A DNA stretch of 56,753 nt, taken from positions 1 through 56,753 of the forward strand of contig CANPXZ010000003.1 of assembly GCA_947587485.1 (NCBI GenBank). The letters run 5' to 3'. Each line of letters opens with the position of its first letter. Within the stretch, counting starts at the first letter, position 1. Positions 1 to 56,753 of this stretch are shown here, one piece after another. Both the position numbers and the translations under genes were made by a program. Below the pieces are notes generated by a model. The model was given only the letters and a program-made list of their open reading frames with translations, was not told the origin of the DNA and searched no databases. Origin of the DNA: an uncultured Oscillospiraceae bacterium. GTDB taxonomy: Bacteria > Bacillota > Clostridia > Oscillospirales > Oscillospiraceae.

Positions 1-420
1 CTCTTTGACATAGCGGAACAGAGGGTGGGGCCGGGTAAAGTGCAGGGCGTTCCAGCCGATGTGGGGGACCTTGTACCCGGCGGGCACCACCGGCGTCATA
101 TCCACCACGTCCCCGGCGATCAGGCCGAGACCGGGGTGTTCGCCGAACTCAAGGCTTCTGTCGAACAGCAGCTGCATCCCCAGGCAGATGCCCAGGATGT
201 ACTTGCCCTTTTCGGCCTGCTCCAGAAGGACCCGGTCCAGGCCCGCGGCCCGCAGCTTATCCGCAGCGTCGCCGAAGGCACCCACCCCGGGGAGGATGAG
301 CCTGTCGGCCCGGTCGATGACCCTTTCGTCGGCGGTGACGACGGCCTCCGCCCCCACGGCCTCCAGGGAGCGCCGGAGGGAGAACAGGTTGCCCACCCCG
401 TAGTCGATGACGTCGACCAT
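1..420 (-). CDS. hisH: Imidazole glycerol phosphate synthase glutaminase subunit HisH (partial)
   Basis: The reverse strand from 420 reads MVDVIDYGVGNLFSLRRSLE, the typical HisH opening. The oxyanion-loop segment LILPGVGAFGDA and the class I glutaminase nucleophile segment GICLGMQLLF follow, then GYKVPHIGWN. The gene is cut by the left edge, so the His-Glu of the triad is not in view. HisH releases ammonia from glutamine and passes it to HisF to make imidazole glycerol phosphate and AICAR. Its ATG shares one base with the hisB stop (TGATG), so the two are probably translationally coupled. hisA and hisF are expected beyond the edge. Confidence 0.95.
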   Translation of the reverse strand, partial: MVDVIDYGVGNLFSLRRSLEAVGAEAVVTADERVIDRADRLILPGVGAFGDAADKLRAAGLDRVLLEQAEKGKYILGICLGMQLLFDRSLEFGEHPGLGLIAGDVVDMTPVVPAGYKVPHIGWNALHFTRPHPLFRYVKE

Positions 421-1007
421 CAGAGCACGCCCTTCGTGGAGGGCACGGCCCCGGCGTTGGACGGGTCCATGCTCACGGCCTGGGCCATGGCCCGGCCAAA
501 GCCCTTGAAGGCGGCCTCCAGGATGTGGTGGGTGTTGGTCCCGTCCAGCTGCCGCAGGTGCAGCGTGATATTGGCGGCGCGGGCAAAGGCGGTGAAAAAT
601 TCCTCCGCCAGCTCCGTGTCAAAGTCCCCCACCCGGGGAGAGGGCAGCTGGAACTGCCAGCGCAGACAGCTCCGGCCGGAGACGTCCACGGCGCAGAGCG
701 CCAGCGCCTCGTCCATGGGCAGCAGGATGTGGCCGTAGCGGCGGATGCCCCGCTTGTCCCCCAATGCCCGGGCGAAGGCCGCGCCCAGGGCGATGCCTAT
801 GTCCTCCGTGGTGTGGTGGCCGTCCACATAGGTGTCCCCCCGGCAGCTCACGGCCAGGTCGAACCGGCCGTGGGCGGCGAACAGGGTCAGCATGTGGTCC
901 AAAAAGCCGATGCCGGTTTGTATCTCCGCCTTACCCGTGCCGTCCAGGCAAAGGCTCAGGCGGATGTCGGTCTCGGCGGTCTTGCGTTCTATGACGGCGC
1001 TGCGCAT
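420..1007 (-). CDS. hisB: Imidazoleglycerol-phosphate dehydratase HisB
   Basis: A 195-residue protein, the usual size of the monofunctional bacterial enzyme (no fused phosphatase domain). It carries the metal-binding motifs GIGFLDHML, DGHHTTEDIGIALG and GTNTHHILEAAFKGF. It dehydrates imidazole glycerol phosphate to imidazole acetol phosphate. The frame is open upstream of the chosen start, but MRSAVIERKTAET at 1007 is where family homology begins, and the stop of hisC at 1010 lies just upstream. It sits between hisC and hisH with almost no spacing. Confidence 0.95.
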   Translation of the reverse strand: MRSAVIERKTAETDIRLSLCLDGTGKAEIQTGIGFLDHMLTLFAAHGRFDLAVSCRGDTYVDGHHTTEDIGIALGAAFARALGDKRGIRRYGHILLPMDEALALCAVDVSGRSCLRWQFQLPSPRVGDFDTELAEEFFTAFARAANITLHLRQLDGTNTHHILEAAFKGFGRAMAQAVSMDPSNAGAVPSTKGVL

Positions 1008-1009
1008 AG

Positions 1010-2080
1010 TCAGGCACCCCTTTCGTCGTTCAGTATGGTCTTCAGCGCGGCCAGCAGCGCGTCCATCTGCTCCCGGCTGCCTACGGTGATGCGAAGCCAG
1101 TCCCGGATGCGGGGCTTGTCGAACCAACGGACCAGCACGCCCCGGTCCTTCAGCGCCCTGTACAGGACCTGTCCCGACGCGGCGGGATGGGCCGCGAAGA
1201 GGAAGTTTGCCTTGGAGGGGAGCACCCGAAAACCCATGGTCTCCAGGGCCCCGGCGGTATACGCCCGGTTCTCCCCGATCCGGCGGCAGTTTGTCAGGGT
1301 GTAGTCCTGGGAGGCGATGGCGGCGATGCCGGCGGCCTGGGTCATGCGGTTGACGTTGTAGGGATTGGTGGAGAACTTGACGGTGTTCAGACCCGAGATG
1401 AGAGTGGGACTGCCCAGGGCGAAGCCAAGCCGGGCCCCGGCCAGGGAGCGGGACTTGGAAAAGGTCTGCACAACCAGGAGGTTTTCGTATTTTCCGATGA
1501 GCGGCACGCAGCTGTCAGCGCCGAAGTCCACATACGCCTCGTCCACGAGCACCACATTGTCCGGGTTGGAGAGAAGGATCTTCTCGATCTCCGCCGGGGC
1601 CAGGGCCAGGCCGGTGGGGGCGTTGGGGTTGGCCAGGACGACGGTCTCGCCCAGGCCGCAATAATCGGCCGGGTCCAGGGAGAAGTCCTCCCGGAGGGGA
1701 ATGATGTGCGCCGGCGTGCCGGTCACGGCGGCGAACACGGGGTAGAAGCCGTAGGTGATATCCGCGAAGGCCATGGGCCGCGCCGGACCGCAAAAGGCGG
1801 TGAAGGCAAAATACAGCGCCTCGTCCGAGCCGTTGACCGGCAGGACGTTCTCCGGGTCCAGGCCGTAGAGCGCCGCCGCGGCGGCCCGCAGCTCGGTGCA
1901 CGCCGGGTCGCAGTACAGGTTGAGCCCTCCCGCCTCCGCCTCCACGGCCCGCAGCACCGCCGGGGCCGGGGGGAAGGGGGACTCGTTGGTGTTCAGCTTC
2001 ACGTACCGCATGTCCCGGGGCTGCTCGCCGGGCACGTATGGCTCCAGGGCGGCGAGCTTATCGCTGAAAAATCCGCTCAT
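1010..2080 (-). CDS. hisC: Histidinol-phosphate aminotransferase HisC
   Basis: A 356-residue fold-type I PLP aminotransferase. It opens MSGFFSDKLAALEPYVPGEQ and has the substrate-loop segment KLNTNESPFPP near residue 30. The PLP-lysine region is QTFSKSRSLAGARLGF, preceded by VLVDEAYVDF, and a C-terminal arginine segment, RDWLRITVG, follows. It converts imidazole acetol phosphate to L-histidinol phosphate with glutamate as amino donor. The start at 2080 overlaps the end of hisD by four bases (ATGA). The longer open frame upstream of it is hisD read out of frame. Confidence 0.95.
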   Translation of the reverse strand: MSGFFSDKLAALEPYVPGEQPRDMRYVKLNTNESPFPPAPAVLRAVEAEAGGLNLYCDPACTELRAAAAALYGLDPENVLPVNGSDEALYFAFTAFCGPARPMAFADITYGFYPVFAAVTGTPAHIIPLREDFSLDPADYCGLGETVVLANPNAPTGLALAPAEIEKILLSNPDNVVLVDEAYVDFGADSCVPLIGKYENLLVVQTFSKSRSLAGARLGFALGSPTLISGLNTVKFSTNPYNVNRMTQAAGIAAIASQDYTLTNCRRIGENRAYTAGALETMGFRVLPSKANFLFAAHPAASGQVLYRALKDRGVLVRWFDKPRIRDWLRITVGSREQMDALLAALKTILNDERGA

Positions 2081-3360
2081 GACACGACCTCCCTGTCGAA
2101 CCGCACCAGCGCGGAGCGGGCGTGGGCCTCCAGACCCTCCGCCCGGGCGAACAGGGCGATGTCGCCGCTGACGGCGGCCAGGGCCTCCCGGGTGAAGCGG
2201 GTGTACTGGGTCCGCTTGATGAAGTCCTCCACGCCCAGAGGGCTGGAGAACCGGGCCGCGCCGCAGGTGGGCAGGGTGTGGTTGGGCCCCGCCAGATAGT
2301 CCCCCAGGGCCTCGGGGGTGTGTTTGCCCAGAAACACCGAGCCGGCGTTTCGCACCAGGTCCAGCAGCGGCATGGGATCGTCCACGCACAGCTCCAGATG
2401 CTCCGGGGCCAGGGCGTTGGCCGCCCGGACCGCCCCGGCCAGGTCGTCCGTGACGATGATCTTCCCGTTGGCCTCCACGGACGAGCGGGCGATGTCCGCC
2501 CGGGGCAGGAGGGCCAGCTGCCGGTCCGTCTCCGCGCTGACGGCCTGGGCCAGCGCCTCGCTGTCGGTGATGAGCACGGCGGAGGCCAGCACATCGTGCT
2601 CCGCCTGGCTGAGAAGGTCCGCCGCCACGGTGGCGGGGTCGTTGGCGGCGTCCGCCACCACCAATATCTCGCTGGGACCGGCGATCATGTCGATGTCCAC
2701 CCGGCCGAACACCTGCCGCTTGGCCTCGGCCACGTAGGCGCTGCCGGGTCCCACGATCTTGTCCACCCTGGGCACGCTCTCGGTGCCATAGGCCAGGGCG
2801 GCCACGCCCTGGGCCCCGCCGGTGCGAAATACCCGGTCCACCCCGGCGATCCGGGCCGCCGCCAGAATGGCGTCGGGCTGCCGCCCGTCCGGTCCGGGCG
2901 GGGAGATCATCACAAGCTCACCGCATCCGGCGATCTTGGCCGGGATGGCGGTCATCAGCACCGTGGAGGGATAGGCCGCCGTGCGGCCGGGCACGCACAG
3001 TCCCACCCGCTCGATGGCCGTGACCTTCACCCCCAGCACCGTGCCGTCCGGCCGGTCGATCTGAAAGCCCCGGGGCATCTGGCGGGCGTGAAAGGCCCGG
3101 ATGTTCTCCGCCGCCGTCTCCATCACCCGGATGAGCTCCGGGTCCGTGCGGGCGTACGCCCGGTCGATCTCCTCCCGGGACACCTCCAGGGTCCGCAGCT
3201 CCGCCCCGTCGAACCGGCGGGCGTATTCCAGCAGCGCCGCGTCGCCCCGTTCGGCCACGTCCGCGATGATGGCCCGCACCGCCTCCGATACGCCGGAGGT
3301 CTCCACGGTGCGGATGAGAAGGTCCTCCAGGGGGACCTGTCCGTAGCGGTAAATCTTCAT
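2077..3360 (-). CDS. hisD: Histidinol dehydrogenase HisD
   Basis: A 427-residue protein that performs the last two steps of histidine synthesis, the NAD- and zinc-dependent oxidation of histidinol to histidine. Recognisable segments are GLCVPGRTAAYPSTVLM, the NAD-binding region FRTGGAQGVAALAYGT, VDIDMIAGPSEILVVAD, LLSQAEHDVLASAVLIT and the zinc/active-site part GPNHTLPTCGAARFSSPL. The start MKIYRYGQVPLEDLL at 3360 overlaps the end of hisG by four bases, which suggests coupled translation. Length and motif order are normal. Confidence 0.96.
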   Translation of the reverse strand: MKIYRYGQVPLEDLLIRTVETSGVSEAVRAIIADVAERGDAALLEYARRFDGAELRTLEVSREEIDRAYARTDPELIRVMETAAENIRAFHARQMPRGFQIDRPDGTVLGVKVTAIERVGLCVPGRTAAYPSTVLMTAIPAKIAGCGELVMISPPGPDGRQPDAILAAARIAGVDRVFRTGGAQGVAALAYGTESVPRVDKIVGPGSAYVAEAKRQVFGRVDIDMIAGPSEILVVADAANDPATVAADLLSQAEHDVLASAVLITDSEALAQAVSAETDRQLALLPRADIARSSVEANGKIIVTDDLAGAVRAANALAPEHLELCVDDPMPLLDLVRNAGSVFLGKHTPEALGDYLAGPNHTLPTCGAARFSSPLGVEDFIKRTQYTRFTREALAAVSGDIALFARAEGLEAHARSALVRFDREVVS

Positions 3361-3998
3361 TTGCCGTGCTCCTGTTCTCTGATGGCCGCGACGCGCCGGC
3401 ACAGGGTGTCGATGCGCCCGCCCACGAATTTGAAACGGGCCTTGTTGGCGATGAGTCTGGCGCTGATGGGGGCCACCTCCGCCAGGGGGGCCAGACCGTT
3501 TTCCAGCAGAGTCTTGCCCGTCTCCACGATGTCCACGATCACGTCCGAGAGCCCCACGATGGGGGCAAGCTCTATGGAGCCGTTCAGGCGGATGATGTCG
3601 ATGGGCCGGCTCTGGGCGGCGTAATAGTCCCGGGTGATATTGGGGAACTTCGTCGCCACCCGCAGCGTGCGGGCGCCGTCGTCCCGGAACCCGGCAAAGC
3701 CCGCCACGCACATGCGGCATTTGCCAAGCCCCAGGTCCAGCAACTCGTACACGTCGGGCGTATACTCCATCAGGATGTCCTTGCCGGCCACGCCGATGTC
3801 CGCCGAGCCCCGCTCCACATAGATGGCCACGTCCGAGGGCTTGGCCCAGAAATACCGGACCCCGGCGGCCTCGTTTTCAAAGATCAGCTTCCGGTTGGGC
3901 TCCAGCAGCGCCGGGCAGTCGTACCCGGCGGCCCGGAACAGATCATATACTTTTTCTCCCAGACGCCCCTTCGGCAGGGCGATGTTCAGCATCTCCAT
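3357..3998 (-). CDS. hisG: ATP phosphoribosyltransferase catalytic subunit HisG (short form)
   Basis: A 213-residue short-form HisG that opens MEMLNIALPKGRLGEKVYDL and contains DVAIYVERGSADIGVAGKD and the PRPP-loop region DVIVDIVETGKTLLENGL. It condenses ATP and PRPP in the first committed step of histidine synthesis. It lacks the C-terminal histidine-binding domain of long HisG proteins. The short type needs HisZ as a regulatory partner, and hisZ is the gene immediately upstream, only two bases away. The start at 3998 was chosen because the family begins there; twelve extra residues are possible in frame. Confidence 0.95.
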   Translation of the reverse strand: MEMLNIALPKGRLGEKVYDLFRAAGYDCPALLEPNRKLIFENEAAGVRYFWAKPSDVAIYVERGSADIGVAGKDILMEYTPDVYELLDLGLGKCRMCVAGFAGFRDDGARTLRVATKFPNITRDYYAAQSRPIDIIRLNGSIELAPIVGLSDVIVDIVETGKTLLENGLAPLAEVAPISARLIANKARFKFVGGRIDTLCRRVAAIREQEHGK

Positions 3999-4000
3999 GG

Positions 4001-5095
4001 TCACGTCGCCTCTCTGCCGTCCGGGCGGATACACCGGCCATAGGTGACGGCGGTCCGGCCGGCCAGCTGGGTCCGCACGGTCCTGCCCTGGGCGACCTCC
4101 GCCTGGACGGCGGCGATCACGGCGGCCGGGTCGTCGCCGGGCTCGTATACCAGCAGCGTGTCCACGTCCCGGTCGGCGGGCTGGGTCAGAAACCGCTCCA
4201 GCTCGTTCAGATACACCGCGAAGCCGATGGCGCCGCCCCGCTTGCCCATCCGGTGGATGAGACTGTCGTACCGCCCGCCGGTCAGCACCGGCGCTGCCAC
4301 CCCGTCCACATAGCCCCGGAAGAGCAGGCCGTTATAATAGTCCGTGTCGTTGATGAGGGACAGATCGACGGATGCATTACAGGGTCCGAACAGCTCCAGC
4401 AGGCCGGTGAGCTGATCCAGTTCTGCGGCGGCCTGTCTTGCGGCGGGCGGCAGAGGCAGGCTCAGCAGCTCCTCCACGGCCGGCCGGGCCGGGCCGGAAA
4501 GACGGCACAGCCGCTCCAGCAGCGCGGCGTCCGCTCCGTCCACGCCGGCCCCGGCGCAGACTGAGGCAAGATCGTGGGCGTTTTTCGCCTCAAAGGCGGC
4601 CAGGATCGCCTCCGCTGCCCCGGCGGGCGCCGCCAGACAGTCCAGCACGCCGGTCAGCACGCCCATGTGGGACAGCTCCAGCACGTACCGGGGACTGACC
4701 GCCTCCAGGGACCGGGCCGCCAGCATCAGCACCTCTCCCATGGCATACAGGTCTACCGTCCCCAGCATCTCCAGGCCGGCCTGCATGATCTCCTGGAAGC
4801 CGCCGCCACCGCGCGGCACCCGGTACACGTTCTCCGTGTACCAGACCTTCCGGGTCCGGTCGTCGTCCCGGGTGTTGTTGATGATGGACAGGGTGATGTC
4901 CGGCTTCAGGGCCATGAGCCGGCCGTTGGTGTCGCTGAAGGTCAGGATGTGGGGGCTGGCGAGGAAGCGCTTATTGCGGGCGTACAGGTCATACTCCTCG
5001 AACTTGCTGACCCGGTACTGCTTGAAGCCGTAGCGCTGGTATAGCTCCCGCAGCCGGGCGGCCAGCCGCTCGGTTGGGGGGATGGTGTCGGTCAT
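4001..5095 (-). CDS. hisZ: ATP phosphoribosyltransferase regulatory subunit HisZ
   Basis: A 364-residue paralogue of the catalytic core of histidyl-tRNA synthetase. Motif-like stretches are RYGFKQYRVSKFEEYDLY, LMALKPDITLSII, the motif-2-like YTENVYRVPRGGGGFQEIMQAGLE (shown here only as landmarks) and VLTGGRYDSLIHRMGKRGGAIGF. The protein lacks the C-terminal anticodon-binding domain, which marks it as HisZ rather than HisS. It binds histidine and confers feedback control on short HisG. It follows the yerC-like gene with a four-base overlap and precedes hisG. Confidence 0.93.
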   Translation of the reverse strand: MTDTIPPTERLAARLRELYQRYGFKQYRVSKFEEYDLYARNKRFLASPHILTFSDTNGRLMALKPDITLSIINNTRDDDRTRKVWYTENVYRVPRGGGGFQEIMQAGLEMLGTVDLYAMGEVLMLAARSLEAVSPRYVLELSHMGVLTGVLDCLAAPAGAAEAILAAFEAKNAHDLASVCAGAGVDGADAALLERLCRLSGPARPAVEELLSLPLPPAARQAAAELDQLTGLLELFGPCNASVDLSLINDTDYYNGLLFRGYVDGVAAPVLTGGRYDSLIHRMGKRGGAIGFAVYLNELERFLTQPADRDVDTLLVYEPGDDPAAVIAAVQAEVAQGRTVRTQLAGRTAVTYGRCIRPDGREAT

Positions 5096-5391
5096 GTCGT
5101 CTCCTCCTTCCCGTTCAGCCGGTCCAGAATGAGCGCATAGCCGCCCGCGCCGTAATCCAGACTGCGCTTGACCCGGCTGATGGTGGCGGAGCTGGCCCCG
5201 GTGCCGGAGGCGGTGCTCTGGTAGGACCGCCCCTTCGCCAGCATGCGGGCCACGGCCAGCCGCTGGGCGATGGACTGTATCTCCCGGACCGTGCAGAGAT
5301 CCTCAAAATACCGATAGCACTCGTCTACATCCCGTAGCGCGAGAATGGAGCGGAACAGCTGGTCGGTCTCATCGTTTCTTGGCAGCGCCAT
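5092..5391 (-). CDS. YerC/YecD family TrpR-related regulator
   Basis: A 99-residue helical protein of the Trp-repressor-like YerC/YecD family. The helix-turn-helix region is EIQSIAQRLAVARMLAKG followed by STASGTGASSATISRVKRSL; the last segment is the recognition helix with the family's S-x-T-I-S-R-V pattern. It is the first gene of the histidine operon, with a four-base overlap to hisZ and a good ribosome site (GGAGG about eight bases upstream). Family members are often found beside his genes in Bacillota. A role as local his regulator or autorepressor is inferred from position, not shown. Confidence 0.88.
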   Translation of the reverse strand: MALPRNDETDQLFRSILALRDVDECYRYFEDLCTVREIQSIAQRLAVARMLAKGRSYQSTASGTGASSATISRVKRSLDYGAGGYALILDRLNGKEETT

Positions 5392-5422
5392 GGCAAAACC
5401 TCCACGTCACAGATGCTTCACT

Positions 5423-5451
5423 ATGCTATCACGCTAAAGCGATAAAGTCAA
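5423..5451 (-). promoter_or_regulatory. Sigma-A promoter of the histidine operon
   Basis: On the minus strand, TTGACT (-35, 5451-5446) and TAGCAT (-10, 5428-5423) are separated by exactly 17 bases. The spacer holds CGCT-AA-AGCG inside a wider TATC...GATA imperfect palindrome (5428-5444). An operator between -35 and -10 would suit the TrpR-like product of the first gene. Confidence 0.75.
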
Positions 5452-5642
5452 TGGCCGTTTGCGCTTTCCGCCGCCAAATCCGCAGGATCGGCCGGCGCGT
5501 GTTTTGTGCATCCTGACAGCCAGACGGGCGCGGCCGCATCCGCCGGGCGGGCGCCTGCGTATCCCGGGACAGCCTCAGGGACGTCATCCGGAACGCCCGG
5601 GACGTGTGCATGAGGATCTGAGCGAAGCTCTATAAAACGATG
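5452..5642. other. Intergenic stretch with no recognisable feature
   Basis: This lies between the his operon promoter and the murC terminator. The open frames here have no start signal, family resemblance or ribosome site. I see no RNA gene or repeat. Confidence 0.6.
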
Positions 5643-5676
5643 CCCCCTGCCGCAGTCATTTCTCTGCGGCAGGGGG
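5643..5676 (-). terminator. Rho-independent terminator of murC
   Basis: A perfect 13-bp stem (CCCCCTGCCGCAG and its complement) with an 8-base loop starts about 20 bases past the murC stop. Read on the minus strand it is followed by a T-rich run (CATCGTTTTAT). Confidence 0.8.
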
Positions 5677-5695
5677 TATTGCTGTCTTTTGATCT

Positions 5696-7078
5696 TTATT
5701 TCGCGCTGGCCACCAGGTCCTCGCCGATGCGGTACACGTCGCCGGCGCCCACGGTCAGCACCAGGTCCCCGGGCTGTACGCTGGCCCGGAGGATGGTCTC
5801 GATCTCGTCGAAGGTGGGCCGGAAGATGCTGTTGGGGATCTGCTTGGCCAGGTCCGCCGAGGAGATGCCCAGGATGTTGGTCTCCCGGGCGGCGTAGATC
5901 TCCGCCAGGATGGTCAGGTCGGGCCGCTTGAGCTGCTTGACGAAATCGTCGAACAGGGCGTTGGTGCGGGAATAGGTGTGGGGCTGGAAGATCACCACGA
6001 CACGCTTGTAGCCCAAAGGCTCCACCGCGTCCAGCAGGGCGCACAGCTCCCCGGGATGGTGGGCGTAGTCGTCGTACACGTCCGCGCCGTTGTACTTGCC
6101 CTTGAACTCAAAGCGCCGGTTGGCCCCCCGGAAGCCCGCCAGGCCGTAGGTCACGGCGGTGGGGGACGCGCCCAGGAGCATGGTGGCGGCGGCCGCCGCC
6201 AGGGCGTTTTTCACGTTGTGGATGCCGGGGACCTGCAGATGAAGATGCGTGAAGAACTTGCCGTCGCGCAGGATGTCGAAATCCGTCTGGGCCCCCCGGC
6301 TGACGATGTTCACCGCCTGCACGTCCGCCTCCGGGCTCAGGCCGAAGGTGACGATGGGCCGGTCCAGCCCCGCCAGGGCCGCCATGGTGTTGGCGTCGTC
6401 CAGGTTGGCAACGACGACGCCGTCGGCGGGCACCAGCCGGGCGAATTTCCGGAAGGAGGTCTTCACGGCCTCCAGGTCGGCGAAGTAGTCCAGATGGTCC
6501 GCGTCGATGTCCAATATGACGGCGACGGTGGGGAAGAAGGCCAGAAAGCTGTCGTAGTACTCGCAGCTCTCCATCACGATGGTGTCCCCCGCGCCCACCC
6601 GGTGGCCCGCCTGGAGCAAGGGGAGAGTGCCGCCGATCATGACGGTGGGGTCCTTTTCCGCCGCCATGAGGATGTGGGTGCACATGGAGGTGGTGGTGGT
6701 CTTGCCGTGGGTGCCGGCGATGCACAGGGCGTTTTTGTACCGCTTCATGAGCGCGCCCCAGGCCTGGGTCCGCTCGAACACGGGGATGCCCATCTCCCGG
6801 GCGGCGCGGATCTCCGGGTTCTCGTCCCGGACGGCGGCGGTGCGGACCACGAAGTCGTACCCGGCGTTTATGTTCCCGGCGTTGTGGCCGATGTTCACCC
6901 GGATGCCGATGCTCTCCAGGTGGGCCACCTTGTCGCTGCGCTGCATGTCGCTGCCGGTGATGACGAGCCCCTCCCCGTGGAGGACCTCCGCCAGAGGCGA
7001 CATGGACACGCCGCCGATGCCGATGAGATAGCCCCGTTTGCCCGGGACCAGGTATTCGTCAAATGTTGCTGTCATCAT
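5696..7078 (-). CDS. murC: UDP-N-acetylmuramate--L-alanine ligase MurC
   Basis: A 460-residue Mur ligase that adds the first amino acid, L-alanine, to UDP-MurNAc in the cytoplasmic stage of peptidoglycan synthesis. An N-terminal Rossmann domain opens KRGYLIGIGGVSMSPLAEVL, and the ATP loop AGTHGKTTTTSM lies near residue 120. The central-domain acidic and histidine residues are in MESCEYYDSF and DIDADHLDYF. The C-terminal region has DDYAHHPGEL and FQPHTYSRT, which are typical of MurC. Two ATG codons abut at the start (7078 and 7075); no strong ribosome site separates them. It stands as a single-gene unit with its own terminator. Confidence 0.95.
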   Translation of the reverse strand: MMTATFDEYLVPGKRGYLIGIGGVSMSPLAEVLHGEGLVITGSDMQRSDKVAHLESIGIRVNIGHNAGNINAGYDFVVRTAAVRDENPEIRAAREMGIPVFERTQAWGALMKRYKNALCIAGTHGKTTTTSMCTHILMAAEKDPTVMIGGTLPLLQAGHRVGAGDTIVMESCEYYDSFLAFFPTVAVILDIDADHLDYFADLEAVKTSFRKFARLVPADGVVVANLDDANTMAALAGLDRPIVTFGLSPEADVQAVNIVSRGAQTDFDILRDGKFFTHLHLQVPGIHNVKNALAAAAATMLLGASPTAVTYGLAGFRGANRRFEFKGKYNGADVYDDYAHHPGELCALLDAVEPLGYKRVVVIFQPHTYSRTNALFDDFVKQLKRPDLTILAEIYAARETNILGISSADLAKQIPNSIFRPTFDEIETILRASVQPGDLVLTVGAGDVYRIGEDLVASAK

Positions 7079-7179
7079 TCATACCCCAATATGTTGTATG
7101 TGCGGGAGGACGCGGCTATGCGTCAACATGATTATATTCTCTCCCCGGGCATTTTACAAGGGATTTTTGCGCAAGGCAA

Positions 7180-7199
7180 AGCCCGGCTCCCGCCGGGCT
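7180..7199 (-). terminator. Probable terminator after the DUF308 gene
   Basis: An 8-bp perfect stem (AGCCCGGC, loop of four) lies 22 bases past the stop at 7222. The T-run on the minus strand is short, so efficiency is uncertain. Confidence 0.5.
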
Positions 7200-7221
7200 T
7201 GCTTCATACCGCTGCGATGTG

Positions 7222-7998
7222 TCAGGGCTGGCTGCCGGGAGCGGGCGTCTCGGGAGCGGAGGCGGGCGGAGCGTAATAGGCCCCGGGCGCGGCGGGCTCC
7301 GGCTGCTGGGCTGCCGCTGCGGCTGCGGCGGAAGCGGCGGCTTCCTGCTTGGACGCGGTGTGGTTGCGCACGGCGATCAGCGTCATGGTGATCACGTCCA
7401 GGACGGCGTTGACGATGAAGCCCACGCCCAAGATCAGCATGGCGCTGAGGAAATCCCCGTCGCCGATGTGGATGCGCACGCCCAGGTCGTCCACCAGGCC
7501 GGCGGCGGTCAGCACGCCCAGCGCCAGGCCCAGCAGGCTGGTGAACAGGCCCAGCCACCAGGCGTCGAACCGCATCCGGGCCAGGTCCAGGGTGTACTGG
7601 AGCTTCAAAACGCCGTCCACCGCCATCAGGATGCCCAGGGCGGTGACGATGAGCCGCAGGGTGATGCTCAGCCCGGCGGCGTCGGGGCGGAAGCTGGCGA
7701 CGATCACGTAGACGCCAACGGCCAGCATCACCAGGCCCGCGGCGAATTCGGACCGGTAGATGCCGCTGACGGGCTTGCGCAGGAAGTAGATGACGGTGTA
7801 TACCAGGCCGATGGCGCAGATCAGCCCGCCGATCACGTAGCCGCTGTAGTCCCGGACAAAGTAGGGCGCGGCCAGAAAGACCACTCCCAGGATCAGGCAC
7901 AGCGCCGCCGTAACGGCGAGATTGCGGATGGGGTTCGTCAGGATGCCGCTTTTCTTCGCGGACTGTCCGTTGTCGGCTTCGGTGGATCTTTTGGCCAT
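7222..7998 (-). CDS. DUF308-type multi-spanning membrane protein
   Basis: A 258-residue protein with a short charged N-terminus (MAKRSTEADNGQSAKKSG). Six or more hydrophobic segments arranged in pairs follow, such as LAVTAALCLILGVVFLAA and GYVIGGLICAIGLVYTVIY. The paired-helix pattern with short loops resembles HdeD/DUF308 proteins, whose biochemical role is not well defined. The last 50 residues are low complexity, alanine/proline/glutamine-rich, and probably disordered in the cytoplasm. It has its own promoter region and is divergent from the RND exporter gene, so shared regulation is possible but not shown. Confidence 0.75.
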   Translation of the reverse strand: MAKRSTEADNGQSAKKSGILTNPIRNLAVTAALCLILGVVFLAAPYFVRDYSGYVIGGLICAIGLVYTVIYFLRKPVSGIYRSEFAAGLVMLAVGVYVIVASFRPDAAGLSITLRLIVTALGILMAVDGVLKLQYTLDLARMRFDAWWLGLFTSLLGLALGVLTAAGLVDDLGVRIHIGDGDFLSAMLILGVGFIVNAVLDVITMTLIAVRNHTASKQEAAASAAAAAAAQQPEPAAPGAYYAPPASAPETPAPGSQP

Positions 7999-8057
7999 GA
8001 GGATCGTCCTTTCCTCGCGGGCTGTCTCGTTTCCCGGCCCGCAGAATATTCGTCTTT

Positions 8058-8087
8058 ATTTTATCATATTCGCCGGGATGTTGTAAA
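8058..8087 (-). promoter_or_regulatory. Candidate promoter of the DUF308 gene
   Basis: On the minus strand, TTTACA (8087-8082), an 18-base spacer and TAAAAT (8063-8058). An overlapping alternative is TTGTCT with TATGAT. The AT-rich patch contrasts with the surrounding GC-rich DNA. Confidence 0.5.
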
Positions 8088-8164
8088 GACAATTGTTGGA
8101 GCGCCGCCGGATTGGAAACAGATGCCGGAATTATAAACAAATTGTGAAAGTTCGGCGGCGGCGG

Positions 8165-8194
8165 TTGCCGGGCGCGCGGGTATTGTGATATGAT
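8165..8194 (+). promoter_or_regulatory. Candidate promoter of the RND exporter gene
   Basis: TTGCCG (8165-8170), an 18-base spacer and TATGAT (8189-8194), about 55 bases before the ATG at 8249. The -35 is weak. Confidence 0.45.
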
Positions 8195-8248
8195 TTGCGT
8201 GGCTTTTTATATTGTACGAGACCATTTCAGATAAGAGGTATCCTCCCT

Positions 8249-11200
8249 ATGTCCAAGTTCAGCGTAAAAAAGCCCCTGACCGTGTTCGTGGCCGTGCTGG
8301 CGGTCATTATTTTGGGCGTTGTGGCCTTCACCAGGATGACCCCGGACCTGCTGCCCAACATGGATTTCCCCTACGTGATGATCATGACCACCTATCCGGG
8401 CCAGAGCCCGGAGATCGTGGAGGAGGAGATCACCCGCCCCCTGGAGCAGTCCATGGCCACGTTGGAGCACATCAAGGAGCTGACATCCACCTCTCAGGAG
8501 AACTATTCCCTTCTGGTGCTGGAGTTTGAGGAATCGGTGAACATGGACACCGTGGGCGTGGACATCCAGCAGGAGATCAGCGCTCTGCAGGGGACATGGG
8601 ACGACGCCGTGGGCACGCCCTATGTGCTGAAGATCAACCCCTCCGTGCTGCCCATCGCCATCGCCGCCGTGTCCAAGGACGATATGGACATCACGGAGCT
8701 GTCCGACTTTCTGGACGAGACCATCGTGCCCAAGCTGGAGGGCGTCACGGGCGTGGCCAGCGTGAGCACCAGCGGGTCCATCTACCGGCAGGTGCACGTG
8801 GTCATCAGCCAGGAGAAGATCGACGATGTCAACGCCCGCATGGCCGAGAGCGTGGACAGCCGGCTGGCGGACGCGAAGAAAGAGCTGGAGGACACGAAAA
8901 AGGAGCTGGAGGACGCCCAGAAGGAGCTGGAGGACGCCCAGGAGGAACTGGACAGCGGCAAGGAGACCCTGGTGGGGTCCACCAGCTCCGCCCAGACCCA
9001 GCTCAGCGGCCAGCAGATGGAGCTCATCAAGGGCCGGGAGGAGATCCAGCAGCGGCTGGCGGAACTGCAACAGACCAAGGCTACCCTGGCCAGCGCCGTC
9101 TCCCAGCTGGAGCAGGCCCAGGCCAGCTATGAGCAGCTGGACGGCGCCGTCTCCCAGCTGACCGACGGCATCGCCAAGATCGACGAGCTGACGGCGGGAC
9201 TGGCGGAGGCGAAGAGCCAGCGGGAGACGCTGGTCGGCCAGATCGCCCAGCTGGAGCAGCAGATCGCCGCCCTGAGCGCCATGCTGCCCACGGGCCCCGC
9301 CGGAGGGACGGACGCGCCCCAGGAGCCCGGGACGGAGTTGCCGCCCGCAGATACGCAGCCGCCTGCGGAAGATGTGCAGCCGCCCGCTGAGGATACGCAG
9401 CCGCCCGCTGAGGATACGCAGCCGCCCGCCGGGGACGCGCAGCCCCAGGCAGAGGACGCGCAGCCGGCTGAAGGAGAGATCCCGCCGGAGGCCGCCCCGC
9501 CGGAGGCGTCCATGACGGCTGAGACAAAGAACGCGCCGGACATCCAGGACCCGGCGGCGCAGCTTGCCCAGATGCAGGCCCAGCTGGCCGCGGCCCAGGG
9601 CGCGCTGGCCGCGCTGGACGCCCAGATCGCCGTGCTGGAGCCCCAGGCGGCGACGGCGGACGCCCAGCGGGAGACCCTGCAGACCCAGCTGACCACGGCC
9701 CAGAACGGCATCGCCGCCCTGGACAGCCAGCTGGCCGCCCAGGGGCTGGACAGGGCCGGCCTTCCGGCCAAGATCAAGGAGCTGAAGGCCAACCAGCAGC
9801 AGGTGGACGACGGCATCGGGCAGTTGAACGACACCCTGGAGCAGCTGGACAGCGGCGCGATCCAGCTCAGCCAGGCCATGGGGGCCCTGACCAGCGGCCA
9901 GTCCGAAGGGCTGCTGCAGCTGGCCGACGCGGCCGCTCAGATCACCATCAACTCCGCCTCGGTCCAGTCCGGCCTGGAGCAGGTGGACTCCGGCCTGGAG
10001 CAGCTGGAGGACTCCCGGGCCGACGCCCTGGAGCAGGCGGACATCTCCGGCAGCATCACCATGGAGACCGTGGCCCAGATACTGGGCGCGCAGAACTTCG
10101 CCATGCCCGCCGGGTACATCCAGCAGGAGGGGATCAGCTACATGGTCTCCGTGGGCGACGAGCTGACCGACCTGGATGAACTGAAGGGACTGCTGCTGTT
10201 CGACACGGGCGAGGACGCCATCGGGCCGGTGTATCTGGAGGACGTGGCGGACGTGTTCATCACGGACAACTCCGACTCCGTTTACGCCAAGCTCAACGGC
10301 TCGGACGGCATCATGCTCACCTTCGACAAGCAGTCCAACGCCGCCACCGCCGAAGTCAGCGACGCTCTGCGGGCCCGGTTCGACGAGCTGGAGGAACAGT
10401 ATCCCGGCCTGGAATTCGTCTTTTTGATGGACCAGGGGGATTATATCTACCTGATCGTGGACTCCATCATGTCCAGCCTTCTCACCGGCGCGCTGTTCTC
10501 CATCCTGATCCTGTTCCTGTTTTTGCGGGACCTGCGGCCCACGGTGATCACGCTGGTGGCCATCCCGGTGAGCGTCATCTTCGCGTTCGTGCTGATGTAC
10601 TTCTCCGGCGTGACATTGAACATGATCTCCCTGTCGGGCCTGGCCGTGGCGGTGGGCATGCTGGTGGACAACTCCATCGTGGTCATCGAGAACATCTACC
10701 GTCTGCGCTCCAAGGGGGCCACGGCGGTGCAGGCGGCGGTGGCCGGGGCCCGGCAGGTGGCCGGGGCCATCACCTCCTCCACCCTGACCACGGTGTGCGT
10801 ATTTTTGCCCATCGTGTTCGTGGAGGGCATCACGAGGCAGCTCTTCACGGACCTGGCCCTGACCATGACCTACGCCCTGATGGCCAGCCTGGTCATCGCC
10901 CTGACCCTGGTGCCCGCCATGGCCAAGGGCATGCTCCGGGACACGAAGCGGAAAAAGTACGGCCAGAGCCAGAAGGGCGAGGGGGCCTTCTACCGGGGCT
11001 ACCGGAAGATCGCCATGTGGAATTTGCGGCATAAGTGGGTGACGCTGCTGCTGGCCATCGCTCTGCTGGGCGCCACCGGCTGGATGGCTCTGCAGAAGGG
11101 CTTCAGCTTCATGCCGGAGATCGACATGAATATGGTCAACGTCACCATCTCCATGCCCGAGGACGCCACCCGGGAGGAGGCGGTGGAGCTGGCGGACCAG

Positions 11201-12556
11201 GCCCTGGAGAGGATCGAGAAGCTTCCCAACGCCGAGTACGTGGGCGCCATGATGGGCACCGGCTCCGTCACCGGCATGGTGGGCGGAGGCGGCGGGAGCG
11301 AGTATGACGTGACCGTGTACGTGGGCCTTCCCGAGGGCGACTCCGGCGCGGAGGCCGGCCGGTGGATCGCGGACCAGTGCGCGGATATGCCCTGCCAGGT
11401 CCGCTACGACTCCGCCATGATGGATATGAGCATGCTCACCGGCAGCGGCGTGACCGTCAACCTGTACGGGGAGGATATGACCGATCTGCAGACCGCCGCG
11501 AAGGATGTGGCGGACGTCATCGCCGGCGTGGAGGGCGTGGACCAGGTGGACGACGGCCTGGAGCAGGCCCAGACCGCCTACCACGTGACCGTGGACCGGA
11601 ACGCCGCCATGAAGAAGGGATACACCGTGGCCCAGCTCTATATGGAGCTGGCGACGGCCCTGACCACCTCCACCACCGCCATGGATATGGACATGGACTC
11701 CATCAGCGCCGACGTGATCGTGGAGACGGGCGGCGGCGTGAGTCTGGAGGAGCTGGAGGATCACGCCTTCACCGCCACCGACGCTCAGGGCAATACCTCC
11801 GAATTCAAACTGCGGGACGTGGCGGAGGTGGAGCCCACCGTGAGCCTGGCCACCATCAACCGCCTGGAGCAGCGGCGCTACCTGGCCGTGACCGCCTCCC
11901 TGGCCGAGGGCTACAACATCACCCGGGTCACCTCCGCCGTGGCGGAGGCCATGGAGGACGCGGAGCTGCCCGAAGGCGTGACCTACGAGTTCGCCGGCGA
12001 GAACGAGACCATCATGGACGCGGTGGAGGATATGATGCTGATGCTGGCCATCGGCGTGGTGCTGGTGTACTTCATCATGGTGGCCCAGTTCCAGAGCCTG
12101 AAGAGCCCCTTCATCGTCATGTTCACCATCCCCCTGGCCTTCACCGGCGGCTTCGCGGCGCTGCTGCTGTTCCATATGGACATCAGCATCGTGTCCCTGA
12201 TCGGCTTCGTGATGCTGGTGGGCATCATCGTGAACAACGGCATCGTGCTGGTGGATTATGTCAACCAACTCCGGGCCAACGGCATGGAGCGGCGGGAGGC
12301 CCTGGTGGAGGCGGGCGTGACCCGTATGCGGCCTATCTTCATGACCAGCCTGACCACCATCCTGGGCCTGATCGTCATGGCCCTGGGCAAGAACGTGGGC
12401 ACCAGTCTCATGCAGCCCGTGGCGGTGGTGTGCATCGGCGGACTGCTGTACGCCACCATCATGACCCTGTTCGTGGTGCCGGCCATCTACGACATGATGA
12501 ACCGGAAGGAACTGGTGGTCATCCGAGACGAGGACGTGGAATTCAACGAGATGTGA
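8249..12556 (+). CDS. RND-family efflux transporter with a long coiled-coil insertion
   Basis: A 1435-residue RND permease, about 400 residues longer than AcrB or SwrC. The N-terminus (FSVKKPLTVFVAVLAVIILGV, landmark) and porter segment YPGQSPEIVEEEITRPLEQS are typical. The first transmembrane block (from about residue 735) has GLAVAVGMLVDNSIVVIENI, the proton-relay helix 4 with its acidic residue. The second block has GFVMLVGIIVNNGIVLVDYV. Between the porter subdomains, roughly residues 203-640, lies heptad-rich sequence (KKELEDTKKELEDAQKELED) interrupted by a proline-rich linker. The start at 8249 follows an AGAGG site; an upstream frame extension lacks homology. It presumably exports lipophilic compounds; the substrate is not visible. 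Confidence 0.92.
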   Translation: MSKFSVKKPLTVFVAVLAVIILGVVAFTRMTPDLLPNMDFPYVMIMTTYPGQSPEIVEEEITRPLEQSMATLEHIKELTSTSQENYSLLVLEFEESVNMDTVGVDIQQEISALQGTWDDAVGTPYVLKINPSVLPIAIAAVSKDDMDITELSDFLDETIVPKLEGVTGVASVSTSGSIYRQVHVVISQEKIDDVNARMAESVDSRLADAKKELEDTKKELEDAQKELEDAQEELDSGKETLVGSTSSAQTQLSGQQMELIKGREEIQQRLAELQQTKATLASAVSQLEQAQASYEQLDGAVSQLTDGIAKIDELTAGLAEAKSQRETLVGQIAQLEQQIAALSAMLPTGPAGGTDAPQEPGTELPPADTQPPAEDVQPPAEDTQPPAEDTQPPAGDAQPQAEDAQPAEGEIPPEAAPPEASMTAETKNAPDIQDPAAQLAQMQAQLAAAQGALAALDAQIAVLEPQAATADAQRETLQTQLTTAQNGIAALDSQLAAQGLDRAGLPAKIKELKANQQQVDDGIGQLNDTLEQLDSGAIQLSQAMGALTSGQSEGLLQLADAAAQITINSASVQSGLEQVDSGLEQLEDSRADALEQADISGSITMETVAQILGAQNFAMPAGYIQQEGISYMVSVGDELTDLDELKGLLLFDTGEDAIGPVYLEDVADVFITDNSDSVYAKLNGSDGIMLTFDKQSNAATAEVSDALRARFDELEEQYPGLEFVFLMDQGDYIYLIVDSIMSSLLTGALFSILILFLFLRDLRPTVITLVAIPVSVIFAFVLMYFSGVTLNMISLSGLAVAVGMLVDNSIVVIENIYRLRSKGATAVQAAVAGARQVAGAITSSTLTTVCVFLPIVFVEGITRQLFTDLALTMTYALMASLVIALTLVPAMAKGMLRDTKRKKYGQSQKGEGAFYRGYRKIAMWNLRHKWVTLLLAIALLGATGWMALQKGFSFMPEIDMNMVNVTISMPEDATREEAVELADQALERIEKLPNAEYVGAMMGTGSVTGMVGGGGGSEYDVTVYVGLPEGDSGAEAGRWIADQCADMPCQVRYDSAMMDMSMLTGSGVTVNLYGEDMTDLQTAAKDVADVIAGVEGVDQVDDGLEQAQTAYHVTVDRNAAMKKGYTVAQLYMELATALTTSTTAMDMDMDSISADVIVETGGGVSLEELEDHAFTATDAQGNTSEFKLRDVAEVEPTVSLATINRLEQRRYLAVTASLAEGYNITRVTSAVAEAMEDAELPEGVTYEFAGENETIMDAVEDMMLMLAIGVVLVYFIMVAQFQSLKSPFIVMFTIPLAFTGGFAALLLFHMDISIVSLIGFVMLVGIIVNNGIVLVDYVNQLRANGMERREALVEAGVTRMRPIFMTSLTTILGLIVMALGKNVGTSLMQPVAVVCIGGLLYATIMTLFVVPAIYDMMNRKELVVIRDEDVEFNEM
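9356..9439 (+). repeat. Four 21-bp tandem repeats coding for a QPPAEDT linker
   Basis: Units start at 9356, 9377, 9398 and 9419. The second and third differ by only a few bases, the outer ones more. They encode heptapeptides of the type QPPAEDT in the extracytoplasmic insertion of the RND protein, around residues 370-397. Confidence 0.85.
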
Positions 12557-12574
12557 CCGATTTTATCCTTCGGA

Positions 12575-12608
12575 CCCTGTCCGCCCCTTGGGGCGGGCAG
12601 GGCCTTTT
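12575..12608 (+). terminator. Terminator of the RND exporter gene
   Basis: A 13-bp stem with one G-T pair (CCCTGTCCGCCCC against GGGGCGGGCAGGG, two-base loop) is followed by CCTTTTAT. It starts 18 bases after the stop. Confidence 0.85.
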
Positions 12609-12681
12609 ATATTATGTTGACTTTACCGTGGTTATTTTCCCGCTGTTACAGGTTACGACGGGATACGATGCCGTCTGGCTG

Positions 12682-12687
12682 TATAAT
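12682..12687 (+). promoter_or_regulatory. Consensus -10 box ahead of spoIIE, without a clear -35
   Basis: TATAAT stands 31 bases before the spoIIE ATG. No recognisable -35 lies at 17 or 21 bases. That fits activator dependence, since spoIIE in Bacillus is a Spo0A target, but I could not find a convincing Spo0A box. Confidence 0.45.
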
Positions 12688-12718
12688 TATGTCAACATAC
12701 TGTCACGGAGGGACGATC

Positions 12719-15037
12719 ATGGCGGCACGGACGAGGCAAATGGGATGGGGAACGGCCTGGACGGACATGTTCCGGCGGCGGCCCGCGCTGCGGGAGGGGC
12801 TGGTCCACGGGGGATATTTTCTGCTGGGCCTTGGCCTGGGCGCGGGGCGGCTGTTCGGGGGCGCGGGGCCCTTCGGCGTGGCTGCGGCTGCGGCGGCGGG
12901 AGCGGACCTGCGGGGATTTTTGTGCCTGCTGGGCACGGCGCTGGGCTATCTCTTCGCCGGGGGCCTGTTCCCCGGCATCCGTTACATCGCGGCGGCCTTT
13001 CTCGTCTTCACCCTGGGCTTTCTCACCCAGTCCATGGCTCTGCGGCGGCAGCGGTGGTTCATGCCCATGGCGGCGGCAGCGGCGGCGGCCCTCACCGGGT
13101 CCCTGTACGGCCAGGGCACGCTGGGGGGCGTCCCGGGGCCGGTGCGGATCTTCCTGGAGGTGGTGCTGTCCGGGGGCTGCGCCTATTTCTTCGGCCTGGT
13201 CCTGGACAAGGAGGAGGCGGTCACGGAGGCGGCGGAGCTGCGCCGGGCGGTCAGCACGGCGGTGCTGGCGGGCTGCGCGCTGATGGGCCTGGCCGGCATT
13301 CGGGTCTTCGGCATGGTCAGCGTGGGCAGGACCCTGTGCGTCATGGCGGTGATGGCGGCGGGCTTTTGCGGCGGGATGCTGCCGGGCTGCGCGGCGGGGT
13401 GCGCCATGGGCCTGGCCATGGACATGACGGGCAAGGCCGCGCTCTTTTACGGGGCGGCCTATCCCCTGGCGGGGCTGGCGGCGGGGAGCCTGTGCCGGTA
13501 CGGGCGGCTGACCTTCTCCGTGAGCTTCTGCGCGGCCAACGCGGTGGCGGTGCTGCTGGCCTGGAGCGGGGAGCAGCACATCCCGGCGCTGTACGAGTGC
13601 TTTGCCGGGTCGGTGCTGTTCATGCTCCTGCCCCAGAGCTGCCTGACGCCGGTGGGGTCGCTGCTCCGGTCGGGCCGGGGGCAGGGGGAGACGGCCTTCC
13701 GGCTCTATCAGGCCCGGCGGCTGGAGCACCTGAGCCAGGGGTTCCGGCGGCTTTATGAGTGCGCGTCCCGGCCGGAGCCGGACCGGCCCGCCCGGGGCGA
13801 GGCGGGGGCGGTGCTGGACCGGGCGGCGGACACGGTGTGCCGGACATGCCCGGAGCGGGAGCAGTGCTGGAAAAAGGACGGCTCCGAGACGGCCAGGGCC
13901 CTGGCGCCGATGCTGGAGGGCGTCATGGGCAAAGGGAGCGTGACCGCCGGGGACCTGCCGGAGGCGTTCCGGCAGCGGTGCGGCCGGGCGGAGGCCTTCG
14001 CCGGGGCGGTGAACGGAGAGCTGCGGGGCCTTCGGTACCGGCGGCAGTACCGGGCCCGGCTGAAGGAGGGCCGGGCAGCGGCCTACGGCCAATTCATGGA
14101 CATGGCGGAGGTCATGGAGCAGGCCGCCAGGGAGATGAGCGGCGCGGCGGGGCCCGATCCGGCGGCGGAGCGGCGGCTGATCCGGTATCTGCGGGCCCGG
14201 GAGCTGGACGGGGCCTGCTCCGTGTTCCGGGACGGCCGGGGCCGGCTGCACGCGGTGCTGGAGGGGGCCGGTATCGAGGCCCTGGGGGAGGAGCCGGACT
14301 ATCTGGAGCGGCTGAGCGAGACCATCGGCGTGCGGCTGTGCCGGGTGGGCGGGTCCGAGCCCGGGCGGATGACGCTGCGGCAGGCGGAGCCCCTGGCGGT
14401 GTCCGTGGGCATCGCGTCCATGAAAAAGGAGGGGGAGAGCGTCTCCGGGGACCGGGGGACCTACTTCAAAACCGACAGCGGGCTTTTGTGCGTGATCCTC
14501 TCCGACGGCATGGGCACCGGCCAGGACGCGGCCCGGGAGAGCGTGGCGGCGGTGGAGATATTGGAGGAGCTTTTGAAGGCGGGCATGGAGCCCGGGTGCG
14601 CCATGCGGCTTTTGAACAGCGCCGCCATGCTGAAAAACGGCGAGGACTGGGGCTACGCCACCGTGGACCTTTGCTGCATCGACCTGTTCACCGGGGACAC
14701 GAGGTTTTATAAGTACGGCGCGGCCCCCAGCTATATCAAGACGGGCCGGGCCATCCGGCGGGTGAAGTGTACCTCCCTGGCCGCCGGGATGCTGGCGGGG
14801 GAGGGCTCCGCCCCGGACATGGTGCGCATGCGCCTGCGGCCGGGCAACGTGGCGCTGATCGCCTCCGACGGGGTCCTGGCGGAGCGCAACGACCAGTGGC
14901 TGCGGGACATCCTGGCCTCCGCCGACAGCGTGGAGACGAAGCTGCTGGCCAAGACGGCTCTGCGGGCCGCGGTGCTGCGCTTCGGCAACGCCGACGACAT
15001 GACGGCCCTGGCCATCCGGGTGGAGGAGCGGAAATGA
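12719..15037 (+). CDS. spoIIE: Stage II sporulation protein E (SpoIIE), PP2C-type phosphatase
   Basis: A 772-residue protein with three parts: about ten hydrophobic helices (residues 30-310), a cytoplasmic middle region with the CRTCPEREQCW cysteine motif, and a C-terminal PP2C phosphatase. Phosphatase landmarks are LLCVILSDGMGTGQDAARES and NVALIASDGVL, followed by NADDMTALAI, which supply the metal-binding aspartates. SpoIIE dephosphorylates SpoIIAA-P to release sigma-F in the forespore and acts at the polar septum. The start at 12719 follows ACGGAGGGACGATC, a good ribosome site; the frame is open further upstream without homology. It is strong evidence that the organism forms endospores. 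Confidence 0.95.
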   Translation: MAARTRQMGWGTAWTDMFRRRPALREGLVHGGYFLLGLGLGAGRLFGGAGPFGVAAAAAAGADLRGFLCLLGTALGYLFAGGLFPGIRYIAAAFLVFTLGFLTQSMALRRQRWFMPMAAAAAAALTGSLYGQGTLGGVPGPVRIFLEVVLSGGCAYFFGLVLDKEEAVTEAAELRRAVSTAVLAGCALMGLAGIRVFGMVSVGRTLCVMAVMAAGFCGGMLPGCAAGCAMGLAMDMTGKAALFYGAAYPLAGLAAGSLCRYGRLTFSVSFCAANAVAVLLAWSGEQHIPALYECFAGSVLFMLLPQSCLTPVGSLLRSGRGQGETAFRLYQARRLEHLSQGFRRLYECASRPEPDRPARGEAGAVLDRAADTVCRTCPEREQCWKKDGSETARALAPMLEGVMGKGSVTAGDLPEAFRQRCGRAEAFAGAVNGELRGLRYRRQYRARLKEGRAAAYGQFMDMAEVMEQAAREMSGAAGPDPAAERRLIRYLRARELDGACSVFRDGRGRLHAVLEGAGIEALGEEPDYLERLSETIGVRLCRVGGSEPGRMTLRQAEPLAVSVGIASMKKEGESVSGDRGTYFKTDSGLLCVILSDGMGTGQDAARESVAAVEILEELLKAGMEPGCAMRLLNSAAMLKNGEDWGYATVDLCCIDLFTGDTRFYKYGAAPSYIKTGRAIRRVKCTSLAAGMLAGEGSAPDMVRMRLRPGNVALIASDGVLAERNDQWLRDILASADSVETKLLAKTALRAAVLRFGNADDMTALAIRVEERK

Positions 15038-15141
15038 GCCCGGGTAGGCTGAGATCTTCCGGAAAAGGGCTGGCGCGGCTGCATAAGAAAGGGAAAGTCC
15101 GGTTACACTGGAAGCATCGGGAAACGGGGGAGGCGGCCGCG

Positions 15142-15423
15142 ATGGTGAAAGGAACGAACCGGCGGGTGGTGATCGTGCGATCTCCCGATCCGCGGATATT
15201 CGAGGAGGCCATCTTCGTGATCCGGGAGGACCTGTTCCGCCGGGAGGACAGCGCCGACGCGGTCCTCCGGGAGGCCAGGCAGGCGGCCAACGCCTACCTT
15301 CGGGGGACAGGGAACCCCCGCCGGACGGGGCGGTTTCCCCGGCTGAGGGCGTCGGTGTACGCGGGCCTTGGCGCGGCGGCGGCCGGCATCGCGTGGCTGG
15401 CCTTCCGGCTGGTGGGCGTGTAA
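15142..15423 (+). CDS. Small conserved protein with a C-terminal membrane helix
   Basis: A 93-residue protein. It opens MVKGTNRRVVIVRSPDPR, continues with IFEEAIFVIREDLF and ends in one hydrophobic helix, GLGAAAAGIAWLAFRLV. I recall similar small hypothetical proteins in Oscillospiraceae, but no function is known to me. The start at 15142 has a strong GGGGGAGG site nine bases upstream. An alternative start at 15034 overlaps the spoIIE stop (ATGA) and would add 36 basic residues. Position directly behind spoIIE suggests co-transcription and possibly a sporulation-linked role, which is inference. Confidence 0.7.
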   Translation: MVKGTNRRVVIVRSPDPRIFEEAIFVIREDLFRREDSADAVLREARQAANAYLRGTGNPRRTGRFPRLRASVYAGLGAAAAGIAWLAFRLVGV

Positions 15424-15454
15424 GGGACGCAAACCCGGTAAAAATCAACAGTTT

Positions 15455-15490
15455 CCCCTAAGAACGCCACAGGCGGTCTTAGGGGTTTTT
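15455..15490 (+). terminator. Terminator of the spoIIE unit
   Basis: A 14-bp stem with one mismatch (CCCCTAAGAACGCC against GGCGGTCTTAGGGG) and a 3-base loop is followed directly by TTTTT. Confidence 0.9.
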
Positions 15491-15494
15491 GCCG

Positions 15495-15523
15495 TTGCTT
15501 TTGCAGACGGCCGGTGATAAAAT
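15495..15523 (+). promoter_or_regulatory. Promoter of the AEC transporter gene
   Basis: TTGCTT, a 17-base spacer and TAAAAT. The -10 box ends only six bases before the annotated ATG at 15530, so a transcript from here would be nearly leaderless. Confidence 0.6.
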
Positions 15524-15529
15524 TTCTCC

Positions 15530-16444
15530 ATGGATATCACGATCGTTATTGACCAGATGGTCATGATGATGATCATGCTCTGCGTGGGCGTGATCGGCGC
15601 CAGGACCGGCGTGGTGGACGCGGAGACGAACCGCCGTCTCTCCCGGTTCGCCATGGCCATCCCCCAGAGCGCCATCATCCTGGCCAGCGCCATGAACATG
15701 GGGCAGCACCCGGCTCCCGGGCGTATCCTGCTGCTGCTGGGCGTGGGGGCCGTGATGCACGTGCTGCTGCTGGCGGTGTGCATTGGGATCACCAGGGTCT
15801 TCCGGGTCCGTGCCGGGGACCGGGGCCTGTACGCGTTTCTGGGCACCTTCGGCAACATCGCCTTCATGGGCTACCCCATCCTGCGGGCCCTGTACGGCAG
15901 CGACGCGGTGTTCTACGCGTCCCTGCTATCGGTCAGCTTCAACCTGTTGGCCTTCACCGTAGGCATCCGGCTGCTGGGCGGCCGGGAGGAGCGGTTCGAC
16001 TGGCGGCGGATGATCAGTCCCGCCCTGGCGGCGTCGCTGGCGGCGGTGGTGATGATCTTCCTGCCGGTGCGCTGGCCTGAGCCGGTGAAGCAGGCCGCCA
16101 ATTATATGGGCGATATGATCACCCCCCTGTCCATGATCATCATCGGCGCGTCCCTGGGCGACCAGCGGCTGCGGGACGTGTTCGGCTCCTGGCGGGCCTA
16201 CGCCTTCTCGCCGGTGAAGCTGCTGCTGGCGCCGGCGCTGGTGTGGGCGGTGATGTGGTTCGTTTTGGATGACCCCATGCTCCTGGGCCTGGTGACGGTG
16301 GAGGCGGCCATGCCGTCGGCCACGGTGGGCGTCATGCTCTCCATCCAGTATGGGGCAAACGAGCGCCTGGCGTCCCAGACGGTGTTCATCACGACGGTGC
16401 TGTCGGTGGTCACGATCCCGCTGACGTGCTGGGTCCTGCTGTGA
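15530..16444 (+). CDS. AEC family (auxin efflux carrier-like) transporter
   Basis: A 304-residue membrane protein with about ten hydrophobic segments in two halves. Characteristic segments are GNIAFMGYPILRALYG in the first half and AAMPSATVGVMLSIQYG in the second, matching the crossover regions of AEC/bile-acid-symporter-fold carriers. In bacteria these move organic acids such as malate, but the substrate is not evident. There is no Shine-Dalgarno sequence before the ATG at 15530, and the likely promoter is only six bases away. rsmA follows one base after its stop. Confidence 0.85.
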   Translation: MDITIVIDQMVMMMIMLCVGVIGARTGVVDAETNRRLSRFAMAIPQSAIILASAMNMGQHPAPGRILLLLGVGAVMHVLLLAVCIGITRVFRVRAGDRGLYAFLGTFGNIAFMGYPILRALYGSDAVFYASLLSVSFNLLAFTVGIRLLGGREERFDWRRMISPALAASLAAVVMIFLPVRWPEPVKQAANYMGDMITPLSMIIIGASLGDQRLRDVFGSWRAYAFSPVKLLLAPALVWAVMWFVLDDPMLLGLVTVEAAMPSATVGVMLSIQYGANERLASQTVFITTVLSVVTIPLTCWVLL

Positions 16445-16445
16445 G

Positions 16446-17300
16446 ATGACGATGGATCTTTACGATTACGATACGCTGCGGCCCTTGCTGCAGCAGGCGG
16501 GGTTCCGCTTTTCCAAGGGGAAGGGACAGAATTTCCTCACGGCCGCCTGGGTGCCGGAGCGCATCGCCCGGGCGGCGGACCTGGGCTCTGGCGACGGAGT
16601 GGTGGAGATCGGCCCCGGGGTGGGCTGTCTCACCCGGGAGCTGGCCGCCCGGGCCGGCAAGGTGCTGGCTTACGAGGTGGACGCGGCTCTGAAGCCCGTG
16701 CTGGCGAAGACCGTGGGGGACCTGGAAAATTTGCAGATCGTCTTTGACGACGTGATGGACCGGGACCTGGCCGCCGACTGCGCGGAGAAGCTGCCCGGGC
16801 TGCGGCACTACGTGTGCGCCAACCTGCCCTATTCCATCACCACGCCGGTGCTGACGAAGCTGTACCGGGCCCGGTGCTTTGACCGTATACTGGTGATGGT
16901 GCAAAGGGAAGTGGCGCTGCGGATGTGCGCCGGGCCGGGGGAGAAGGACTACGGGGCCTTTTCGCTGCTGACCCGTTGGTACGCCCAGCCGGAGATGCTC
17001 TTCACCGTGGGACCGGAGTGCTTCGTGCCCCGGCCGAAGGTGCAAAGCGCCGTGGTCCGGCTGGCCATGCGGACCGCGCCGCCGGTGCAGACGGACGAGG
17101 ACGCCTTTTTCCGGGTGGTCCGGGCGGCCTTCAATCAGCGGCGCAAGACCCTGGCCAACGCCCTGGAGGGCGTGTGCGGCCGGGATACCGCGGCGGAGGC
17201 GATATCTGCCTGCGGGCTGGACAGCCATGTCCGGGGCGAGGCATTGAGCCTGGAGGCCTTTGCCGCGCTTACGAATACGATACAAAATTCTAAGATATAG
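16446..17300 (+). CDS. rsmA: 16S rRNA dimethyladenosine transferase RsmA (KsgA)
   Basis: A 284-residue SAM-dependent methyltransferase that dimethylates the two adjacent adenosines in the 3' terminal helix of 16S rRNA. It shows KGQNFL near the N-terminus, the SAM motif VVEIGPGVGCLTREL around residue 55, acidic DVMDRD, the catalytic NLPYSITTPVL around residue 125, and FVPRPKVQSAVV. The C-terminal RRAFNQRRKTL-type helix is present as RAAFNQRRKTLANAL. It is spaced one base from the AEC gene, so it is probably translated from the same message. It is unrelated in function to its neighbours. Confidence 0.94.
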   Translation: MTMDLYDYDTLRPLLQQAGFRFSKGKGQNFLTAAWVPERIARAADLGSGDGVVEIGPGVGCLTRELAARAGKVLAYEVDAALKPVLAKTVGDLENLQIVFDDVMDRDLAADCAEKLPGLRHYVCANLPYSITTPVLTKLYRARCFDRILVMVQREVALRMCAGPGEKDYGAFSLLTRWYAQPEMLFTVGPECFVPRPKVQSAVVRLAMRTAPPVQTDEDAFFRVVRAAFNQRRKTLANALEGVCGRDTAAEAISACGLDSHVRGEALSLEAFAALTNTIQNSKI

Positions 17301-17312
17301 GGGGAAGACAAA

Positions 17313-19079
17313 ATGGCACTGACATCCAACAAGCATGTATTGGACTGGGTACAGCGGTGCGCGGACCTGTGCAGGCCGGACGAAGTGGTCTGGCTCACCG
17401 GCAGCGAGGAGGAGCTGGAGGCCCTGCGGAAGCAGGCCGTGGCGGACGGCACGCTCATCAAGCTCAACGAGGAGAAGCTGCCCGGCTGCTATTATCACCA
17501 CAGCAATCCCAACGACGTGGCCCGTGTGGAGGGCCGCACCTTCATCTGCTGCGAGAAGCAGGAGGACGCCGGTCCCACCAACAACTGGATGGCCCCTGAC
17601 GAGATGAAGGCCACCCTGCGCAAGATCTACAATGGCTGCATGGCGGGGCGGAAGATGTACGTGGTGCCCTACTCCATGTCCGTGATGGGCTCGCCCTTCG
17701 CCAAGTACGGCTTTGAGCTGACCGACAGCATCTACGTGGTGCTGAACATGGCCATCATGACCCGCATGGGCAAGGAGGTCTACGACCACCTGGGGGACAG
17801 CGCCGACTTCATCAAGGGCCTGCACTCCTCGGCGGAGATGGACCCGGAGAAGCGGTACATCGCCCACTTCCCCCAGGAAAATTACATCATGACCGTCAAC
17901 TCCGCCTACGGCGGCAACGCCTTGCAGGGGAAGAAGTGCTTCGCTCTGCGCATCGCCTCCAACCTGGGCCGGGCCGAGGGGTGGCTGGCCGAGCATATGC
18001 TCATCCTGGGCATCGAGAAGCCCAATGGGGAGATCACCTATGTGTGCGCCGCGTTCCCCTCCGCCTGCGGCAAGACGAATCTGGCCATGCTGATCCCGCC
18101 GGAGGTCTACCGGAAGAAGGGCTGGAAGTGCTGGACCGTGGGCGACGACATCGCCTGGCTCCGGCCCGGCCCGGACGGGCGGCTGTGGGCCGTGAACCCG
18201 GAGAACGGCTTCTTCGGCGTGGCCCCCGGCACCAGCATGAAGTCGAACCCCAATGCCCTGGAAAGCACGAAACAGGGCACCATCTTCACAAACGTGGTCC
18301 TGAAGCCCGACGGCACCGTCTGGTGGGAGGGTATGGACAAGAACCCGCCCACGGACGCGGTGGACTGGAAGGGCAACCCCTGGGACCCGGCCAGCGGCGT
18401 GAAGGGGGCCCACCCCAACTCCCGCTTTACCGCGCCCGCCAAGAACTGCCCATGCATCAGCCCCAAGTTCGACGATCCCCAGGGCGTGCCCATCTCCGCC
18501 ATCATCTTCGGCGGCCGCCGGGCCGGCACCGTGCCCCTGGTGTACCAGAGCAAGAGCTGGGCCCACGGCGTGTTCGTGGGGTCCGTCATGGGCTCTGAGA
18601 AGACCGCCGCCGCCGAGGGCCAGGTGGGCGAGCTGCGCCGGGACCCCATGGCCATGCTGCCCTTCTGCGGCTACCACATGGCGGACTACTGGCAGCACTG
18701 GCTGGACATGGAGTCCAGGATCGCCAACCCGCCCAAGATCTTCAACGTGAACTGGTTCCGGACCGATGACAAGGGCAATTTCCTCTGGCCGGGCTTTGGG
18801 GAGAACCTGCGGGCCCTGGAGTGGGTCCTGGGCCGCTGCGACGGCACCGCCGATGCCCAGGAGACGCCCATCGGCTACGTGCCCAAGGCGGAGGACATCT
18901 GCCTGGAGGGCCTGGAGGACGAGGTGTCGCCCGAGACGCTCAAAGAGCTTCTGACGGTGGACCCGGCCCAGTGGAAGGCCGAGGTGGCCGACATCAGGAC
19001 CCATTACGCCAAGTTCGGCGACAAGCTGCCCCATGAGCTTCGGGACTGCCTGACGGCGCTGGAGAGCTGGGTCGGCTGA
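17313..19079 (+). CDS. pckG: Phosphoenolpyruvate carboxykinase (GTP)
   Basis: A 588-residue GTP-type PEPCK that interconverts oxaloacetate and PEP. The kinase loop with the reactive cysteine is AFPSACGKTNLAM (Cys about residue 252). Other landmarks are RYIAHFPQENYIMTVNSAYGGNAL (landmark region near residue 190), GDDIAWLRPG and FGGRRAGTVPLV, together with NWFRTD for guanine-nucleotide binding. The start is preceded by GGGGGAAGAC. In an anaerobe the enzyme may run in the carboxylating direction toward C4 acids. No terminator with a T-run follows; a hairpin at 19138-19161 lies before the tRNA. Confidence 0.95.
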   Translation: MALTSNKHVLDWVQRCADLCRPDEVVWLTGSEEELEALRKQAVADGTLIKLNEEKLPGCYYHHSNPNDVARVEGRTFICCEKQEDAGPTNNWMAPDEMKATLRKIYNGCMAGRKMYVVPYSMSVMGSPFAKYGFELTDSIYVVLNMAIMTRMGKEVYDHLGDSADFIKGLHSSAEMDPEKRYIAHFPQENYIMTVNSAYGGNALQGKKCFALRIASNLGRAEGWLAEHMLILGIEKPNGEITYVCAAFPSACGKTNLAMLIPPEVYRKKGWKCWTVGDDIAWLRPGPDGRLWAVNPENGFFGVAPGTSMKSNPNALESTKQGTIFTNVVLKPDGTVWWEGMDKNPPTDAVDWKGNPWDPASGVKGAHPNSRFTAPAKNCPCISPKFDDPQGVPISAIIFGGRRAGTVPLVYQSKSWAHGVFVGSVMGSEKTAAAEGQVGELRRDPMAMLPFCGYHMADYWQHWLDMESRIANPPKIFNVNWFRTDDKGNFLWPGFGENLRALEWVLGRCDGTADAQETPIGYVPKAEDICLEGLEDEVSPETLKELLTVDPAQWKAEVADIRTHYAKFGDKLPHELRDCLTALESWVG

Positions 19080-19106
19080 AAAATCACAGAAAATGCGAAA
19101 ATTTGA

Positions 19107-19135
19107 TTGACATTTGCCCAAACATGTGTTATTTT
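19107..19135 (+). promoter_or_regulatory. Strong promoter of tRNA-Leu
   Basis: TTGACA, a 17-base spacer and TATTTT, with the tRNA starting 32 bases after the -10. Confidence 0.8.
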
Positions 19136-19137
19136 AA

Positions 19138-19161
19138 TTGGGCGCTTGAGAGAGCGCCCAA
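19138..19161 (+). other. Perfect hairpin between the tRNA promoter and the tRNA
   Basis: Nine paired bases (TTGGGCGCT and AGCGCCCAA) with a 6-base loop, no T-run behind it. It could be a 5' leader structure for processing or a weak pckG terminator. Confidence 0.6.
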
Positions 19162-19166
19162 CATAT

Positions 19167-19254
19167 GCGCGAGTGGTGGAATTGGCAGACTCGCTAGATT
19201 CAGGTTCTAGTGCTCATTCCGGGCGTGGGGGTTCAAGTCCCCCCTCGCGCACCA
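19167..19254 (+). tRNA. tRNA-Leu (anticodon CAG)
   Basis: The acceptor stem GCGCGAG pairs with CTCGCGC. The anticodon loop TTCAGGT sits between CTAGA and TCTAG, giving anticodon CAG at 19201-19203. It has a long class II variable arm, a T-arm of GGGGG-TTCAAGT-CCCCC, and an encoded CCA end at 19252-19254. Confidence 0.97.
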
Positions 19255-19263
19255 ACGTCAAAG

Positions 19264-19300
19264 CCTTGCGGCCCAACGGGTTGCGAGGTTTTGCTTTTTC
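19264..19300 (+). terminator. Terminator of tRNA-Leu
   Basis: An 11-bp stem with three G-T pairs (CCTTGCGGCCC against GGGTTGCGAGG) and a 3-base loop is followed by TTTTGCTTTTTC. Confidence 0.7.
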
Positions 19301-19510
19301 TGCGCGAAGTCAATTTAACTATATTTTTGCTCGCTTCCAGACCAATTTCCAGTACAAACCGCAGCGCTTTGGAGAAAACCACACATCATGTCGGAGGCCA
19401 AATGCTGCCATTTGAGTTACAGATGCTGACTGCGCGTTTTGCTGTGATATGATCATTTGGAGCCCGCGCAGGAGTGAAAGGGCAAAACGTGAGCGGTCGC
19501 AATGTTTTCG
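19301..19510. other. AT-richer spacer downstream of the tRNA, no gene seen
   Basis: Composition is clearly less GC-rich than the flanking core genes. No supported reading frame, integrase fragment or duplicated tRNA 3' end is visible to me. It may be the edge of an acquired segment carrying the MNT/HEPN pair. Confidence 0.5.
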
Positions 19511-19539
19511 TTGTGATTTTTATTTGCTCGTGATACAAT
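19511..19539 (+). promoter_or_regulatory. Promoter of the MNT/HEPN pair
   Basis: TTGTGA, a 17-base spacer and TACAAT, about 30 bases before the ATG of the nucleotidyltransferase gene. Confidence 0.75.
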
Positions 19540-19569
19540 ATTGTCAGGACGAAGAAAGGAGTGGCTGAT

Positions 19570-19911
19570 ATGCGCAGTCAGCAGGAAGTGAACCGGATCG
19601 TTCGCCAGCTTTGCTCCGGCCTCAGACCCTTGTTCCCACAGGACTCCATGGAAGCCATTTTGTTTGGGTCCTACGCCAGGGGAGAGGCGGATGCCGAATC
19701 GGATATCGATGTGATGGTCTTGGTGGACGCTTCCCGGAAGGACATCTCGCAAAAGACGCGGGAGATCAGCGGTGTTGCCGCCGATCTGCTCTTGAGCCGG
19801 GGCGTAATGGTTTCTCCCATCGTCGAAAACCGGCGGTACTTTCATGATAACATCGGATCGCTGCCGCTCTATCGGAACATCGCGCGGGAAGGGGTGCGGT
19901 ACGATGCCTGA
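19570..19911 (+). CDS. MNT-type nucleotidyltransferase (antitoxin-like)
   Basis: A 113-residue minimal nucleotidyltransferase. The family signature GS-x10-DxD is exact in GSYARGEADAESDID, with the two metal aspartates. A further acidic/strand segment follows in the second half (VSPIVENRRYF). In type VII-like toxin-antitoxin pairs such an enzyme neutralises a HEPN RNase by adding AMP to it. The ATG at 19570 has AAGGAG eight bases upstream; GTG at 19561 is a less likely start. Its 3' end overlaps the HEPN gene by eight bases. Base composition differs from the neighbours, suggesting transfer. Confidence 0.85.
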   Translation: MRSQQEVNRIVRQLCSGLRPLFPQDSMEAILFGSYARGEADAESDIDVMVLVDASRKDISQKTREISGVAADLLLSRGVMVSPIVENRRYFHDNIGSLPLYRNIAREGVRYDA

Positions 19912-20308
19912 TCCCGCAAGGATCGATTTATCAAAATATCGGCTTGCGCGTGCGGGGGAGATGCTCAAAACAGCACGCCGTGATTTGGAGGCTGAGGACT
20001 ACGCTTCCGCCAACAATCGTGCGTATTACTGCGTCTTCCACGCCATGCGCGCTGTGCTGGCGCTGACCGGCGAGGACTACAAAAAGCATTCCGGCGTGAT
20101 TTCCCGGTTTTCAGAGTTATATTTGAAGACCAAACTTCTTCCGCCGGAATTGAGCAGGATCATCTCTATGGCTTCCATTATTCGAAATCGAAGCGACTAT
20201 GAGGACTTTTATGTCTGTTCCATTTCGGACACGCAAGAGCTTGTTTCGGACGCCGCGCTGTTTCTGGATACTGTGACAGCGTTTTTGGCAAAGAAGTACG
20301 GCGAATGA
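19904..20308 (+). CDS. HEPN-domain protein (toxin-like, UPF0332-type)
   Basis: A 134-residue all-helical protein that opens MPDPARIDLSKYRLARAGEM. The helix ASANNRAYYCVFHAMRAVL is a HEPN hallmark, and the conserved IRNRSDYEDF stands near residue 90. The classical R-x4-6-H RNase motif is not evident; instead it has the RNxxDY form seen in UPF0332 members, so RNase activity cannot be assumed. Overlap with the nucleotidyltransferase gene indicates translational coupling and supports a toxin-antitoxin or abortive-defence pair. Confidence 0.82.
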   Translation: MPDPARIDLSKYRLARAGEMLKTARRDLEAEDYASANNRAYYCVFHAMRAVLALTGEDYKKHSGVISRFSELYLKTKLLPPELSRIISMASIIRNRSDYEDFYVCSISDTQELVSDAALFLDTVTAFLAKKYGE

Positions 20309-20449
20309 GCTATCAAAATGGCCGGGGTTGGAGATTGTCCGCCGATCCTGGCCGTATTTGTGGGGGTCAGAGCCAAATAAGTGAGTGCGTTCAACGGCTT
20401 GTGTGATACGAGCCGGTGAGAACTTGCGGAAGAGCGGAGGAAGATACGT

Positions 20450-21574
20450 ATGAAGATGAAGCGATTGGCGGTGCTGCTGCTGGCGCTGGCACTGATCGTG
20501 GGCCTGGAGGTGGCGCTCACCCATGGCCTGGGCGGGGGAGAGTCGGCCTCCGCGCCGGCGGCCACAGCCTCCCCGGAGCCCACGGCGGAGCCTGCCGCCA
20601 CGCCGGAGCCCACGCCCCCGATCGACCTGGAAAAGACCAAGCCCAACGAGGCCGGGGAGATACCGATCGTGATGTTCCACGCCTTCGTGGAGGAGACGGA
20701 ACCGGACGAGTCCGCTTCCACCAGCTTCAAGCAGTACACCCAGAGCTTCGCCTACTTCAAGGACCTGCTGGGCCGGCTGTACGACATGGGCTACCGGATG
20801 ACCTCGATGAACGACTTCCTCAGCAACTCCATCGCGGTGGAGGCCGGTTACAAGCCCGTCATCTTCACCTTTGACGACAGCTCCGCCAGCCAGTTCAGCC
20901 TGATCGAGGAAAACGGGGAGCTGGTGGTGAACCCCCAGTGCGCCGTGGCGGTGATGCTGGACTTTTACAAGGAGCACCCGGACTTCGGCCTGGAGGGTAC
21001 GTTTTATGTAAACCTTGGCGCCTCGCCGTTCTATGAGGAGCGGACCGAGGGGACCCCGCTGGCAGGCACGGCCCAGGAGCGGCTCCAGTATCTGATCGAC
21101 CTGGGCTTCGAGGTGGGCAACCACACCTATTCCCACTACAGTCTGCCGGACGCCCGGGACGCGGAGACCGTGATGTACGAGGTGGGGAAGAACCAGGCCG
21201 TCATGTACGATCTGGTGAAGGACTACACGTTCACCAGCTTCTCTCTCCCCTTTGGCAGCACCACCCCGGACCTGTTCGAGTATGTGAAGGGCGGCGTGTA
21301 CGAGGGCGTGGCGTACAAGAACCTGGGCATCGTGGAGGTGGGCTGGGACCCGGCCATCTCCCCGGTCAACCCGGATTATAACCCCTATAGCATCCACCGC
21401 ATCCGGGGGACAGGATTTTTGGCGGAGGACTGCGACTTTGAGTGGTGGCTGAAAAACCCCAGGGACCCGATCTACGTCAGCGACGGGGACCCGGACATCG
21501 TCACGGTCCCGGAGTCCTATCTGTCCCTGGTGGACCAGAGCAAGCTGGGGACAAAACAGCTGCGGACATACTGA
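20450..21574 (+). CDS. Secreted polysaccharide deacetylase-like protein
   Basis: A 374-residue NodB-homology (CE4) protein. An N-terminal hydrophobic segment (LAVLLLALALIVGLEVAL) is followed by an Ala/Pro/Thr-rich linker, so the catalytic part is outside the membrane. Motif 1 is VIFTFDDSS with the two aspartates, and motif 2 is GNHTYSHYS with the metal histidines. Motif 3 reads SLPFGS, where the usual arginine of RxPFG is replaced by serine, so activity may be altered. About 50 residues are inserted between motifs 1 and 2. It probably acts on peptidoglycan or another amino-sugar polymer. The ribosome site is GGAGGAAG. Confidence 0.85.
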   Translation: MKMKRLAVLLLALALIVGLEVALTHGLGGGESASAPAATASPEPTAEPAATPEPTPPIDLEKTKPNEAGEIPIVMFHAFVEETEPDESASTSFKQYTQSFAYFKDLLGRLYDMGYRMTSMNDFLSNSIAVEAGYKPVIFTFDDSSASQFSLIEENGELVVNPQCAVAVMLDFYKEHPDFGLEGTFYVNLGASPFYEERTEGTPLAGTAQERLQYLIDLGFEVGNHTYSHYSLPDARDAETVMYEVGKNQAVMYDLVKDYTFTSFSLPFGSTTPDLFEYVKGGVYEGVAYKNLGIVEVGWDPAISPVNPDYNPYSIHRIRGTGFLAEDCDFEWWLKNPRDPIYVSDGDPDIVTVPESYLSLVDQSKLGTKQLRTY

Positions 21575-21603
21575 ATATCCAAAAGGCGGTCCCGGCCGCC
21601 CCG

Positions 21604-21636
21604 AAAGCCCTGTGACCTGTACGGCCGCAGGGCTTT
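21604..21636 (+). terminator. Probable terminator of the deacetylase gene
   Basis: A perfect 9-bp stem (AAAGCCCTG/CAGGGCTTT) has a 15-base loop. The T-run is only the three bases within the stem end, so strength is uncertain. Confidence 0.5.
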
Positions 21637-21677
21637 CACGCTGCCAGGAAGAAATCGGCGGAAAAATGGGCGCGGGA

Positions 21678-21704
21678 TGTAGTTTTTGTCCCGAAAACCG
21701 TAGA
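21678..21704 (+). promoter_or_regulatory. Tentative ECF-type promoter of the sigma operon
   Basis: TGTAGT and CGTAGA with a 15-base spacer containing CCGAAAAC. It resembles TGTAAC/CGTCTA-class ECF promoters only partly and lies 246 bases upstream of the sigma gene, on the far side of the repeat element. Confidence 0.3.
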
Positions 21705-21724
21705 TATGAAGATGAGAAGGAGCT

Positions 21725-21917
21725 TGTCAAAAAATGCGGTAACAAAAGACACGCAAGGGGGAGCTCGAGGGGGACGGGAGTCCCGCCTCGAATGGGATAA
21801 ATAGCCGCCACGCGCCTGCTCCGCAGGCGCGTGGGGAGCGAAGCGACGTTTTTTGCGGCGGCTTGCCGCCGGGAAAAACACGGCGTTTTCAGGCCGTCAA
21901 AAAAGCATTTTTTGACA
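21725..21917. repeat. MITE-like multi-hairpin element with 13-bp terminal inverted repeats
   Basis: TGTCAAAAAATGC at 21725-21737 is repeated in perfect inversion at 21905-21917. Inside are a perfect 12-bp hairpin (21808-21834), a GGCGGC/GCCGCC hairpin near 21856-21871, and a palindrome at the right end (21896-21916). No coding frame is supported. The left flank plus end, GAGCTTGTCAAAAAA, recurs at the end of the element near 43528. Confidence 0.65.
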
Positions 21918-21949
21918 GCCTGGAGCAGGAGAGAGGAGGCGGCGTCCGG

Positions 21950-22507
21950 ATGGAGGACAGAGAGATCGTGGAGCTGTTTTTTGCCCGCTCGGAGCGAGCG
22001 CTGTCGGAGCTGGACAGGAAGTACGGCAAGGCGTGCTACCGGGTCTCCTTCAACATACTGAACAGCCCCCGGGACGCGGAGGAGTGCGTGAACGACGCCT
22101 ACCTGGGGACCTGGAACGCCATCCCGCCCGCCAGGCCAGACCCGCTTTTGGCGTTCGTATGCAAGATCGTGCGAAACCTCTCCCTGAAGGCTTACCACCG
22201 GAGGACGGCGAAAAAGCGGGGCAGTGTCTATGAATCGGCCCTGGAGGAGATGGAAGCCTGCCTGGCGTCCTCCGGCGATCCGGAACAGGAGCTGGAGGCC
22301 AGGGAGCTGGCCAGGATCATCGAGGGCTTTTTGCGGACCCTGAGCCGGCAGGACCGGGCGCTCTTCATGGGGCGCTACGCCTACCTGGACCCCTGCGCCG
22401 ATATCGCCAGGCGTGTGGGCCTGTCGGAGAAGAACGTGTCCGTGCGGCTGACCCGGCTGCGCAAGCGGCTGCGGGAATATCTCATCGAAAAGGAGGTCCT
22501 TTCATGA
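21950..22507 (+). CDS. ECF-family RNA polymerase sigma factor
   Basis: A 185-residue sigma-70-like protein with only regions 2 and 4. Region 2 spans about residues 20-60 (RVSFNILNSPRDAEECVNDAYL, landmark; then WNAIPP). Region 4 spans about 125-180, with the helix-turn-helix CADIARRVGLSEKNVSVRLT. The start MEDREIVELFF at 21950 has GAGAGGAGG upstream. The frame is open further upstream into the repeat element, but without homology. The next gene overlaps by four bases and encodes a membrane protein of anti-sigma type. I infer that the pair senses an envelope signal and controls the lipoproteins behind it. Confidence 0.92.
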   Translation: MEDREIVELFFARSERALSELDRKYGKACYRVSFNILNSPRDAEECVNDAYLGTWNAIPPARPDPLLAFVCKIVRNLSLKAYHRRTAKKRGSVYESALEEMEACLASSGDPEQELEARELARIIEGFLRTLSRQDRALFMGRYAYLDPCADIARRVGLSEKNVSVRLTRLRKRLREYLIEKEVLS

Positions 22508-23454
22508 ACGCGGAGCTGTTTTTGGAAGCCATGGGCGAGGTGGACGACCGGTACTATATGGAGGCCGTCGCTTACCGGGCGGACCGGTCCCGGACTGTGG
22601 TCCGGCTGCTGGTCCGGGCGGCCGTCGCCGCGGCGCTGCTGGCGGCCTGCACCGTCACGGCCTGGGCGGTATACCGGGCGGCGTTTCAGGACTACTTCCT
22701 GGACCCGGTCCCGACGGAACCGGCCCCGTCCGCCCTCCGGCTTTCCATGGCGGGGTACCGGGGCACGCCGGAATACCTGGCGCTGCGGGAATGGCTGGAC
22801 TGGCAGGAGGAGCACCCACCGGAAGATTATCTGTCCCCCGACGGCGGCGACGACAACGCCGATTACGACTGGCCTGACTACCACCCCTTCTATGGCGCGT
22901 TCCACACCGAACAGGGCCGGGCCCTGGACGCCATCCTGGAAAAATACGGCCTGGAGCCCCACCGCGACAGGGCCTCCGCCTCCGCCGAGGACATATGCGC
23001 CGCGCTGGGCACGGGTCCTCTGCTGCCCGAGGGATATGCCGGCGGCGGCTATCTCTACGACGACGGCACGGTCAAGCTGGAGGCCCGGGACACGGCGTCG
23101 GAGCTGGACCTTACCCTGTTCGCCGCCGTCAAGGGCACGCTCACGGACATCTATTGCTACTCCGGCGCGGATCATGAGGAGTGGGACCATACCGTCCCCA
23201 CCGGCGAGACGGTCGATCTGGTCCTGGACAGCCGGGGCGCGGGCGTCATCCTGTTCGAGACCGCCGGGGCATATATCTCCGTGGAGCTGTGCCATGACTT
23301 TCCAAGCCAGCCGCCCGTCACAAGAGAGGAGCTGGAGGCCCTGGCGGACGGGATAAACTTCGCCGCCCTGGCGGACCGGTTCGACGGAGCCTCCCACCCG
23401 GAGACGGCGGACGCCGTGGCGGCTCTGCGGGAGAGGACGGACAAGGAGGGATAA
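22504..23454 (+). CDS. Probable anti-sigma factor with extracytoplasmic domain
   Basis: A 316-residue protein. The first 35 residues (NAELFLEAMGEVDDRYYMEA) resemble the short cytoplasmic sigma-binding region seen in clostridial ECF operons. One membrane helix follows (LLVRAAVAAALLAACTVTAWAV, residues about 36-57), then about 260 acidic residues outside the cell with no domain I recognise. ATGA overlap with the sigma gene supports a regulator-partner relationship. Release of sigma by ligand binding or proteolysis of this protein is an inference from the family arrangement. Confidence 0.75.
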   Translation: MNAELFLEAMGEVDDRYYMEAVAYRADRSRTVVRLLVRAAVAAALLAACTVTAWAVYRAAFQDYFLDPVPTEPAPSALRLSMAGYRGTPEYLALREWLDWQEEHPPEDYLSPDGGDDNADYDWPDYHPFYGAFHTEQGRALDAILEKYGLEPHRDRASASAEDICAALGTGPLLPEGYAGGGYLYDDGTVKLEARDTASELDLTLFAAVKGTLTDIYCYSGADHEEWDHTVPTGETVDLVLDSRGAGVILFETAGAYISVELCHDFPSQPPVTREELEALADGINFAALADRFDGASHPETADAVAALRERTDKEG

Positions 23455-23455
23455 C

Positions 23456-24892
23456 ATGAAAACGCGCATATGCGCCGCTCTTGGGGCGCTGCTCATGCTG
23501 TTCGGCGGCTGTCAGAAAACGCCGGACAAAGCCATTGTCACCAGCAAGAACGACGGGACCTTTGCGGCCGCCCTGGAAAATGCGCCCCAGGCGTCCGCCA
23601 CGGAGACCTCCGGGGAGCGGACCTATACGGACAGCTTTGAAAATGCCAGCGGGACCATCCGCTACGAGCTCTCCCTGACCGCGCCGGCGCTGCCAACGGC
23701 TCTGCCGGTGGTCCGGGTCCGGCCCATGGAGATCACGCCGGAGCTGGCGGAGCGGACCGCCCGGGCCATATTCGGGGACGCGGAAATGTACGAATATACC
23801 CCGGAGCACACAAAAGCGGAGCTGGAGGCCGCCATTCTGGCGGTGAAGGAGAGCATCGGCGACTGGGACGCTCTGGTGGAAATGTGCGGCGGGGACGAGG
23901 CCGCCGCCAACGACTACAAAGCGGCGCAGGAGGCCCGCGTCTCGGAGATGGAGGCCGCTTATGCCGCCGCGCCCGAGACCGTGGACAGGAAGCCATGCGA
24001 CTGGCAGTTCCACCCCGGCTCTTACTACAGCGACGTCACCCGGGGCCGGATCGAGGACAACGGCCAGCAGGTGCTCAGCGCCGGCGTCACCGTGGACGGC
24101 GTGCCCTATGTGTACACGGCCACGAATCAGGAGAGCGCCGGCTTCCGGGAACACAGCGTCGAAGCAGGTCCGTCGGAGGACTTCACGGATGCCGTCTATG
24201 CCGGCGCAGGGACCGCTGCCGATGTCCAAACTGTCGAGGCGAAGGCGCTGGAAATCGCAAATGCTATGGGCCTGGGCGACTGGCGCGTGGCCGTCTGCGA
24301 GAGCGACCCCAACGCCGCCTCCGTCACCTGTCTCACCCTGACCCGGGCCTATGAGGGTCAGCCCATGACCTTTCACGACGGTCCCGGCGAGGCCGAGAGC
24401 GCCTATGGCCCCGTCTACACATACGAAAAGCTGCGCATGGACTTTGACGGGGAGAAGCTCATGTCCTTCCTCTATCAGGGCGCGCTGGAGGAAACGGGGG
24501 TGGTCAACGCCAACGTGCAGACCCTCCCCTTCGCCGACATCCTGGCCGCCGCGAAAACCCAGATGCGGCTTCGGGGGACCAGGGACCCCGTGACCGGCGA
24601 AACGGTGACCGCGCCGGAGGACGGCAGCTTCACGAAGATCGTCGTGGACAGGGCAGAGCTGGGCCTGAGCCGCGTTTCCATCAAGGACAGCACCACAGAG
24701 TATTACCTGATCCCCACTTATACGTTTTACGGCGCGTCCACTGCCTGCAATGCCGACGGGACTCCCATAGGCTACAGCTTTGTGGACGAGGCGACCGGCC
24801 GGACTATCACGCTGCCCGGCGAGACCACGGTGGAGCTGGCGGTGATCAACGCGGTGGACGGCAGCGCTGTTGACACGGGCCTGGGTTATTGA
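23456..24892 (+). CDS. Lipoprotein of the expanded family, type A (copy A1)
   Basis: A 478-residue lipoprotein with lipobox LFGGC (Cys 19) and the mature start CQKTPDKAIVTSKNDGTF shared by type A members. The middle has paired aromatic segments. The C-terminal third carries VDRAELGLSRVSIKDSTTEY, LIPTYTFYG and ELAVINAVDGSAVDTGLGY. I recall such proteins as DUF6034-like in Oscillospiraceae, unverified. Function is unknown. It starts one base after the anti-sigma gene, so it belongs to the ECF operon and is probably held on the outer face of the membrane. The C-terminal motif is reminiscent of PepSY/YycI-type domains. Confidence 0.8.
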   Translation: MKTRICAALGALLMLFGGCQKTPDKAIVTSKNDGTFAAALENAPQASATETSGERTYTDSFENASGTIRYELSLTAPALPTALPVVRVRPMEITPELAERTARAIFGDAEMYEYTPEHTKAELEAAILAVKESIGDWDALVEMCGGDEAAANDYKAAQEARVSEMEAAYAAAPETVDRKPCDWQFHPGSYYSDVTRGRIEDNGQQVLSAGVTVDGVPYVYTATNQESAGFREHSVEAGPSEDFTDAVYAGAGTAADVQTVEAKALEIANAMGLGDWRVAVCESDPNAASVTCLTLTRAYEGQPMTFHDGPGEAESAYGPVYTYEKLRMDFDGEKLMSFLYQGALEETGVVNANVQTLPFADILAAAKTQMRLRGTRDPVTGETVTAPEDGSFTKIVVDRAELGLSRVSIKDSTTEYYLIPTYTFYGASTACNADGTPIGYSFVDEATGRTITLPGETTVELAVINAVDGSAVDTGLGY

Positions 24893-24957
24893 TGCCTGTC
24901 ACACTTTTGCCGCCGGGCGCGTTATTGAAAGAGAAGCTCGAAAAGGAGGTCAGGACA

Positions 24958-26430
24958 ATGACCAAAAAGACCGTCTCTCTCATCCTGGTGCTGGGGCTGC
25001 TCGTGCTGAGCGGCTGTCAGAAAACGCCGGAAAGGAGCGTGGTGACCAGCAAGAACGACGGGGCCTTCGAGGCAGCCGTGCAGAGCACCGCAGTCCCCGC
25101 GTCCACACCCGCCGCGACGGACGGGACCGACGAGGCCGCGCCCACCGCCGCGCCAATCGTTTATACGGACAGCTTTCCAAACGCCGCCGGGGACATGACC
25201 ATCGACCTGGCCGTGGCGGAGCCCGCCGTGTCCGGCCCCGTGCCGGTGATCCAGGGCCGGCCCATGGAGCTGACCGGCGACCAAGCCCGAAGCATCGCCG
25301 CCGCCCTGTTCGGGGACGGGCCCGTCTATGAGTACTCGGATCAGATGACGAAGGCGGAGATCGAGCAGGCCATATTGGAGGACCGGCAGTTCATCTCCGA
25401 CTGGGACGGGATGGTGGCCTACTATGGCGGCGACGAGCAGACGGCCCGGCGGGTGAAGGAGGACTTTGAAGGGCGCATCGCCGCCCTGGAGGAGGCGTAT
25501 CAGACCGCGTCCGAGGCGTCGGAGCCGGCGCCCTGCGCCTGGGAATTTCACAGCGAGGACTATTACATGTCCCCCGACATGGCCGCCTCGTTCCGGGACG
25601 AGGGCCACCGGGTCGTCAAGGCCACCGCCGCGCTGGACGGCCTGCCCTGGGTGTTCTCCGTCTGCAACCGGGAGGGGGAGGACTACCGGGTCCACAACGT
25701 TGCCGCCTACCCGGACGAGCGGGCGGTGTCCCAGCAGGACGGTACCGACGGTCCCGGCATGGACGAAAAGGCCATGAAGCGCTGGGCGTTGGAGACGGCG
25801 GCGAAAATGGACATGGGTGATTGGACCCTGGTGTCGGACCAGGCCGGGGCGGTCACCGGCATGGGCGGCGGCGACCCGGAGGGCTGGTACATGGTGGCCC
25901 TGACCCGGACCTATGGCGACATCCCGGCCGCGCCCTTCTTCGACGCCCCGGCGGCTGAGGAACAGTACGCCAGCGTCTACGGGGCGGAGAACATGCAGTT
26001 CCAGTTTCTAAACGGCCATTTCCGGTCCTTCTGGTACAGCGCGGCCGCCCAGACGGCGGACACGGTGAATCCGGACGTGCAGCTGCTGCCCTTCGGGGAC
26101 GTGCTGGACCGGGCCAAGGAGCAGATGAAGATGGTGACCATGGACCGGCTTCTCTACGGCGGGGACACCGCCCGCGTCGCGGCGGACAGGGCGGAGCTTG
26201 GCCTGGTGGGCGTGGGCATGAAGGACAACGCCACGGACTTTCTCCTTGTCCCGGCCTATATCTTTTACGGCACCGCCCTGGCTTATAACGCCGACGGCGC
26301 GCCAGCCACGGTCCAGTGGATGGACGACGAGGGGAACGTGGCGGACGAGCAGCCGGCGGAGAGTACGGTGCTGCTGGCGATCGTCAATGCCGTGGACGGC
26401 AGCGTCATCAGCACAGGCTTTGGAGGGTGA
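24958..26430 (+). CDS. Lipoprotein of the expanded family, type A (copy A2)
   Basis: A 490-residue lipoprotein with lipobox VLSGC (Cys 20) followed by QKTPERSVVTSKNDGAF. It shares with A1 the DWDGMVAYYGGDEQTARR region, NPDVQLLPFGDVLDRAKEQM and ADRAELGLVGVGMKDNATDF, then VPAYIFYG and LLAIVNAVDGSVISTGFGG. The ATG at 24958 has AAAAGGAGGT ten bases upstream; a longer in-frame start has no signal sequence. It is 65 bases behind A1 and probably in the same transcript. Sequence divergence from A1 is large, so the duplication is old. No catalytic motif is visible. Confidence 0.8.
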   Translation: MTKKTVSLILVLGLLVLSGCQKTPERSVVTSKNDGAFEAAVQSTAVPASTPAATDGTDEAAPTAAPIVYTDSFPNAAGDMTIDLAVAEPAVSGPVPVIQGRPMELTGDQARSIAAALFGDGPVYEYSDQMTKAEIEQAILEDRQFISDWDGMVAYYGGDEQTARRVKEDFEGRIAALEEAYQTASEASEPAPCAWEFHSEDYYMSPDMAASFRDEGHRVVKATAALDGLPWVFSVCNREGEDYRVHNVAAYPDERAVSQQDGTDGPGMDEKAMKRWALETAAKMDMGDWTLVSDQAGAVTGMGGGDPEGWYMVALTRTYGDIPAAPFFDAPAAEEQYASVYGAENMQFQFLNGHFRSFWYSAAAQTADTVNPDVQLLPFGDVLDRAKEQMKMVTMDRLLYGGDTARVAADRAELGLVGVGMKDNATDFLLVPAYIFYGTALAYNADGAPATVQWMDDEGNVADEQPAESTVLLAIVNAVDGSVISTGFGG

Positions 26431-26442
26431 GCGGCGCAAAAA

Positions 26443-26459
26443 TAAGAAAGAATTAACAA
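26443..26459 (+). promoter_or_regulatory. Candidate response-regulator site: TAAGAA-N5-TAACAA
   Basis: Two hexamers start at 26443 and 26454, an exact 11-bp period, as OmpR/PhoB-type tandem dimers require. A TATAAT (-10) at 26502-26507 lies downstream with a weak TTCATG (-35) at 26479-26484, just before the regulator gene. Similar pairs precede 28692 and 36032. Confidence 0.6.
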
Positions 26460-26542
26460 TTCCGTCCCGCCCCGGCCTTTCATGGCTCTTTGCTGTTTTG
26501 TTATAATAAGACAGCATTCTTTTTATCATGGGAGGGCGCGGG

Positions 26543-27205
26543 ATGAAAAACCGCATTTTGATCGTGGAGGACGACGAGGCCATTGCCAGCGCCGTGGCGC
26601 TAAACCTGCAGGTGGCGGGGTACGACTGCGCCGTGTTCGACGACGGCCGCCGGGCGGCGGATTCCTTGCAGGATGACCACGCCTACGACCTGGCGCTTTT
26701 GGACATCATGCTGCCGGGGGCGGACGGGTTCGAGCTGTTCGGCTACATGGAGCAGTACAACATCCCGGTGATCTACATGACCGCCAAGACGGATTCCGCC
26801 TCGGAAATACGGGGCTTGCGGGACGGGGCGGAGGACTACATCGTCAAGCCCTTCGACATGCTGACGCTGATGGTGCGCATCGAAAAGGTCCTGCGACGGA
26901 CGGGGCGGCTGAACACGGTCTACCGGGTCCGGGACGTGGAACTCAACAGCGAGACCAAGACCGTGACCAAGGCCGGCAAGCCCGTATACCTGCAGCCGCT
27001 GGAGTTCGGGGTGCTGCTGACGCTGCTCAAATACAAGAACATGACCGTCACCCGGGAGCAGCTGATGACCAAGGTCTGGGGCTATGACTACGTGGGCGAG
27101 ACCCGGGTGCTGGACGTGAAGATCTTCAGCCTGCGGAAAAAGCTGGACCTGACCGACGCCATCCGGACCCTGCCCAAGCTGGGGTACAGATTGGAGGAGC
27201 GGTGA
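26543..27205 (+). CDS. OmpR/PhoB-family response regulator
   Basis: A 220-residue two-domain regulator. The receiver (residues 1-115) opens MKNRILIVEDDEA with the acidic pocket, the phosphoacceptor is Asp54 in LLDIMLPGADG, followed by YMTAKTD and the conserved lysine in DYIVKPFD. The C-terminal winged helix (about 125-218) has PLEFGVLLTLLKYKNMTVTR and WGYDYVGETRVLDVKIFSLR. The start at 26543 follows GGGAGGGCGC. The kinase gene begins one base after the stop. A TAAGAA direct repeat upstream of its own promoter suggests autoregulation. Confidence 0.95.
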   Translation: MKNRILIVEDDEAIASAVALNLQVAGYDCAVFDDGRRAADSLQDDHAYDLALLDIMLPGADGFELFGYMEQYNIPVIYMTAKTDSASEIRGLRDGAEDYIVKPFDMLTLMVRIEKVLRRTGRLNTVYRVRDVELNSETKTVTKAGKPVYLQPLEFGVLLTLLKYKNMTVTREQLMTKVWGYDYVGETRVLDVKIFSLRKKLDLTDAIRTLPKLGYRLEER

Positions 27206-27206
27206 G

Positions 27207-28610
27207 ATGAAGCTGTGGCAGAAGGCGGCCGCCGTCTGCGCCGGGGTGCTGGCGCTGGTGGTGGCCGCGTGCTCTGTGGCGATGCTCCTGTACGCCCGGC
27301 ACACGATCCTGGACATGTCCAGGGAGCAGGTCAAGGCCAAGCAGCGGGACCTGGCCACGTCCTTTTCCGAGATGGCCAACTACTACCTTCTGGAGGCGGA
27401 CACGAGCCCGGTGCGGGAGTCTTTGGTGGATTACTGTTTTACCCGCTTCGCCGACGACACCTCCGTTCTCATGCAGGAGGGCCGGACCCTCAGCTCCGCT
27501 CTGGACATCGACCCCTCCCGGTGGCTGGACCCGGGGACCGGGGACGGCTCCTGGGAGGACAGGTACGGTCAGCGGACCTACGAGGGCCGCATCCGGGGCC
27601 GGGACGTGTTCATGGCGGCGAGCCAGGTGAGCGTCCGGGCGGAGCGCTACGCCGTCTATACGGTGGCGGACGTGACGGACATCCACCGGGACCTGCGGAC
27701 CATGGCGCTGATATTCCTGGCCGTGAGCCTTGGGGGCATCGCCCTGGGGGCCGGGGCGGTGACGCTTCTCATGCGCCGGGGGGCGAAGCCCCTGGCGGCC
27801 CTGTCCGACGCGGCCAGGCGCATCGCCGGCGGGGCCTATGACGTGCGGGCCGACGTGAGCACGAAGGACGAGATCGGCGCTCTGGCGGCGGATTTCAACA
27901 CCATGGCCGCCGCCGTCCAGTCAAGGGTGGACGAACTGACCGAGACCGCCCAGCGCCAGCGGCTTTTCATCGGCGGGGTGAACCACGAGTTCAAGACCCC
28001 TCTCACCGCCATATTGCTCCACACAAGGCTCCTGCAAAAGGTCAATCTGACCGAGGCGGAGCGGGCTCAGTCCCTGACCCACATCGAGCGGCAGTGCACC
28101 TGGCTGGAGCGGCTGACCCAAAAGCTGCTCCGGACCATCACCCTGGACCAGGAGGTCGAGAAGACCCCCGTCCCGGCCCGGGTGCTCCTGGACCGGGTCC
28201 GGGCCAGCACCCAGCAGATCATGGCCGACCGGAACGTGACGCTCCTGACGGACTGCGACGGGTCCGATCTTCTGGCGGACGCGGATCTCATGCAGTCCCT
28301 GCTGGTGAACCTGGCGGACAACGCCGGGAAGTCCTACGACCCGGACAGCCCGGACCGGACCGTCCGGCTCACGGTCCGGGGCAATGTGATCGAGGTGAAG
28401 GACGCCGGCCGGGGCATCCCGCCGGAGGCCATCGAGCGCATTTTTGAGCCCTTTTACATGGTGGATAAGTCCCGGAGCAAAAAGCTGGGCGGCAGCGGTT
28501 TGGGCCTGGCCCTGGTCAAGGCCATCGCCGACGCCCACGGGGCGAAGCTGGAGGTGGAAAGCGCCCCCGGGAAGGGCACGACATTCCGGGTCATCCTGCC
28601 GACGGAATAA
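27207..28610 (+). CDS. Sensor histidine kinase
   Basis: A 467-residue membrane kinase. Helix 1 is residues 8-30 and helix 2 residues 165-189, which bracket an extracellular sensor of about 135 residues of unrecognised type. HAMP follows (190-242), then the dimerisation helix with phosphoacceptor His260 in GGVNHEFKTPLTAI. The ATPase domain has the N box LLVNLADNAGKS, the G1 box DAGRGIPPE, the F box FEPFYM and the G2 box GGSGLGLALV. It is co-transcribed with the regulator. The second TAAGAA direct repeat overlaps its stop codon. The signal is unknown; cell-envelope stress or a peptide is plausible given the lipoprotein array behind it. Confidence 0.95.
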   Translation: MKLWQKAAAVCAGVLALVVAACSVAMLLYARHTILDMSREQVKAKQRDLATSFSEMANYYLLEADTSPVRESLVDYCFTRFADDTSVLMQEGRTLSSALDIDPSRWLDPGTGDGSWEDRYGQRTYEGRIRGRDVFMAASQVSVRAERYAVYTVADVTDIHRDLRTMALIFLAVSLGGIALGAGAVTLLMRRGAKPLAALSDAARRIAGGAYDVRADVSTKDEIGALAADFNTMAAAVQSRVDELTETAQRQRLFIGGVNHEFKTPLTAILLHTRLLQKVNLTEAERAQSLTHIERQCTWLERLTQKLLRTITLDQEVEKTPVPARVLLDRVRASTQQIMADRNVTLLTDCDGSDLLADADLMQSLLVNLADNAGKSYDPDSPDRTVRLTVRGNVIEVKDAGRGIPPEAIERIFEPFYMVDKSRSKKLGGSGLGLALVKAIADAHGAKLEVESAPGKGTTFRVILPTE

Positions 28611-28624
28611 GAAAGAAATAAGAA
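28608..28624 (+). promoter_or_regulatory. Candidate response-regulator site: TAAGAA-N5-TAAGAA
   Basis: Two identical hexamers start at 28608 and 28619, exactly 11 bp apart, the first overlapping the kinase stop codon. A possible -10, CATAAT, lies at 28656-28661. The first type B lipoprotein gene starts at 28692. Confidence 0.65.
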
Positions 28625-28691
28625 CCGGATGATAGTTTTTCATTTTCCCTTCCTCCATAATAGGCTTATCCCTATAAAGGAGGCTGACGGT

Positions 28692-30134
28692 ATGAAACGA
28701 TTTCTGCCCTTTGTTCTGCTGCTGGCCCTGGCGCTGACCGGCTGCCAGAGCACCCCGGAAGCGCCCATCGTGGCCGGGAAGAGCAGCGACGATCTTCTGG
28801 AAAAGGCGGCGGCGGAGACCTCCGGCGCCCTGGCCCAGCGGGTGGAGGCCCCGGCCCGGTACGAGGACGCCTTCGCCAGCACCGGCGGGGAGCTTCAGGT
28901 GACCGTGGACGCGGCGGTGACCGTGCCCGACGCGGACAAGGTGCCCATCGTCCGGGTCACGCCCGCCAACATCACCCAGGACCAGGCATACGCCCTCATG
29001 GACACGCTGGTCCAGGGGGAGCTTTACGACTTCGACACCCCCGAGACCAAATCGGAGATCGCCGACAAGATCGTGGAGGCCAAGCGGCGGCTGGCCGAGG
29101 GCCCCACCGAGGACGAGGAGAACACGGTCTACTTGAGCGCGGACGATGATTCAGGCGAGGACGTCACCATGACCTGGGAGGAATACATGCAGGACGCCAT
29201 CGACCGGCTCACGGAGCAGTACGACGCCGCCCCGGAGACCGCGGAAAAGCAGGTCACCACCGGCGAGCTCAAGCCGGACGCGGACGACGAACGCGCACTC
29301 CAGGCCGGGGGCGAGAATACCACGAAAGAACACGGCTGGGAGGCCCTGGATATCGAGGCGTATGAGGACACCCAATACCTGTCCCGGGCCTGGTACGTCC
29401 GGGACCATGAGAACACGGGGGTCACCTTCACGTACCTGCCTGCGGAGAGCTTCAACGACTTCTTCCTATTTTCCGACATCGACATCGCGAGCATACCGGA
29501 CGTGACCGTGACGGCGGACGAGGCCCGGGCCATGTGCGACTCCGTGGTAAAAGCCCTGGACATCCCCGACATGGCATTTTACGCCATCTGCAAGAAATAC
29601 GGCGGCGCCCAGGAGGCCCCCCGGTGCTGCTGGGAGCTGCAATATACCCGCAATATCGGCGGCGTGCCGGTGGCCTATTCCAGCATCGACGTGGGCATCA
29701 ACGGCATGCCCGCAGACACGCAGATCTTCCAGATCCCCTGGACCAACGAAAAGCTCAACTTCTACGTGAACGACGACGGCATCGTGGCCATGGAGTGGGA
29801 GTCCCCCTACGAGCTGACGGAGACGGTCACGGAGGACGCGGCCCTGCTGCCCTTCTCCGACGTGATGGACATCTTCAAAAAGATGTACGTGGTGGAGAAC
29901 GACGGCCAGGCGAAGGACGTGACCGTCGACCGCATCTGCCTGAGCTACATGCGCGTCAGCGAGCGGGACAAGAACTACACCGGTCTGCTGGTGCCGGTGT
30001 GGGACTTTTACGGCACGGAGCTGTGGCACCCGGAGGGCGGCGAGGACTATACCTCCTTCTATGACCCGGACTCGAGCATGCTCACCATCAACGCCGTGGA
30101 CGGCACCATCATCGACCGGGGCCTTGGCTACTGA
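28692..30134 (+). CDS. Lipoprotein of the expanded family, type B (copy B1)
   Basis: A 480-residue lipoprotein, lipobox ALTGC (Cys 18), then QSTPEAPIVAGKSSDDLLEK. It has the block LQVTVDAAVTVPDADKVPIV, a TWEEYMQ segment, the Cys-Cys-Trp motif in RCCWELQYTRNIGGVPVAY, then EDAALLPFSDVMDIFKKMYV and LLVPVWDFYG. It ends LTINAVDGTIIDRGLGY. AAAGGAGG precedes the ATG. It is the first of five tandem type B genes and the most divergent at its N-terminus. It follows the TCS and its predicted regulator site. No enzymatic motif is seen; a role as surface sensor or kinase modulator is hypothetical. Confidence 0.82.
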   Translation: MKRFLPFVLLLALALTGCQSTPEAPIVAGKSSDDLLEKAAAETSGALAQRVEAPARYEDAFASTGGELQVTVDAAVTVPDADKVPIVRVTPANITQDQAYALMDTLVQGELYDFDTPETKSEIADKIVEAKRRLAEGPTEDEENTVYLSADDDSGEDVTMTWEEYMQDAIDRLTEQYDAAPETAEKQVTTGELKPDADDERALQAGGENTTKEHGWEALDIEAYEDTQYLSRAWYVRDHENTGVTFTYLPAESFNDFFLFSDIDIASIPDVTVTADEARAMCDSVVKALDIPDMAFYAICKKYGGAQEAPRCCWELQYTRNIGGVPVAYSSIDVGINGMPADTQIFQIPWTNEKLNFYVNDDGIVAMEWESPYELTETVTEDAALLPFSDVMDIFKKMYVVENDGQAKDVTVDRICLSYMRVSERDKNYTGLLVPVWDFYGTELWHPEGGEDYTSFYDPDSSMLTINAVDGTIIDRGLGY

Positions 30135-30147
30135 GGGAGGCGCGGAC

Positions 30148-31590
30148 ATGAAGAGATTTTTTGCATGCGCGCTGGCTCTGGTCCTTCTTCTTGCCGCCGG
30201 GTGCCAGAGCACCCCGGAGGAAGGCATCGTCAAGGGCAAGAGCAGCGACGCGCTGATCGAGAAAGCCCAGACTACGCCCGGCCAGGGTACCCTGGCCCAG
30301 CGGGTGGAGGCCCCGGAGCGGTACGAGGACGCCTTCGCCAGCGCCGGCGGGGAGCTTCAGGTGACCGTGGACGCGGCCGTGACGGTCCCGGAGGCGGAGA
30401 CCATCCCCATCTGGCGGGTGACCGACGGGTCCGTCACCCAGGAGCAGACGGACGTGCTCATGGAAAAGCTGGTGCGCACGACACTCTACGACACCCAGCA
30501 GGAGCGGACCAAGGACGAGATCATGGAGGACCTGCTGGCGGCCAAGCAGGAGCTGGCCCAGGGTCCCGTCGATGAGGGGGACGATGCCCTCTATTATGAG
30601 ATGGGCCCGGACGGAGAGACCGTTTCCCAGACCTGGGAGGAGTACATGCAGGACCAGATAGACTGGCTCACGGAGCGGTACGAGGCCGCGCCGGAGACGG
30701 TGGAGCCCCGGCCCGTTACCGGGGAGCTTACGCAGGTGGACGAATACACCCAGCGCATCGACGGTAAAGGCTGGTCCCGGGAAGCGGGCTATGAACATCT
30801 GAACATCCACAATAACAAGTGGAACGTGGGGGATTCCACGGTCCAATACTGCCGCCAGGACGAGGATAGCTTCAGCTTCAACTCGGACTATCTGGACCGG
30901 CGGAGCTTTGAGCAGTTCTATCCGGATGTCCCCATCGACTCGATCCCGGACGTGGCCATGTCCCGTGAGGAAGCCATAGCCCAAGGCACCGCCTTGGCCG
31001 ACGCGCTGGGCATACCGGGCCTTGCGCTGTGGTCCTGCGAAAAGCAGTACGCCCCCGGCACCGCCGCCATGGGCTTCGGGGACGGGGCGCCCAAGTGCTG
31101 CTGGACGCTGCGGTTCGTGCGGACCGTGGGCGGCGTGCCCCTGACCTACGCCAGCAACAACTTCATGATGTCCCTGGACGATGAAGTCTATCAGGCCCCC
31201 TGGGAATACGAATCCCTGGCCATGTATATGGACGACAGCGGCGTGGTGGGCTTTTACTGGAAGGCCCCCTACGACGTGCAGGAGGCCATGACGGAGGATT
31301 CGGCTCTTCTGCCTTTTGATGATATCATGGACATCTTCAAAAAGATGTACGTGGTCCAAAACGACGGCACGGCCATGGACGCGACGGTCACCGACATCCG
31401 CCTGGGCTATGTTCGGGTGCGGATGCAGGACAAGCGAAACGAGGCCATGCTGGTCCCGGCCTGGGACTTCTTCGGCCAGTGCACCGGCCATGAGGCGGGG
31501 GAGACCTACCCCGTGGGCGACCCGTCCCGGAGTCTTCTCACCGTCAACGCCATCGACGGCACGGTCATCGACCGGTCCCAGGGCTATTGA
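30148..31590 (+). CDS. Lipoprotein of the expanded family, type B (copy B2)
   Basis: A 480-residue lipoprotein, lipobox LAAGC (Cys 19), then QSTPEEGIVKGKSSDALIEK. The 108-bp stretch at 30193-30300 is identical to that in copy B3. The middle region is its own: an ERTKDEIMEDLLAAKQELA helix and a CCWTLRFVRTVGGVPLTYAS variant. The end reads LLTVNAIDGTVIDRSQGY. It is separated from B1 by 13 bases with the ribosome site GGGAGG. The mix of identical and divergent stretches fits duplication with gene conversion and diversification of the exposed middle domain. Confidence 0.82.
   Translation: MKRFFACALALVLLLAAGCQSTPEEGIVKGKSSDALIEKAQTTPGQGTLAQRVEAPERYEDAFASAGGELQVTVDAAVTVPEAETIPIWRVTDGSVTQEQTDVLMEKLVRTTLYDTQQERTKDEIMEDLLAAKQELAQGPVDEGDDALYYEMGPDGETVSQTWEEYMQDQIDWLTERYEAAPETVEPRPVTGELTQVDEYTQRIDGKGWSREAGYEHLNIHNNKWNVGDSTVQYCRQDEDSFSFNSDYLDRRSFEQFYPDVPIDSIPDVAMSREEAIAQGTALADALGIPGLALWSCEKQYAPGTAAMGFGDGAPKCCWTLRFVRTVGGVPLTYASNNFMMSLDDEVYQAPWEYESLAMYMDDSGVVGFYWKAPYDVQEAMTEDSALLPFDDIMDIFKKMYVVQNDGTAMDATVTDIRLGYVRVRMQDKRNEAMLVPAWDFFGQCTGHEAGETYPVGDPSRSLLTVNAIDGTVIDRSQGY
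30193..30300 (+). repeat. 108-bp conserved block, copy in B2
   Basis: It covers the lipobox codons and the next 30 or so residues, up to LAQ. I find it identical base for base to the block at 31649-31756. Confidence 0.85.
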
Positions 31591-31603
31591 GGGAGGCGCG
31601 GAG

Positions 31604-33037
31604 ATGAAAAAGTTACTTGCGCTTTCCCTCTCCCTGGTCCTGCTTCTTGCCGCCGGGTGCCAGAGCACCCCGGAGGAAGGCATCGTCAAGGGCAAGAGCA
31701 GCGACGCGCTGATCGAGAAAGCCCAGACTACGCCCGGCCAGGGTACCCTGGCCCAGAGGGTGAACGCCCCGGCGCATTATGACGCCGCATTTTCCAACGA
31801 AAGCGGCACGCTGACCGTGACCGTGGACGCCGCCGTCACGGTCCCTGACGCGGAGGCCGTGCCCATCATCCGGGTCAAACCGGCCAATATCACCCAGGCG
31901 CAGACGGACGTGCTCATGGACCAGCTGGTCCAGGGGGAGCTTTACGATTTTGACATGCCCAGGACCAAAGCGGAGATCGCCGACCAGATCGTGGAGGTAA
32001 AACGGCAGATCGCCCAGGGCCCCTCGCCGGAGGAGGCGAACACGCGCTACTCCACCGAGGACGGCGAGCTCACCTGGGAGGAATACATGCAGGACGTGTA
32101 CCTGCCGATGCTCCAGGAGCAGTACGACGCCGCCCCGGAGACGGCGGAGCGCCAGCTTGCCACCGGCAAGCTCACCGACGACGGCTCCGGCCTAAAGTTG
32201 GCCGGGGGCGCGAACACCACGGCGGAGCTGGGCTGGGAGTCTCTGGTCGTCTACGACAGCGAGAACATGGACATTCCCACCTCCGCCCAGTACGTCCGGG
32301 CGGCGGCGGAGGGGTTCATCTTTTCCTACAACACGGCGGAGCAGTTCAGCCAGACCATGGACTACGACGGTGTGGACATCGAGGACCTGGCCCCCGTGTC
32401 CGTGACAGAGGCGGAGGCCCGGGCCATGTGCGACGCTGTGGTAAAAGCCCTGGACATCCCTAACATGACCCTGTACGCCGCAGCGAAGAAATACGGCGGC
32501 GGCAAGGAAGCGCCCCGGTGCTGCTGGGAGCTGCAATACACCCGCAATATCGGCGGCGTGCCCGTGGCATACACCGGCTATTCGGTAGGCTTGCCCGACC
32601 TCCCCGCCGGGGCATCCGCCGCTGAGGCGGTCTACATTGCCCCCTGGGACTATGAAAAGCTCAACTTCTACGTGAACGACGGCGGTATCGTGGGTATGAA
32701 CTGGCAAAGCCCCTGCCAGCTCACCGACACCGTGACGGAGGACGCGGCCCTCATGGATTTTGCCGACGTGGCGGATATCTTCCAAAAGATGTTCACGGTC
32801 AAGTACGACGGCCAGGACATGGACGTGACCGTGAGCGCCATCCGCCTGAGCTACATGCGGGTCAGCGAGCAGGACAAGAGCTACACCGGCCTTCTTGTCC
32901 CCGTCTGGGACTTTTACGGCTCCCAGACCTGGACCTTGGGAGACGGCGAGCCCTATACCTTCTATGACCCGGACATGAGCCTGCTCACCATCAACGCCGT
33001 GGACGGCACCGTCGTCGACCGGAGCCTGGGCTACTGA
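31604..33037 (+). CDS. Lipoprotein of the expanded family, type B (copy B3)
   Basis: A 477-residue lipoprotein, lipobox LAAGC (Cys 19). Its first 50 residues match B2 and B5 while its centre and C-terminal half match B1. For example RCCWELQYTRNIGGVPVAY and MCDAVVKALDIPNMT are nearly as in B1, and GLLVPVWDFYGS follows. It therefore looks like a mosaic of paralogues. It ends LLTINAVDGTVVDRSLGY. The spacer to B2 is 13 bases with GGGAGG. The long in-frame extension upstream of the ATG at 31604 is B2 read in another frame. Confidence 0.82.
   Translation: MKKLLALSLSLVLLLAAGCQSTPEEGIVKGKSSDALIEKAQTTPGQGTLAQRVNAPAHYDAAFSNESGTLTVTVDAAVTVPDAEAVPIIRVKPANITQAQTDVLMDQLVQGELYDFDMPRTKAEIADQIVEVKRQIAQGPSPEEANTRYSTEDGELTWEEYMQDVYLPMLQEQYDAAPETAERQLATGKLTDDGSGLKLAGGANTTAELGWESLVVYDSENMDIPTSAQYVRAAAEGFIFSYNTAEQFSQTMDYDGVDIEDLAPVSVTEAEARAMCDAVVKALDIPNMTLYAAAKKYGGGKEAPRCCWELQYTRNIGGVPVAYTGYSVGLPDLPAGASAAEAVYIAPWDYEKLNFYVNDGGIVGMNWQSPCQLTDTVTEDAALMDFADVADIFQKMFTVKYDGQDMDVTVSAIRLSYMRVSEQDKSYTGLLVPVWDFYGSQTWTLGDGEPYTFYDPDMSLLTINAVDGTVVDRSLGY
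31649..31756 (+). repeat. 108-bp conserved block, copy in B3
   Basis: Identical to the block at 30193-30300, while sequence on either side diverges. Confidence 0.85.
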
Positions 33038-33050
33038 GGGAGAGGCGGCT

Positions 33051-34487
33051 ATGAAGAGGTTTTTAGCGCTCTCCCTCTCCCTGGCGCTGGTTTTCACCGC
33101 CGGGTGTCAGAGCACCCCGGAGGAAGGCATCGTCAAGGGCAAGAGCAGCGACGCGCTGATCGAGAAAGCCCAGGCCGAACCCGGCCAGGGTACCCTGGCC
33201 CAGCGGGTGGGCGCGCCGGAGACCTATCAGGCCAGCGTATCCAGCGCCGACGGAAAGCTGAACGTGACCATCGACGCGGCGGTGACCGTCCCGGAGGCGG
33301 ACAGCGCGCCCATTTTCCAGGTCGCGCCGGGGACCATCACCCAGGACCAGGCGGACGCGCTGATAGGCTCCCTGGTCCACACGGAGCTGTACGCCCCTGA
33401 TGGATACCGGACCCGGGACGAGATCATGGAGGACCTGCTGGCCGCCAAGCGGAAGCTGGCGGAGGGACCGTCGGAGGCGGACGCGAACACGTCCTACGCG
33501 ATCAACGGCCAGGAGGCTACCTGGGAGGAAAATATGCAATTTCTGATAGACGTGCTCACGGCCGAGTATGAGTCCGCCCCGGATCAATCGGAGAGGACGC
33601 CCATTTCCGGTCAGTTCCAGGAGGAACAGGCATACGACAGAGCGATCTACACGATCGTCGGTCAGGGCGAATCGGAGGAATACGGCTATGAGGGCATCCA
33701 GATCGTACAGGATCAGCCGGGTGTGGTGGGCGAGACCAGGGCCCGATATTCGCGGACGGAAAACTTTTCCCAGGGCTATATGACCCGGCAGAAAATGGAG
33801 CTGTATTACCCCGAGCTGGACCTGTCTGCCGTGCCGGAGCCTCACCTCACTGCGGAGGAAGCCCAGGCCCGGGCGGACGCGGTGGTACAAACTCTGGATA
33901 TTCCTTACATGAGCTGCTACTCCGTCAATTTGATGTACTGCACAGAGGACTACAGCATGGGAGGTCTCAGAAACGACGGCGTTCTGCCCCGGTGCTGCTG
34001 GGCGGTGCAGTATACCCGCTCCATCGGCGGCGTGCCCGTCACCTATGTGAACAACGCCGTGAGCTTCACGATGGGCGGGCCGTTCGAGAGACAGTGGGAG
34101 AACGAGAGCCTGACGCTGTATGTCAATGACAGCGGCGTCGTGGATATGGTCTGGGATGGCCCCTGTGAGCTGGAGGACGCGGTGACAGAGGACTCGGCCC
34201 TGCTTTGTTTTGACGACATCATGGATATTTTTGAAAAGATGTATGTGGTCCAAAATGACGGCCTTGACGAGGATGACACCATCACGGACATCCGCCTGGG
34301 TTATGTCCGTATCCGGCAGCAGGACGTGAGCGACAGCGGCCTTCTGGTCCCGGCCTGGGACTTTTTTGGCAGCGTATGCCAGCATGCGGAGGGCGAGGAC
34401 GATCAGGCTGTTGAGGACCCTTGCCGCAGCCTTTTCACCATCAACGCCGTGGACGGGAGCATCATCGACCGGTCCCTGGGCTACTGA
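33051..34487 (+). CDS. Lipoprotein of the expanded family, type B (copy B4)
   Basis: A 478-residue lipoprotein, lipobox FTAGC (Cys 19), then QSTPEEGIVKGKSSDALIEK. It has its own central region, and the Cys-Cys-Trp motif appears as LPRCCWAVQYTRSIGGVPVTY. Its C-terminal half has EDSALLCFDDIMDIFEKMYV and LLVPAWDFFG and ends LFTINAVDGSIIDRSLGY. The spacer to B3 is again 13 bases (GGGAGAGGCGGCT). In the conserved 108-bp block it carries a few changes relative to B2 and B3. Its function is unknown. Confidence 0.82.
   Translation: MKRFLALSLSLALVFTAGCQSTPEEGIVKGKSSDALIEKAQAEPGQGTLAQRVGAPETYQASVSSADGKLNVTIDAAVTVPEADSAPIFQVAPGTITQDQADALIGSLVHTELYAPDGYRTRDEIMEDLLAAKRKLAEGPSEADANTSYAINGQEATWEENMQFLIDVLTAEYESAPDQSERTPISGQFQEEQAYDRAIYTIVGQGESEEYGYEGIQIVQDQPGVVGETRARYSRTENFSQGYMTRQKMELYYPELDLSAVPEPHLTAEEAQARADAVVQTLDIPYMSCYSVNLMYCTEDYSMGGLRNDGVLPRCCWAVQYTRSIGGVPVTYVNNAVSFTMGGPFERQWENESLTLYVNDSGVVDMVWDGPCELEDAVTEDSALLCFDDIMDIFEKMYVVQNDGLDEDDTITDIRLGYVRIRQQDVSDSGLLVPAWDFFGSVCQHAEGEDDQAVEDPCRSLFTINAVDGSIIDRSLGY
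33096..33203 (+). repeat. 108-bp conserved block, copy in B4
   Basis: The most diverged of the four copies: a changed first base, one lipobox wobble change and a replaced hexamer (GCCGAA for ACTACG), otherwise the same. Confidence 0.8.
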
Positions 34488-34500
34488 GGGAGGCGCGGAT

Positions 34501-35904
34501 ATGAAAAAGTTACTTGCGCTTTCCCTCTCCTTTATCCTGTTTCTCGCCGCCGGGTGTCAGAGCACCCCGGAGGAAGGCATCGTCAAGGGCAAGAGCAGCG
34601 ACGCGCTGATCGAGAAAGCCCAGACTACGCCCGGCCAGGGTACCCTGGCCCAGCGGGTGAACGCCCCGGAGCATTACGAGGCCGCGTTTTCCAACGAGAG
34701 CGACGCCCTTCGCGTGACCGTGGACGCGGCCGTCACCGTCCCCGACGCGGAGGCCGCGCCCATCGTCCGGGTGACGCCCGCCGAGATCACCCAGGACCAG
34801 GCGGACGCGCTCATGGACGCGCTGGTCCGGGGACCCCTGTATGCCGAGACCACCAAGGAGCAGATCATGCTCCGTATTCTGGAGGCCAAGCGGGAGTTGG
34901 CCCAGGGGGAACCGCCGGGGAACAACAGCTATGTCGTCGGCGACGAGGAAGTGTCCTTTGAGCAGTGGATGCAGAACGTCATTGACCAGTACTATGACGA
35001 ATATGACGCCGCCCCCGCCGCCGGGGAGTGCGAGCCCATCTCCGGTAAGTTTCAGAAGGACCGGGACGGCGACAGCGGCATTTATGGGCTGGGAATGACG
35101 GAGGAATACGGCTATGAGAGGCTCTCCGTCTGGAACGCGGGCGTGTCCTATACGGAGGCTTACTACTCCCGCACCTCCCAGGACCATTCGGACGGAGGCG
35201 GCTATATGGAGGGCGTCAACTACATCACCCCCGGCCAGTCCCCCGCCCAGTTCGAGGGCGTGGACCTGCGCGCCATAGCCGACATCGCGGTCACCGAGGA
35301 GGAAGCCACGGCCCTTTGCGGCCAGGTGGTCTCCGCGCTGGGGCTGGAGGACATGACCCTTTACAGCGCCGGGAAAAAGTACGCCAGCAAGGACCCGCCC
35401 GATCACATGGGCTGGATCGTCCGCTATACCCGCGCTGTCAACGGCGTGCCCGTCACCTATACCAACGTGGAGGGCCTGGGCGAGGGGGCCGACGGCGAGG
35501 ACAACGGGTCCTATCAGGTGTCCTGGCCCTATGAGCGGCTGGACTTTCTCGTCAACGACGATGGGCTCGCGGCCATGGTTTGGCGCTCGCCCTATTCGGT
35601 GGACGGGACGGTGACGGAGGATTCGGCTTTGCTGCCCTTCTCCGACATCATGGACATCTTTGAAAAGATGGTCCTGGTGGAGCACGACGGCCTGGAGGCG
35701 GAGGTGACGGTGACGGACATCCGCCTGGGCTACACCCGCATCCGGGAGCGGGACAAGCGGGCCAGCGGCCTTCTGGTCCCCGCCTGGGACTTCTTCGGCA
35801 GCGTCGGCTACGACGACATGGAGCCGGTCAGCGACCCGGACCAGAGCCTTCTCACCATCAACGCCGTCGACGGCACCATCATCGACCGGAACCAGGGCTA
35901 CTGA
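34501..35904 (+). CDS. Lipoprotein of the expanded family, type B (copy B5)
   Basis: A 467-residue lipoprotein, lipobox LAAGC (Cys 19), the last and shortest of the tandem type B genes. The signal peptide and first 50 residues match B3 almost exactly (MKKLLALSLSFILFLAAGC). The Cys-Cys-Trp motif is lost: the equivalent is PDHMGWIVRYTRAVNGVPV. It ends LLTINAVDGTIIDRNQGY. The spacer to B4 is 13 bases with GGGAGG. The third regulator-type direct repeat starts directly after its stop codon and probably serves the next gene. Confidence 0.82.
   Translation: MKKLLALSLSFILFLAAGCQSTPEEGIVKGKSSDALIEKAQTTPGQGTLAQRVNAPEHYEAAFSNESDALRVTVDAAVTVPDAEAAPIVRVTPAEITQDQADALMDALVRGPLYAETTKEQIMLRILEAKRELAQGEPPGNNSYVVGDEEVSFEQWMQNVIDQYYDEYDAAPAAGECEPISGKFQKDRDGDSGIYGLGMTEEYGYERLSVWNAGVSYTEAYYSRTSQDHSDGGGYMEGVNYITPGQSPAQFEGVDLRAIADIAVTEEEATALCGQVVSALGLEDMTLYSAGKKYASKDPPDHMGWIVRYTRAVNGVPVTYTNVEGLGEGADGEDNGSYQVSWPYERLDFLVNDDGLAAMVWRSPYSVDGTVTEDSALLPFSDIMDIFEKMVLVEHDGLEAEVTVTDIRLGYTRIRERDKRASGLLVPAWDFFGSVGYDDMEPVSDPDQSLLTINAVDGTIIDRNQGY
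34546..34653 (+). repeat. 108-bp conserved block, copy in B5
   Basis: One base different (lipobox wobble position) from the copies at 30193 and 31649. Confidence 0.85.
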
Positions 35905-35906
35905 AT

Positions 35907-35923
35907 TAAGAAAATCTTAAGGC
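35907..35923 (+). promoter_or_regulatory. Candidate response-regulator site: TAAGAA-N5-TAAGGC
   Basis: TTAAG occurs at 35906-35910 and 35917-35921, again with an 11-bp period. The site sits between the B5 stop and the A3 gene at 36032. Confidence 0.55.
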
Positions 35924-35961
35924 TTTCCTTGAAATAAATCGTCCCTCTGACGGATATTCCC

Positions 35962-35990
35962 TGTGACGGATGGGCCCGCCCAAACGTCTA
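35962..35990 (+). promoter_or_regulatory. Candidate ECF-type promoter of copy A3
   Basis: TGTGAC (35962-35967), a 17-base spacer and CGTCTA (35985-35990). CGTC-type -10 boxes are typical of ECF sigma factors, and the -35 is one base from TGTAAC. It lies 42 bases before the A3 ATG. The two sibling type A genes are in the ECF operon. Confidence 0.5.
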
Positions 35991-36031
35991 ATGAGTATCC
36001 AAAACCATTACGAACGCAGGAGGGACATGTC

Positions 36032-37549
36032 ATGAAAAAGCGCATCGCGGCCGCCCTGGCGGCCATCATACTGCTGCTTGGCGGCTGCCAGGCCACGCCG
36101 GAAAAGGGCGTGGTGACCAGCAAGAACGACGGGGTCTTTGAGGCGGCGCTGGAGGACAAGGCCAGCCCTACCGTCGCCCCGGAGGCAGCGGAGGAACAGC
36201 CACCGGCCGTGGAAGATCAGACCGAGTCCACACCCGCGCAGGTGGTCTATGAGGACAGCTTCAACGGAGAACAGGGCGGGGGCGGCGTCAAATACCACGT
36301 GAAGGTGACAGAGCCCAACCTGCCCGGTCCCATGCCGGTGCTGCGGGTCCGGCCGCTGGAGCTGGACGGGGACACCGTTCACAAGGTGGCCCAGGCGTTT
36401 TTTGGCGACGGGCAGCTCAACGAGTACACCGGGCAAATGACCCGGGCGGAGCTGGAACAGGCTCTATTGGACGAAAAGCAGGACTACGCCGACTGGCAGT
36501 ATCGGATCGAGCAGGACCCGAGCACCGACGCGGACGACCGGGACTATGTGCGCGCCAGCTTTGAAGAGCGCATCACCCGGCTGGAGGAGCAATGCGCCGC
36601 CGCCCCGGAGACCATCGAGCAAAAGCCCCTGGACTGGCAGTTCCACGAGGCGAGCTATTATCCCGACTACTACGGCAGGGAGGACCTGGGCGAGCAGTAC
36701 CTTATGGGCCTGGGCCAGTATAACGGCCAGGACTATGAGCTGAACGCCTTCAAGCGGCTGGGGACCGATTACTCGGTCCAGCGGCTGGGGATCTGGCCCT
36801 ATGTGCCCCCGGCCATGGAGGAGGCGCTGTATGCCGCCCAGGCCGAGGCCGAGCCGCCGGCCATCGACATGGACGCCGCCCGGGCCAGGGCCTTGGAGCT
36901 GGCGAACGGCTTGGGGCTGGGCCAGTTCGCCGTTGTGCCGGACGTGGCTATGGAGGCCGCCAGGGAGAACATGGACTTCGGCCCCAACACCGTGTGGCTG
37001 ACGCCGGCGTACAACGGCGTGCCCCTGACCTTCCATTTCGGCGGGTTCAACATCGCCTCCAAAGGCGGCGACGAGTACGCCTCCACCTACGGCTATGAGT
37101 ATATGACCTTCGATTTCGACGAGACGGGCGTCACGGGCTTTAGCTGGGAGAGCATGCACCAGGTGGTGGAGACCGTGAACGAAAACGTGCAGCTCCTGCC
37201 GTTCTCTGACATCCTCTCCGCCGCCGAGGACCAGATGCGGATGCTGGACATGGAGCGCAAGGGGCTGCTGTTGCAGGACGCCGCGTTGTCCATCGAGGTG
37301 ACGGACGTGGCCCTGGGCCTGAGCCGCATCCGGATGAAGGACAGCGCCACGGACTATTACATCACCCCCACCTACACCTTCTACGGCGTGGCCACCGTCT
37401 GCGACGAAAACGGCGAGCCCATCCCGGTCCCCGTCTATGATGAGAACGGCAACGAGACCGGCCGGACCGAGCCCATCGTGCATACCACGGAGCTGGCCGT
37501 GATCAACGCCGTGGACGGCTCCGCCATCGACGTGTACAAGGGATACTGA
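36032..37549 (+). CDS. Lipoprotein of the expanded family, type A (copy A3)
   Basis: A 505-residue lipoprotein, lipobox LLGGC (Cys 19), then QATPEKGVVTSKNDGVFEAA, which places it with A1 and A2 although it lies behind the type B array. Shared parts are NEYTGQMTRAELEQALLDEK, NVQLLPFSDILSAAEDQMRM and ALGLSRIRMKDSATDY, then ITPTYTFYG and ELAVINAVDGSAIDVYKGY. The ATG at 36032 follows CAGGAGGGACATGTC. It has its own promoter region with both an ECF-like motif and a response-regulator-like repeat, so it may integrate both signals. Confidence 0.82.
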   Translation: MKKRIAAALAAIILLLGGCQATPEKGVVTSKNDGVFEAALEDKASPTVAPEAAEEQPPAVEDQTESTPAQVVYEDSFNGEQGGGGVKYHVKVTEPNLPGPMPVLRVRPLELDGDTVHKVAQAFFGDGQLNEYTGQMTRAELEQALLDEKQDYADWQYRIEQDPSTDADDRDYVRASFEERITRLEEQCAAAPETIEQKPLDWQFHEASYYPDYYGREDLGEQYLMGLGQYNGQDYELNAFKRLGTDYSVQRLGIWPYVPPAMEEALYAAQAEAEPPAIDMDAARARALELANGLGLGQFAVVPDVAMEAARENMDFGPNTVWLTPAYNGVPLTFHFGGFNIASKGGDEYASTYGYEYMTFDFDETGVTGFSWESMHQVVETVNENVQLLPFSDILSAAEDQMRMLDMERKGLLLQDAALSIEVTDVALGLSRIRMKDSATDYYITPTYTFYGVATVCDENGEPIPVPVYDENGNETGRTEPIVHTTELAVINAVDGSAIDVYKGY

Positions 37550-37599
37550 TACCATCGTCACGCCCCAGTCCAAAAGGGCCGGGGCGGCCAGGAGGGCAT

Positions 37600-38364
37600 A
37601 TGAGAAACACCATCTATTCCAGCGTCCGGCAGAGCGTGTGCTCCGCCCGGTTCTGGCTGGGCGCGGTGTTCATCGCCCTGGTGCTGTTTCTGTCCTCCGC
37701 CGACGCGGTATCCGAGGCGTTTCGGGCGGAGGACCCCCTGGCATACGGCTATCACGGGGATTTCATCCTGAAGGCCCTGGACTCGGACGCGCTGACCATA
37801 TGCCTGCCCATCGTGTGCGCGCTGCCCTACGCGGCCAGCTTCGTGGACGACGTGAAGACGGGGTTTTTAAAGCTCTACATCCACCGCACCTCCTGCCGGG
37901 GCTACATATTGGGCAAGGCGGCGGGGTGTCTGGTGTCCGGCGGGGCGGGCATCGTGCTGGGACTGTGGCTGGCCTACGGGGCGGCCGCGGCGGTGTTCGC
38001 GCCCATGGAGGGGCCCCTGGCGCCGGACACGCCGGAGCCGGAATATGCCATGACGCTGCTGCGAAACTGTGGCCTCATCTTCCTCTCCGGAGGCTTTTGG
38101 TCACTGTTCGGCATGACCATGAGCGCGTTCATGGCCAGCAAGTACATCGCCTACGCCGCGCCGTTCATCTTTTACTATGTGCTCATCATCCTGTGCGAGC
38201 GGTATTTTACCTCCCTGTACGTGGTCTATCCCAAGGCGTGGCTGAATCCCGGCGAGGAATGGGCCATGGGCCGGTGGGGCCCGGCGCTGGTGATTTTGGA
38301 GCTGATCGCGGGCACGGCGCTGTGCTTCGGGGCGGCGGTGAGAAGGAGGGTGCGCGGTTTATGA
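37600..38364 (+). CDS. ABC-2-type transporter permease (first)
   Basis: A 254-residue integral membrane protein with about six hydrophobic segments, for example FWLGAVFIALVLFLS near residue 18 and IAYAAPFIFYYVLIILC. A long first extracytoplasmic loop is followed by CALPYAASFVDDVKTGFLKLY. The layout is that of ABC-2 permeases used for export of peptides, antibiotics or polymers. It follows A3 by 50 bases with CAGGAGGGC before the ATG, so it may share the A3 transcript. The second permease overlaps its stop by four bases. Confidence 0.78.
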   Translation: MRNTIYSSVRQSVCSARFWLGAVFIALVLFLSSADAVSEAFRAEDPLAYGYHGDFILKALDSDALTICLPIVCALPYAASFVDDVKTGFLKLYIHRTSCRGYILGKAAGCLVSGGAGIVLGLWLAYGAAAAVFAPMEGPLAPDTPEPEYAMTLLRNCGLIFLSGGFWSLFGMTMSAFMASKYIAYAAPFIFYYVLIILCERYFTSLYVVYPKAWLNPGEEWAMGRWGPALVILELIAGTALCFGAAVRRRVRGL

Positions 38365-39257
38365 GAACTTTTCGGCAGATCATGGCCGTGGTGGCCTACA
38401 ACTTCCGCCAGTGGCGGCGCAATCCCCGGATCGCCGTCACCTTCGCGCTGGCGTTTATCTTGAGCTTTCTTCTCAGCGACAAGGCGGTCAATTTCGCCGT
38501 GGAGCATAAGACCACCATGCAGCTGGCCGAGCCCTTCATCTGGACCTTCGGGGACAGCAACTCCATATTGCTCATTTCGCTGCTGCTGATTTTGCTCTTC
38601 ACGGACATGCCCTTTTTGTCCTCCGGGACGCCCTTTTTCCTTATGCGCATTGACCGGGCCAAGTGGATCACGGGGCAGCTTGTCTATACCATGCTGGCGA
38701 CGGCGCTTTTTTTGCTGTTCGTGCTGGGCTCCACCATCGCGGTCAGCGTCCGCCAGTCCTACGTCGGCGACGTGTGGAGCGAGACGGCGGCCATCCTGGG
38801 CTACTCCGGCATCGGGAAGGAGATCGCCCTGCCGGCCCTGGTCAAGACCCTGGAGATGAGCTTTCCCTACCGGTGCATGGTCACCATCTTCGGCCTCATG
38901 CTGTGCTACTCGGTGGTGATGGTGTTCATCATGCTGGTGTTCAACCTGACCCGGGGCGGCGCGGCGGGCATCGTCAGCGGCTTTGCGTTCAGCGTGTTCG
39001 GCCTGCTCTTAAAGCCGGAGACCATCAAGACCGTGCTCCAGCTTCCCGACGAGATGTTCTATAAGGCCAACGTGGCGGTGGGGTGGCTGTCGCCCCTCAA
39101 TCAGGCCACGTATCACATGCACAACTTCGGCTACGATCTGCTGCCCCGGCTGTGGCAGTCCTTCGCCATCTTCGGCGCTCTGATGCTGCTGGGGTATATC
39201 CTGGCCCTTGTCGCCATTCGCAAGTATAACTTTGTCTTTACGGGAACGGAGGGATAG
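38361..39257 (+). CDS. ABC-2-type transporter permease (second)
   Basis: A 298-residue membrane protein with a short basic N-terminus (MRTFRQIMAVVAYNFRQWRR) and six to seven hydrophobic helices (IAVTFALAFILSFLL, SILLISLLLILLF, MLATALFLLFVLGSTIAV and others). It overlaps the first permease by ATGA and is followed two bases later by the ATPase gene, so the three form one transporter. The two permeases are not close paralogues, suggesting a heterodimeric channel. The substrate is not visible in the sequence. Confidence 0.78.
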   Translation: MRTFRQIMAVVAYNFRQWRRNPRIAVTFALAFILSFLLSDKAVNFAVEHKTTMQLAEPFIWTFGDSNSILLISLLLILLFTDMPFLSSGTPFFLMRIDRAKWITGQLVYTMLATALFLLFVLGSTIAVSVRQSYVGDVWSETAAILGYSGIGKEIALPALVKTLEMSFPYRCMVTIFGLMLCYSVVMVFIMLVFNLTRGGAAGIVSGFAFSVFGLLLKPETIKTVLQLPDEMFYKANVAVGWLSPLNQATYHMHNFGYDLLPRLWQSFAIFGALMLLGYILALVAIRKYNFVFTGTEG

Positions 39258-39259
39258 CC

Positions 39260-39907
39260 ATGCCGGGAAGCTCCGCCATCAGCGTACAGAACGTGTCCAA
39301 GACCTTCGGGGACACCACGGTGCTCCGGGACGTGAGCCGGGAATTCGAGGAAGGCCGGGTCCACGGCATCGTGGGCAACAACGGCTCCGGCAAGACCGTG
39401 CTGATGAAGTGCATCTGCGGCTTCCTGCCGCCCAGCAAGGGAAAGATCCTGGTCCGGGGCCGTCAGGTGGGCCGGGACATGGACTTTCCCGACGACACCG
39501 GCATCATCATCGAGACGCCGGGCTTTCTGCCCAACCTGACCGGGCAGAAGAATCTGGAGCTGCTGGCCTCCTTGCGGCGGCGGGTGGACCGGGAGGGCAT
39601 CCGGGAGACCATCCGCCGGGTGGGTCTGGACCCGGACAGCAAAAAGCCCGTGGGCAAATATTCTCTCGGCATGCGCCAGCGGCTGGGCATCGCCCAGGCC
39701 ATTATGGAGAACCCCTCCATCCTCATTCTGGACGAGCCCTTCAACGGCCTGGACAAAAACGGCGTGGCCCACATGCGGGAGGTCATCAAGGGCCTGCGGG
39801 AGCAAGGCAAGACCATCATTTTGGCCAGCCACAACCAGATGGATATAGACGAGCTTTGCGACACCGTGTGCGAGATGGACGCGGGGGTCATGACCATGGT
39901 GAAATGA
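39260..39907 (+). CDS. ABC transporter ATP-binding protein (intact)
   Basis: A 215-residue ATPase with all motifs: Walker A GNNGSGKTVLM (about residues 35-45), Q-loop region in TGIIIETPGFLPNLTG, signature YSLGMRQRLGIAQAI, Walker B ILILDEPFNGLDKNG and the switch histidine in ILASHNQMD. It energises the two ABC-2 permeases upstream. Its end overlaps the start of a second ATPase-like gene that lacks these motifs, so the pair may form a heterodimer with a single functional site. Confidence 0.93.
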   Translation: MPGSSAISVQNVSKTFGDTTVLRDVSREFEEGRVHGIVGNNGSGKTVLMKCICGFLPPSKGKILVRGRQVGRDMDFPDDTGIIIETPGFLPNLTGQKNLELLASLRRRVDREGIRETIRRVGLDPDSKKPVGKYSLGMRQRLGIAQAIMENPSILILDEPFNGLDKNGVAHMREVIKGLREQGKTIILASHNQMDIDELCDTVCEMDAGVMTMVK

Positions 39908-40500
39908 TGGAGCCGGTATTGACATTGCAAAACGTATCCGCCTATGACCGGGACGGCCGGGCGCTTGTGCCGGCCGTTGACTTGACGGTCCTGCCCGGCC
40001 AGCGGGTCCGGGTGATCGCCGAGCGGCCCCGGTTTGAGGCCCTGGCCCGGATCATCGGCGGGCTGATCGAGCCGGACAGCGGCGAAGCGGCCCTTGCCGG
40101 GTCCGTGGGGTACATGTCCCCGGAGCCGGGTTTTTGGGAGGACCTGACCGTGCTGGACAACGCGGCCCTGCCCCTGACGGCGGCGGGCGTGGGTAAGAGG
40201 CAGCGGCGGGAGACCGCCCTGGCCGTGCTGGAGAGCCTGGGGATGGGCTACGCCGCCCACGCCTATCCCAAGAGCCTGGGACTGTGCGAACAGCGGCTGG
40301 CGGCCCTGGCCAGGGCTCTGGTCCGGGGACCGAAGCTTCTCATCCTGGCCGAGCCCGCGTCCATGCTGGACGAAAAGGAGCGGGAGCGCTTTGCCGCCGC
40401 TCTGGCCGAACGGTGGGAGACGGACCGCTTCGCGGCGGTGTACAGCGGCCCGGAGATCATGCCGGCGGACAAGACGGTCCGCCTTCAGGAGGGAGATTGA
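39904..40500 (+). CDS. ABC ATPase-like subunit with lost Walker motifs
   Basis: A 198-residue protein with an ABC ATPase fold outline. It has TLQNVSAYDRDGRALVPAVD at the start, SPEPGFWEDLTVLDNAALPL around the Q-loop, and the signature-like SLGLCEQRLAALARAL. At the Walker A position it reads IAERPRFEALA (residues 38-48) instead of GxxGxGKT, and Walker B is LLILAEP, with alanine replacing the magnesium aspartate and no glutamate context change. It should not hydrolyse ATP. Two ATG codons abut (39904, 39907). It overlaps the intact ATPase gene by four bases and precedes the stalk protein by three. Confidence 0.85.
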   Translation: MMEPVLTLQNVSAYDRDGRALVPAVDLTVLPGQRVRVIAERPRFEALARIIGGLIEPDSGEAALAGSVGYMSPEPGFWEDLTVLDNAALPLTAAGVGKRQRRETALAVLESLGMGYAAHAYPKSLGLCEQRLAALARALVRGPKLLILAEPASMLDEKERERFAAALAERWETDRFAAVYSGPEIMPADKTVRLQEGD

Positions 40501-40503
40501 ACG

Positions 40504-42234
40504 ATGAAACGAACGATCCTGATGCTGCTTATACTGCTTCTTTTGATCTCCTGCTTTGCGCTGCCCGCCTATTCCGACGGCGAGCCCCAGCCCGCCGGAG
40601 ACGCGCCCCTTGAGCCCGCCGGAGAGGCCCAGGACACCCAGGACCCGGCGGCTCCTGCCACGGAAGTACCCCCGGCCACGGAAGTACCCCCGGCTACAGA
40701 GGTGCCGCCGGCTACGGAAGCGCCCCCGGCCACGGAGGTACCTCCCGCCACGGAAGTACCTCCCGCCACGGAGGCGCCCGCCGCCACACCGGAGCCCACG
40801 GCCACACCGGAGCCCACCGTCACGCCGGGGGCCCCGGCCACGGAGGAGCCGGCGGCGCGGACTGTCAGCTTCCGGATCGACGACGCCTACATCTACGAGG
40901 GCATGGACCGGGCCTATAAGGACGGCTACGTGCCCCAGGTGAAGGACGGCACGGTGACGCTGGTGCTGCCCCTTCTGGCGGACGGCCCGGTCCTGGGGGA
41001 CCGGATCACGGTCACGCCCCAGCTGGGGGACACGGCCAGCTCGCCCTTTCAGTACAAGAACTATCAAAAGACCTTCGCCCTGGCGGACAACACCGTGAAC
41101 GTGCCCACCAAGAAGGGCAAGAAGAGCAAAAAGACCAAGGTCGTATCCTCCTACCTGGTCCGGTTCGACATCCCCCTCCGGGAGGACCGGCAGAACGGGG
41201 CCTATCCCATCGTGCTGGACATCCGGGCGGCGGACGAGAGCGGCGGCCAGATCGCGCAGAGCTACAACTGCTTCGTCACCGTCACCGATGCCGCGCCGGT
41301 GAAGGAGGAGGCCCCCGTCTATGGCGGCGGAGGCGGCGTGCCAGCCACGGAGGAGCCCGTGTCCGCGCCCCGGGTGCTGGTGAGCAGGTATAAGGTGAGC
41401 AAAACCCCCGTGATGGCCGGAGAGGACTTCACCGTCACCGTCACGCTGAAAAACACCAGCGACGAGAGCCCGGTGCAGAACATGCTGGTGACCGTGACCA
41501 GCGAAAGCGCCAACCTGGTGCTGAAAAACGACACCAGCACCATCTTTCTGGGGGGCCTGGAGGCCGGCGGGACCACAGACCTGGTGCTGAAGTTCGGCAC
41601 GGACCGGGAGACCCCCGCCCAGCGGTATGACATCTCCCTGGCCATGGACTTCGACGACGAGGAGGCCGTGAGCATGTCCTCCTCCGGGTCCGTCACCGTG
41701 GCGGTGGCCCAGCCGGTGGAGGTGGAGCTGGCCCCCTTCACCATGCCAAGCGAGATCAACGCCGGGGAGACGGTGCAGCTGTCCTTCCAGGTGATGAACC
41801 TGGGCCGCACGGAGATCTACAACGCCCGGGTGGAGCTGGAGGTACCGGGATTGTCCCCCTCCGGCAGCGCTTTCATCGGCAACATGGACCCGGGCACCTC
41901 CGCCACCGAGACCCTGAACGTGTTCGCCGGGATGAAGGAGGACGCCCCCGGCGGCGAGCGCTACGGCTACACCTCCGGTGTGGTGCGTCTGCTCTACGAG
42001 GACGCGGACGGGAAGGAGTATACCCAGGAGGTGAACACCGCCACCACCGTCAAGGAGCTGGTCATCGCCACGAAGGACCCGGTCCAGGAGCAGGAGAAGG
42101 CGGAGAAGGAACAGGCCCAAAGGGCGCAGTGGTGGGTGTTCGTGGCGGCCGGAGCGGTCATCGTCGCCGCGCTGGCGCTGATCCTGGGCCTGCGGAAGCG
42201 GGCGGCATCCTCGCCCCGGCACGCGCGAAAATGA
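40504..42234 (+). CDS. Surface protein with PATEVP stalk, Ig-like (CARDB-type) domains and C-terminal membrane anchor
   Basis: A 576-residue protein with a signal peptide (MKRTILMLLILLLLISCFAL) and a low-complexity proline/threonine/glutamate stalk (residues about 45-115). Beta-rich regions with two Ig-like units follow: FTVTVTLKNTSDESPVQNML and ETVQLSFQVMNLGRTEIYNA are CARDB/COG1361-like. A C-terminal helix WWVFVAAGAVIVAALALILG comes before a basic tail RKRAASSPRHARK. It is therefore displayed outside and anchored at its C-terminus. The next gene overlaps by four bases and encodes an FtsX-like permease, suggesting a joint complex. Confidence 0.8.
   Translation: MKRTILMLLILLLLISCFALPAYSDGEPQPAGDAPLEPAGEAQDTQDPAAPATEVPPATEVPPATEVPPATEAPPATEVPPATEVPPATEAPAATPEPTATPEPTVTPGAPATEEPAARTVSFRIDDAYIYEGMDRAYKDGYVPQVKDGTVTLVLPLLADGPVLGDRITVTPQLGDTASSPFQYKNYQKTFALADNTVNVPTKKGKKSKKTKVVSSYLVRFDIPLREDRQNGAYPIVLDIRAADESGGQIAQSYNCFVTVTDAAPVKEEAPVYGGGGGVPATEEPVSAPRVLVSRYKVSKTPVMAGEDFTVTVTLKNTSDESPVQNMLVTVTSESANLVLKNDTSTIFLGGLEAGGTTDLVLKFGTDRETPAQRYDISLAMDFDDEEAVSMSSSGSVTVAVAQPVEVELAPFTMPSEINAGETVQLSFQVMNLGRTEIYNARVELEVPGLSPSGSAFIGNMDPGTSATETLNVFAGMKEDAPGGERYGYTSGVVRLLYEDADGKEYTQEVNTATTVKELVIATKDPVQEQEKAEKEQAQRAQWWVFVAAGAVIVAALALILGLRKRAASSPRHARK
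40651..40776 (+). repeat. Seven 18-bp tandem repeats coding for PATE(V/A)P
   Basis: Units begin every 18 bases from 40651. They differ mainly at third codon positions (CCC/CCT/CCG, GTA/GTG/GCG). They encode the proline-rich stalk of the surface protein. Confidence 0.9.
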
Positions 42235-43313
42235 GGCTGGGGGACTTTCTGGCCCTGGCCCGCCGGGGGAGCCGCCGGGGCTTTGAGGCGGCGTTCGTGC
42301 TGTTCACGGCGGCGGCGGTGGCGGCGCTGTGCTTTGCCGGGGCTCTCCTCGCGGCCATTCGGGATGAAAAGGACGAGCCATGGGAGCTGACCGTCACGGC
42401 CCCCGGCTGGCTGGCCGTCACGGAGCAGTCCGTGCTGGATTTTCAGGCCATCGACGGCGTGACGGACGCTACCGGCGTCATAGAGGTGCCCGCCACCGTC
42501 CGGACCGGGAAATTCACCGCCGGCCTGACCCTGACGGGAATAGATGGGGACTATCTGGAGGGCCTGGTCTATACCGTGGGAGAGCCGTTCCCGGAGGGCG
42601 GGGCCATGCCCTGGATCGCCCTGAGCCAGGCGGCGGCCCGGTCCTTCGCCGACCCGGAGGACAAGACGAAGCGCTCGGCGAACACCATGCCGGACATCGA
42701 CTGGCTGGGCGCGGACTTCACCCTGGAGCTTGGCGAAAACGCCGTCTCTGCCAAGATCAGCGGCGTCTTTGAGGGGGAGGAGCCCGCCGCCTATATCAGC
42801 CGGGACATGGCCCGGGCGCTGCTGCAAGGCCAGGGCCTCCCCGCGGGCTACGCCGGGGCGCGGGTGCGGGTGAGAAACATCGGCGCGGCGGAGGCGGTGT
42901 CCCAGGCCGTCACGGACCTGGGCTACCAGGTGGAGAACCGGGACAGCGCCCGGCAGGAGAGCTGGGACGCCCGGACCCGGGAGGCGGTATACCTGGCGGT
43001 GCTGGCGGCGGCGGGCTTTCTCTGCGCCGGCATGGTCCGCCTGGCGGGGAACGCCCTGGACAGGGAGAACGCCCGCCGCCGGGAGGACGCGCTCCGCTGG
43101 GCGGGCGTGAGCGACGCCGCCATCGGAGGCATAGCCGCGCTTCGGAGCTTGCGGCTGAATTTGGCGGGCGCGGCCCTGGGCCTTGCCGCCCACTATCTGA
43201 TCGGGGCCCTGACCGCCCTGGGTGACCCGGCCTCCGGATTTGCCCTGGCGCTGCCCGGACCATGGGCGCCGGTGCCCATATGTATCTGCGTCCTGCTGGG
43301 CGCTGTGGAATGA
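42231..43313 (+). CDS. FtsX/MacB-like permease
   Basis: A 360-residue membrane protein. One helix is near the N-terminus (AFVLFTAAAVAALCFAGALLAA), then a 200-residue extracytoplasmic domain of MacB-PCD type (GVIEVPATVRTGKFTAGLTL, WIALSQAAARSFADP). Three C-terminal helices follow (AVYLAVLAAAGFLCAGMVRL and two more). The loop RREDALRWAGVSDAAIG matches the coupling region of FtsX-type permeases, which normally pair with their own ATPase. The only ATPases nearby are at 39260 and 39904. The start overlaps the previous stop (ATGA). It is the last gene of the ABC module. Confidence 0.75.
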   Translation: MRLGDFLALARRGSRRGFEAAFVLFTAAAVAALCFAGALLAAIRDEKDEPWELTVTAPGWLAVTEQSVLDFQAIDGVTDATGVIEVPATVRTGKFTAGLTLTGIDGDYLEGLVYTVGEPFPEGGAMPWIALSQAAARSFADPEDKTKRSANTMPDIDWLGADFTLELGENAVSAKISGVFEGEEPAAYISRDMARALLQGQGLPAGYAGARVRVRNIGAAEAVSQAVTDLGYQVENRDSARQESWDARTREAVYLAVLAAAGFLCAGMVRLAGNALDRENARRREDALRWAGVSDAAIGGIAALRSLRLNLAGAALGLAAHYLIGALTALGDPASGFALALPGPWAPVPICICVLLGAVE

Positions 43314-43321
43314 GGATATAA

Positions 43322-43351
43322 TGACCCCCGTGACCGTATCGGTCACGGGGG
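43322..43351. repeat. Hairpin repeat, left copy
   Basis: TGA followed by an 11-bp perfect stem (CCCCCGTGACC and its complement) with a GTATC loop, nine bases after the last + strand gene. It is probably a terminator stem without a T-run. It is duplicated at 43534-43563 with one base changed. Confidence 0.7.
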
Positions 43352-43361
43352 CCATTCAGAC

Positions 43362-43528
43362 TGTCAAAGAACGATGAAAGGGGGCGAAGCCCGGTCAGGG
43401 CGAGCCGCGCGGCATTCCCGCGCGTGAAGTCAAAATCTGCTGTGCGACAGGATTTTGACTTCCTGCGAGGGGGAATTCACTTTCCCCTCGCAGTTTCAAT
43501 CCGAGCTGTCAAAATGAGTTTTTTGACA
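43362..43528. repeat. Multi-hairpin element related to the one at 21725
   Basis: Near-inverted ends TGTCAAAGAAC (43362-43372) and GTTTTTTGACA (43518-43528). Inside are a 12-bp perfect stem (43426-43437 with 43451-43462) and a 10-bp perfect stem (43463-43472 with 43484-43493). The right flank reads GAGCTTGTCAAAAAA on the minus strand, as at 21720-21734. No gene is visible. Confidence 0.6.
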
Positions 43529-43533
43529 AGCTC

Positions 43534-43563
43534 TGACCCCCGTGACCGCATCGGTCACGGGGG
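43534..43563. repeat. Hairpin repeat, right copy
   Basis: The same 30-bp hairpin sequence as 43322-43351, with GCATC instead of GTATC as loop, 28 bases past the stop of the minus-strand HAD gene. It could terminate that operon. Confidence 0.7.
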
Positions 43564-43591
43564 TGTGCATATTTTCATGCGCGCTTATGTC

Positions 43592-44329
43592 TCAATCGTC
43601 TCGCATCAGGAACGCCCGCACCCGGGCCAGATCCATGTGCTCCAACACCAGGTCCGCCCGGGGGAGAGGCTCCCGGGGGGAGATGTTGGAGCGGATGTAC
43701 ACCGTGGCCAGGCCAAGGGCTTGGGCGCCCTGGATGTCGCACAGGCCGTCGTTGCCCACCATGACGGCGTCCTGGGGCCGGATGCCCCGTTCGGTCAGAA
43801 GCCTCTGGAAAAACCGGGGGTCCGGCTTTTTGACACCGTAGTCGGAGGACAGGTACACGCCGTCAAAGTACGCCTCCAGCCCCAGGGTTTCCAGCTCATA
43901 CGCGGTGAAGATGCGCTGGGCGTTGGACAGCAGCCAGACCCGCCGGCCGCTGCCCCGCAGAGCCTGCAAAAGCTCCTTCGCCCCGTCGTACAGGTGGATG
44001 TAGTCCAGAGAGCATTGCCGGAAATACGCCCCCGTGCGGACGGCCAGCTCCAGACTGGCCGGGACGCCTTTATCCTGATACAGCCGCTGAAAGACCAGCT
44101 CCAGCCTGATCTCCGGGTGGGCCTCGTGGGCGTCGCCCCGAAGGTCCCGGCTTTGCTCCATATCCCGGACCGTGCCAAAATAGCTCTCCCGCAGCGCGTC
44201 CGGCTCATAGTCCGCCCCATGCTCCCGGTACCGGCGGGCCATGGCTTCCCACAGCGCCGGCGAGTGTTCGTCGGTGCGGATGTCCACCAGCGTGCCGTAC
44301 AGGTCGAAGATGCAGTCACGGTATCGCAT
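43592..44329 (-). CDS. HAD-superfamily hydrolase
   Basis: A 245-residue Rossmann-fold hydrolase. Motif I is FDLYGTLVD with the nucleophilic aspartate, motif II is WLLSNAQ, motif III lysine is in KKPDPRFF and motif IV is MVGNDGLCDI. In motif I the usual second aspartate (DxD) is tyrosine, as in haloacid dehalogenase-type members, so simple phosphatase activity is uncertain. The start at 44329 overlaps the end of the debranching-enzyme gene by 14 bases, putting it last in the glucan operon. A role in sugar-phosphate housekeeping would be a guess. Confidence 0.88.
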   Translation of the reverse strand: MRYRDCIFDLYGTLVDIRTDEHSPALWEAMARRYREHGADYEPDALRESYFGTVRDMEQSRDLRGDAHEAHPEIRLELVFQRLYQDKGVPASLELAVRTGAYFRQCSLDYIHLYDGAKELLQALRGSGRRVWLLSNAQRIFTAYELETLGLEAYFDGVYLSSDYGVKKPDPRFFQRLLTERGIRPQDAVMVGNDGLCDIQGAQALGLATVYIRSNISPREPLPRADLVLEHMDLARVRAFLMRDD

Positions 44330-46283
44330 GGCCGGGGGCCTCCTGTTCGATCCGCTCCAGCGCCTCATATACCCGCAGCAGCTCCCCCACGCTCCATGCC
44401 TGGGCGAAGCAGCCCTTGGAGGGCCCCGGTTCGCCGCCGTCGTAGATCTCCGGCAGCTGCCCTACGCAGCCCTCCCGGAGCAGCGCCTCCATATTACCCA
44501 GCATCCGCCGGACCTCCGCCGCCGCCCGGGCGGTGCCGCCGTGGACCTTGAGATAGGCCAGGTACCAGGCCCCCAGGGGATAGGGCCAGACGGTGCCCTG
44601 GTGATAGGCCATGTCCCGTTCCCGCTGAGGCCCGCCGTAGAAGGGGTGGAACTGGGGGTCCTCCGGGGACAGGGTCCGCAGACCGAAGGGGGTGTAGAGC
44701 CGGCGGAACACCGCCTCCGTCACCTGCCGCTCCCGGTCGGGGGACAGCATGGTGAAGGGCATGGTCACCGCCCAGATTTGATTGCAGCGAAGCTGTTCGT
44801 CCGCCTTCGTGCCGGACAGCACGTCCTTCAAATAGCCCTTGTCCTCCATCCAGAACTTCTCCGCGAAGGAGCGCCGGACCTTGTCAGCCAGGGCGTCGTA
44901 GGCCGCGCCGCTCTCCCCGGCAATGGGGGCCAGCCGGGCCAGGACGCGCAGGGCGCTGTACCAGTAGGCGTTGATCTCGACCGGCTTGCCGTGGCGGGGG
45001 GTGGGGAGGACGTCGTCCACCCGCACGTCCATCCACGTGACCTGGTCCAGTCCCTCCCCGGCCCGAATGAGACCGTCGGAGTCCATGGCGATGGCGAAAT
45101 GGGTCCCGGCCCGGTAGGCCCGGACGATCCTGGCCAGCACCGGCCATGCCTCCCGGACGAAGGCGTCGTCCCCTGTCCGCCGGTAGTAGAGCCAGATGCA
45201 GTTGATGAGCAGCAGCGGCGCGTCCGCAGAGTTGTACATGGGCGCGTCCCCGCCCTCGGGGAAGAGGTTGGGTACCAGCCCGTCCTTTTCGTAGGCCAGG
45301 AAGGTGCGCAGGATGCTCCTGGCCGTGTCGTACTCGCCCCGGGCCAGCACGCAGCCGGGCAGGGCGATCATGGTGTCCCGGCCCCAGTCCCCGAAGAAGG
45401 GAAAGCCCGCCAAAATGGTCATGCCGCCGGCGGAGGGCCGGTCGGCGATGAAGGCGTCGGCGGCCCGGGCCAGTTCCCGGGCCTCGGGGGTCCGGAAGCC
45501 GGAGTCCTCCAGCAATGCCCGCTGGCGGCTTTGGGCGTCACGCAAAATATCACTGCCTGTTTTGCTGATGGACCCGTCGGAAAACACCAGTTCCAGCCGG
45601 CCCGCCTCCCCGGCGGGGACGGTCAGGGTGACGGCGCAGCAGACGGAGCCCACGCCGCCGAGAGCACGGCCGTCCTTCTCGTCGTCGGCGTAGGAAAGCG
45701 TCTCATACGCGGTCGGAACGGCCAGCAGCCGCCCGGTGGTTCTGAGATGGACCTCCATCGTCCCGCAGCGGATCACGCCGTCCTCCAGGCGGACCGGCCG
45801 GGGGCTCTGCGGGGGCTCGCCCTTCGGGGCGAACTGAAACACCGGCGTCACGCGAAGGGTACAGGGCCCGTCCGTGGGGTTCTCCACGTCGTAGAGCACC
45901 GCCGTAATGTTGGCCCCGTGCTCCATGGCCACGCGCCGGGTGACATGGACGCCGCCCAGGCCGTAGTCCCAGCGGGGGAGGCCGTCCCAGGCAAAGGCGG
46001 TCAGATGCCGGTACCCGTCCTCGGCCAGGGTCCCGCCCTCAAGGCGCTGGGTGGAGAGGAACACGGTCTTCGCGCCCGTGTCCAGCGTTTCCGACAGACG
46101 GTGGACCAGGTTCGTCCGCCGGGTGGGCGTTTTGGCCGCCAGCAGAAGTCCCTGGTCGCAGCGGGTTACGGAAAAGGCCGCCGAAGTGGAGGCAAAGCCC
46201 CCTAGACCGTTGGCCAGCAGCCAGCAGCGGGACTCGGCCCGCTCCGGCGATGAAAGCTCCTTTTGGTCGAAGGTGAATTTCAT
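44316..46283 (-). CDS. Amylo-alpha-1,6-glucosidase (glycogen debranching enzyme, GH133-type)
   Basis: A 655-residue protein. Its N-terminal beta domain opens with SRCWLLANGLGGFASTSAAF, typical of the bacterial/archaeal debranching family. Its C-terminal (alpha/alpha)6 catalytic domain has GFPFFGDWGRDTMIALPG, NAYWYSALRVLARLA and AYHQGTVWPYPLGAWYLA. It removes alpha-1,6 glucosyl stubs from glycogen or amylopectin. No signal peptide is seen, so it acts in the cytoplasm. It starts 13 bases behind the pullulanase gene, so the two debranching enzymes are co-expressed. Confidence 0.93.
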   Translation of the reverse strand: MKFTFDQKELSSPERAESRCWLLANGLGGFASTSAAFSVTRCDQGLLLAAKTPTRRTNLVHRLSETLDTGAKTVFLSTQRLEGGTLAEDGYRHLTAFAWDGLPRWDYGLGGVHVTRRVAMEHGANITAVLYDVENPTDGPCTLRVTPVFQFAPKGEPPQSPRPVRLEDGVIRCGTMEVHLRTTGRLLAVPTAYETLSYADDEKDGRALGGVGSVCCAVTLTVPAGEAGRLELVFSDGSISKTGSDILRDAQSRQRALLEDSGFRTPEARELARAADAFIADRPSAGGMTILAGFPFFGDWGRDTMIALPGCVLARGEYDTARSILRTFLAYEKDGLVPNLFPEGGDAPMYNSADAPLLLINCIWLYYRRTGDDAFVREAWPVLARIVRAYRAGTHFAIAMDSDGLIRAGEGLDQVTWMDVRVDDVLPTPRHGKPVEINAYWYSALRVLARLAPIAGESGAAYDALADKVRRSFAEKFWMEDKGYLKDVLSGTKADEQLRCNQIWAVTMPFTMLSPDRERQVTEAVFRRLYTPFGLRTLSPEDPQFHPFYGGPQRERDMAYHQGTVWPYPLGAWYLAYLKVHGGTARAAAEVRRMLGNMEALLREGCVGQLPEIYDGGEPGPSKGCFAQAWSVGELLRVYEALERIEQEAPGHAIP

Positions 46284-46296
46284 GGCGTATCCTTCC

Positions 46297-48246
46297 TCAG
46301 CGCCGGCCCAGGATCAGGGCCGAGACCGGCGGGAGCGTGACGGCCTCCGCCGCAGGCCGGGGGTCCTGCCAGAGAAAGCCGGACGCCCCGTCCGCCAGCA
46401 CCTCCCACTGGCCGGCCGGCAGGGGCAGGGAGACCGCGTCCTCCTGGGCGCTGTAGGCCAGGAAGAGCCGGTCCCATCGGCTGCCTTCTCCGGCGTTGTC
46501 CAGCACTATAACGGCGCAGTCCTCCGCCGGGGAGGCGACGGACAGGACCCGCTCTCCCGCCCGGGGCGACTTGTCCCGCAGGCCGGGCAGGAGCTTCCGC
46601 AGACCGATCAGGCCCCGGTAATAATCGACCAGCTCCCTGTTTTCCCAAGCCCGGCTCCAGTCCAGCCGGTTCACGGAGAGGGGGGAGCGGTAGGTGTTTT
46701 TGATACCCCGCTTCGTGCGGGCGAATTCCTCGCCGGAGAGCAGGAAGAGATGCCCCTGGCAGGTGAAGAGCATGGCCGCAGCCAGCCGGTTCTGCCGCAG
46801 CAGCTCTGGCGGGCAGGTTTCAAAATCGTGGGGCTCCTTCCCGGTGAGGACCAGCTTGTCCCACAGTGTCCAGTCGTCGTGGCAGGACAGGTAGCTGACC
46901 GTCTGGGACGGGGCACGCACGCCGGTCTCCGGCCAGAGCGCCCAGCCCCGGACGCAGTCGGCCAGCCGCTCCGCGTCCAGCCCGCCGCCGTTGACGAAGC
47001 CCTTTGCCTCGGCGCTCTCCAGACCGCCCTTGACGGCGTCCCTGGTGCTGTCGCAAAAGGCGGCGATGCCAAGGTCCATCTGAGCCAGCCCTTCCTTGTC
47101 CGCCAGGACCGTGCCCGCCCGGGCCGCCGTGGGACCGGCGGACCAGGGCTCGCCCAGCATCAGCTTCTCCCCGGGGCCGTACCGCCCGTCCAGCGCCTGT
47201 CGGATCCGGTCCATCAGCGGCGCGTCCAGCAGGCCCATCAGGTCGAAGCGGAAGCCGTCGATGTGGTATTCCTCCGCCCAGTAGAGGACGGAGTCCAGGA
47301 TGTATTGGCCGCACATGCTCCGCTCGGAGGCCAGGTCGTTGCCGCAGCCGGAGCCGTCGGAGAGAGCGCCGTCGGCGTCGTGCCGGTAGTAATACCCCGG
47401 CACGGTCCGCTCCAGCCAGGAGTCGGGCCGGTAGGTGTGGTTGTACACCACGTCCATGATGACCCGCAGACCGTTCTTGTGTAGGGCCCGGACCGCCTCC
47501 TTCATCTCCCGGACCCGGACCTCCCCCCGGCGGGGGTCGGTGGCGTAGGAGCCCTCCGGCACGTTGTAGTTGACCGGATCGTAGCCCCAGTTGAACTGGG
47601 CCGGGTCGCCGCCCTCATCCACGGAGCCGTAGTCGAACACGGGCATCAGCTGCACGTGCGTCACTCCCAGCCGCCGCAGATAGGCAAGGCAGGTGGGATG
47701 CTCCCCGTCGCCCCGGAGGGTGGTGTCCTCCAGGCAGAGGGCCTTGAATTTGCCCCGGTATGCCTCGGGCACCCCGGAGGCCGGGTCCCAGGAGAAGTCC
47801 TTCACGTGCAGCTCATAGATCACCGTCTCCGGCGGCGGGGGAGGGGCCTTGTCCTCCGCCCAGCCCTCCGGATCGGTGCGGGCAAGGTCCAGGACCATGC
47901 TCCGGGCCCCGTTGAGGCCGCAGGAGCGGGCATAGGGGTCCGCCGTGGAGCGGGTCGCGCCGTCCACGGCGATAAGATAGTCGTAATAGAGCCCGTCCCA
48001 ATCCTCCGCCGTGGCATAGCGCCACAGCCCCCGGGCCTGCCGGGAAAGGGGGATCTGTCGTAGGCAGGCGCCCCCGTCCCCTTGGGCGTAGAGCCGGAGC
48101 GTCACGGCCCGGGCGGTGGGGGCCCACAGGCGAAACTCCGTCCCCTTAGGGGAGCAGAAGCTGCCCAGGGCCTGGCCGCAGTGGTATTCCTCCCGGAAGG
48201 CGGGCGAGTCGAAGTCGGGCGTTTGCCCCATAGCCTGAGAGCTCAC
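46297..48246 (-). CDS. pulA: Type I pullulanase (GH13)
   Basis: A 649-residue GH13 debranching enzyme with a CBM48-type N-terminal domain (GTEFRLWAPTARAVTLRLY). The pullulanase signature FNWGYDPVNYNVPEGSYATD is present, followed by MDVVYNHTY, the nucleophile region IDGFRFDLMGLLD, LMLGEPWS and YLSCHDDWTLWD. It cleaves alpha-1,6 bonds in pullulan and amylopectin. There is no signal peptide, so it is intracellular. The start is uncertain: GTG at 48246 overlaps the GH2 stop by four bases, while ATG at 48231 is also possible; neither has a strong ribosome site. Confidence 0.93.
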   Translation of the reverse strand: MSSQAMGQTPDFDSPAFREEYHCGQALGSFCSPKGTEFRLWAPTARAVTLRLYAQGDGGACLRQIPLSRQARGLWRYATAEDWDGLYYDYLIAVDGATRSTADPYARSCGLNGARSMVLDLARTDPEGWAEDKAPPPPPETVIYELHVKDFSWDPASGVPEAYRGKFKALCLEDTTLRGDGEHPTCLAYLRRLGVTHVQLMPVFDYGSVDEGGDPAQFNWGYDPVNYNVPEGSYATDPRRGEVRVREMKEAVRALHKNGLRVIMDVVYNHTYRPDSWLERTVPGYYYRHDADGALSDGSGCGNDLASERSMCGQYILDSVLYWAEEYHIDGFRFDLMGLLDAPLMDRIRQALDGRYGPGEKLMLGEPWSAGPTAARAGTVLADKEGLAQMDLGIAAFCDSTRDAVKGGLESAEAKGFVNGGGLDAERLADCVRGWALWPETGVRAPSQTVSYLSCHDDWTLWDKLVLTGKEPHDFETCPPELLRQNRLAAAMLFTCQGHLFLLSGEEFARTKRGIKNTYRSPLSVNRLDWSRAWENRELVDYYRGLIGLRKLLPGLRDKSPRAGERVLSVASPAEDCAVIVLDNAGEGSRWDRLFLAYSAQEDAVSLPLPAGQWEVLADGASGFLWQDPRPAAEAVTLPPVSALILGRR

Positions 48247-50561
48247 TTCACTTCGACGGTGAAGTTCACGGTCACGTCCTCGGTCTGGGGCGTGGAGACG
48301 GTCAGTACGGCGGCGCCGGGCTTGCCGGTGGTGCGCACGTATGCGCCGCCGCTGCCGCCCTCCAGCGTGGCGGCTGCGGGACCTGCAAGCTCCGCCTGGC
48401 CGCTGACGCGCAGCAGGACGGGCAGCTGGACGTAGGGCTCCAGGTTGCCGAACTCGTCCAGCACCTGGATGCGGACCGCCGCCATGTCATAGCCGCCGTC
48501 CTCCACCAGGTCGGTATGGCTCACGCGCAAGCGCAGATGGAGCTTGGCGGAGGGGGCCTTCGTGACGGAGGCCGTCACCCGGCCGTTTTGAATGGCGTCG
48601 AAGCGCCAGGTGGGGACACGGCCGCCCCAGTTGCCCACGTATTTGCCGAACAGGCCGTATACGTCGTCAAAGCTCATGCCGCAGCGGGCCATACAGGCGT
48701 CCATCCGGGCCCGGTCCGCCTCCGGCATGTCCTCAAAGCCGTATTTCGCGGCGGAGAGCAGGCACGCGCGCAGGTCCTCCGCGTCGGCGTGGGCGATGCC
48801 CTCCTGGCTCTCCAGCTGCTCGCCGATGGTGTCGTCGATCAGGATGGGTCCGTGGGGCAGGCTCTTCCAGCCCTTGGGACGGAACCGGGTCACGAACACC
48901 CCGTTTTTGTAAAGAGCCACCTGGTCCGCGTTGGTGAAGACGTAGACCCGGTCCACCTTGCCGGTGGGATAGTCGCCGATGTCCATGGGGGAGCCCACCT
49001 CCAGCACCGGGAACTCCTCCCCCTGGGAGGCGTAGACCGAGGCGGCCAGCTTGGGGTTGCGGAAGGCGTCCAGAACGCCGTGGTAGCAGATCCGGTCCCC
49101 GGAGCCGAAGTCCTTGTGGGTGGCGTAATCGAACATGCACCAGGGGGAGATGCCGATGTGCCCGCCGTCGGCCATGGCGTCGTCGATCACCCGGGCGTGG
49201 CGCAGGGCGTGGTCCTGCCGCTTCTGCCAGGGGTCAAAGGGCTTGGTGGGGAACATGTGGCCGTTGCACTCGGAGATCAGAAGGGGCGCGTCTTTGTCGT
49301 CGCAGACGCGTTCCCTGGGCCGGACGCCGGGATTGTCGCCGGAGTGGATGAAGTCGTTGAAGGCGTAGACGTCCTCCAGCAGGCTGCTCTTCTCCAGGTA
49401 GCGCACGCCGGAGGTGGGACGGCTGGGGTCCAGCTCATGGGCGGCGGCGTTGGTGCGGGTATAGAAGGCGTCGTTGTCCAGGCTCTCGTTGATGCGCACG
49501 CCCCAGAGGATGACGCTGGGGTGGCACCGGTACTGGGTCACCATCTCCCGGACGTTCTCCACCGCCTGGTCCTGCCAGGCCAGGTCCCCGATGTGCTGCC
49601 AGCCGGGGATCTCCGTGAACACCAAAAGACCCTCCCGGTCGCACTGGTCGATGAAGTACTGGCTCTGGGGATAGTGGCTGGTGCGGACGAAGTTGCATTG
49701 CAACTCGTGCTTCAATATCCGGGCGTCCTCCCGCTGGAGCCGCTCCGGGGCCGCATAGCCGATGTAGGGATAGGCCTGGTGCCGGTTCAGACCACGGAGA
49801 AACACCCGCCTGCCGTTGAGATAGAACCCATCGGCCCGGAATCGGATGGTGCGGAAGCCGAAGGTGGTCTCCTGCACGTCGCCCCCGTCCGGGAGCGTGG
49901 CCCGGCAGGTGTAGAGCGCCGGGTGGTCCAGGTCCCAGGGCCGGACGTCCTCGCAGATTATGTCAACCTCTCCGGTCCCCTGGCCGCTGCCGGCCAGGAC
50001 CCCGTCGCCGTCGAAGATCTCATAGCGCACCGGGCCCTCCGCCGCGCAGGACACCCGGGCGGTGGTCAGGTCGGGCGTATAGACAAACAGGTCCCGGATC
50101 ATCTTCTGGGGGCGCACGTCCAGCCACACGTCCCGGTACAGGCCGCCGTAGGTCAGGTAGTCGATCAAAAAGCCGAAGGGGGGGATGGCGGGGTTTTCCG
50201 TGCAGTCCAGCTTCACCGCCAGCAGGTCCTCGCCTCCGCAGTGGACGGCGTCCGTGATCTCCACCCGGAAGGCGGTATAGCCGCACCGGTGGACGGCCAG
50301 CTCTTGGCCGTTGAGATAGACCGTGGCGATGTGGCCGGCGCCGTCGAACTGGAGAAACAGCCGCTTGCCCCGGGCGTCGGCGGGGATACGCAGCGTCCGC
50401 CGGTAGCCGCAGACGGTCTCATAGTCGGCGTTGTCCGCGCAGTGCAGGGGCACCTCCTTTACCGTGTGGGGCAGGCGGACGGACTGAGCGTCGCCCTCGC
50501 CCCGGCCGAAGCCGTCGGTCCAGGTGTAAACGAATTGCCAATCGTTGCTGAGCTTGATCAT
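48243..50561 (-). CDS. Glycoside hydrolase family 2 protein (beta-galactosidase-like)
   Basis: A 772-residue GH2 enzyme. A sugar-binding jelly roll (LPHTVKEVPL, CGYRRTLRIP, FDGAGHIATVYLNGQELAVH) and an Ig-like domain come before the TIM barrel starting at FRADGFYLNGRRVFLRGLNRH. The acid/base is in ILWGVRINES and the nucleophile in LLISECNG. C-terminal beta domains follow, the last resembling GH2 C-terminal Ig modules. No signal peptide is seen. It may hydrolyse beta-galactosides released by the GH53 enzyme encoded nearby. The beta-galactosidase assignment over beta-glucuronidase or mannosidase is provisional. GGAGG precedes the ATG. Confidence 0.88.
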   Translation of the reverse strand: MIKLSNDWQFVYTWTDGFGRGEGDAQSVRLPHTVKEVPLHCADNADYETVCGYRRTLRIPADARGKRLFLQFDGAGHIATVYLNGQELAVHRCGYTAFRVEITDAVHCGGEDLLAVKLDCTENPAIPPFGFLIDYLTYGGLYRDVWLDVRPQKMIRDLFVYTPDLTTARVSCAAEGPVRYEIFDGDGVLAGSGQGTGEVDIICEDVRPWDLDHPALYTCRATLPDGGDVQETTFGFRTIRFRADGFYLNGRRVFLRGLNRHQAYPYIGYAAPERLQREDARILKHELQCNFVRTSHYPQSQYFIDQCDREGLLVFTEIPGWQHIGDLAWQDQAVENVREMVTQYRCHPSVILWGVRINESLDNDAFYTRTNAAAHELDPSRPTSGVRYLEKSSLLEDVYAFNDFIHSGDNPGVRPRERVCDDKDAPLLISECNGHMFPTKPFDPWQKRQDHALRHARVIDDAMADGGHIGISPWCMFDYATHKDFGSGDRICYHGVLDAFRNPKLAASVYASQGEEFPVLEVGSPMDIGDYPTGKVDRVYVFTNADQVALYKNGVFVTRFRPKGWKSLPHGPILIDDTIGEQLESQEGIAHADAEDLRACLLSAAKYGFEDMPEADRARMDACMARCGMSFDDVYGLFGKYVGNWGGRVPTWRFDAIQNGRVTASVTKAPSAKLHLRLRVSHTDLVEDGGYDMAAVRIQVLDEFGNLEPYVQLPVLLRVSGQAELAGPAAATLEGGSGGAYVRTTGKPGAAVLTVSTPQTEDVTVNFTVEVK

Positions 50562-50612
50562 TTTTATATCCTCCGTCGATAGGTCGATTGTAAACTGTAT
50601 AAAACGAGCGTC

Positions 50613-52226
50613 TCACGCGCAGCCAAGCACCACGCTGGTCTGCGCGTCCAGGGTGAGCACGGTGCCGTCCAGGGCGGCGGCGCCCATGCCGATGGACGCG
50701 TTGATCCCGGTGATCTCCAGGCCCGTGACGTCCGCCAGGTTGATGGTGACCGGGTCCTGGGTGGTGTTGTGCAGCACCATCACGGTTGTCCCCTCATAGC
50801 TTGCCATAAAGCCGCCGGCTCTGGTGTCCTCCAGAGGCAGGGCGGTGTACTCCCCCCGGCAGATGGCCGGGTTGGCCTTGCGGATCATGATGAGACGCTT
50901 GTAGTAGGAATACAGGCTGTTCTCATCGGCCATCTGCTCCGCGGCGGTGGCGCTCACCCGCTCGTGATCGTAGCTGGCCCCCTCCGGGTCCCGGACCGTG
51001 TCGCCGTCGCCCCACTCCATCTTCAGCCGCCGGTTGGCGTCGGTGCTGGCCCCGCCCCGGGAGCCCCGCATGCCCAGCTCCTCGCCGTAGTAGATGAACG
51101 GGGAGCCGGAGGAGAGCAGATACAGGTTGGCGGCCATCTGCATGTTCCCGTTGGCGGACGGCAGATAGCCCCCGGCCCGGTCCATGTCGTGGTTGGAGAT
51201 GAAGGGCACGATCATGGCGTCCTCATTGAGGGCGTGGACCCGGTCCAGATAGGTTTGCACGTAGGAGGTGTACCGGTCCACGTTGCCGGCCTGGGCGGCC
51301 TGGACGATGAGGCCGTCCTTCTGGGCGGTGGTGAAGTCGAAGCAGTTGAGGGCGGGGTAGTAGAGGTCCGTGATCCCGTCCGCGTCCCACACCTCCGCCA
51401 CGGTGTACACCTCCGGATCGATGGCCTGCAGCTGGCCGATGTACCACTTCCAAAATTCGGCGCTGCGCTCGTTGTCCGCGAAGTATATGTACTTGGCGGC
51501 GTCGAAGCGGAACCCGTCCACCCCCAGGTCCAGGTAGTATTTGGCCACGTCCAGCACCGCCTGGCGCACGGCCTCGCTGTCGTAGTTCAGCTCCGGCATG
51601 GCCTCGGAGAAGTTGCACTCGTAGTACACGTCCGTGCCGGCGAGCTTCGCAAAGGTCCGGCCGGCGGGAGGGGTCTCGCCCTCGGTGTAATAGCAGTAAA
51701 AGTCGTAATAGGGATCGTCGGTATTGCCGTCCCGGTGGGCCTGGGCGAAGGCTTCAAACCAGGGATTGCCCGTGCCGGTGTGGTTGATCACCAGGTCCAG
51801 GATCACCTTCACGTTCCGCTCATGGCACAGGTCCGTCAGGTCCTTCAGGTCCTGCTCCGTGCCGAAGGCCGGGTCGATGGCGTAGTAGTCGTCCACGTCG
51901 TACTTGTGGTAGCTGGGGGAGGCGAAGATGGGGGACAGCCAAAGCCCCTCCGCGCCCAGGCTGAGCCCGTCGGCGTCGTCGCCGTCGTTCAGGTAGTCCA
52001 TCCGGTCGATGACGCCCCGCAGGTCGCCGGTACCGTCCCCGTCCGAGTCGGAGAAGGAGCCGACGAAGATCTCGTAAAAGACCCGGTGATTGTCCTCGGC
52101 GGCCACAGGGGTCAGCGACGCGGCGTCGGCCACGGGCGCTTCATCGGAGGCCTCGGCGGCCAGGGCAGCGGGGCCGCAGACCAGCAGCAGCGCGGCGGCT
52201 AAAAACAGGGCAGTGATGCGTTTCAT
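50613..52226 (-). CDS. Secreted alpha-amylase family (GH13) enzyme
   Basis: A 537-residue GH13 protein with a signal peptide (MKRITALFLAAALLLVCGPA, cleavage probably after ALA). The four conserved regions are DLVINHTGTG, GFRFDAAKYI (nucleophile Asp), YTVAEVWDAD (acid Glu) and FISNHDMDRAG. A calcium-type loop SDSDGDGTGDLRG lies near residue 60. The C-terminal beta domain includes VMVLHNTTQDPVTINLADV. It cleaves starch or malto-oligosaccharides outside the cell. It is the promoter-proximal gene of the glucan operon, 51 bases ahead of GH2, with GGAGGGACG before the ATG. Confidence 0.94.
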   Translation of the reverse strand: MKRITALFLAAALLLVCGPAALAAEASDEAPVADAASLTPVAAEDNHRVFYEIFVGSFSDSDGDGTGDLRGVIDRMDYLNDGDDADGLSLGAEGLWLSPIFASPSYHKYDVDDYYAIDPAFGTEQDLKDLTDLCHERNVKVILDLVINHTGTGNPWFEAFAQAHRDGNTDDPYYDFYCYYTEGETPPAGRTFAKLAGTDVYYECNFSEAMPELNYDSEAVRQAVLDVAKYYLDLGVDGFRFDAAKYIYFADNERSAEFWKWYIGQLQAIDPEVYTVAEVWDADGITDLYYPALNCFDFTTAQKDGLIVQAAQAGNVDRYTSYVQTYLDRVHALNEDAMIVPFISNHDMDRAGGYLPSANGNMQMAANLYLLSSGSPFIYYGEELGMRGSRGGASTDANRRLKMEWGDGDTVRDPEGASYDHERVSATAAEQMADENSLYSYYKRLIMIRKANPAICRGEYTALPLEDTRAGGFMASYEGTTVMVLHNTTQDPVTINLADVTGLEITGINASIGMGAAALDGTVLTLDAQTSVVLGCA

Positions 52227-52270
52227 GGGGCGTCCCTCCGTTTTGATCGTTACAGTCTGTATGCTATTGA

Positions 52271-52299
52271 AATATAGATAAATATAGATAAAAAGTCAA
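52271..52299 (-). promoter_or_regulatory. Promoter of the alpha-amylase/glucan operon
   Basis: On the minus strand, TTGACT (52299-52294), a 17-base spacer and TATATT (52276-52271). The TATCTATATT unit is repeated directly across the spacer and -10. GATCGTTA (plus strand 52245-52252) lies just downstream of the expected start of transcription and recurs before the sugar-binding-protein gene. Confidence 0.8.
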
Positions 52300-52330
52300 G
52301 TGGGGAACGCAAATGTTCTGTGTATCCTGC

Positions 52331-52359
52331 TTGTATCTCCGGCGCTTTTGTGGTATGTT
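52331..52359 (+). promoter_or_regulatory. Candidate promoter of the small membrane-protein genes
   Basis: TTGTAT, a 17-base spacer and TATGTT, 16 bases before the ATG at 52375. It is divergent from the amylase promoter. Confidence 0.5.
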
Positions 52360-52374
52360 TGGGAAAAAGGCGGG

Positions 52375-55387
<3,013 letters not shown>

Positions 55388-55413
55388 GGCCCGGAGCGGC
55401 AGGACCGGTACAA

Positions 55414-55434
55414 GATCGTTATTATTTAACAATC
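55414..55434. promoter_or_regulatory. Inverted repeat, candidate operator
   Basis: GATCGTTA and TAACAATC form an 8-bp inverted repeat with one mismatch and a 5-base centre, 51 bases upstream of the -35 at 55485. GATCGTTA appears again at 55516-55523 and before the amylase gene. Confidence 0.4.
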
Positions 55435-55484
55435 AAAAATCAAAATTTTTTGCCAAAAAGGGTAGAAATTCTTTTGCGGATTTG

Positions 55485-55513
55485 TTGACAATGCCGAATC
55501 CGCTTGCTATAAT
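55485..55513 (+). promoter_or_regulatory. Full-consensus sigma-A promoter of the sugar-binding-protein gene
   Basis: TTGACA, exactly 17 bases, TATAAT: a perfect match on both boxes. Transcription would start near 55520, giving a leader of about 100 bases. Confidence 0.9.
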
Positions 55514-55530
55514 TTGATCGTTATAAGGCG

Positions 55531-55574
55531 CGAAAAGGGGGTACCCCCTTTTCGTATCCCCGCAGAGCGGGGAT
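55531..55574 (+). other. Leader with two perfect hairpins
   Basis: A 24-base perfect palindrome (arms CGAAAAGGGGGT/ACCCCCTTTTCG, 55531-55554) is followed by an 8-bp hairpin with loop AGA (55556-55574). Both lie in the 5' leader of the highly expressed-looking binding-protein gene, before AGGAGG at 55609-55614. Confidence 0.7.
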
Positions 55575-55620
55575 AATGACCCTTCCATAACAAAAAACAT
55601 ATTTTTTAGGAGGAACAAGC

Positions 55621-56753
55621 ATGAAAAAATTTCTTTCGCTGGTGATGGCGATAGCCATGGTCCTGTCCCTGGGCGTGTTCGCCAGCGCCGACAGCGAGCT
55701 GGCGGGCGAGTATGACGTGACCATCTGGGCGCCCGACGCCGCTGTCGACCTGACCAAGTCCCAGGTGGAGGCCTTCAACAGCTCCAACGAGTTCGGCATC
55801 ACCATCAACGCCACGGTGGAGCCGGTCTCCGAGGCCGACGCGGCTTCCAACATGATCCTGGACGTGTCTGCGGGCGCTGACCTGTACTTCTTCGCCCAGG
55901 ACCAGCTGTCCCGTCTGATCCAGGCCAACGCGCTGACCAAGCTGGGCCAGGGCGCCGCCGCCTTCGTCAAGGACAACAACACGGCCGGTTCCACCCTTGC
56001 CGCTCAGTCCGGCGAGGACTATTACGCCTATCCCCTGACCGCCGACAACGGCTACTTCATGTACTATGACAAGTCCGTCGTCCCCGATGAGGACGCGGAC
56101 AGCCTGGAGGCCATCATCGCCGACTGCGAGGCCGCCGGCAAGAACTTCTCCTTCGAGCTGGAGAACGCCTGGTACAATGCCGGCTTCTTCTTCGGCACCG
56201 GCTGCCACTCCGACTGGATCACCGACGATGCCGGCAACTTCATCGCCATCGACGATGACTTCAACTCCGACAACGGCCTGATCGCCGCCAAGGGCATCTA
56301 CAAGCTGGTTTCCTCCCCCATCTATGTGAACTCCTCCAACGCCGACTTCGCCAGCGGCTCCGCCGTCGTGGTCACCGGCACCTGGAACTATGCCACCATC
56401 CTGGAGCAGCTTGGCGATAACTTCGGCGTGGCCGACCTGCCCTCCTTCGAGGTGGACGGCACCGAGTATCACATCGGCTCCTATAGCGGCTGCAAGCTGC
56501 TGGGCGTGAAGCCTCAGGAGGACGCCGTGAAGGGCGCTGCCCTGAACCAGCTGGCCCAGTACCTGACCAACAAGGACTGCCAGATCGCGCGCACCGTGGA
56601 ATTCGGCTGGGGCCCCGCCAATAAGGAGGCTGTCCAGGATGAGTCCGTCACCAGCAACCCCGCTCTGACCGCTCTTGCTGAGCAGAGCAACTACGCCATC
56701 CCCCAGCCCAACATCCACGGCTCCTGGTGGGATATCGCCAAGGTCATCACCAC
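55621..56753 (+). CDS. Sugar ABC transporter substrate-binding protein (partial)
   Basis: The frame stays open to the right edge (377 residues seen). It opens MKKFLSLVMAIAMVLSLGVF followed by ASADSELAGEYDVTIWAPDA, a type 1 signal peptide with cleavage near ASA. The segments NGYFMYYDKSVV, GTGCHSDW and VVVTGTWNYATI, and PANKEAVQDE match cluster B (CUT1) solute-binding proteins for malto- or galacto-oligosaccharides. There is no lipobox cysteine, unusual for a Gram-positive binding protein. It follows the galactanase, so galacto-oligosaccharides are a likely ligand. The two permease genes are expected beyond the edge. Confidence 0.9.
   Translation, partial: MKKFLSLVMAIAMVLSLGVFASADSELAGEYDVTIWAPDAAVDLTKSQVEAFNSSNEFGITINATVEPVSEADAASNMILDVSAGADLYFFAQDQLSRLIQANALTKLGQGAAAFVKDNNTAGSTLAAQSGEDYYAYPLTADNGYFMYYDKSVVPDEDADSLEAIIADCEAAGKNFSFELENAWYNAGFFFGTGCHSDWITDDAGNFIAIDDDFNSDNGLIAAKGIYKLVSSPIYVNSSNADFASGSAVVVTGTWNYATILEQLGDNFGVADLPSFEVDGTEYHIGSYSGCKLLGVKPQEDAVKGAALNQLAQYLTNKDCQIARTVEFGWGPANKEAVQDESVTSNPALTALAEQSNYAIPQPNIHGSWWDIAKVIT

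Follow-up and report, generated by a model that had tools for sequence, protein, structure and literature searches.

The window, a 56,753-nucleotide stretch of DNA from an uncultured Oscillospiraceae bacterium, encodes a complete ABC-ATPase fold that is stripped of all nucleotide motifs. Whole lineages of gut bacteria have retained this pseudo-ATPase despite the motif loss. It is a degenerate, LolD/MacB-type ABC nucleotide-binding protein of 197 aa (39,907–40,500, plus strand, like the cassette genes, the two-component system and the six-gene array described below), as defined by its reading frame, motifs, Pfam match, structural model and a comparison of start codons. We infer that it neither binds nor hydrolyses ATP. 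With a probability of roughly 0.6, it is a former MacB-type NBD that now serves, independently of nucleotide, to dock or stabilise a shortened FtsX-like subunit, with energy supplied by the intact ATPase encoded immediately upstream.

The open reading frame spans 39,904–40,500, which is 198 residues when read from the ATG at 39,904. The start shared among orthologues is the ATG at 39,907, which overlaps the stop codon of the intact ATPase gene as TGATG. This start is taken as the conserved one because most orthologues have GTG at the first-codon position followed by ATG, and because in one of them (L037) the second codon is the sole start codon and is preceded by a TAA stop. The overlap with the intact gene (39,260–39,907 against 39,904–40,500), pointed out in the preliminary description, is confirmed.

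Motifs were read from the window letters aligned against intact relatives. The former P-loop, IAERPRFEALA (40,015–40,047), has no GxxGxGK[ST], is one residue shorter than a genuine P-loop and aligns as I-AERPRFEAL against VGTSGSGKTTL; the motif is missing in all same-genus orthologues. At 40,273–40,296, SLGLCEQR (core LGLCE) replaces the LSGGQ signature, which reads LSGGQQQR in intact relatives, and this former signature helix is the most conserved segment of the protein within the genus. The former Walker B, LLILAEP (40,336–40,356), carries Ala149 in place of Asp and is aligned with IIFADEP; relatives have AEP, TEP, ADP, SDP, AGP, NDP, AQP or EEP at this position. These three motif readings had been made from the letters before and are right, and two further losses had been overlooked: that of the Q-loop Gln (YMSPEPGF versus FIFQSFNL) and that of the H-loop His. 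A D-loop-like segment, SMLDEKE, is kept across most of the genus.

Held against a functional LolD/MacB-type ABC ATPase, the protein has the NBD fold; Walker A (GxxGxGK[ST]) is absent from the window and all same-genus loci, and the signature (LGLCE), the Walker B Asp-Glu (AE), the Q-loop Gln and the H-loop His fail as well. The fold outline is indeed kept, as had been proposed. Pfam ABC_tran matches at 33.4 bits (cut-off 25) and the AF2 model, which like the other structure models was built on alignments made in this analysis, is an ABC NBD with a pLDDT of 94.5 and a pTM of 0.90. In the PDB, its closest neighbours by fold are NBDs of MacB, LolD, FtsE and importers, among others; the highest TM value, 0.90, is reached with MacB 5lj9 and with 2pcj.

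Orthologues are present in 15 of the 35 genomes of the genus (E 1e-15 or better), at 16 loci; the loci of this study come almost entirely from metagenome-assembled genomes. All 16 share the motif losses, none has an internal stop in the pseudo-ATPase frame and, as far as the contigs reach, all share the gene order DUF6034 genes–perm1–perm2–intact ATPase–dead ATPase–CARDB–FtsX. The search for orthologues with the same losses and the same neighbours, suggested earlier, thus returned both at 16 of 16 loci. The genome that is basal in the trees (G253) keeps the outline of the P-loop, GQDGSGQT, with Lys changed to Gln. Pairwise Ka/Ks is 0.11–0.34 for the dead ATPase, 0.07–0.21 for the intact ATPase and 0.24–0.51 for the FtsX-like protein. 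The pseudo-ATPase is therefore under purifying selection, and the constraint on it is weaker than on its intact neighbour.

A strain-specific pseudogene is rejected, since orthologues in the genus have the same losses, the same neighbours and low Ka/Ks. The preliminary description had allowed for decay in one strain with motifs restored in orthologues; instead, the losses span the genus and beyond, and intact versions occur only in distant Clostridia. A frameshift or misassembly is ruled out because 16 loci from separate assemblies agree. In some genomes of the genus the operon occurs in two copies (L031 and L032 of G216; L030 and L086 of G266), and in G216 both copies carry the dead ATPase.

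The intact ATPase (39,260–39,907) is of the ABC-2/LanF-NosF type by its motifs (GNNGSGKT, YSLGMRQR, LILDEP, SHN), Pfam/NCBIfam and profile; TIGR03740, the lantibiotic-protection ATPase, is its nearest family, and the NBDs of NosF and ABCA are also close. It is preceded by two membrane protein genes placed by synteny: perm1 (37,600–38,364), an ORF for an ABC-2-like protein, and perm2 (38,361–39,257), which by comparison is 79–98% conserved within the genus. Neither matched a Pfam or NCBIfam family, and comparison of perm2 with solved structures gave no usable match. Behind the pseudo-ATPase lies the gene of a secreted CARDB-domain protein (40,504–42,234; Pfam, sequence) with a VPPATE-repeat linker and a C-terminal TM anchor. 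The linker is encoded by 18-nt repeats at 40,630–40,827, and its length varies strongly among orthologues. The last gene (42,231–43,313) encodes an FtsX/MacB-like membrane protein, assigned by profile, fold and TM scan, which is laid out as TM1, an extracellular domain, TM2, a coupling segment, TM3 and a poor TM4 in an eroded C-terminus.

Upstream of the cassette lies a two-component system (26,528–28,610) made up of a response regulator (26,528–27,205) and a histidine kinase (27,207–28,610). It is followed by an array of six DUF6034 lipoprotein-like genes (28,629–37,549; Pfam, synteny) that leads into perm1. In all, there are eight DUF6034 genes at 23,456–37,549, with the two-component system between them, and the copy number beside the exporter varies among relatives. 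A literature search found no paper on the DUF6034 family. The two-component system and the lipoprotein-like genes would point to a role at the cell envelope.

The ancestry of the pseudo-ATPase was traced through its own family, its partner and intact loci elsewhere. The best solved chains for its family profile include the MacB-like 5xu1 and LolD, with other NBDs close behind. A functional LolD/MacB-type ATPase would have the gene of a 4-TM FtsX/MacB permease beside it; here the neighbour is an FtsX-like protein whose TM4 is lost or eroded. PF02687 matches 13 of 17 family members and MacB_PCD matches 2, mostly under the curated cut-off. By profile the protein resembles LolF and weakly YtrF, and the fold of its model resembles LolE, MacB and YtrF. 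Three loci of the same order (L116–L118) hold a free ATPase–CARDB–FtsX module in which the ATPase is intact, LSGGQ included, and the permease is complete, and five others (L151–L153, L160 and L176) have the operon gene order of the window with an intact second ATPase and a full, 4-TM permease. Gene order and profiles together show that the pseudo-ATPase descends from the LolD/MacB-type ATPase of an ATPase–CARDB–FtsX module that stands behind a separate, ABC-2-type exporter. In Acutalibacter (L112 of G504, 8372–9115, and L186), the FtsX-like protein consists of an extracellular domain between two TMs only, and these reduced genes stand behind intact ATPase and CARDB genes.

A gradient of dismantling emerges across the Clostridia. 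With perm2 as the handle, 80 wider loci were retrieved out of 84,980 species genomes, and each was scored by what follows the intact ATPase. In state 0 (7 loci: L151–L153, L157, L159, L160 and L176), the second ATPase is an intact, LolD/MacB-type enzyme and the permease, where complete, is a 4-TM FtsX of 420–446 aa. In state 1 (9 loci), the P-loop is kept or nearly so, the signature, Q- and H-loops are lost, and the Walker B Glu is lost in most. State 2, in which the P-loop is gone, comprises 22 loci including those of the window genus. In state 3 (26 loci), the second ATPase gene is absent and the FtsX-like protein is usually cut to two TMs; all TM numbers given here rest on a hydropathy scan. 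At countable loci, the residues that follow TM2 of the FtsX-like protein number 113–118 in state 0, 53–94 in state 1, 55–96 in state 2 and 5–20 in state 3, with one state 3 protein at 51. The neighbouring intact ATPase retains its motifs in all four states; each motif is exact in 65–78 of 79 loci, including loci without a dead partner, and nearly all other cases are conservative changes.

When perm2 and the intact ATPase are combined in one tree, the state 2 loci group together (SH-aLRT 94), and so, separately, do those of state 0 (95). The tree of the second ATPase gene has two places of P-loop loss, with all degenerate forms on one side (92). Both trees come from quick, non-bootstrapped searches, and change is read in this direction by taking intact motifs as ancestral and not from a root. 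The idea that the ATPase gene and the coupling segment of the permease are always lost together, one-to-one, is rejected: in L164 and L175 the ATPase gene is absent but the FtsX-like protein retains a remnant of TM3. The phylogenetically independent pairs for a co-loss test number only 1–3, which is below the reach of significance. Two second ATPases (L081:1846–2436 of G313, and L170) have a perfect P-loop, GAGGSGKTT, and neither signature nor H-loop; judging from these motifs, they could bind nucleotide without hydrolysis, which would make them useful for comparison. Cultured relatives in which the P-loop is retained include Coprococcus catus, Cuneatibacter and Bacillus niameyensis.

Of the two ideas in the preliminary description, that the protein pairs asymmetrically with the intact ATPase, one site being dead, and that it has become an adaptor of the FtsX-like permease, the second is now the leading reading, by way of synteny, the MacB/LolD origin and the shrinking of the permease along with the ATPase. 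The pseudo-ATPase would dock on, or stabilise, the shortened FtsX-like protein at its coupling segment on the cytosolic side and would hold it, along with the CARDB partner, in an assembly in the membrane. The sole energy source of this assembly would be a homodimer of the intact ATPase beneath perm1 and perm2. In lineages that have lost the second ATPase gene, the coupling segment and last helices of the FtsX-like protein have usually gone too. One locus (L181) has the FtsX-like protein and perm1 in one uninterrupted ORF of 659 aa (4980–6956), in an operon permuted to ATPase–CARDB–[FtsX::perm1]–perm2 that has no second ATPase. This fusion, from one genome, suggests that the FtsX-like protein is part of the exporter complex; a second such fusion was not found among 299 family members/genomes. 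A more far-reaching proposal, which we hold tentatively and at less than even odds, is that a MacB-type transporter is being dismantled stepwise in Clostridia, its extracellular domains becoming fixed accessory subunits of a second ABC exporter that now supplies all the energy and the pseudo-ATPase being a working intermediate, a nucleotide-free conformational transmitter. The signature, Q- and H-loops would be lost first, then the P-loop, and then the whole ATPase together with the cytosolic part of the permease.

The pseudo-ATPase could instead be a regulatory adaptor of the perm1–perm2–intact ATPase exporter itself and make no contact with the FtsX-like protein. The shared operon, which has no energised NBD other than the intact ATPase, would fit such a role, and the highly conserved former signature helix could form a new interface. 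This is unlikely, however, as the ancestor was an NBD of the FtsX-partner type with a matching gene order, and where the pseudo-ATPase is lost the FtsX-like protein is shortened, with no such erosion of perm2 or the intact ATPase.

Slightly less probable again is the asymmetric heterodimer, in which the dead protein and the intact ATPase would share one active composite site. In known asymmetric pairs, the live site consists of Walker A/B and the H-loop of one NBD and the signature of the other (PMC7756269). The overlapping genes, with probable translational coupling, and the retained SMLDEKE segment are what such a pair might show, but the dead protein has lost Walker A, Q-loop, Walker B, H-loop and signature, so that neither composite site can be completed. 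The signature loop, which a live site would have to borrow, is missing from the dead protein as well, and this makes an asymmetric pair improbable. Complementary degeneration leaving one complete composite site was not found: the partner is intact in all motifs, has no complementary changes and, in many lineages, occurs alone. Moreover, the dead protein is LolD/MacB-like and the intact one LanF/NosF-like, which places them in separate NBD families. Most likely, the intact ATPase works as a homodimer on perm1/perm2, since the dead protein lacks both site halves and the intact motifs are kept with or without it, and the dead ATPase remains with the FtsX-like protein. Slow decay of a useless remnant on its way to loss is the least probable of these explanations: it is suggested by the loss gradient, with the gene wholly absent in many lineages, and by evolution faster than that of the neighbouring ATPase, but is opposed by Ka/Ks far under 1, a frame open at 16 of 16 loci, a high-confidence fold, conserved helix and D-loop segments and a constant position throughout the genus.

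Among known systems, the closest layout is that of Bacillus subtilis YtrBCDEF, which is predicted to combine YtrB2CD, an exporter of the ABC-2 type, with YtrE2F2, a pair of the FtsX type in which YtrE is the working NBD pair of YtrF (PMC11466899), and which is connected to cell-wall synthesis (PMC12772383). The window likewise has ABC-2-like permeases with their own ATPase and an FtsX-type permease with its own ATPase in one operon, and the FtsX-like profile and model match YtrF; this is a likeness of synteny and profile. Unlike in YtrBCDEF, the second ATPase is dead in the window (it is intact in the seven state 0 loci), a CARDB protein is added, and DUF6034 genes and a two-component system precede the cassette, the latter in place of the GntR-type repressor YtrA, which is not in the operon. 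LolD/MacB/FtsE-type systems (type VII, mechanotransmission) share the NBD fold and profile and an FtsX/MacB-like partner, and intact modules of the same order have the same ATPase–CARDB–FtsX arrangement; they differ from the present case, in which all nucleotide motifs are lost, TM4 of the partner is lost or eroded and the module sits within an ABC-2 exporter operon. LanFEG/NosDFY-type exporters have the same perm1–perm2–intact ATPase core, but here perm1 and perm2 lie outside Pfam/NCBIfam families and a CARDB/FtsX-like module is attached. TM287/288, MRP1, Pdr5 and B. subtilis RbsA/NupO also have non-canonical NBD motifs fixed by evolution, with losses limited to one site of a pair that serves one set of membrane domains (PMC7756269, PMC11466899), whereas here all motifs are lost in one protein and none in its neighbour. 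No dead MacB-type ATPase was recognised among the titles and abstracts found, and neither the dead second ATPase nor the CARDB partner nor the stepwise loss appeared in the papers found.

The second ATPase gene is dispensable to the system in many lineages, and the present contribution of the pseudo-ATPase may therefore be small. Pseudo-enzymes are well known among kinases; to our knowledge, few stand-alone ABC ATPase subunits have lost every nucleotide motif and yet been retained. Here, every stage between an intact and an absent gene is represented by living organisms at one gene position, and the partner permease changes in step. This series makes it testable how an ABC module uncouples from ATP and what role an NBD has without it.
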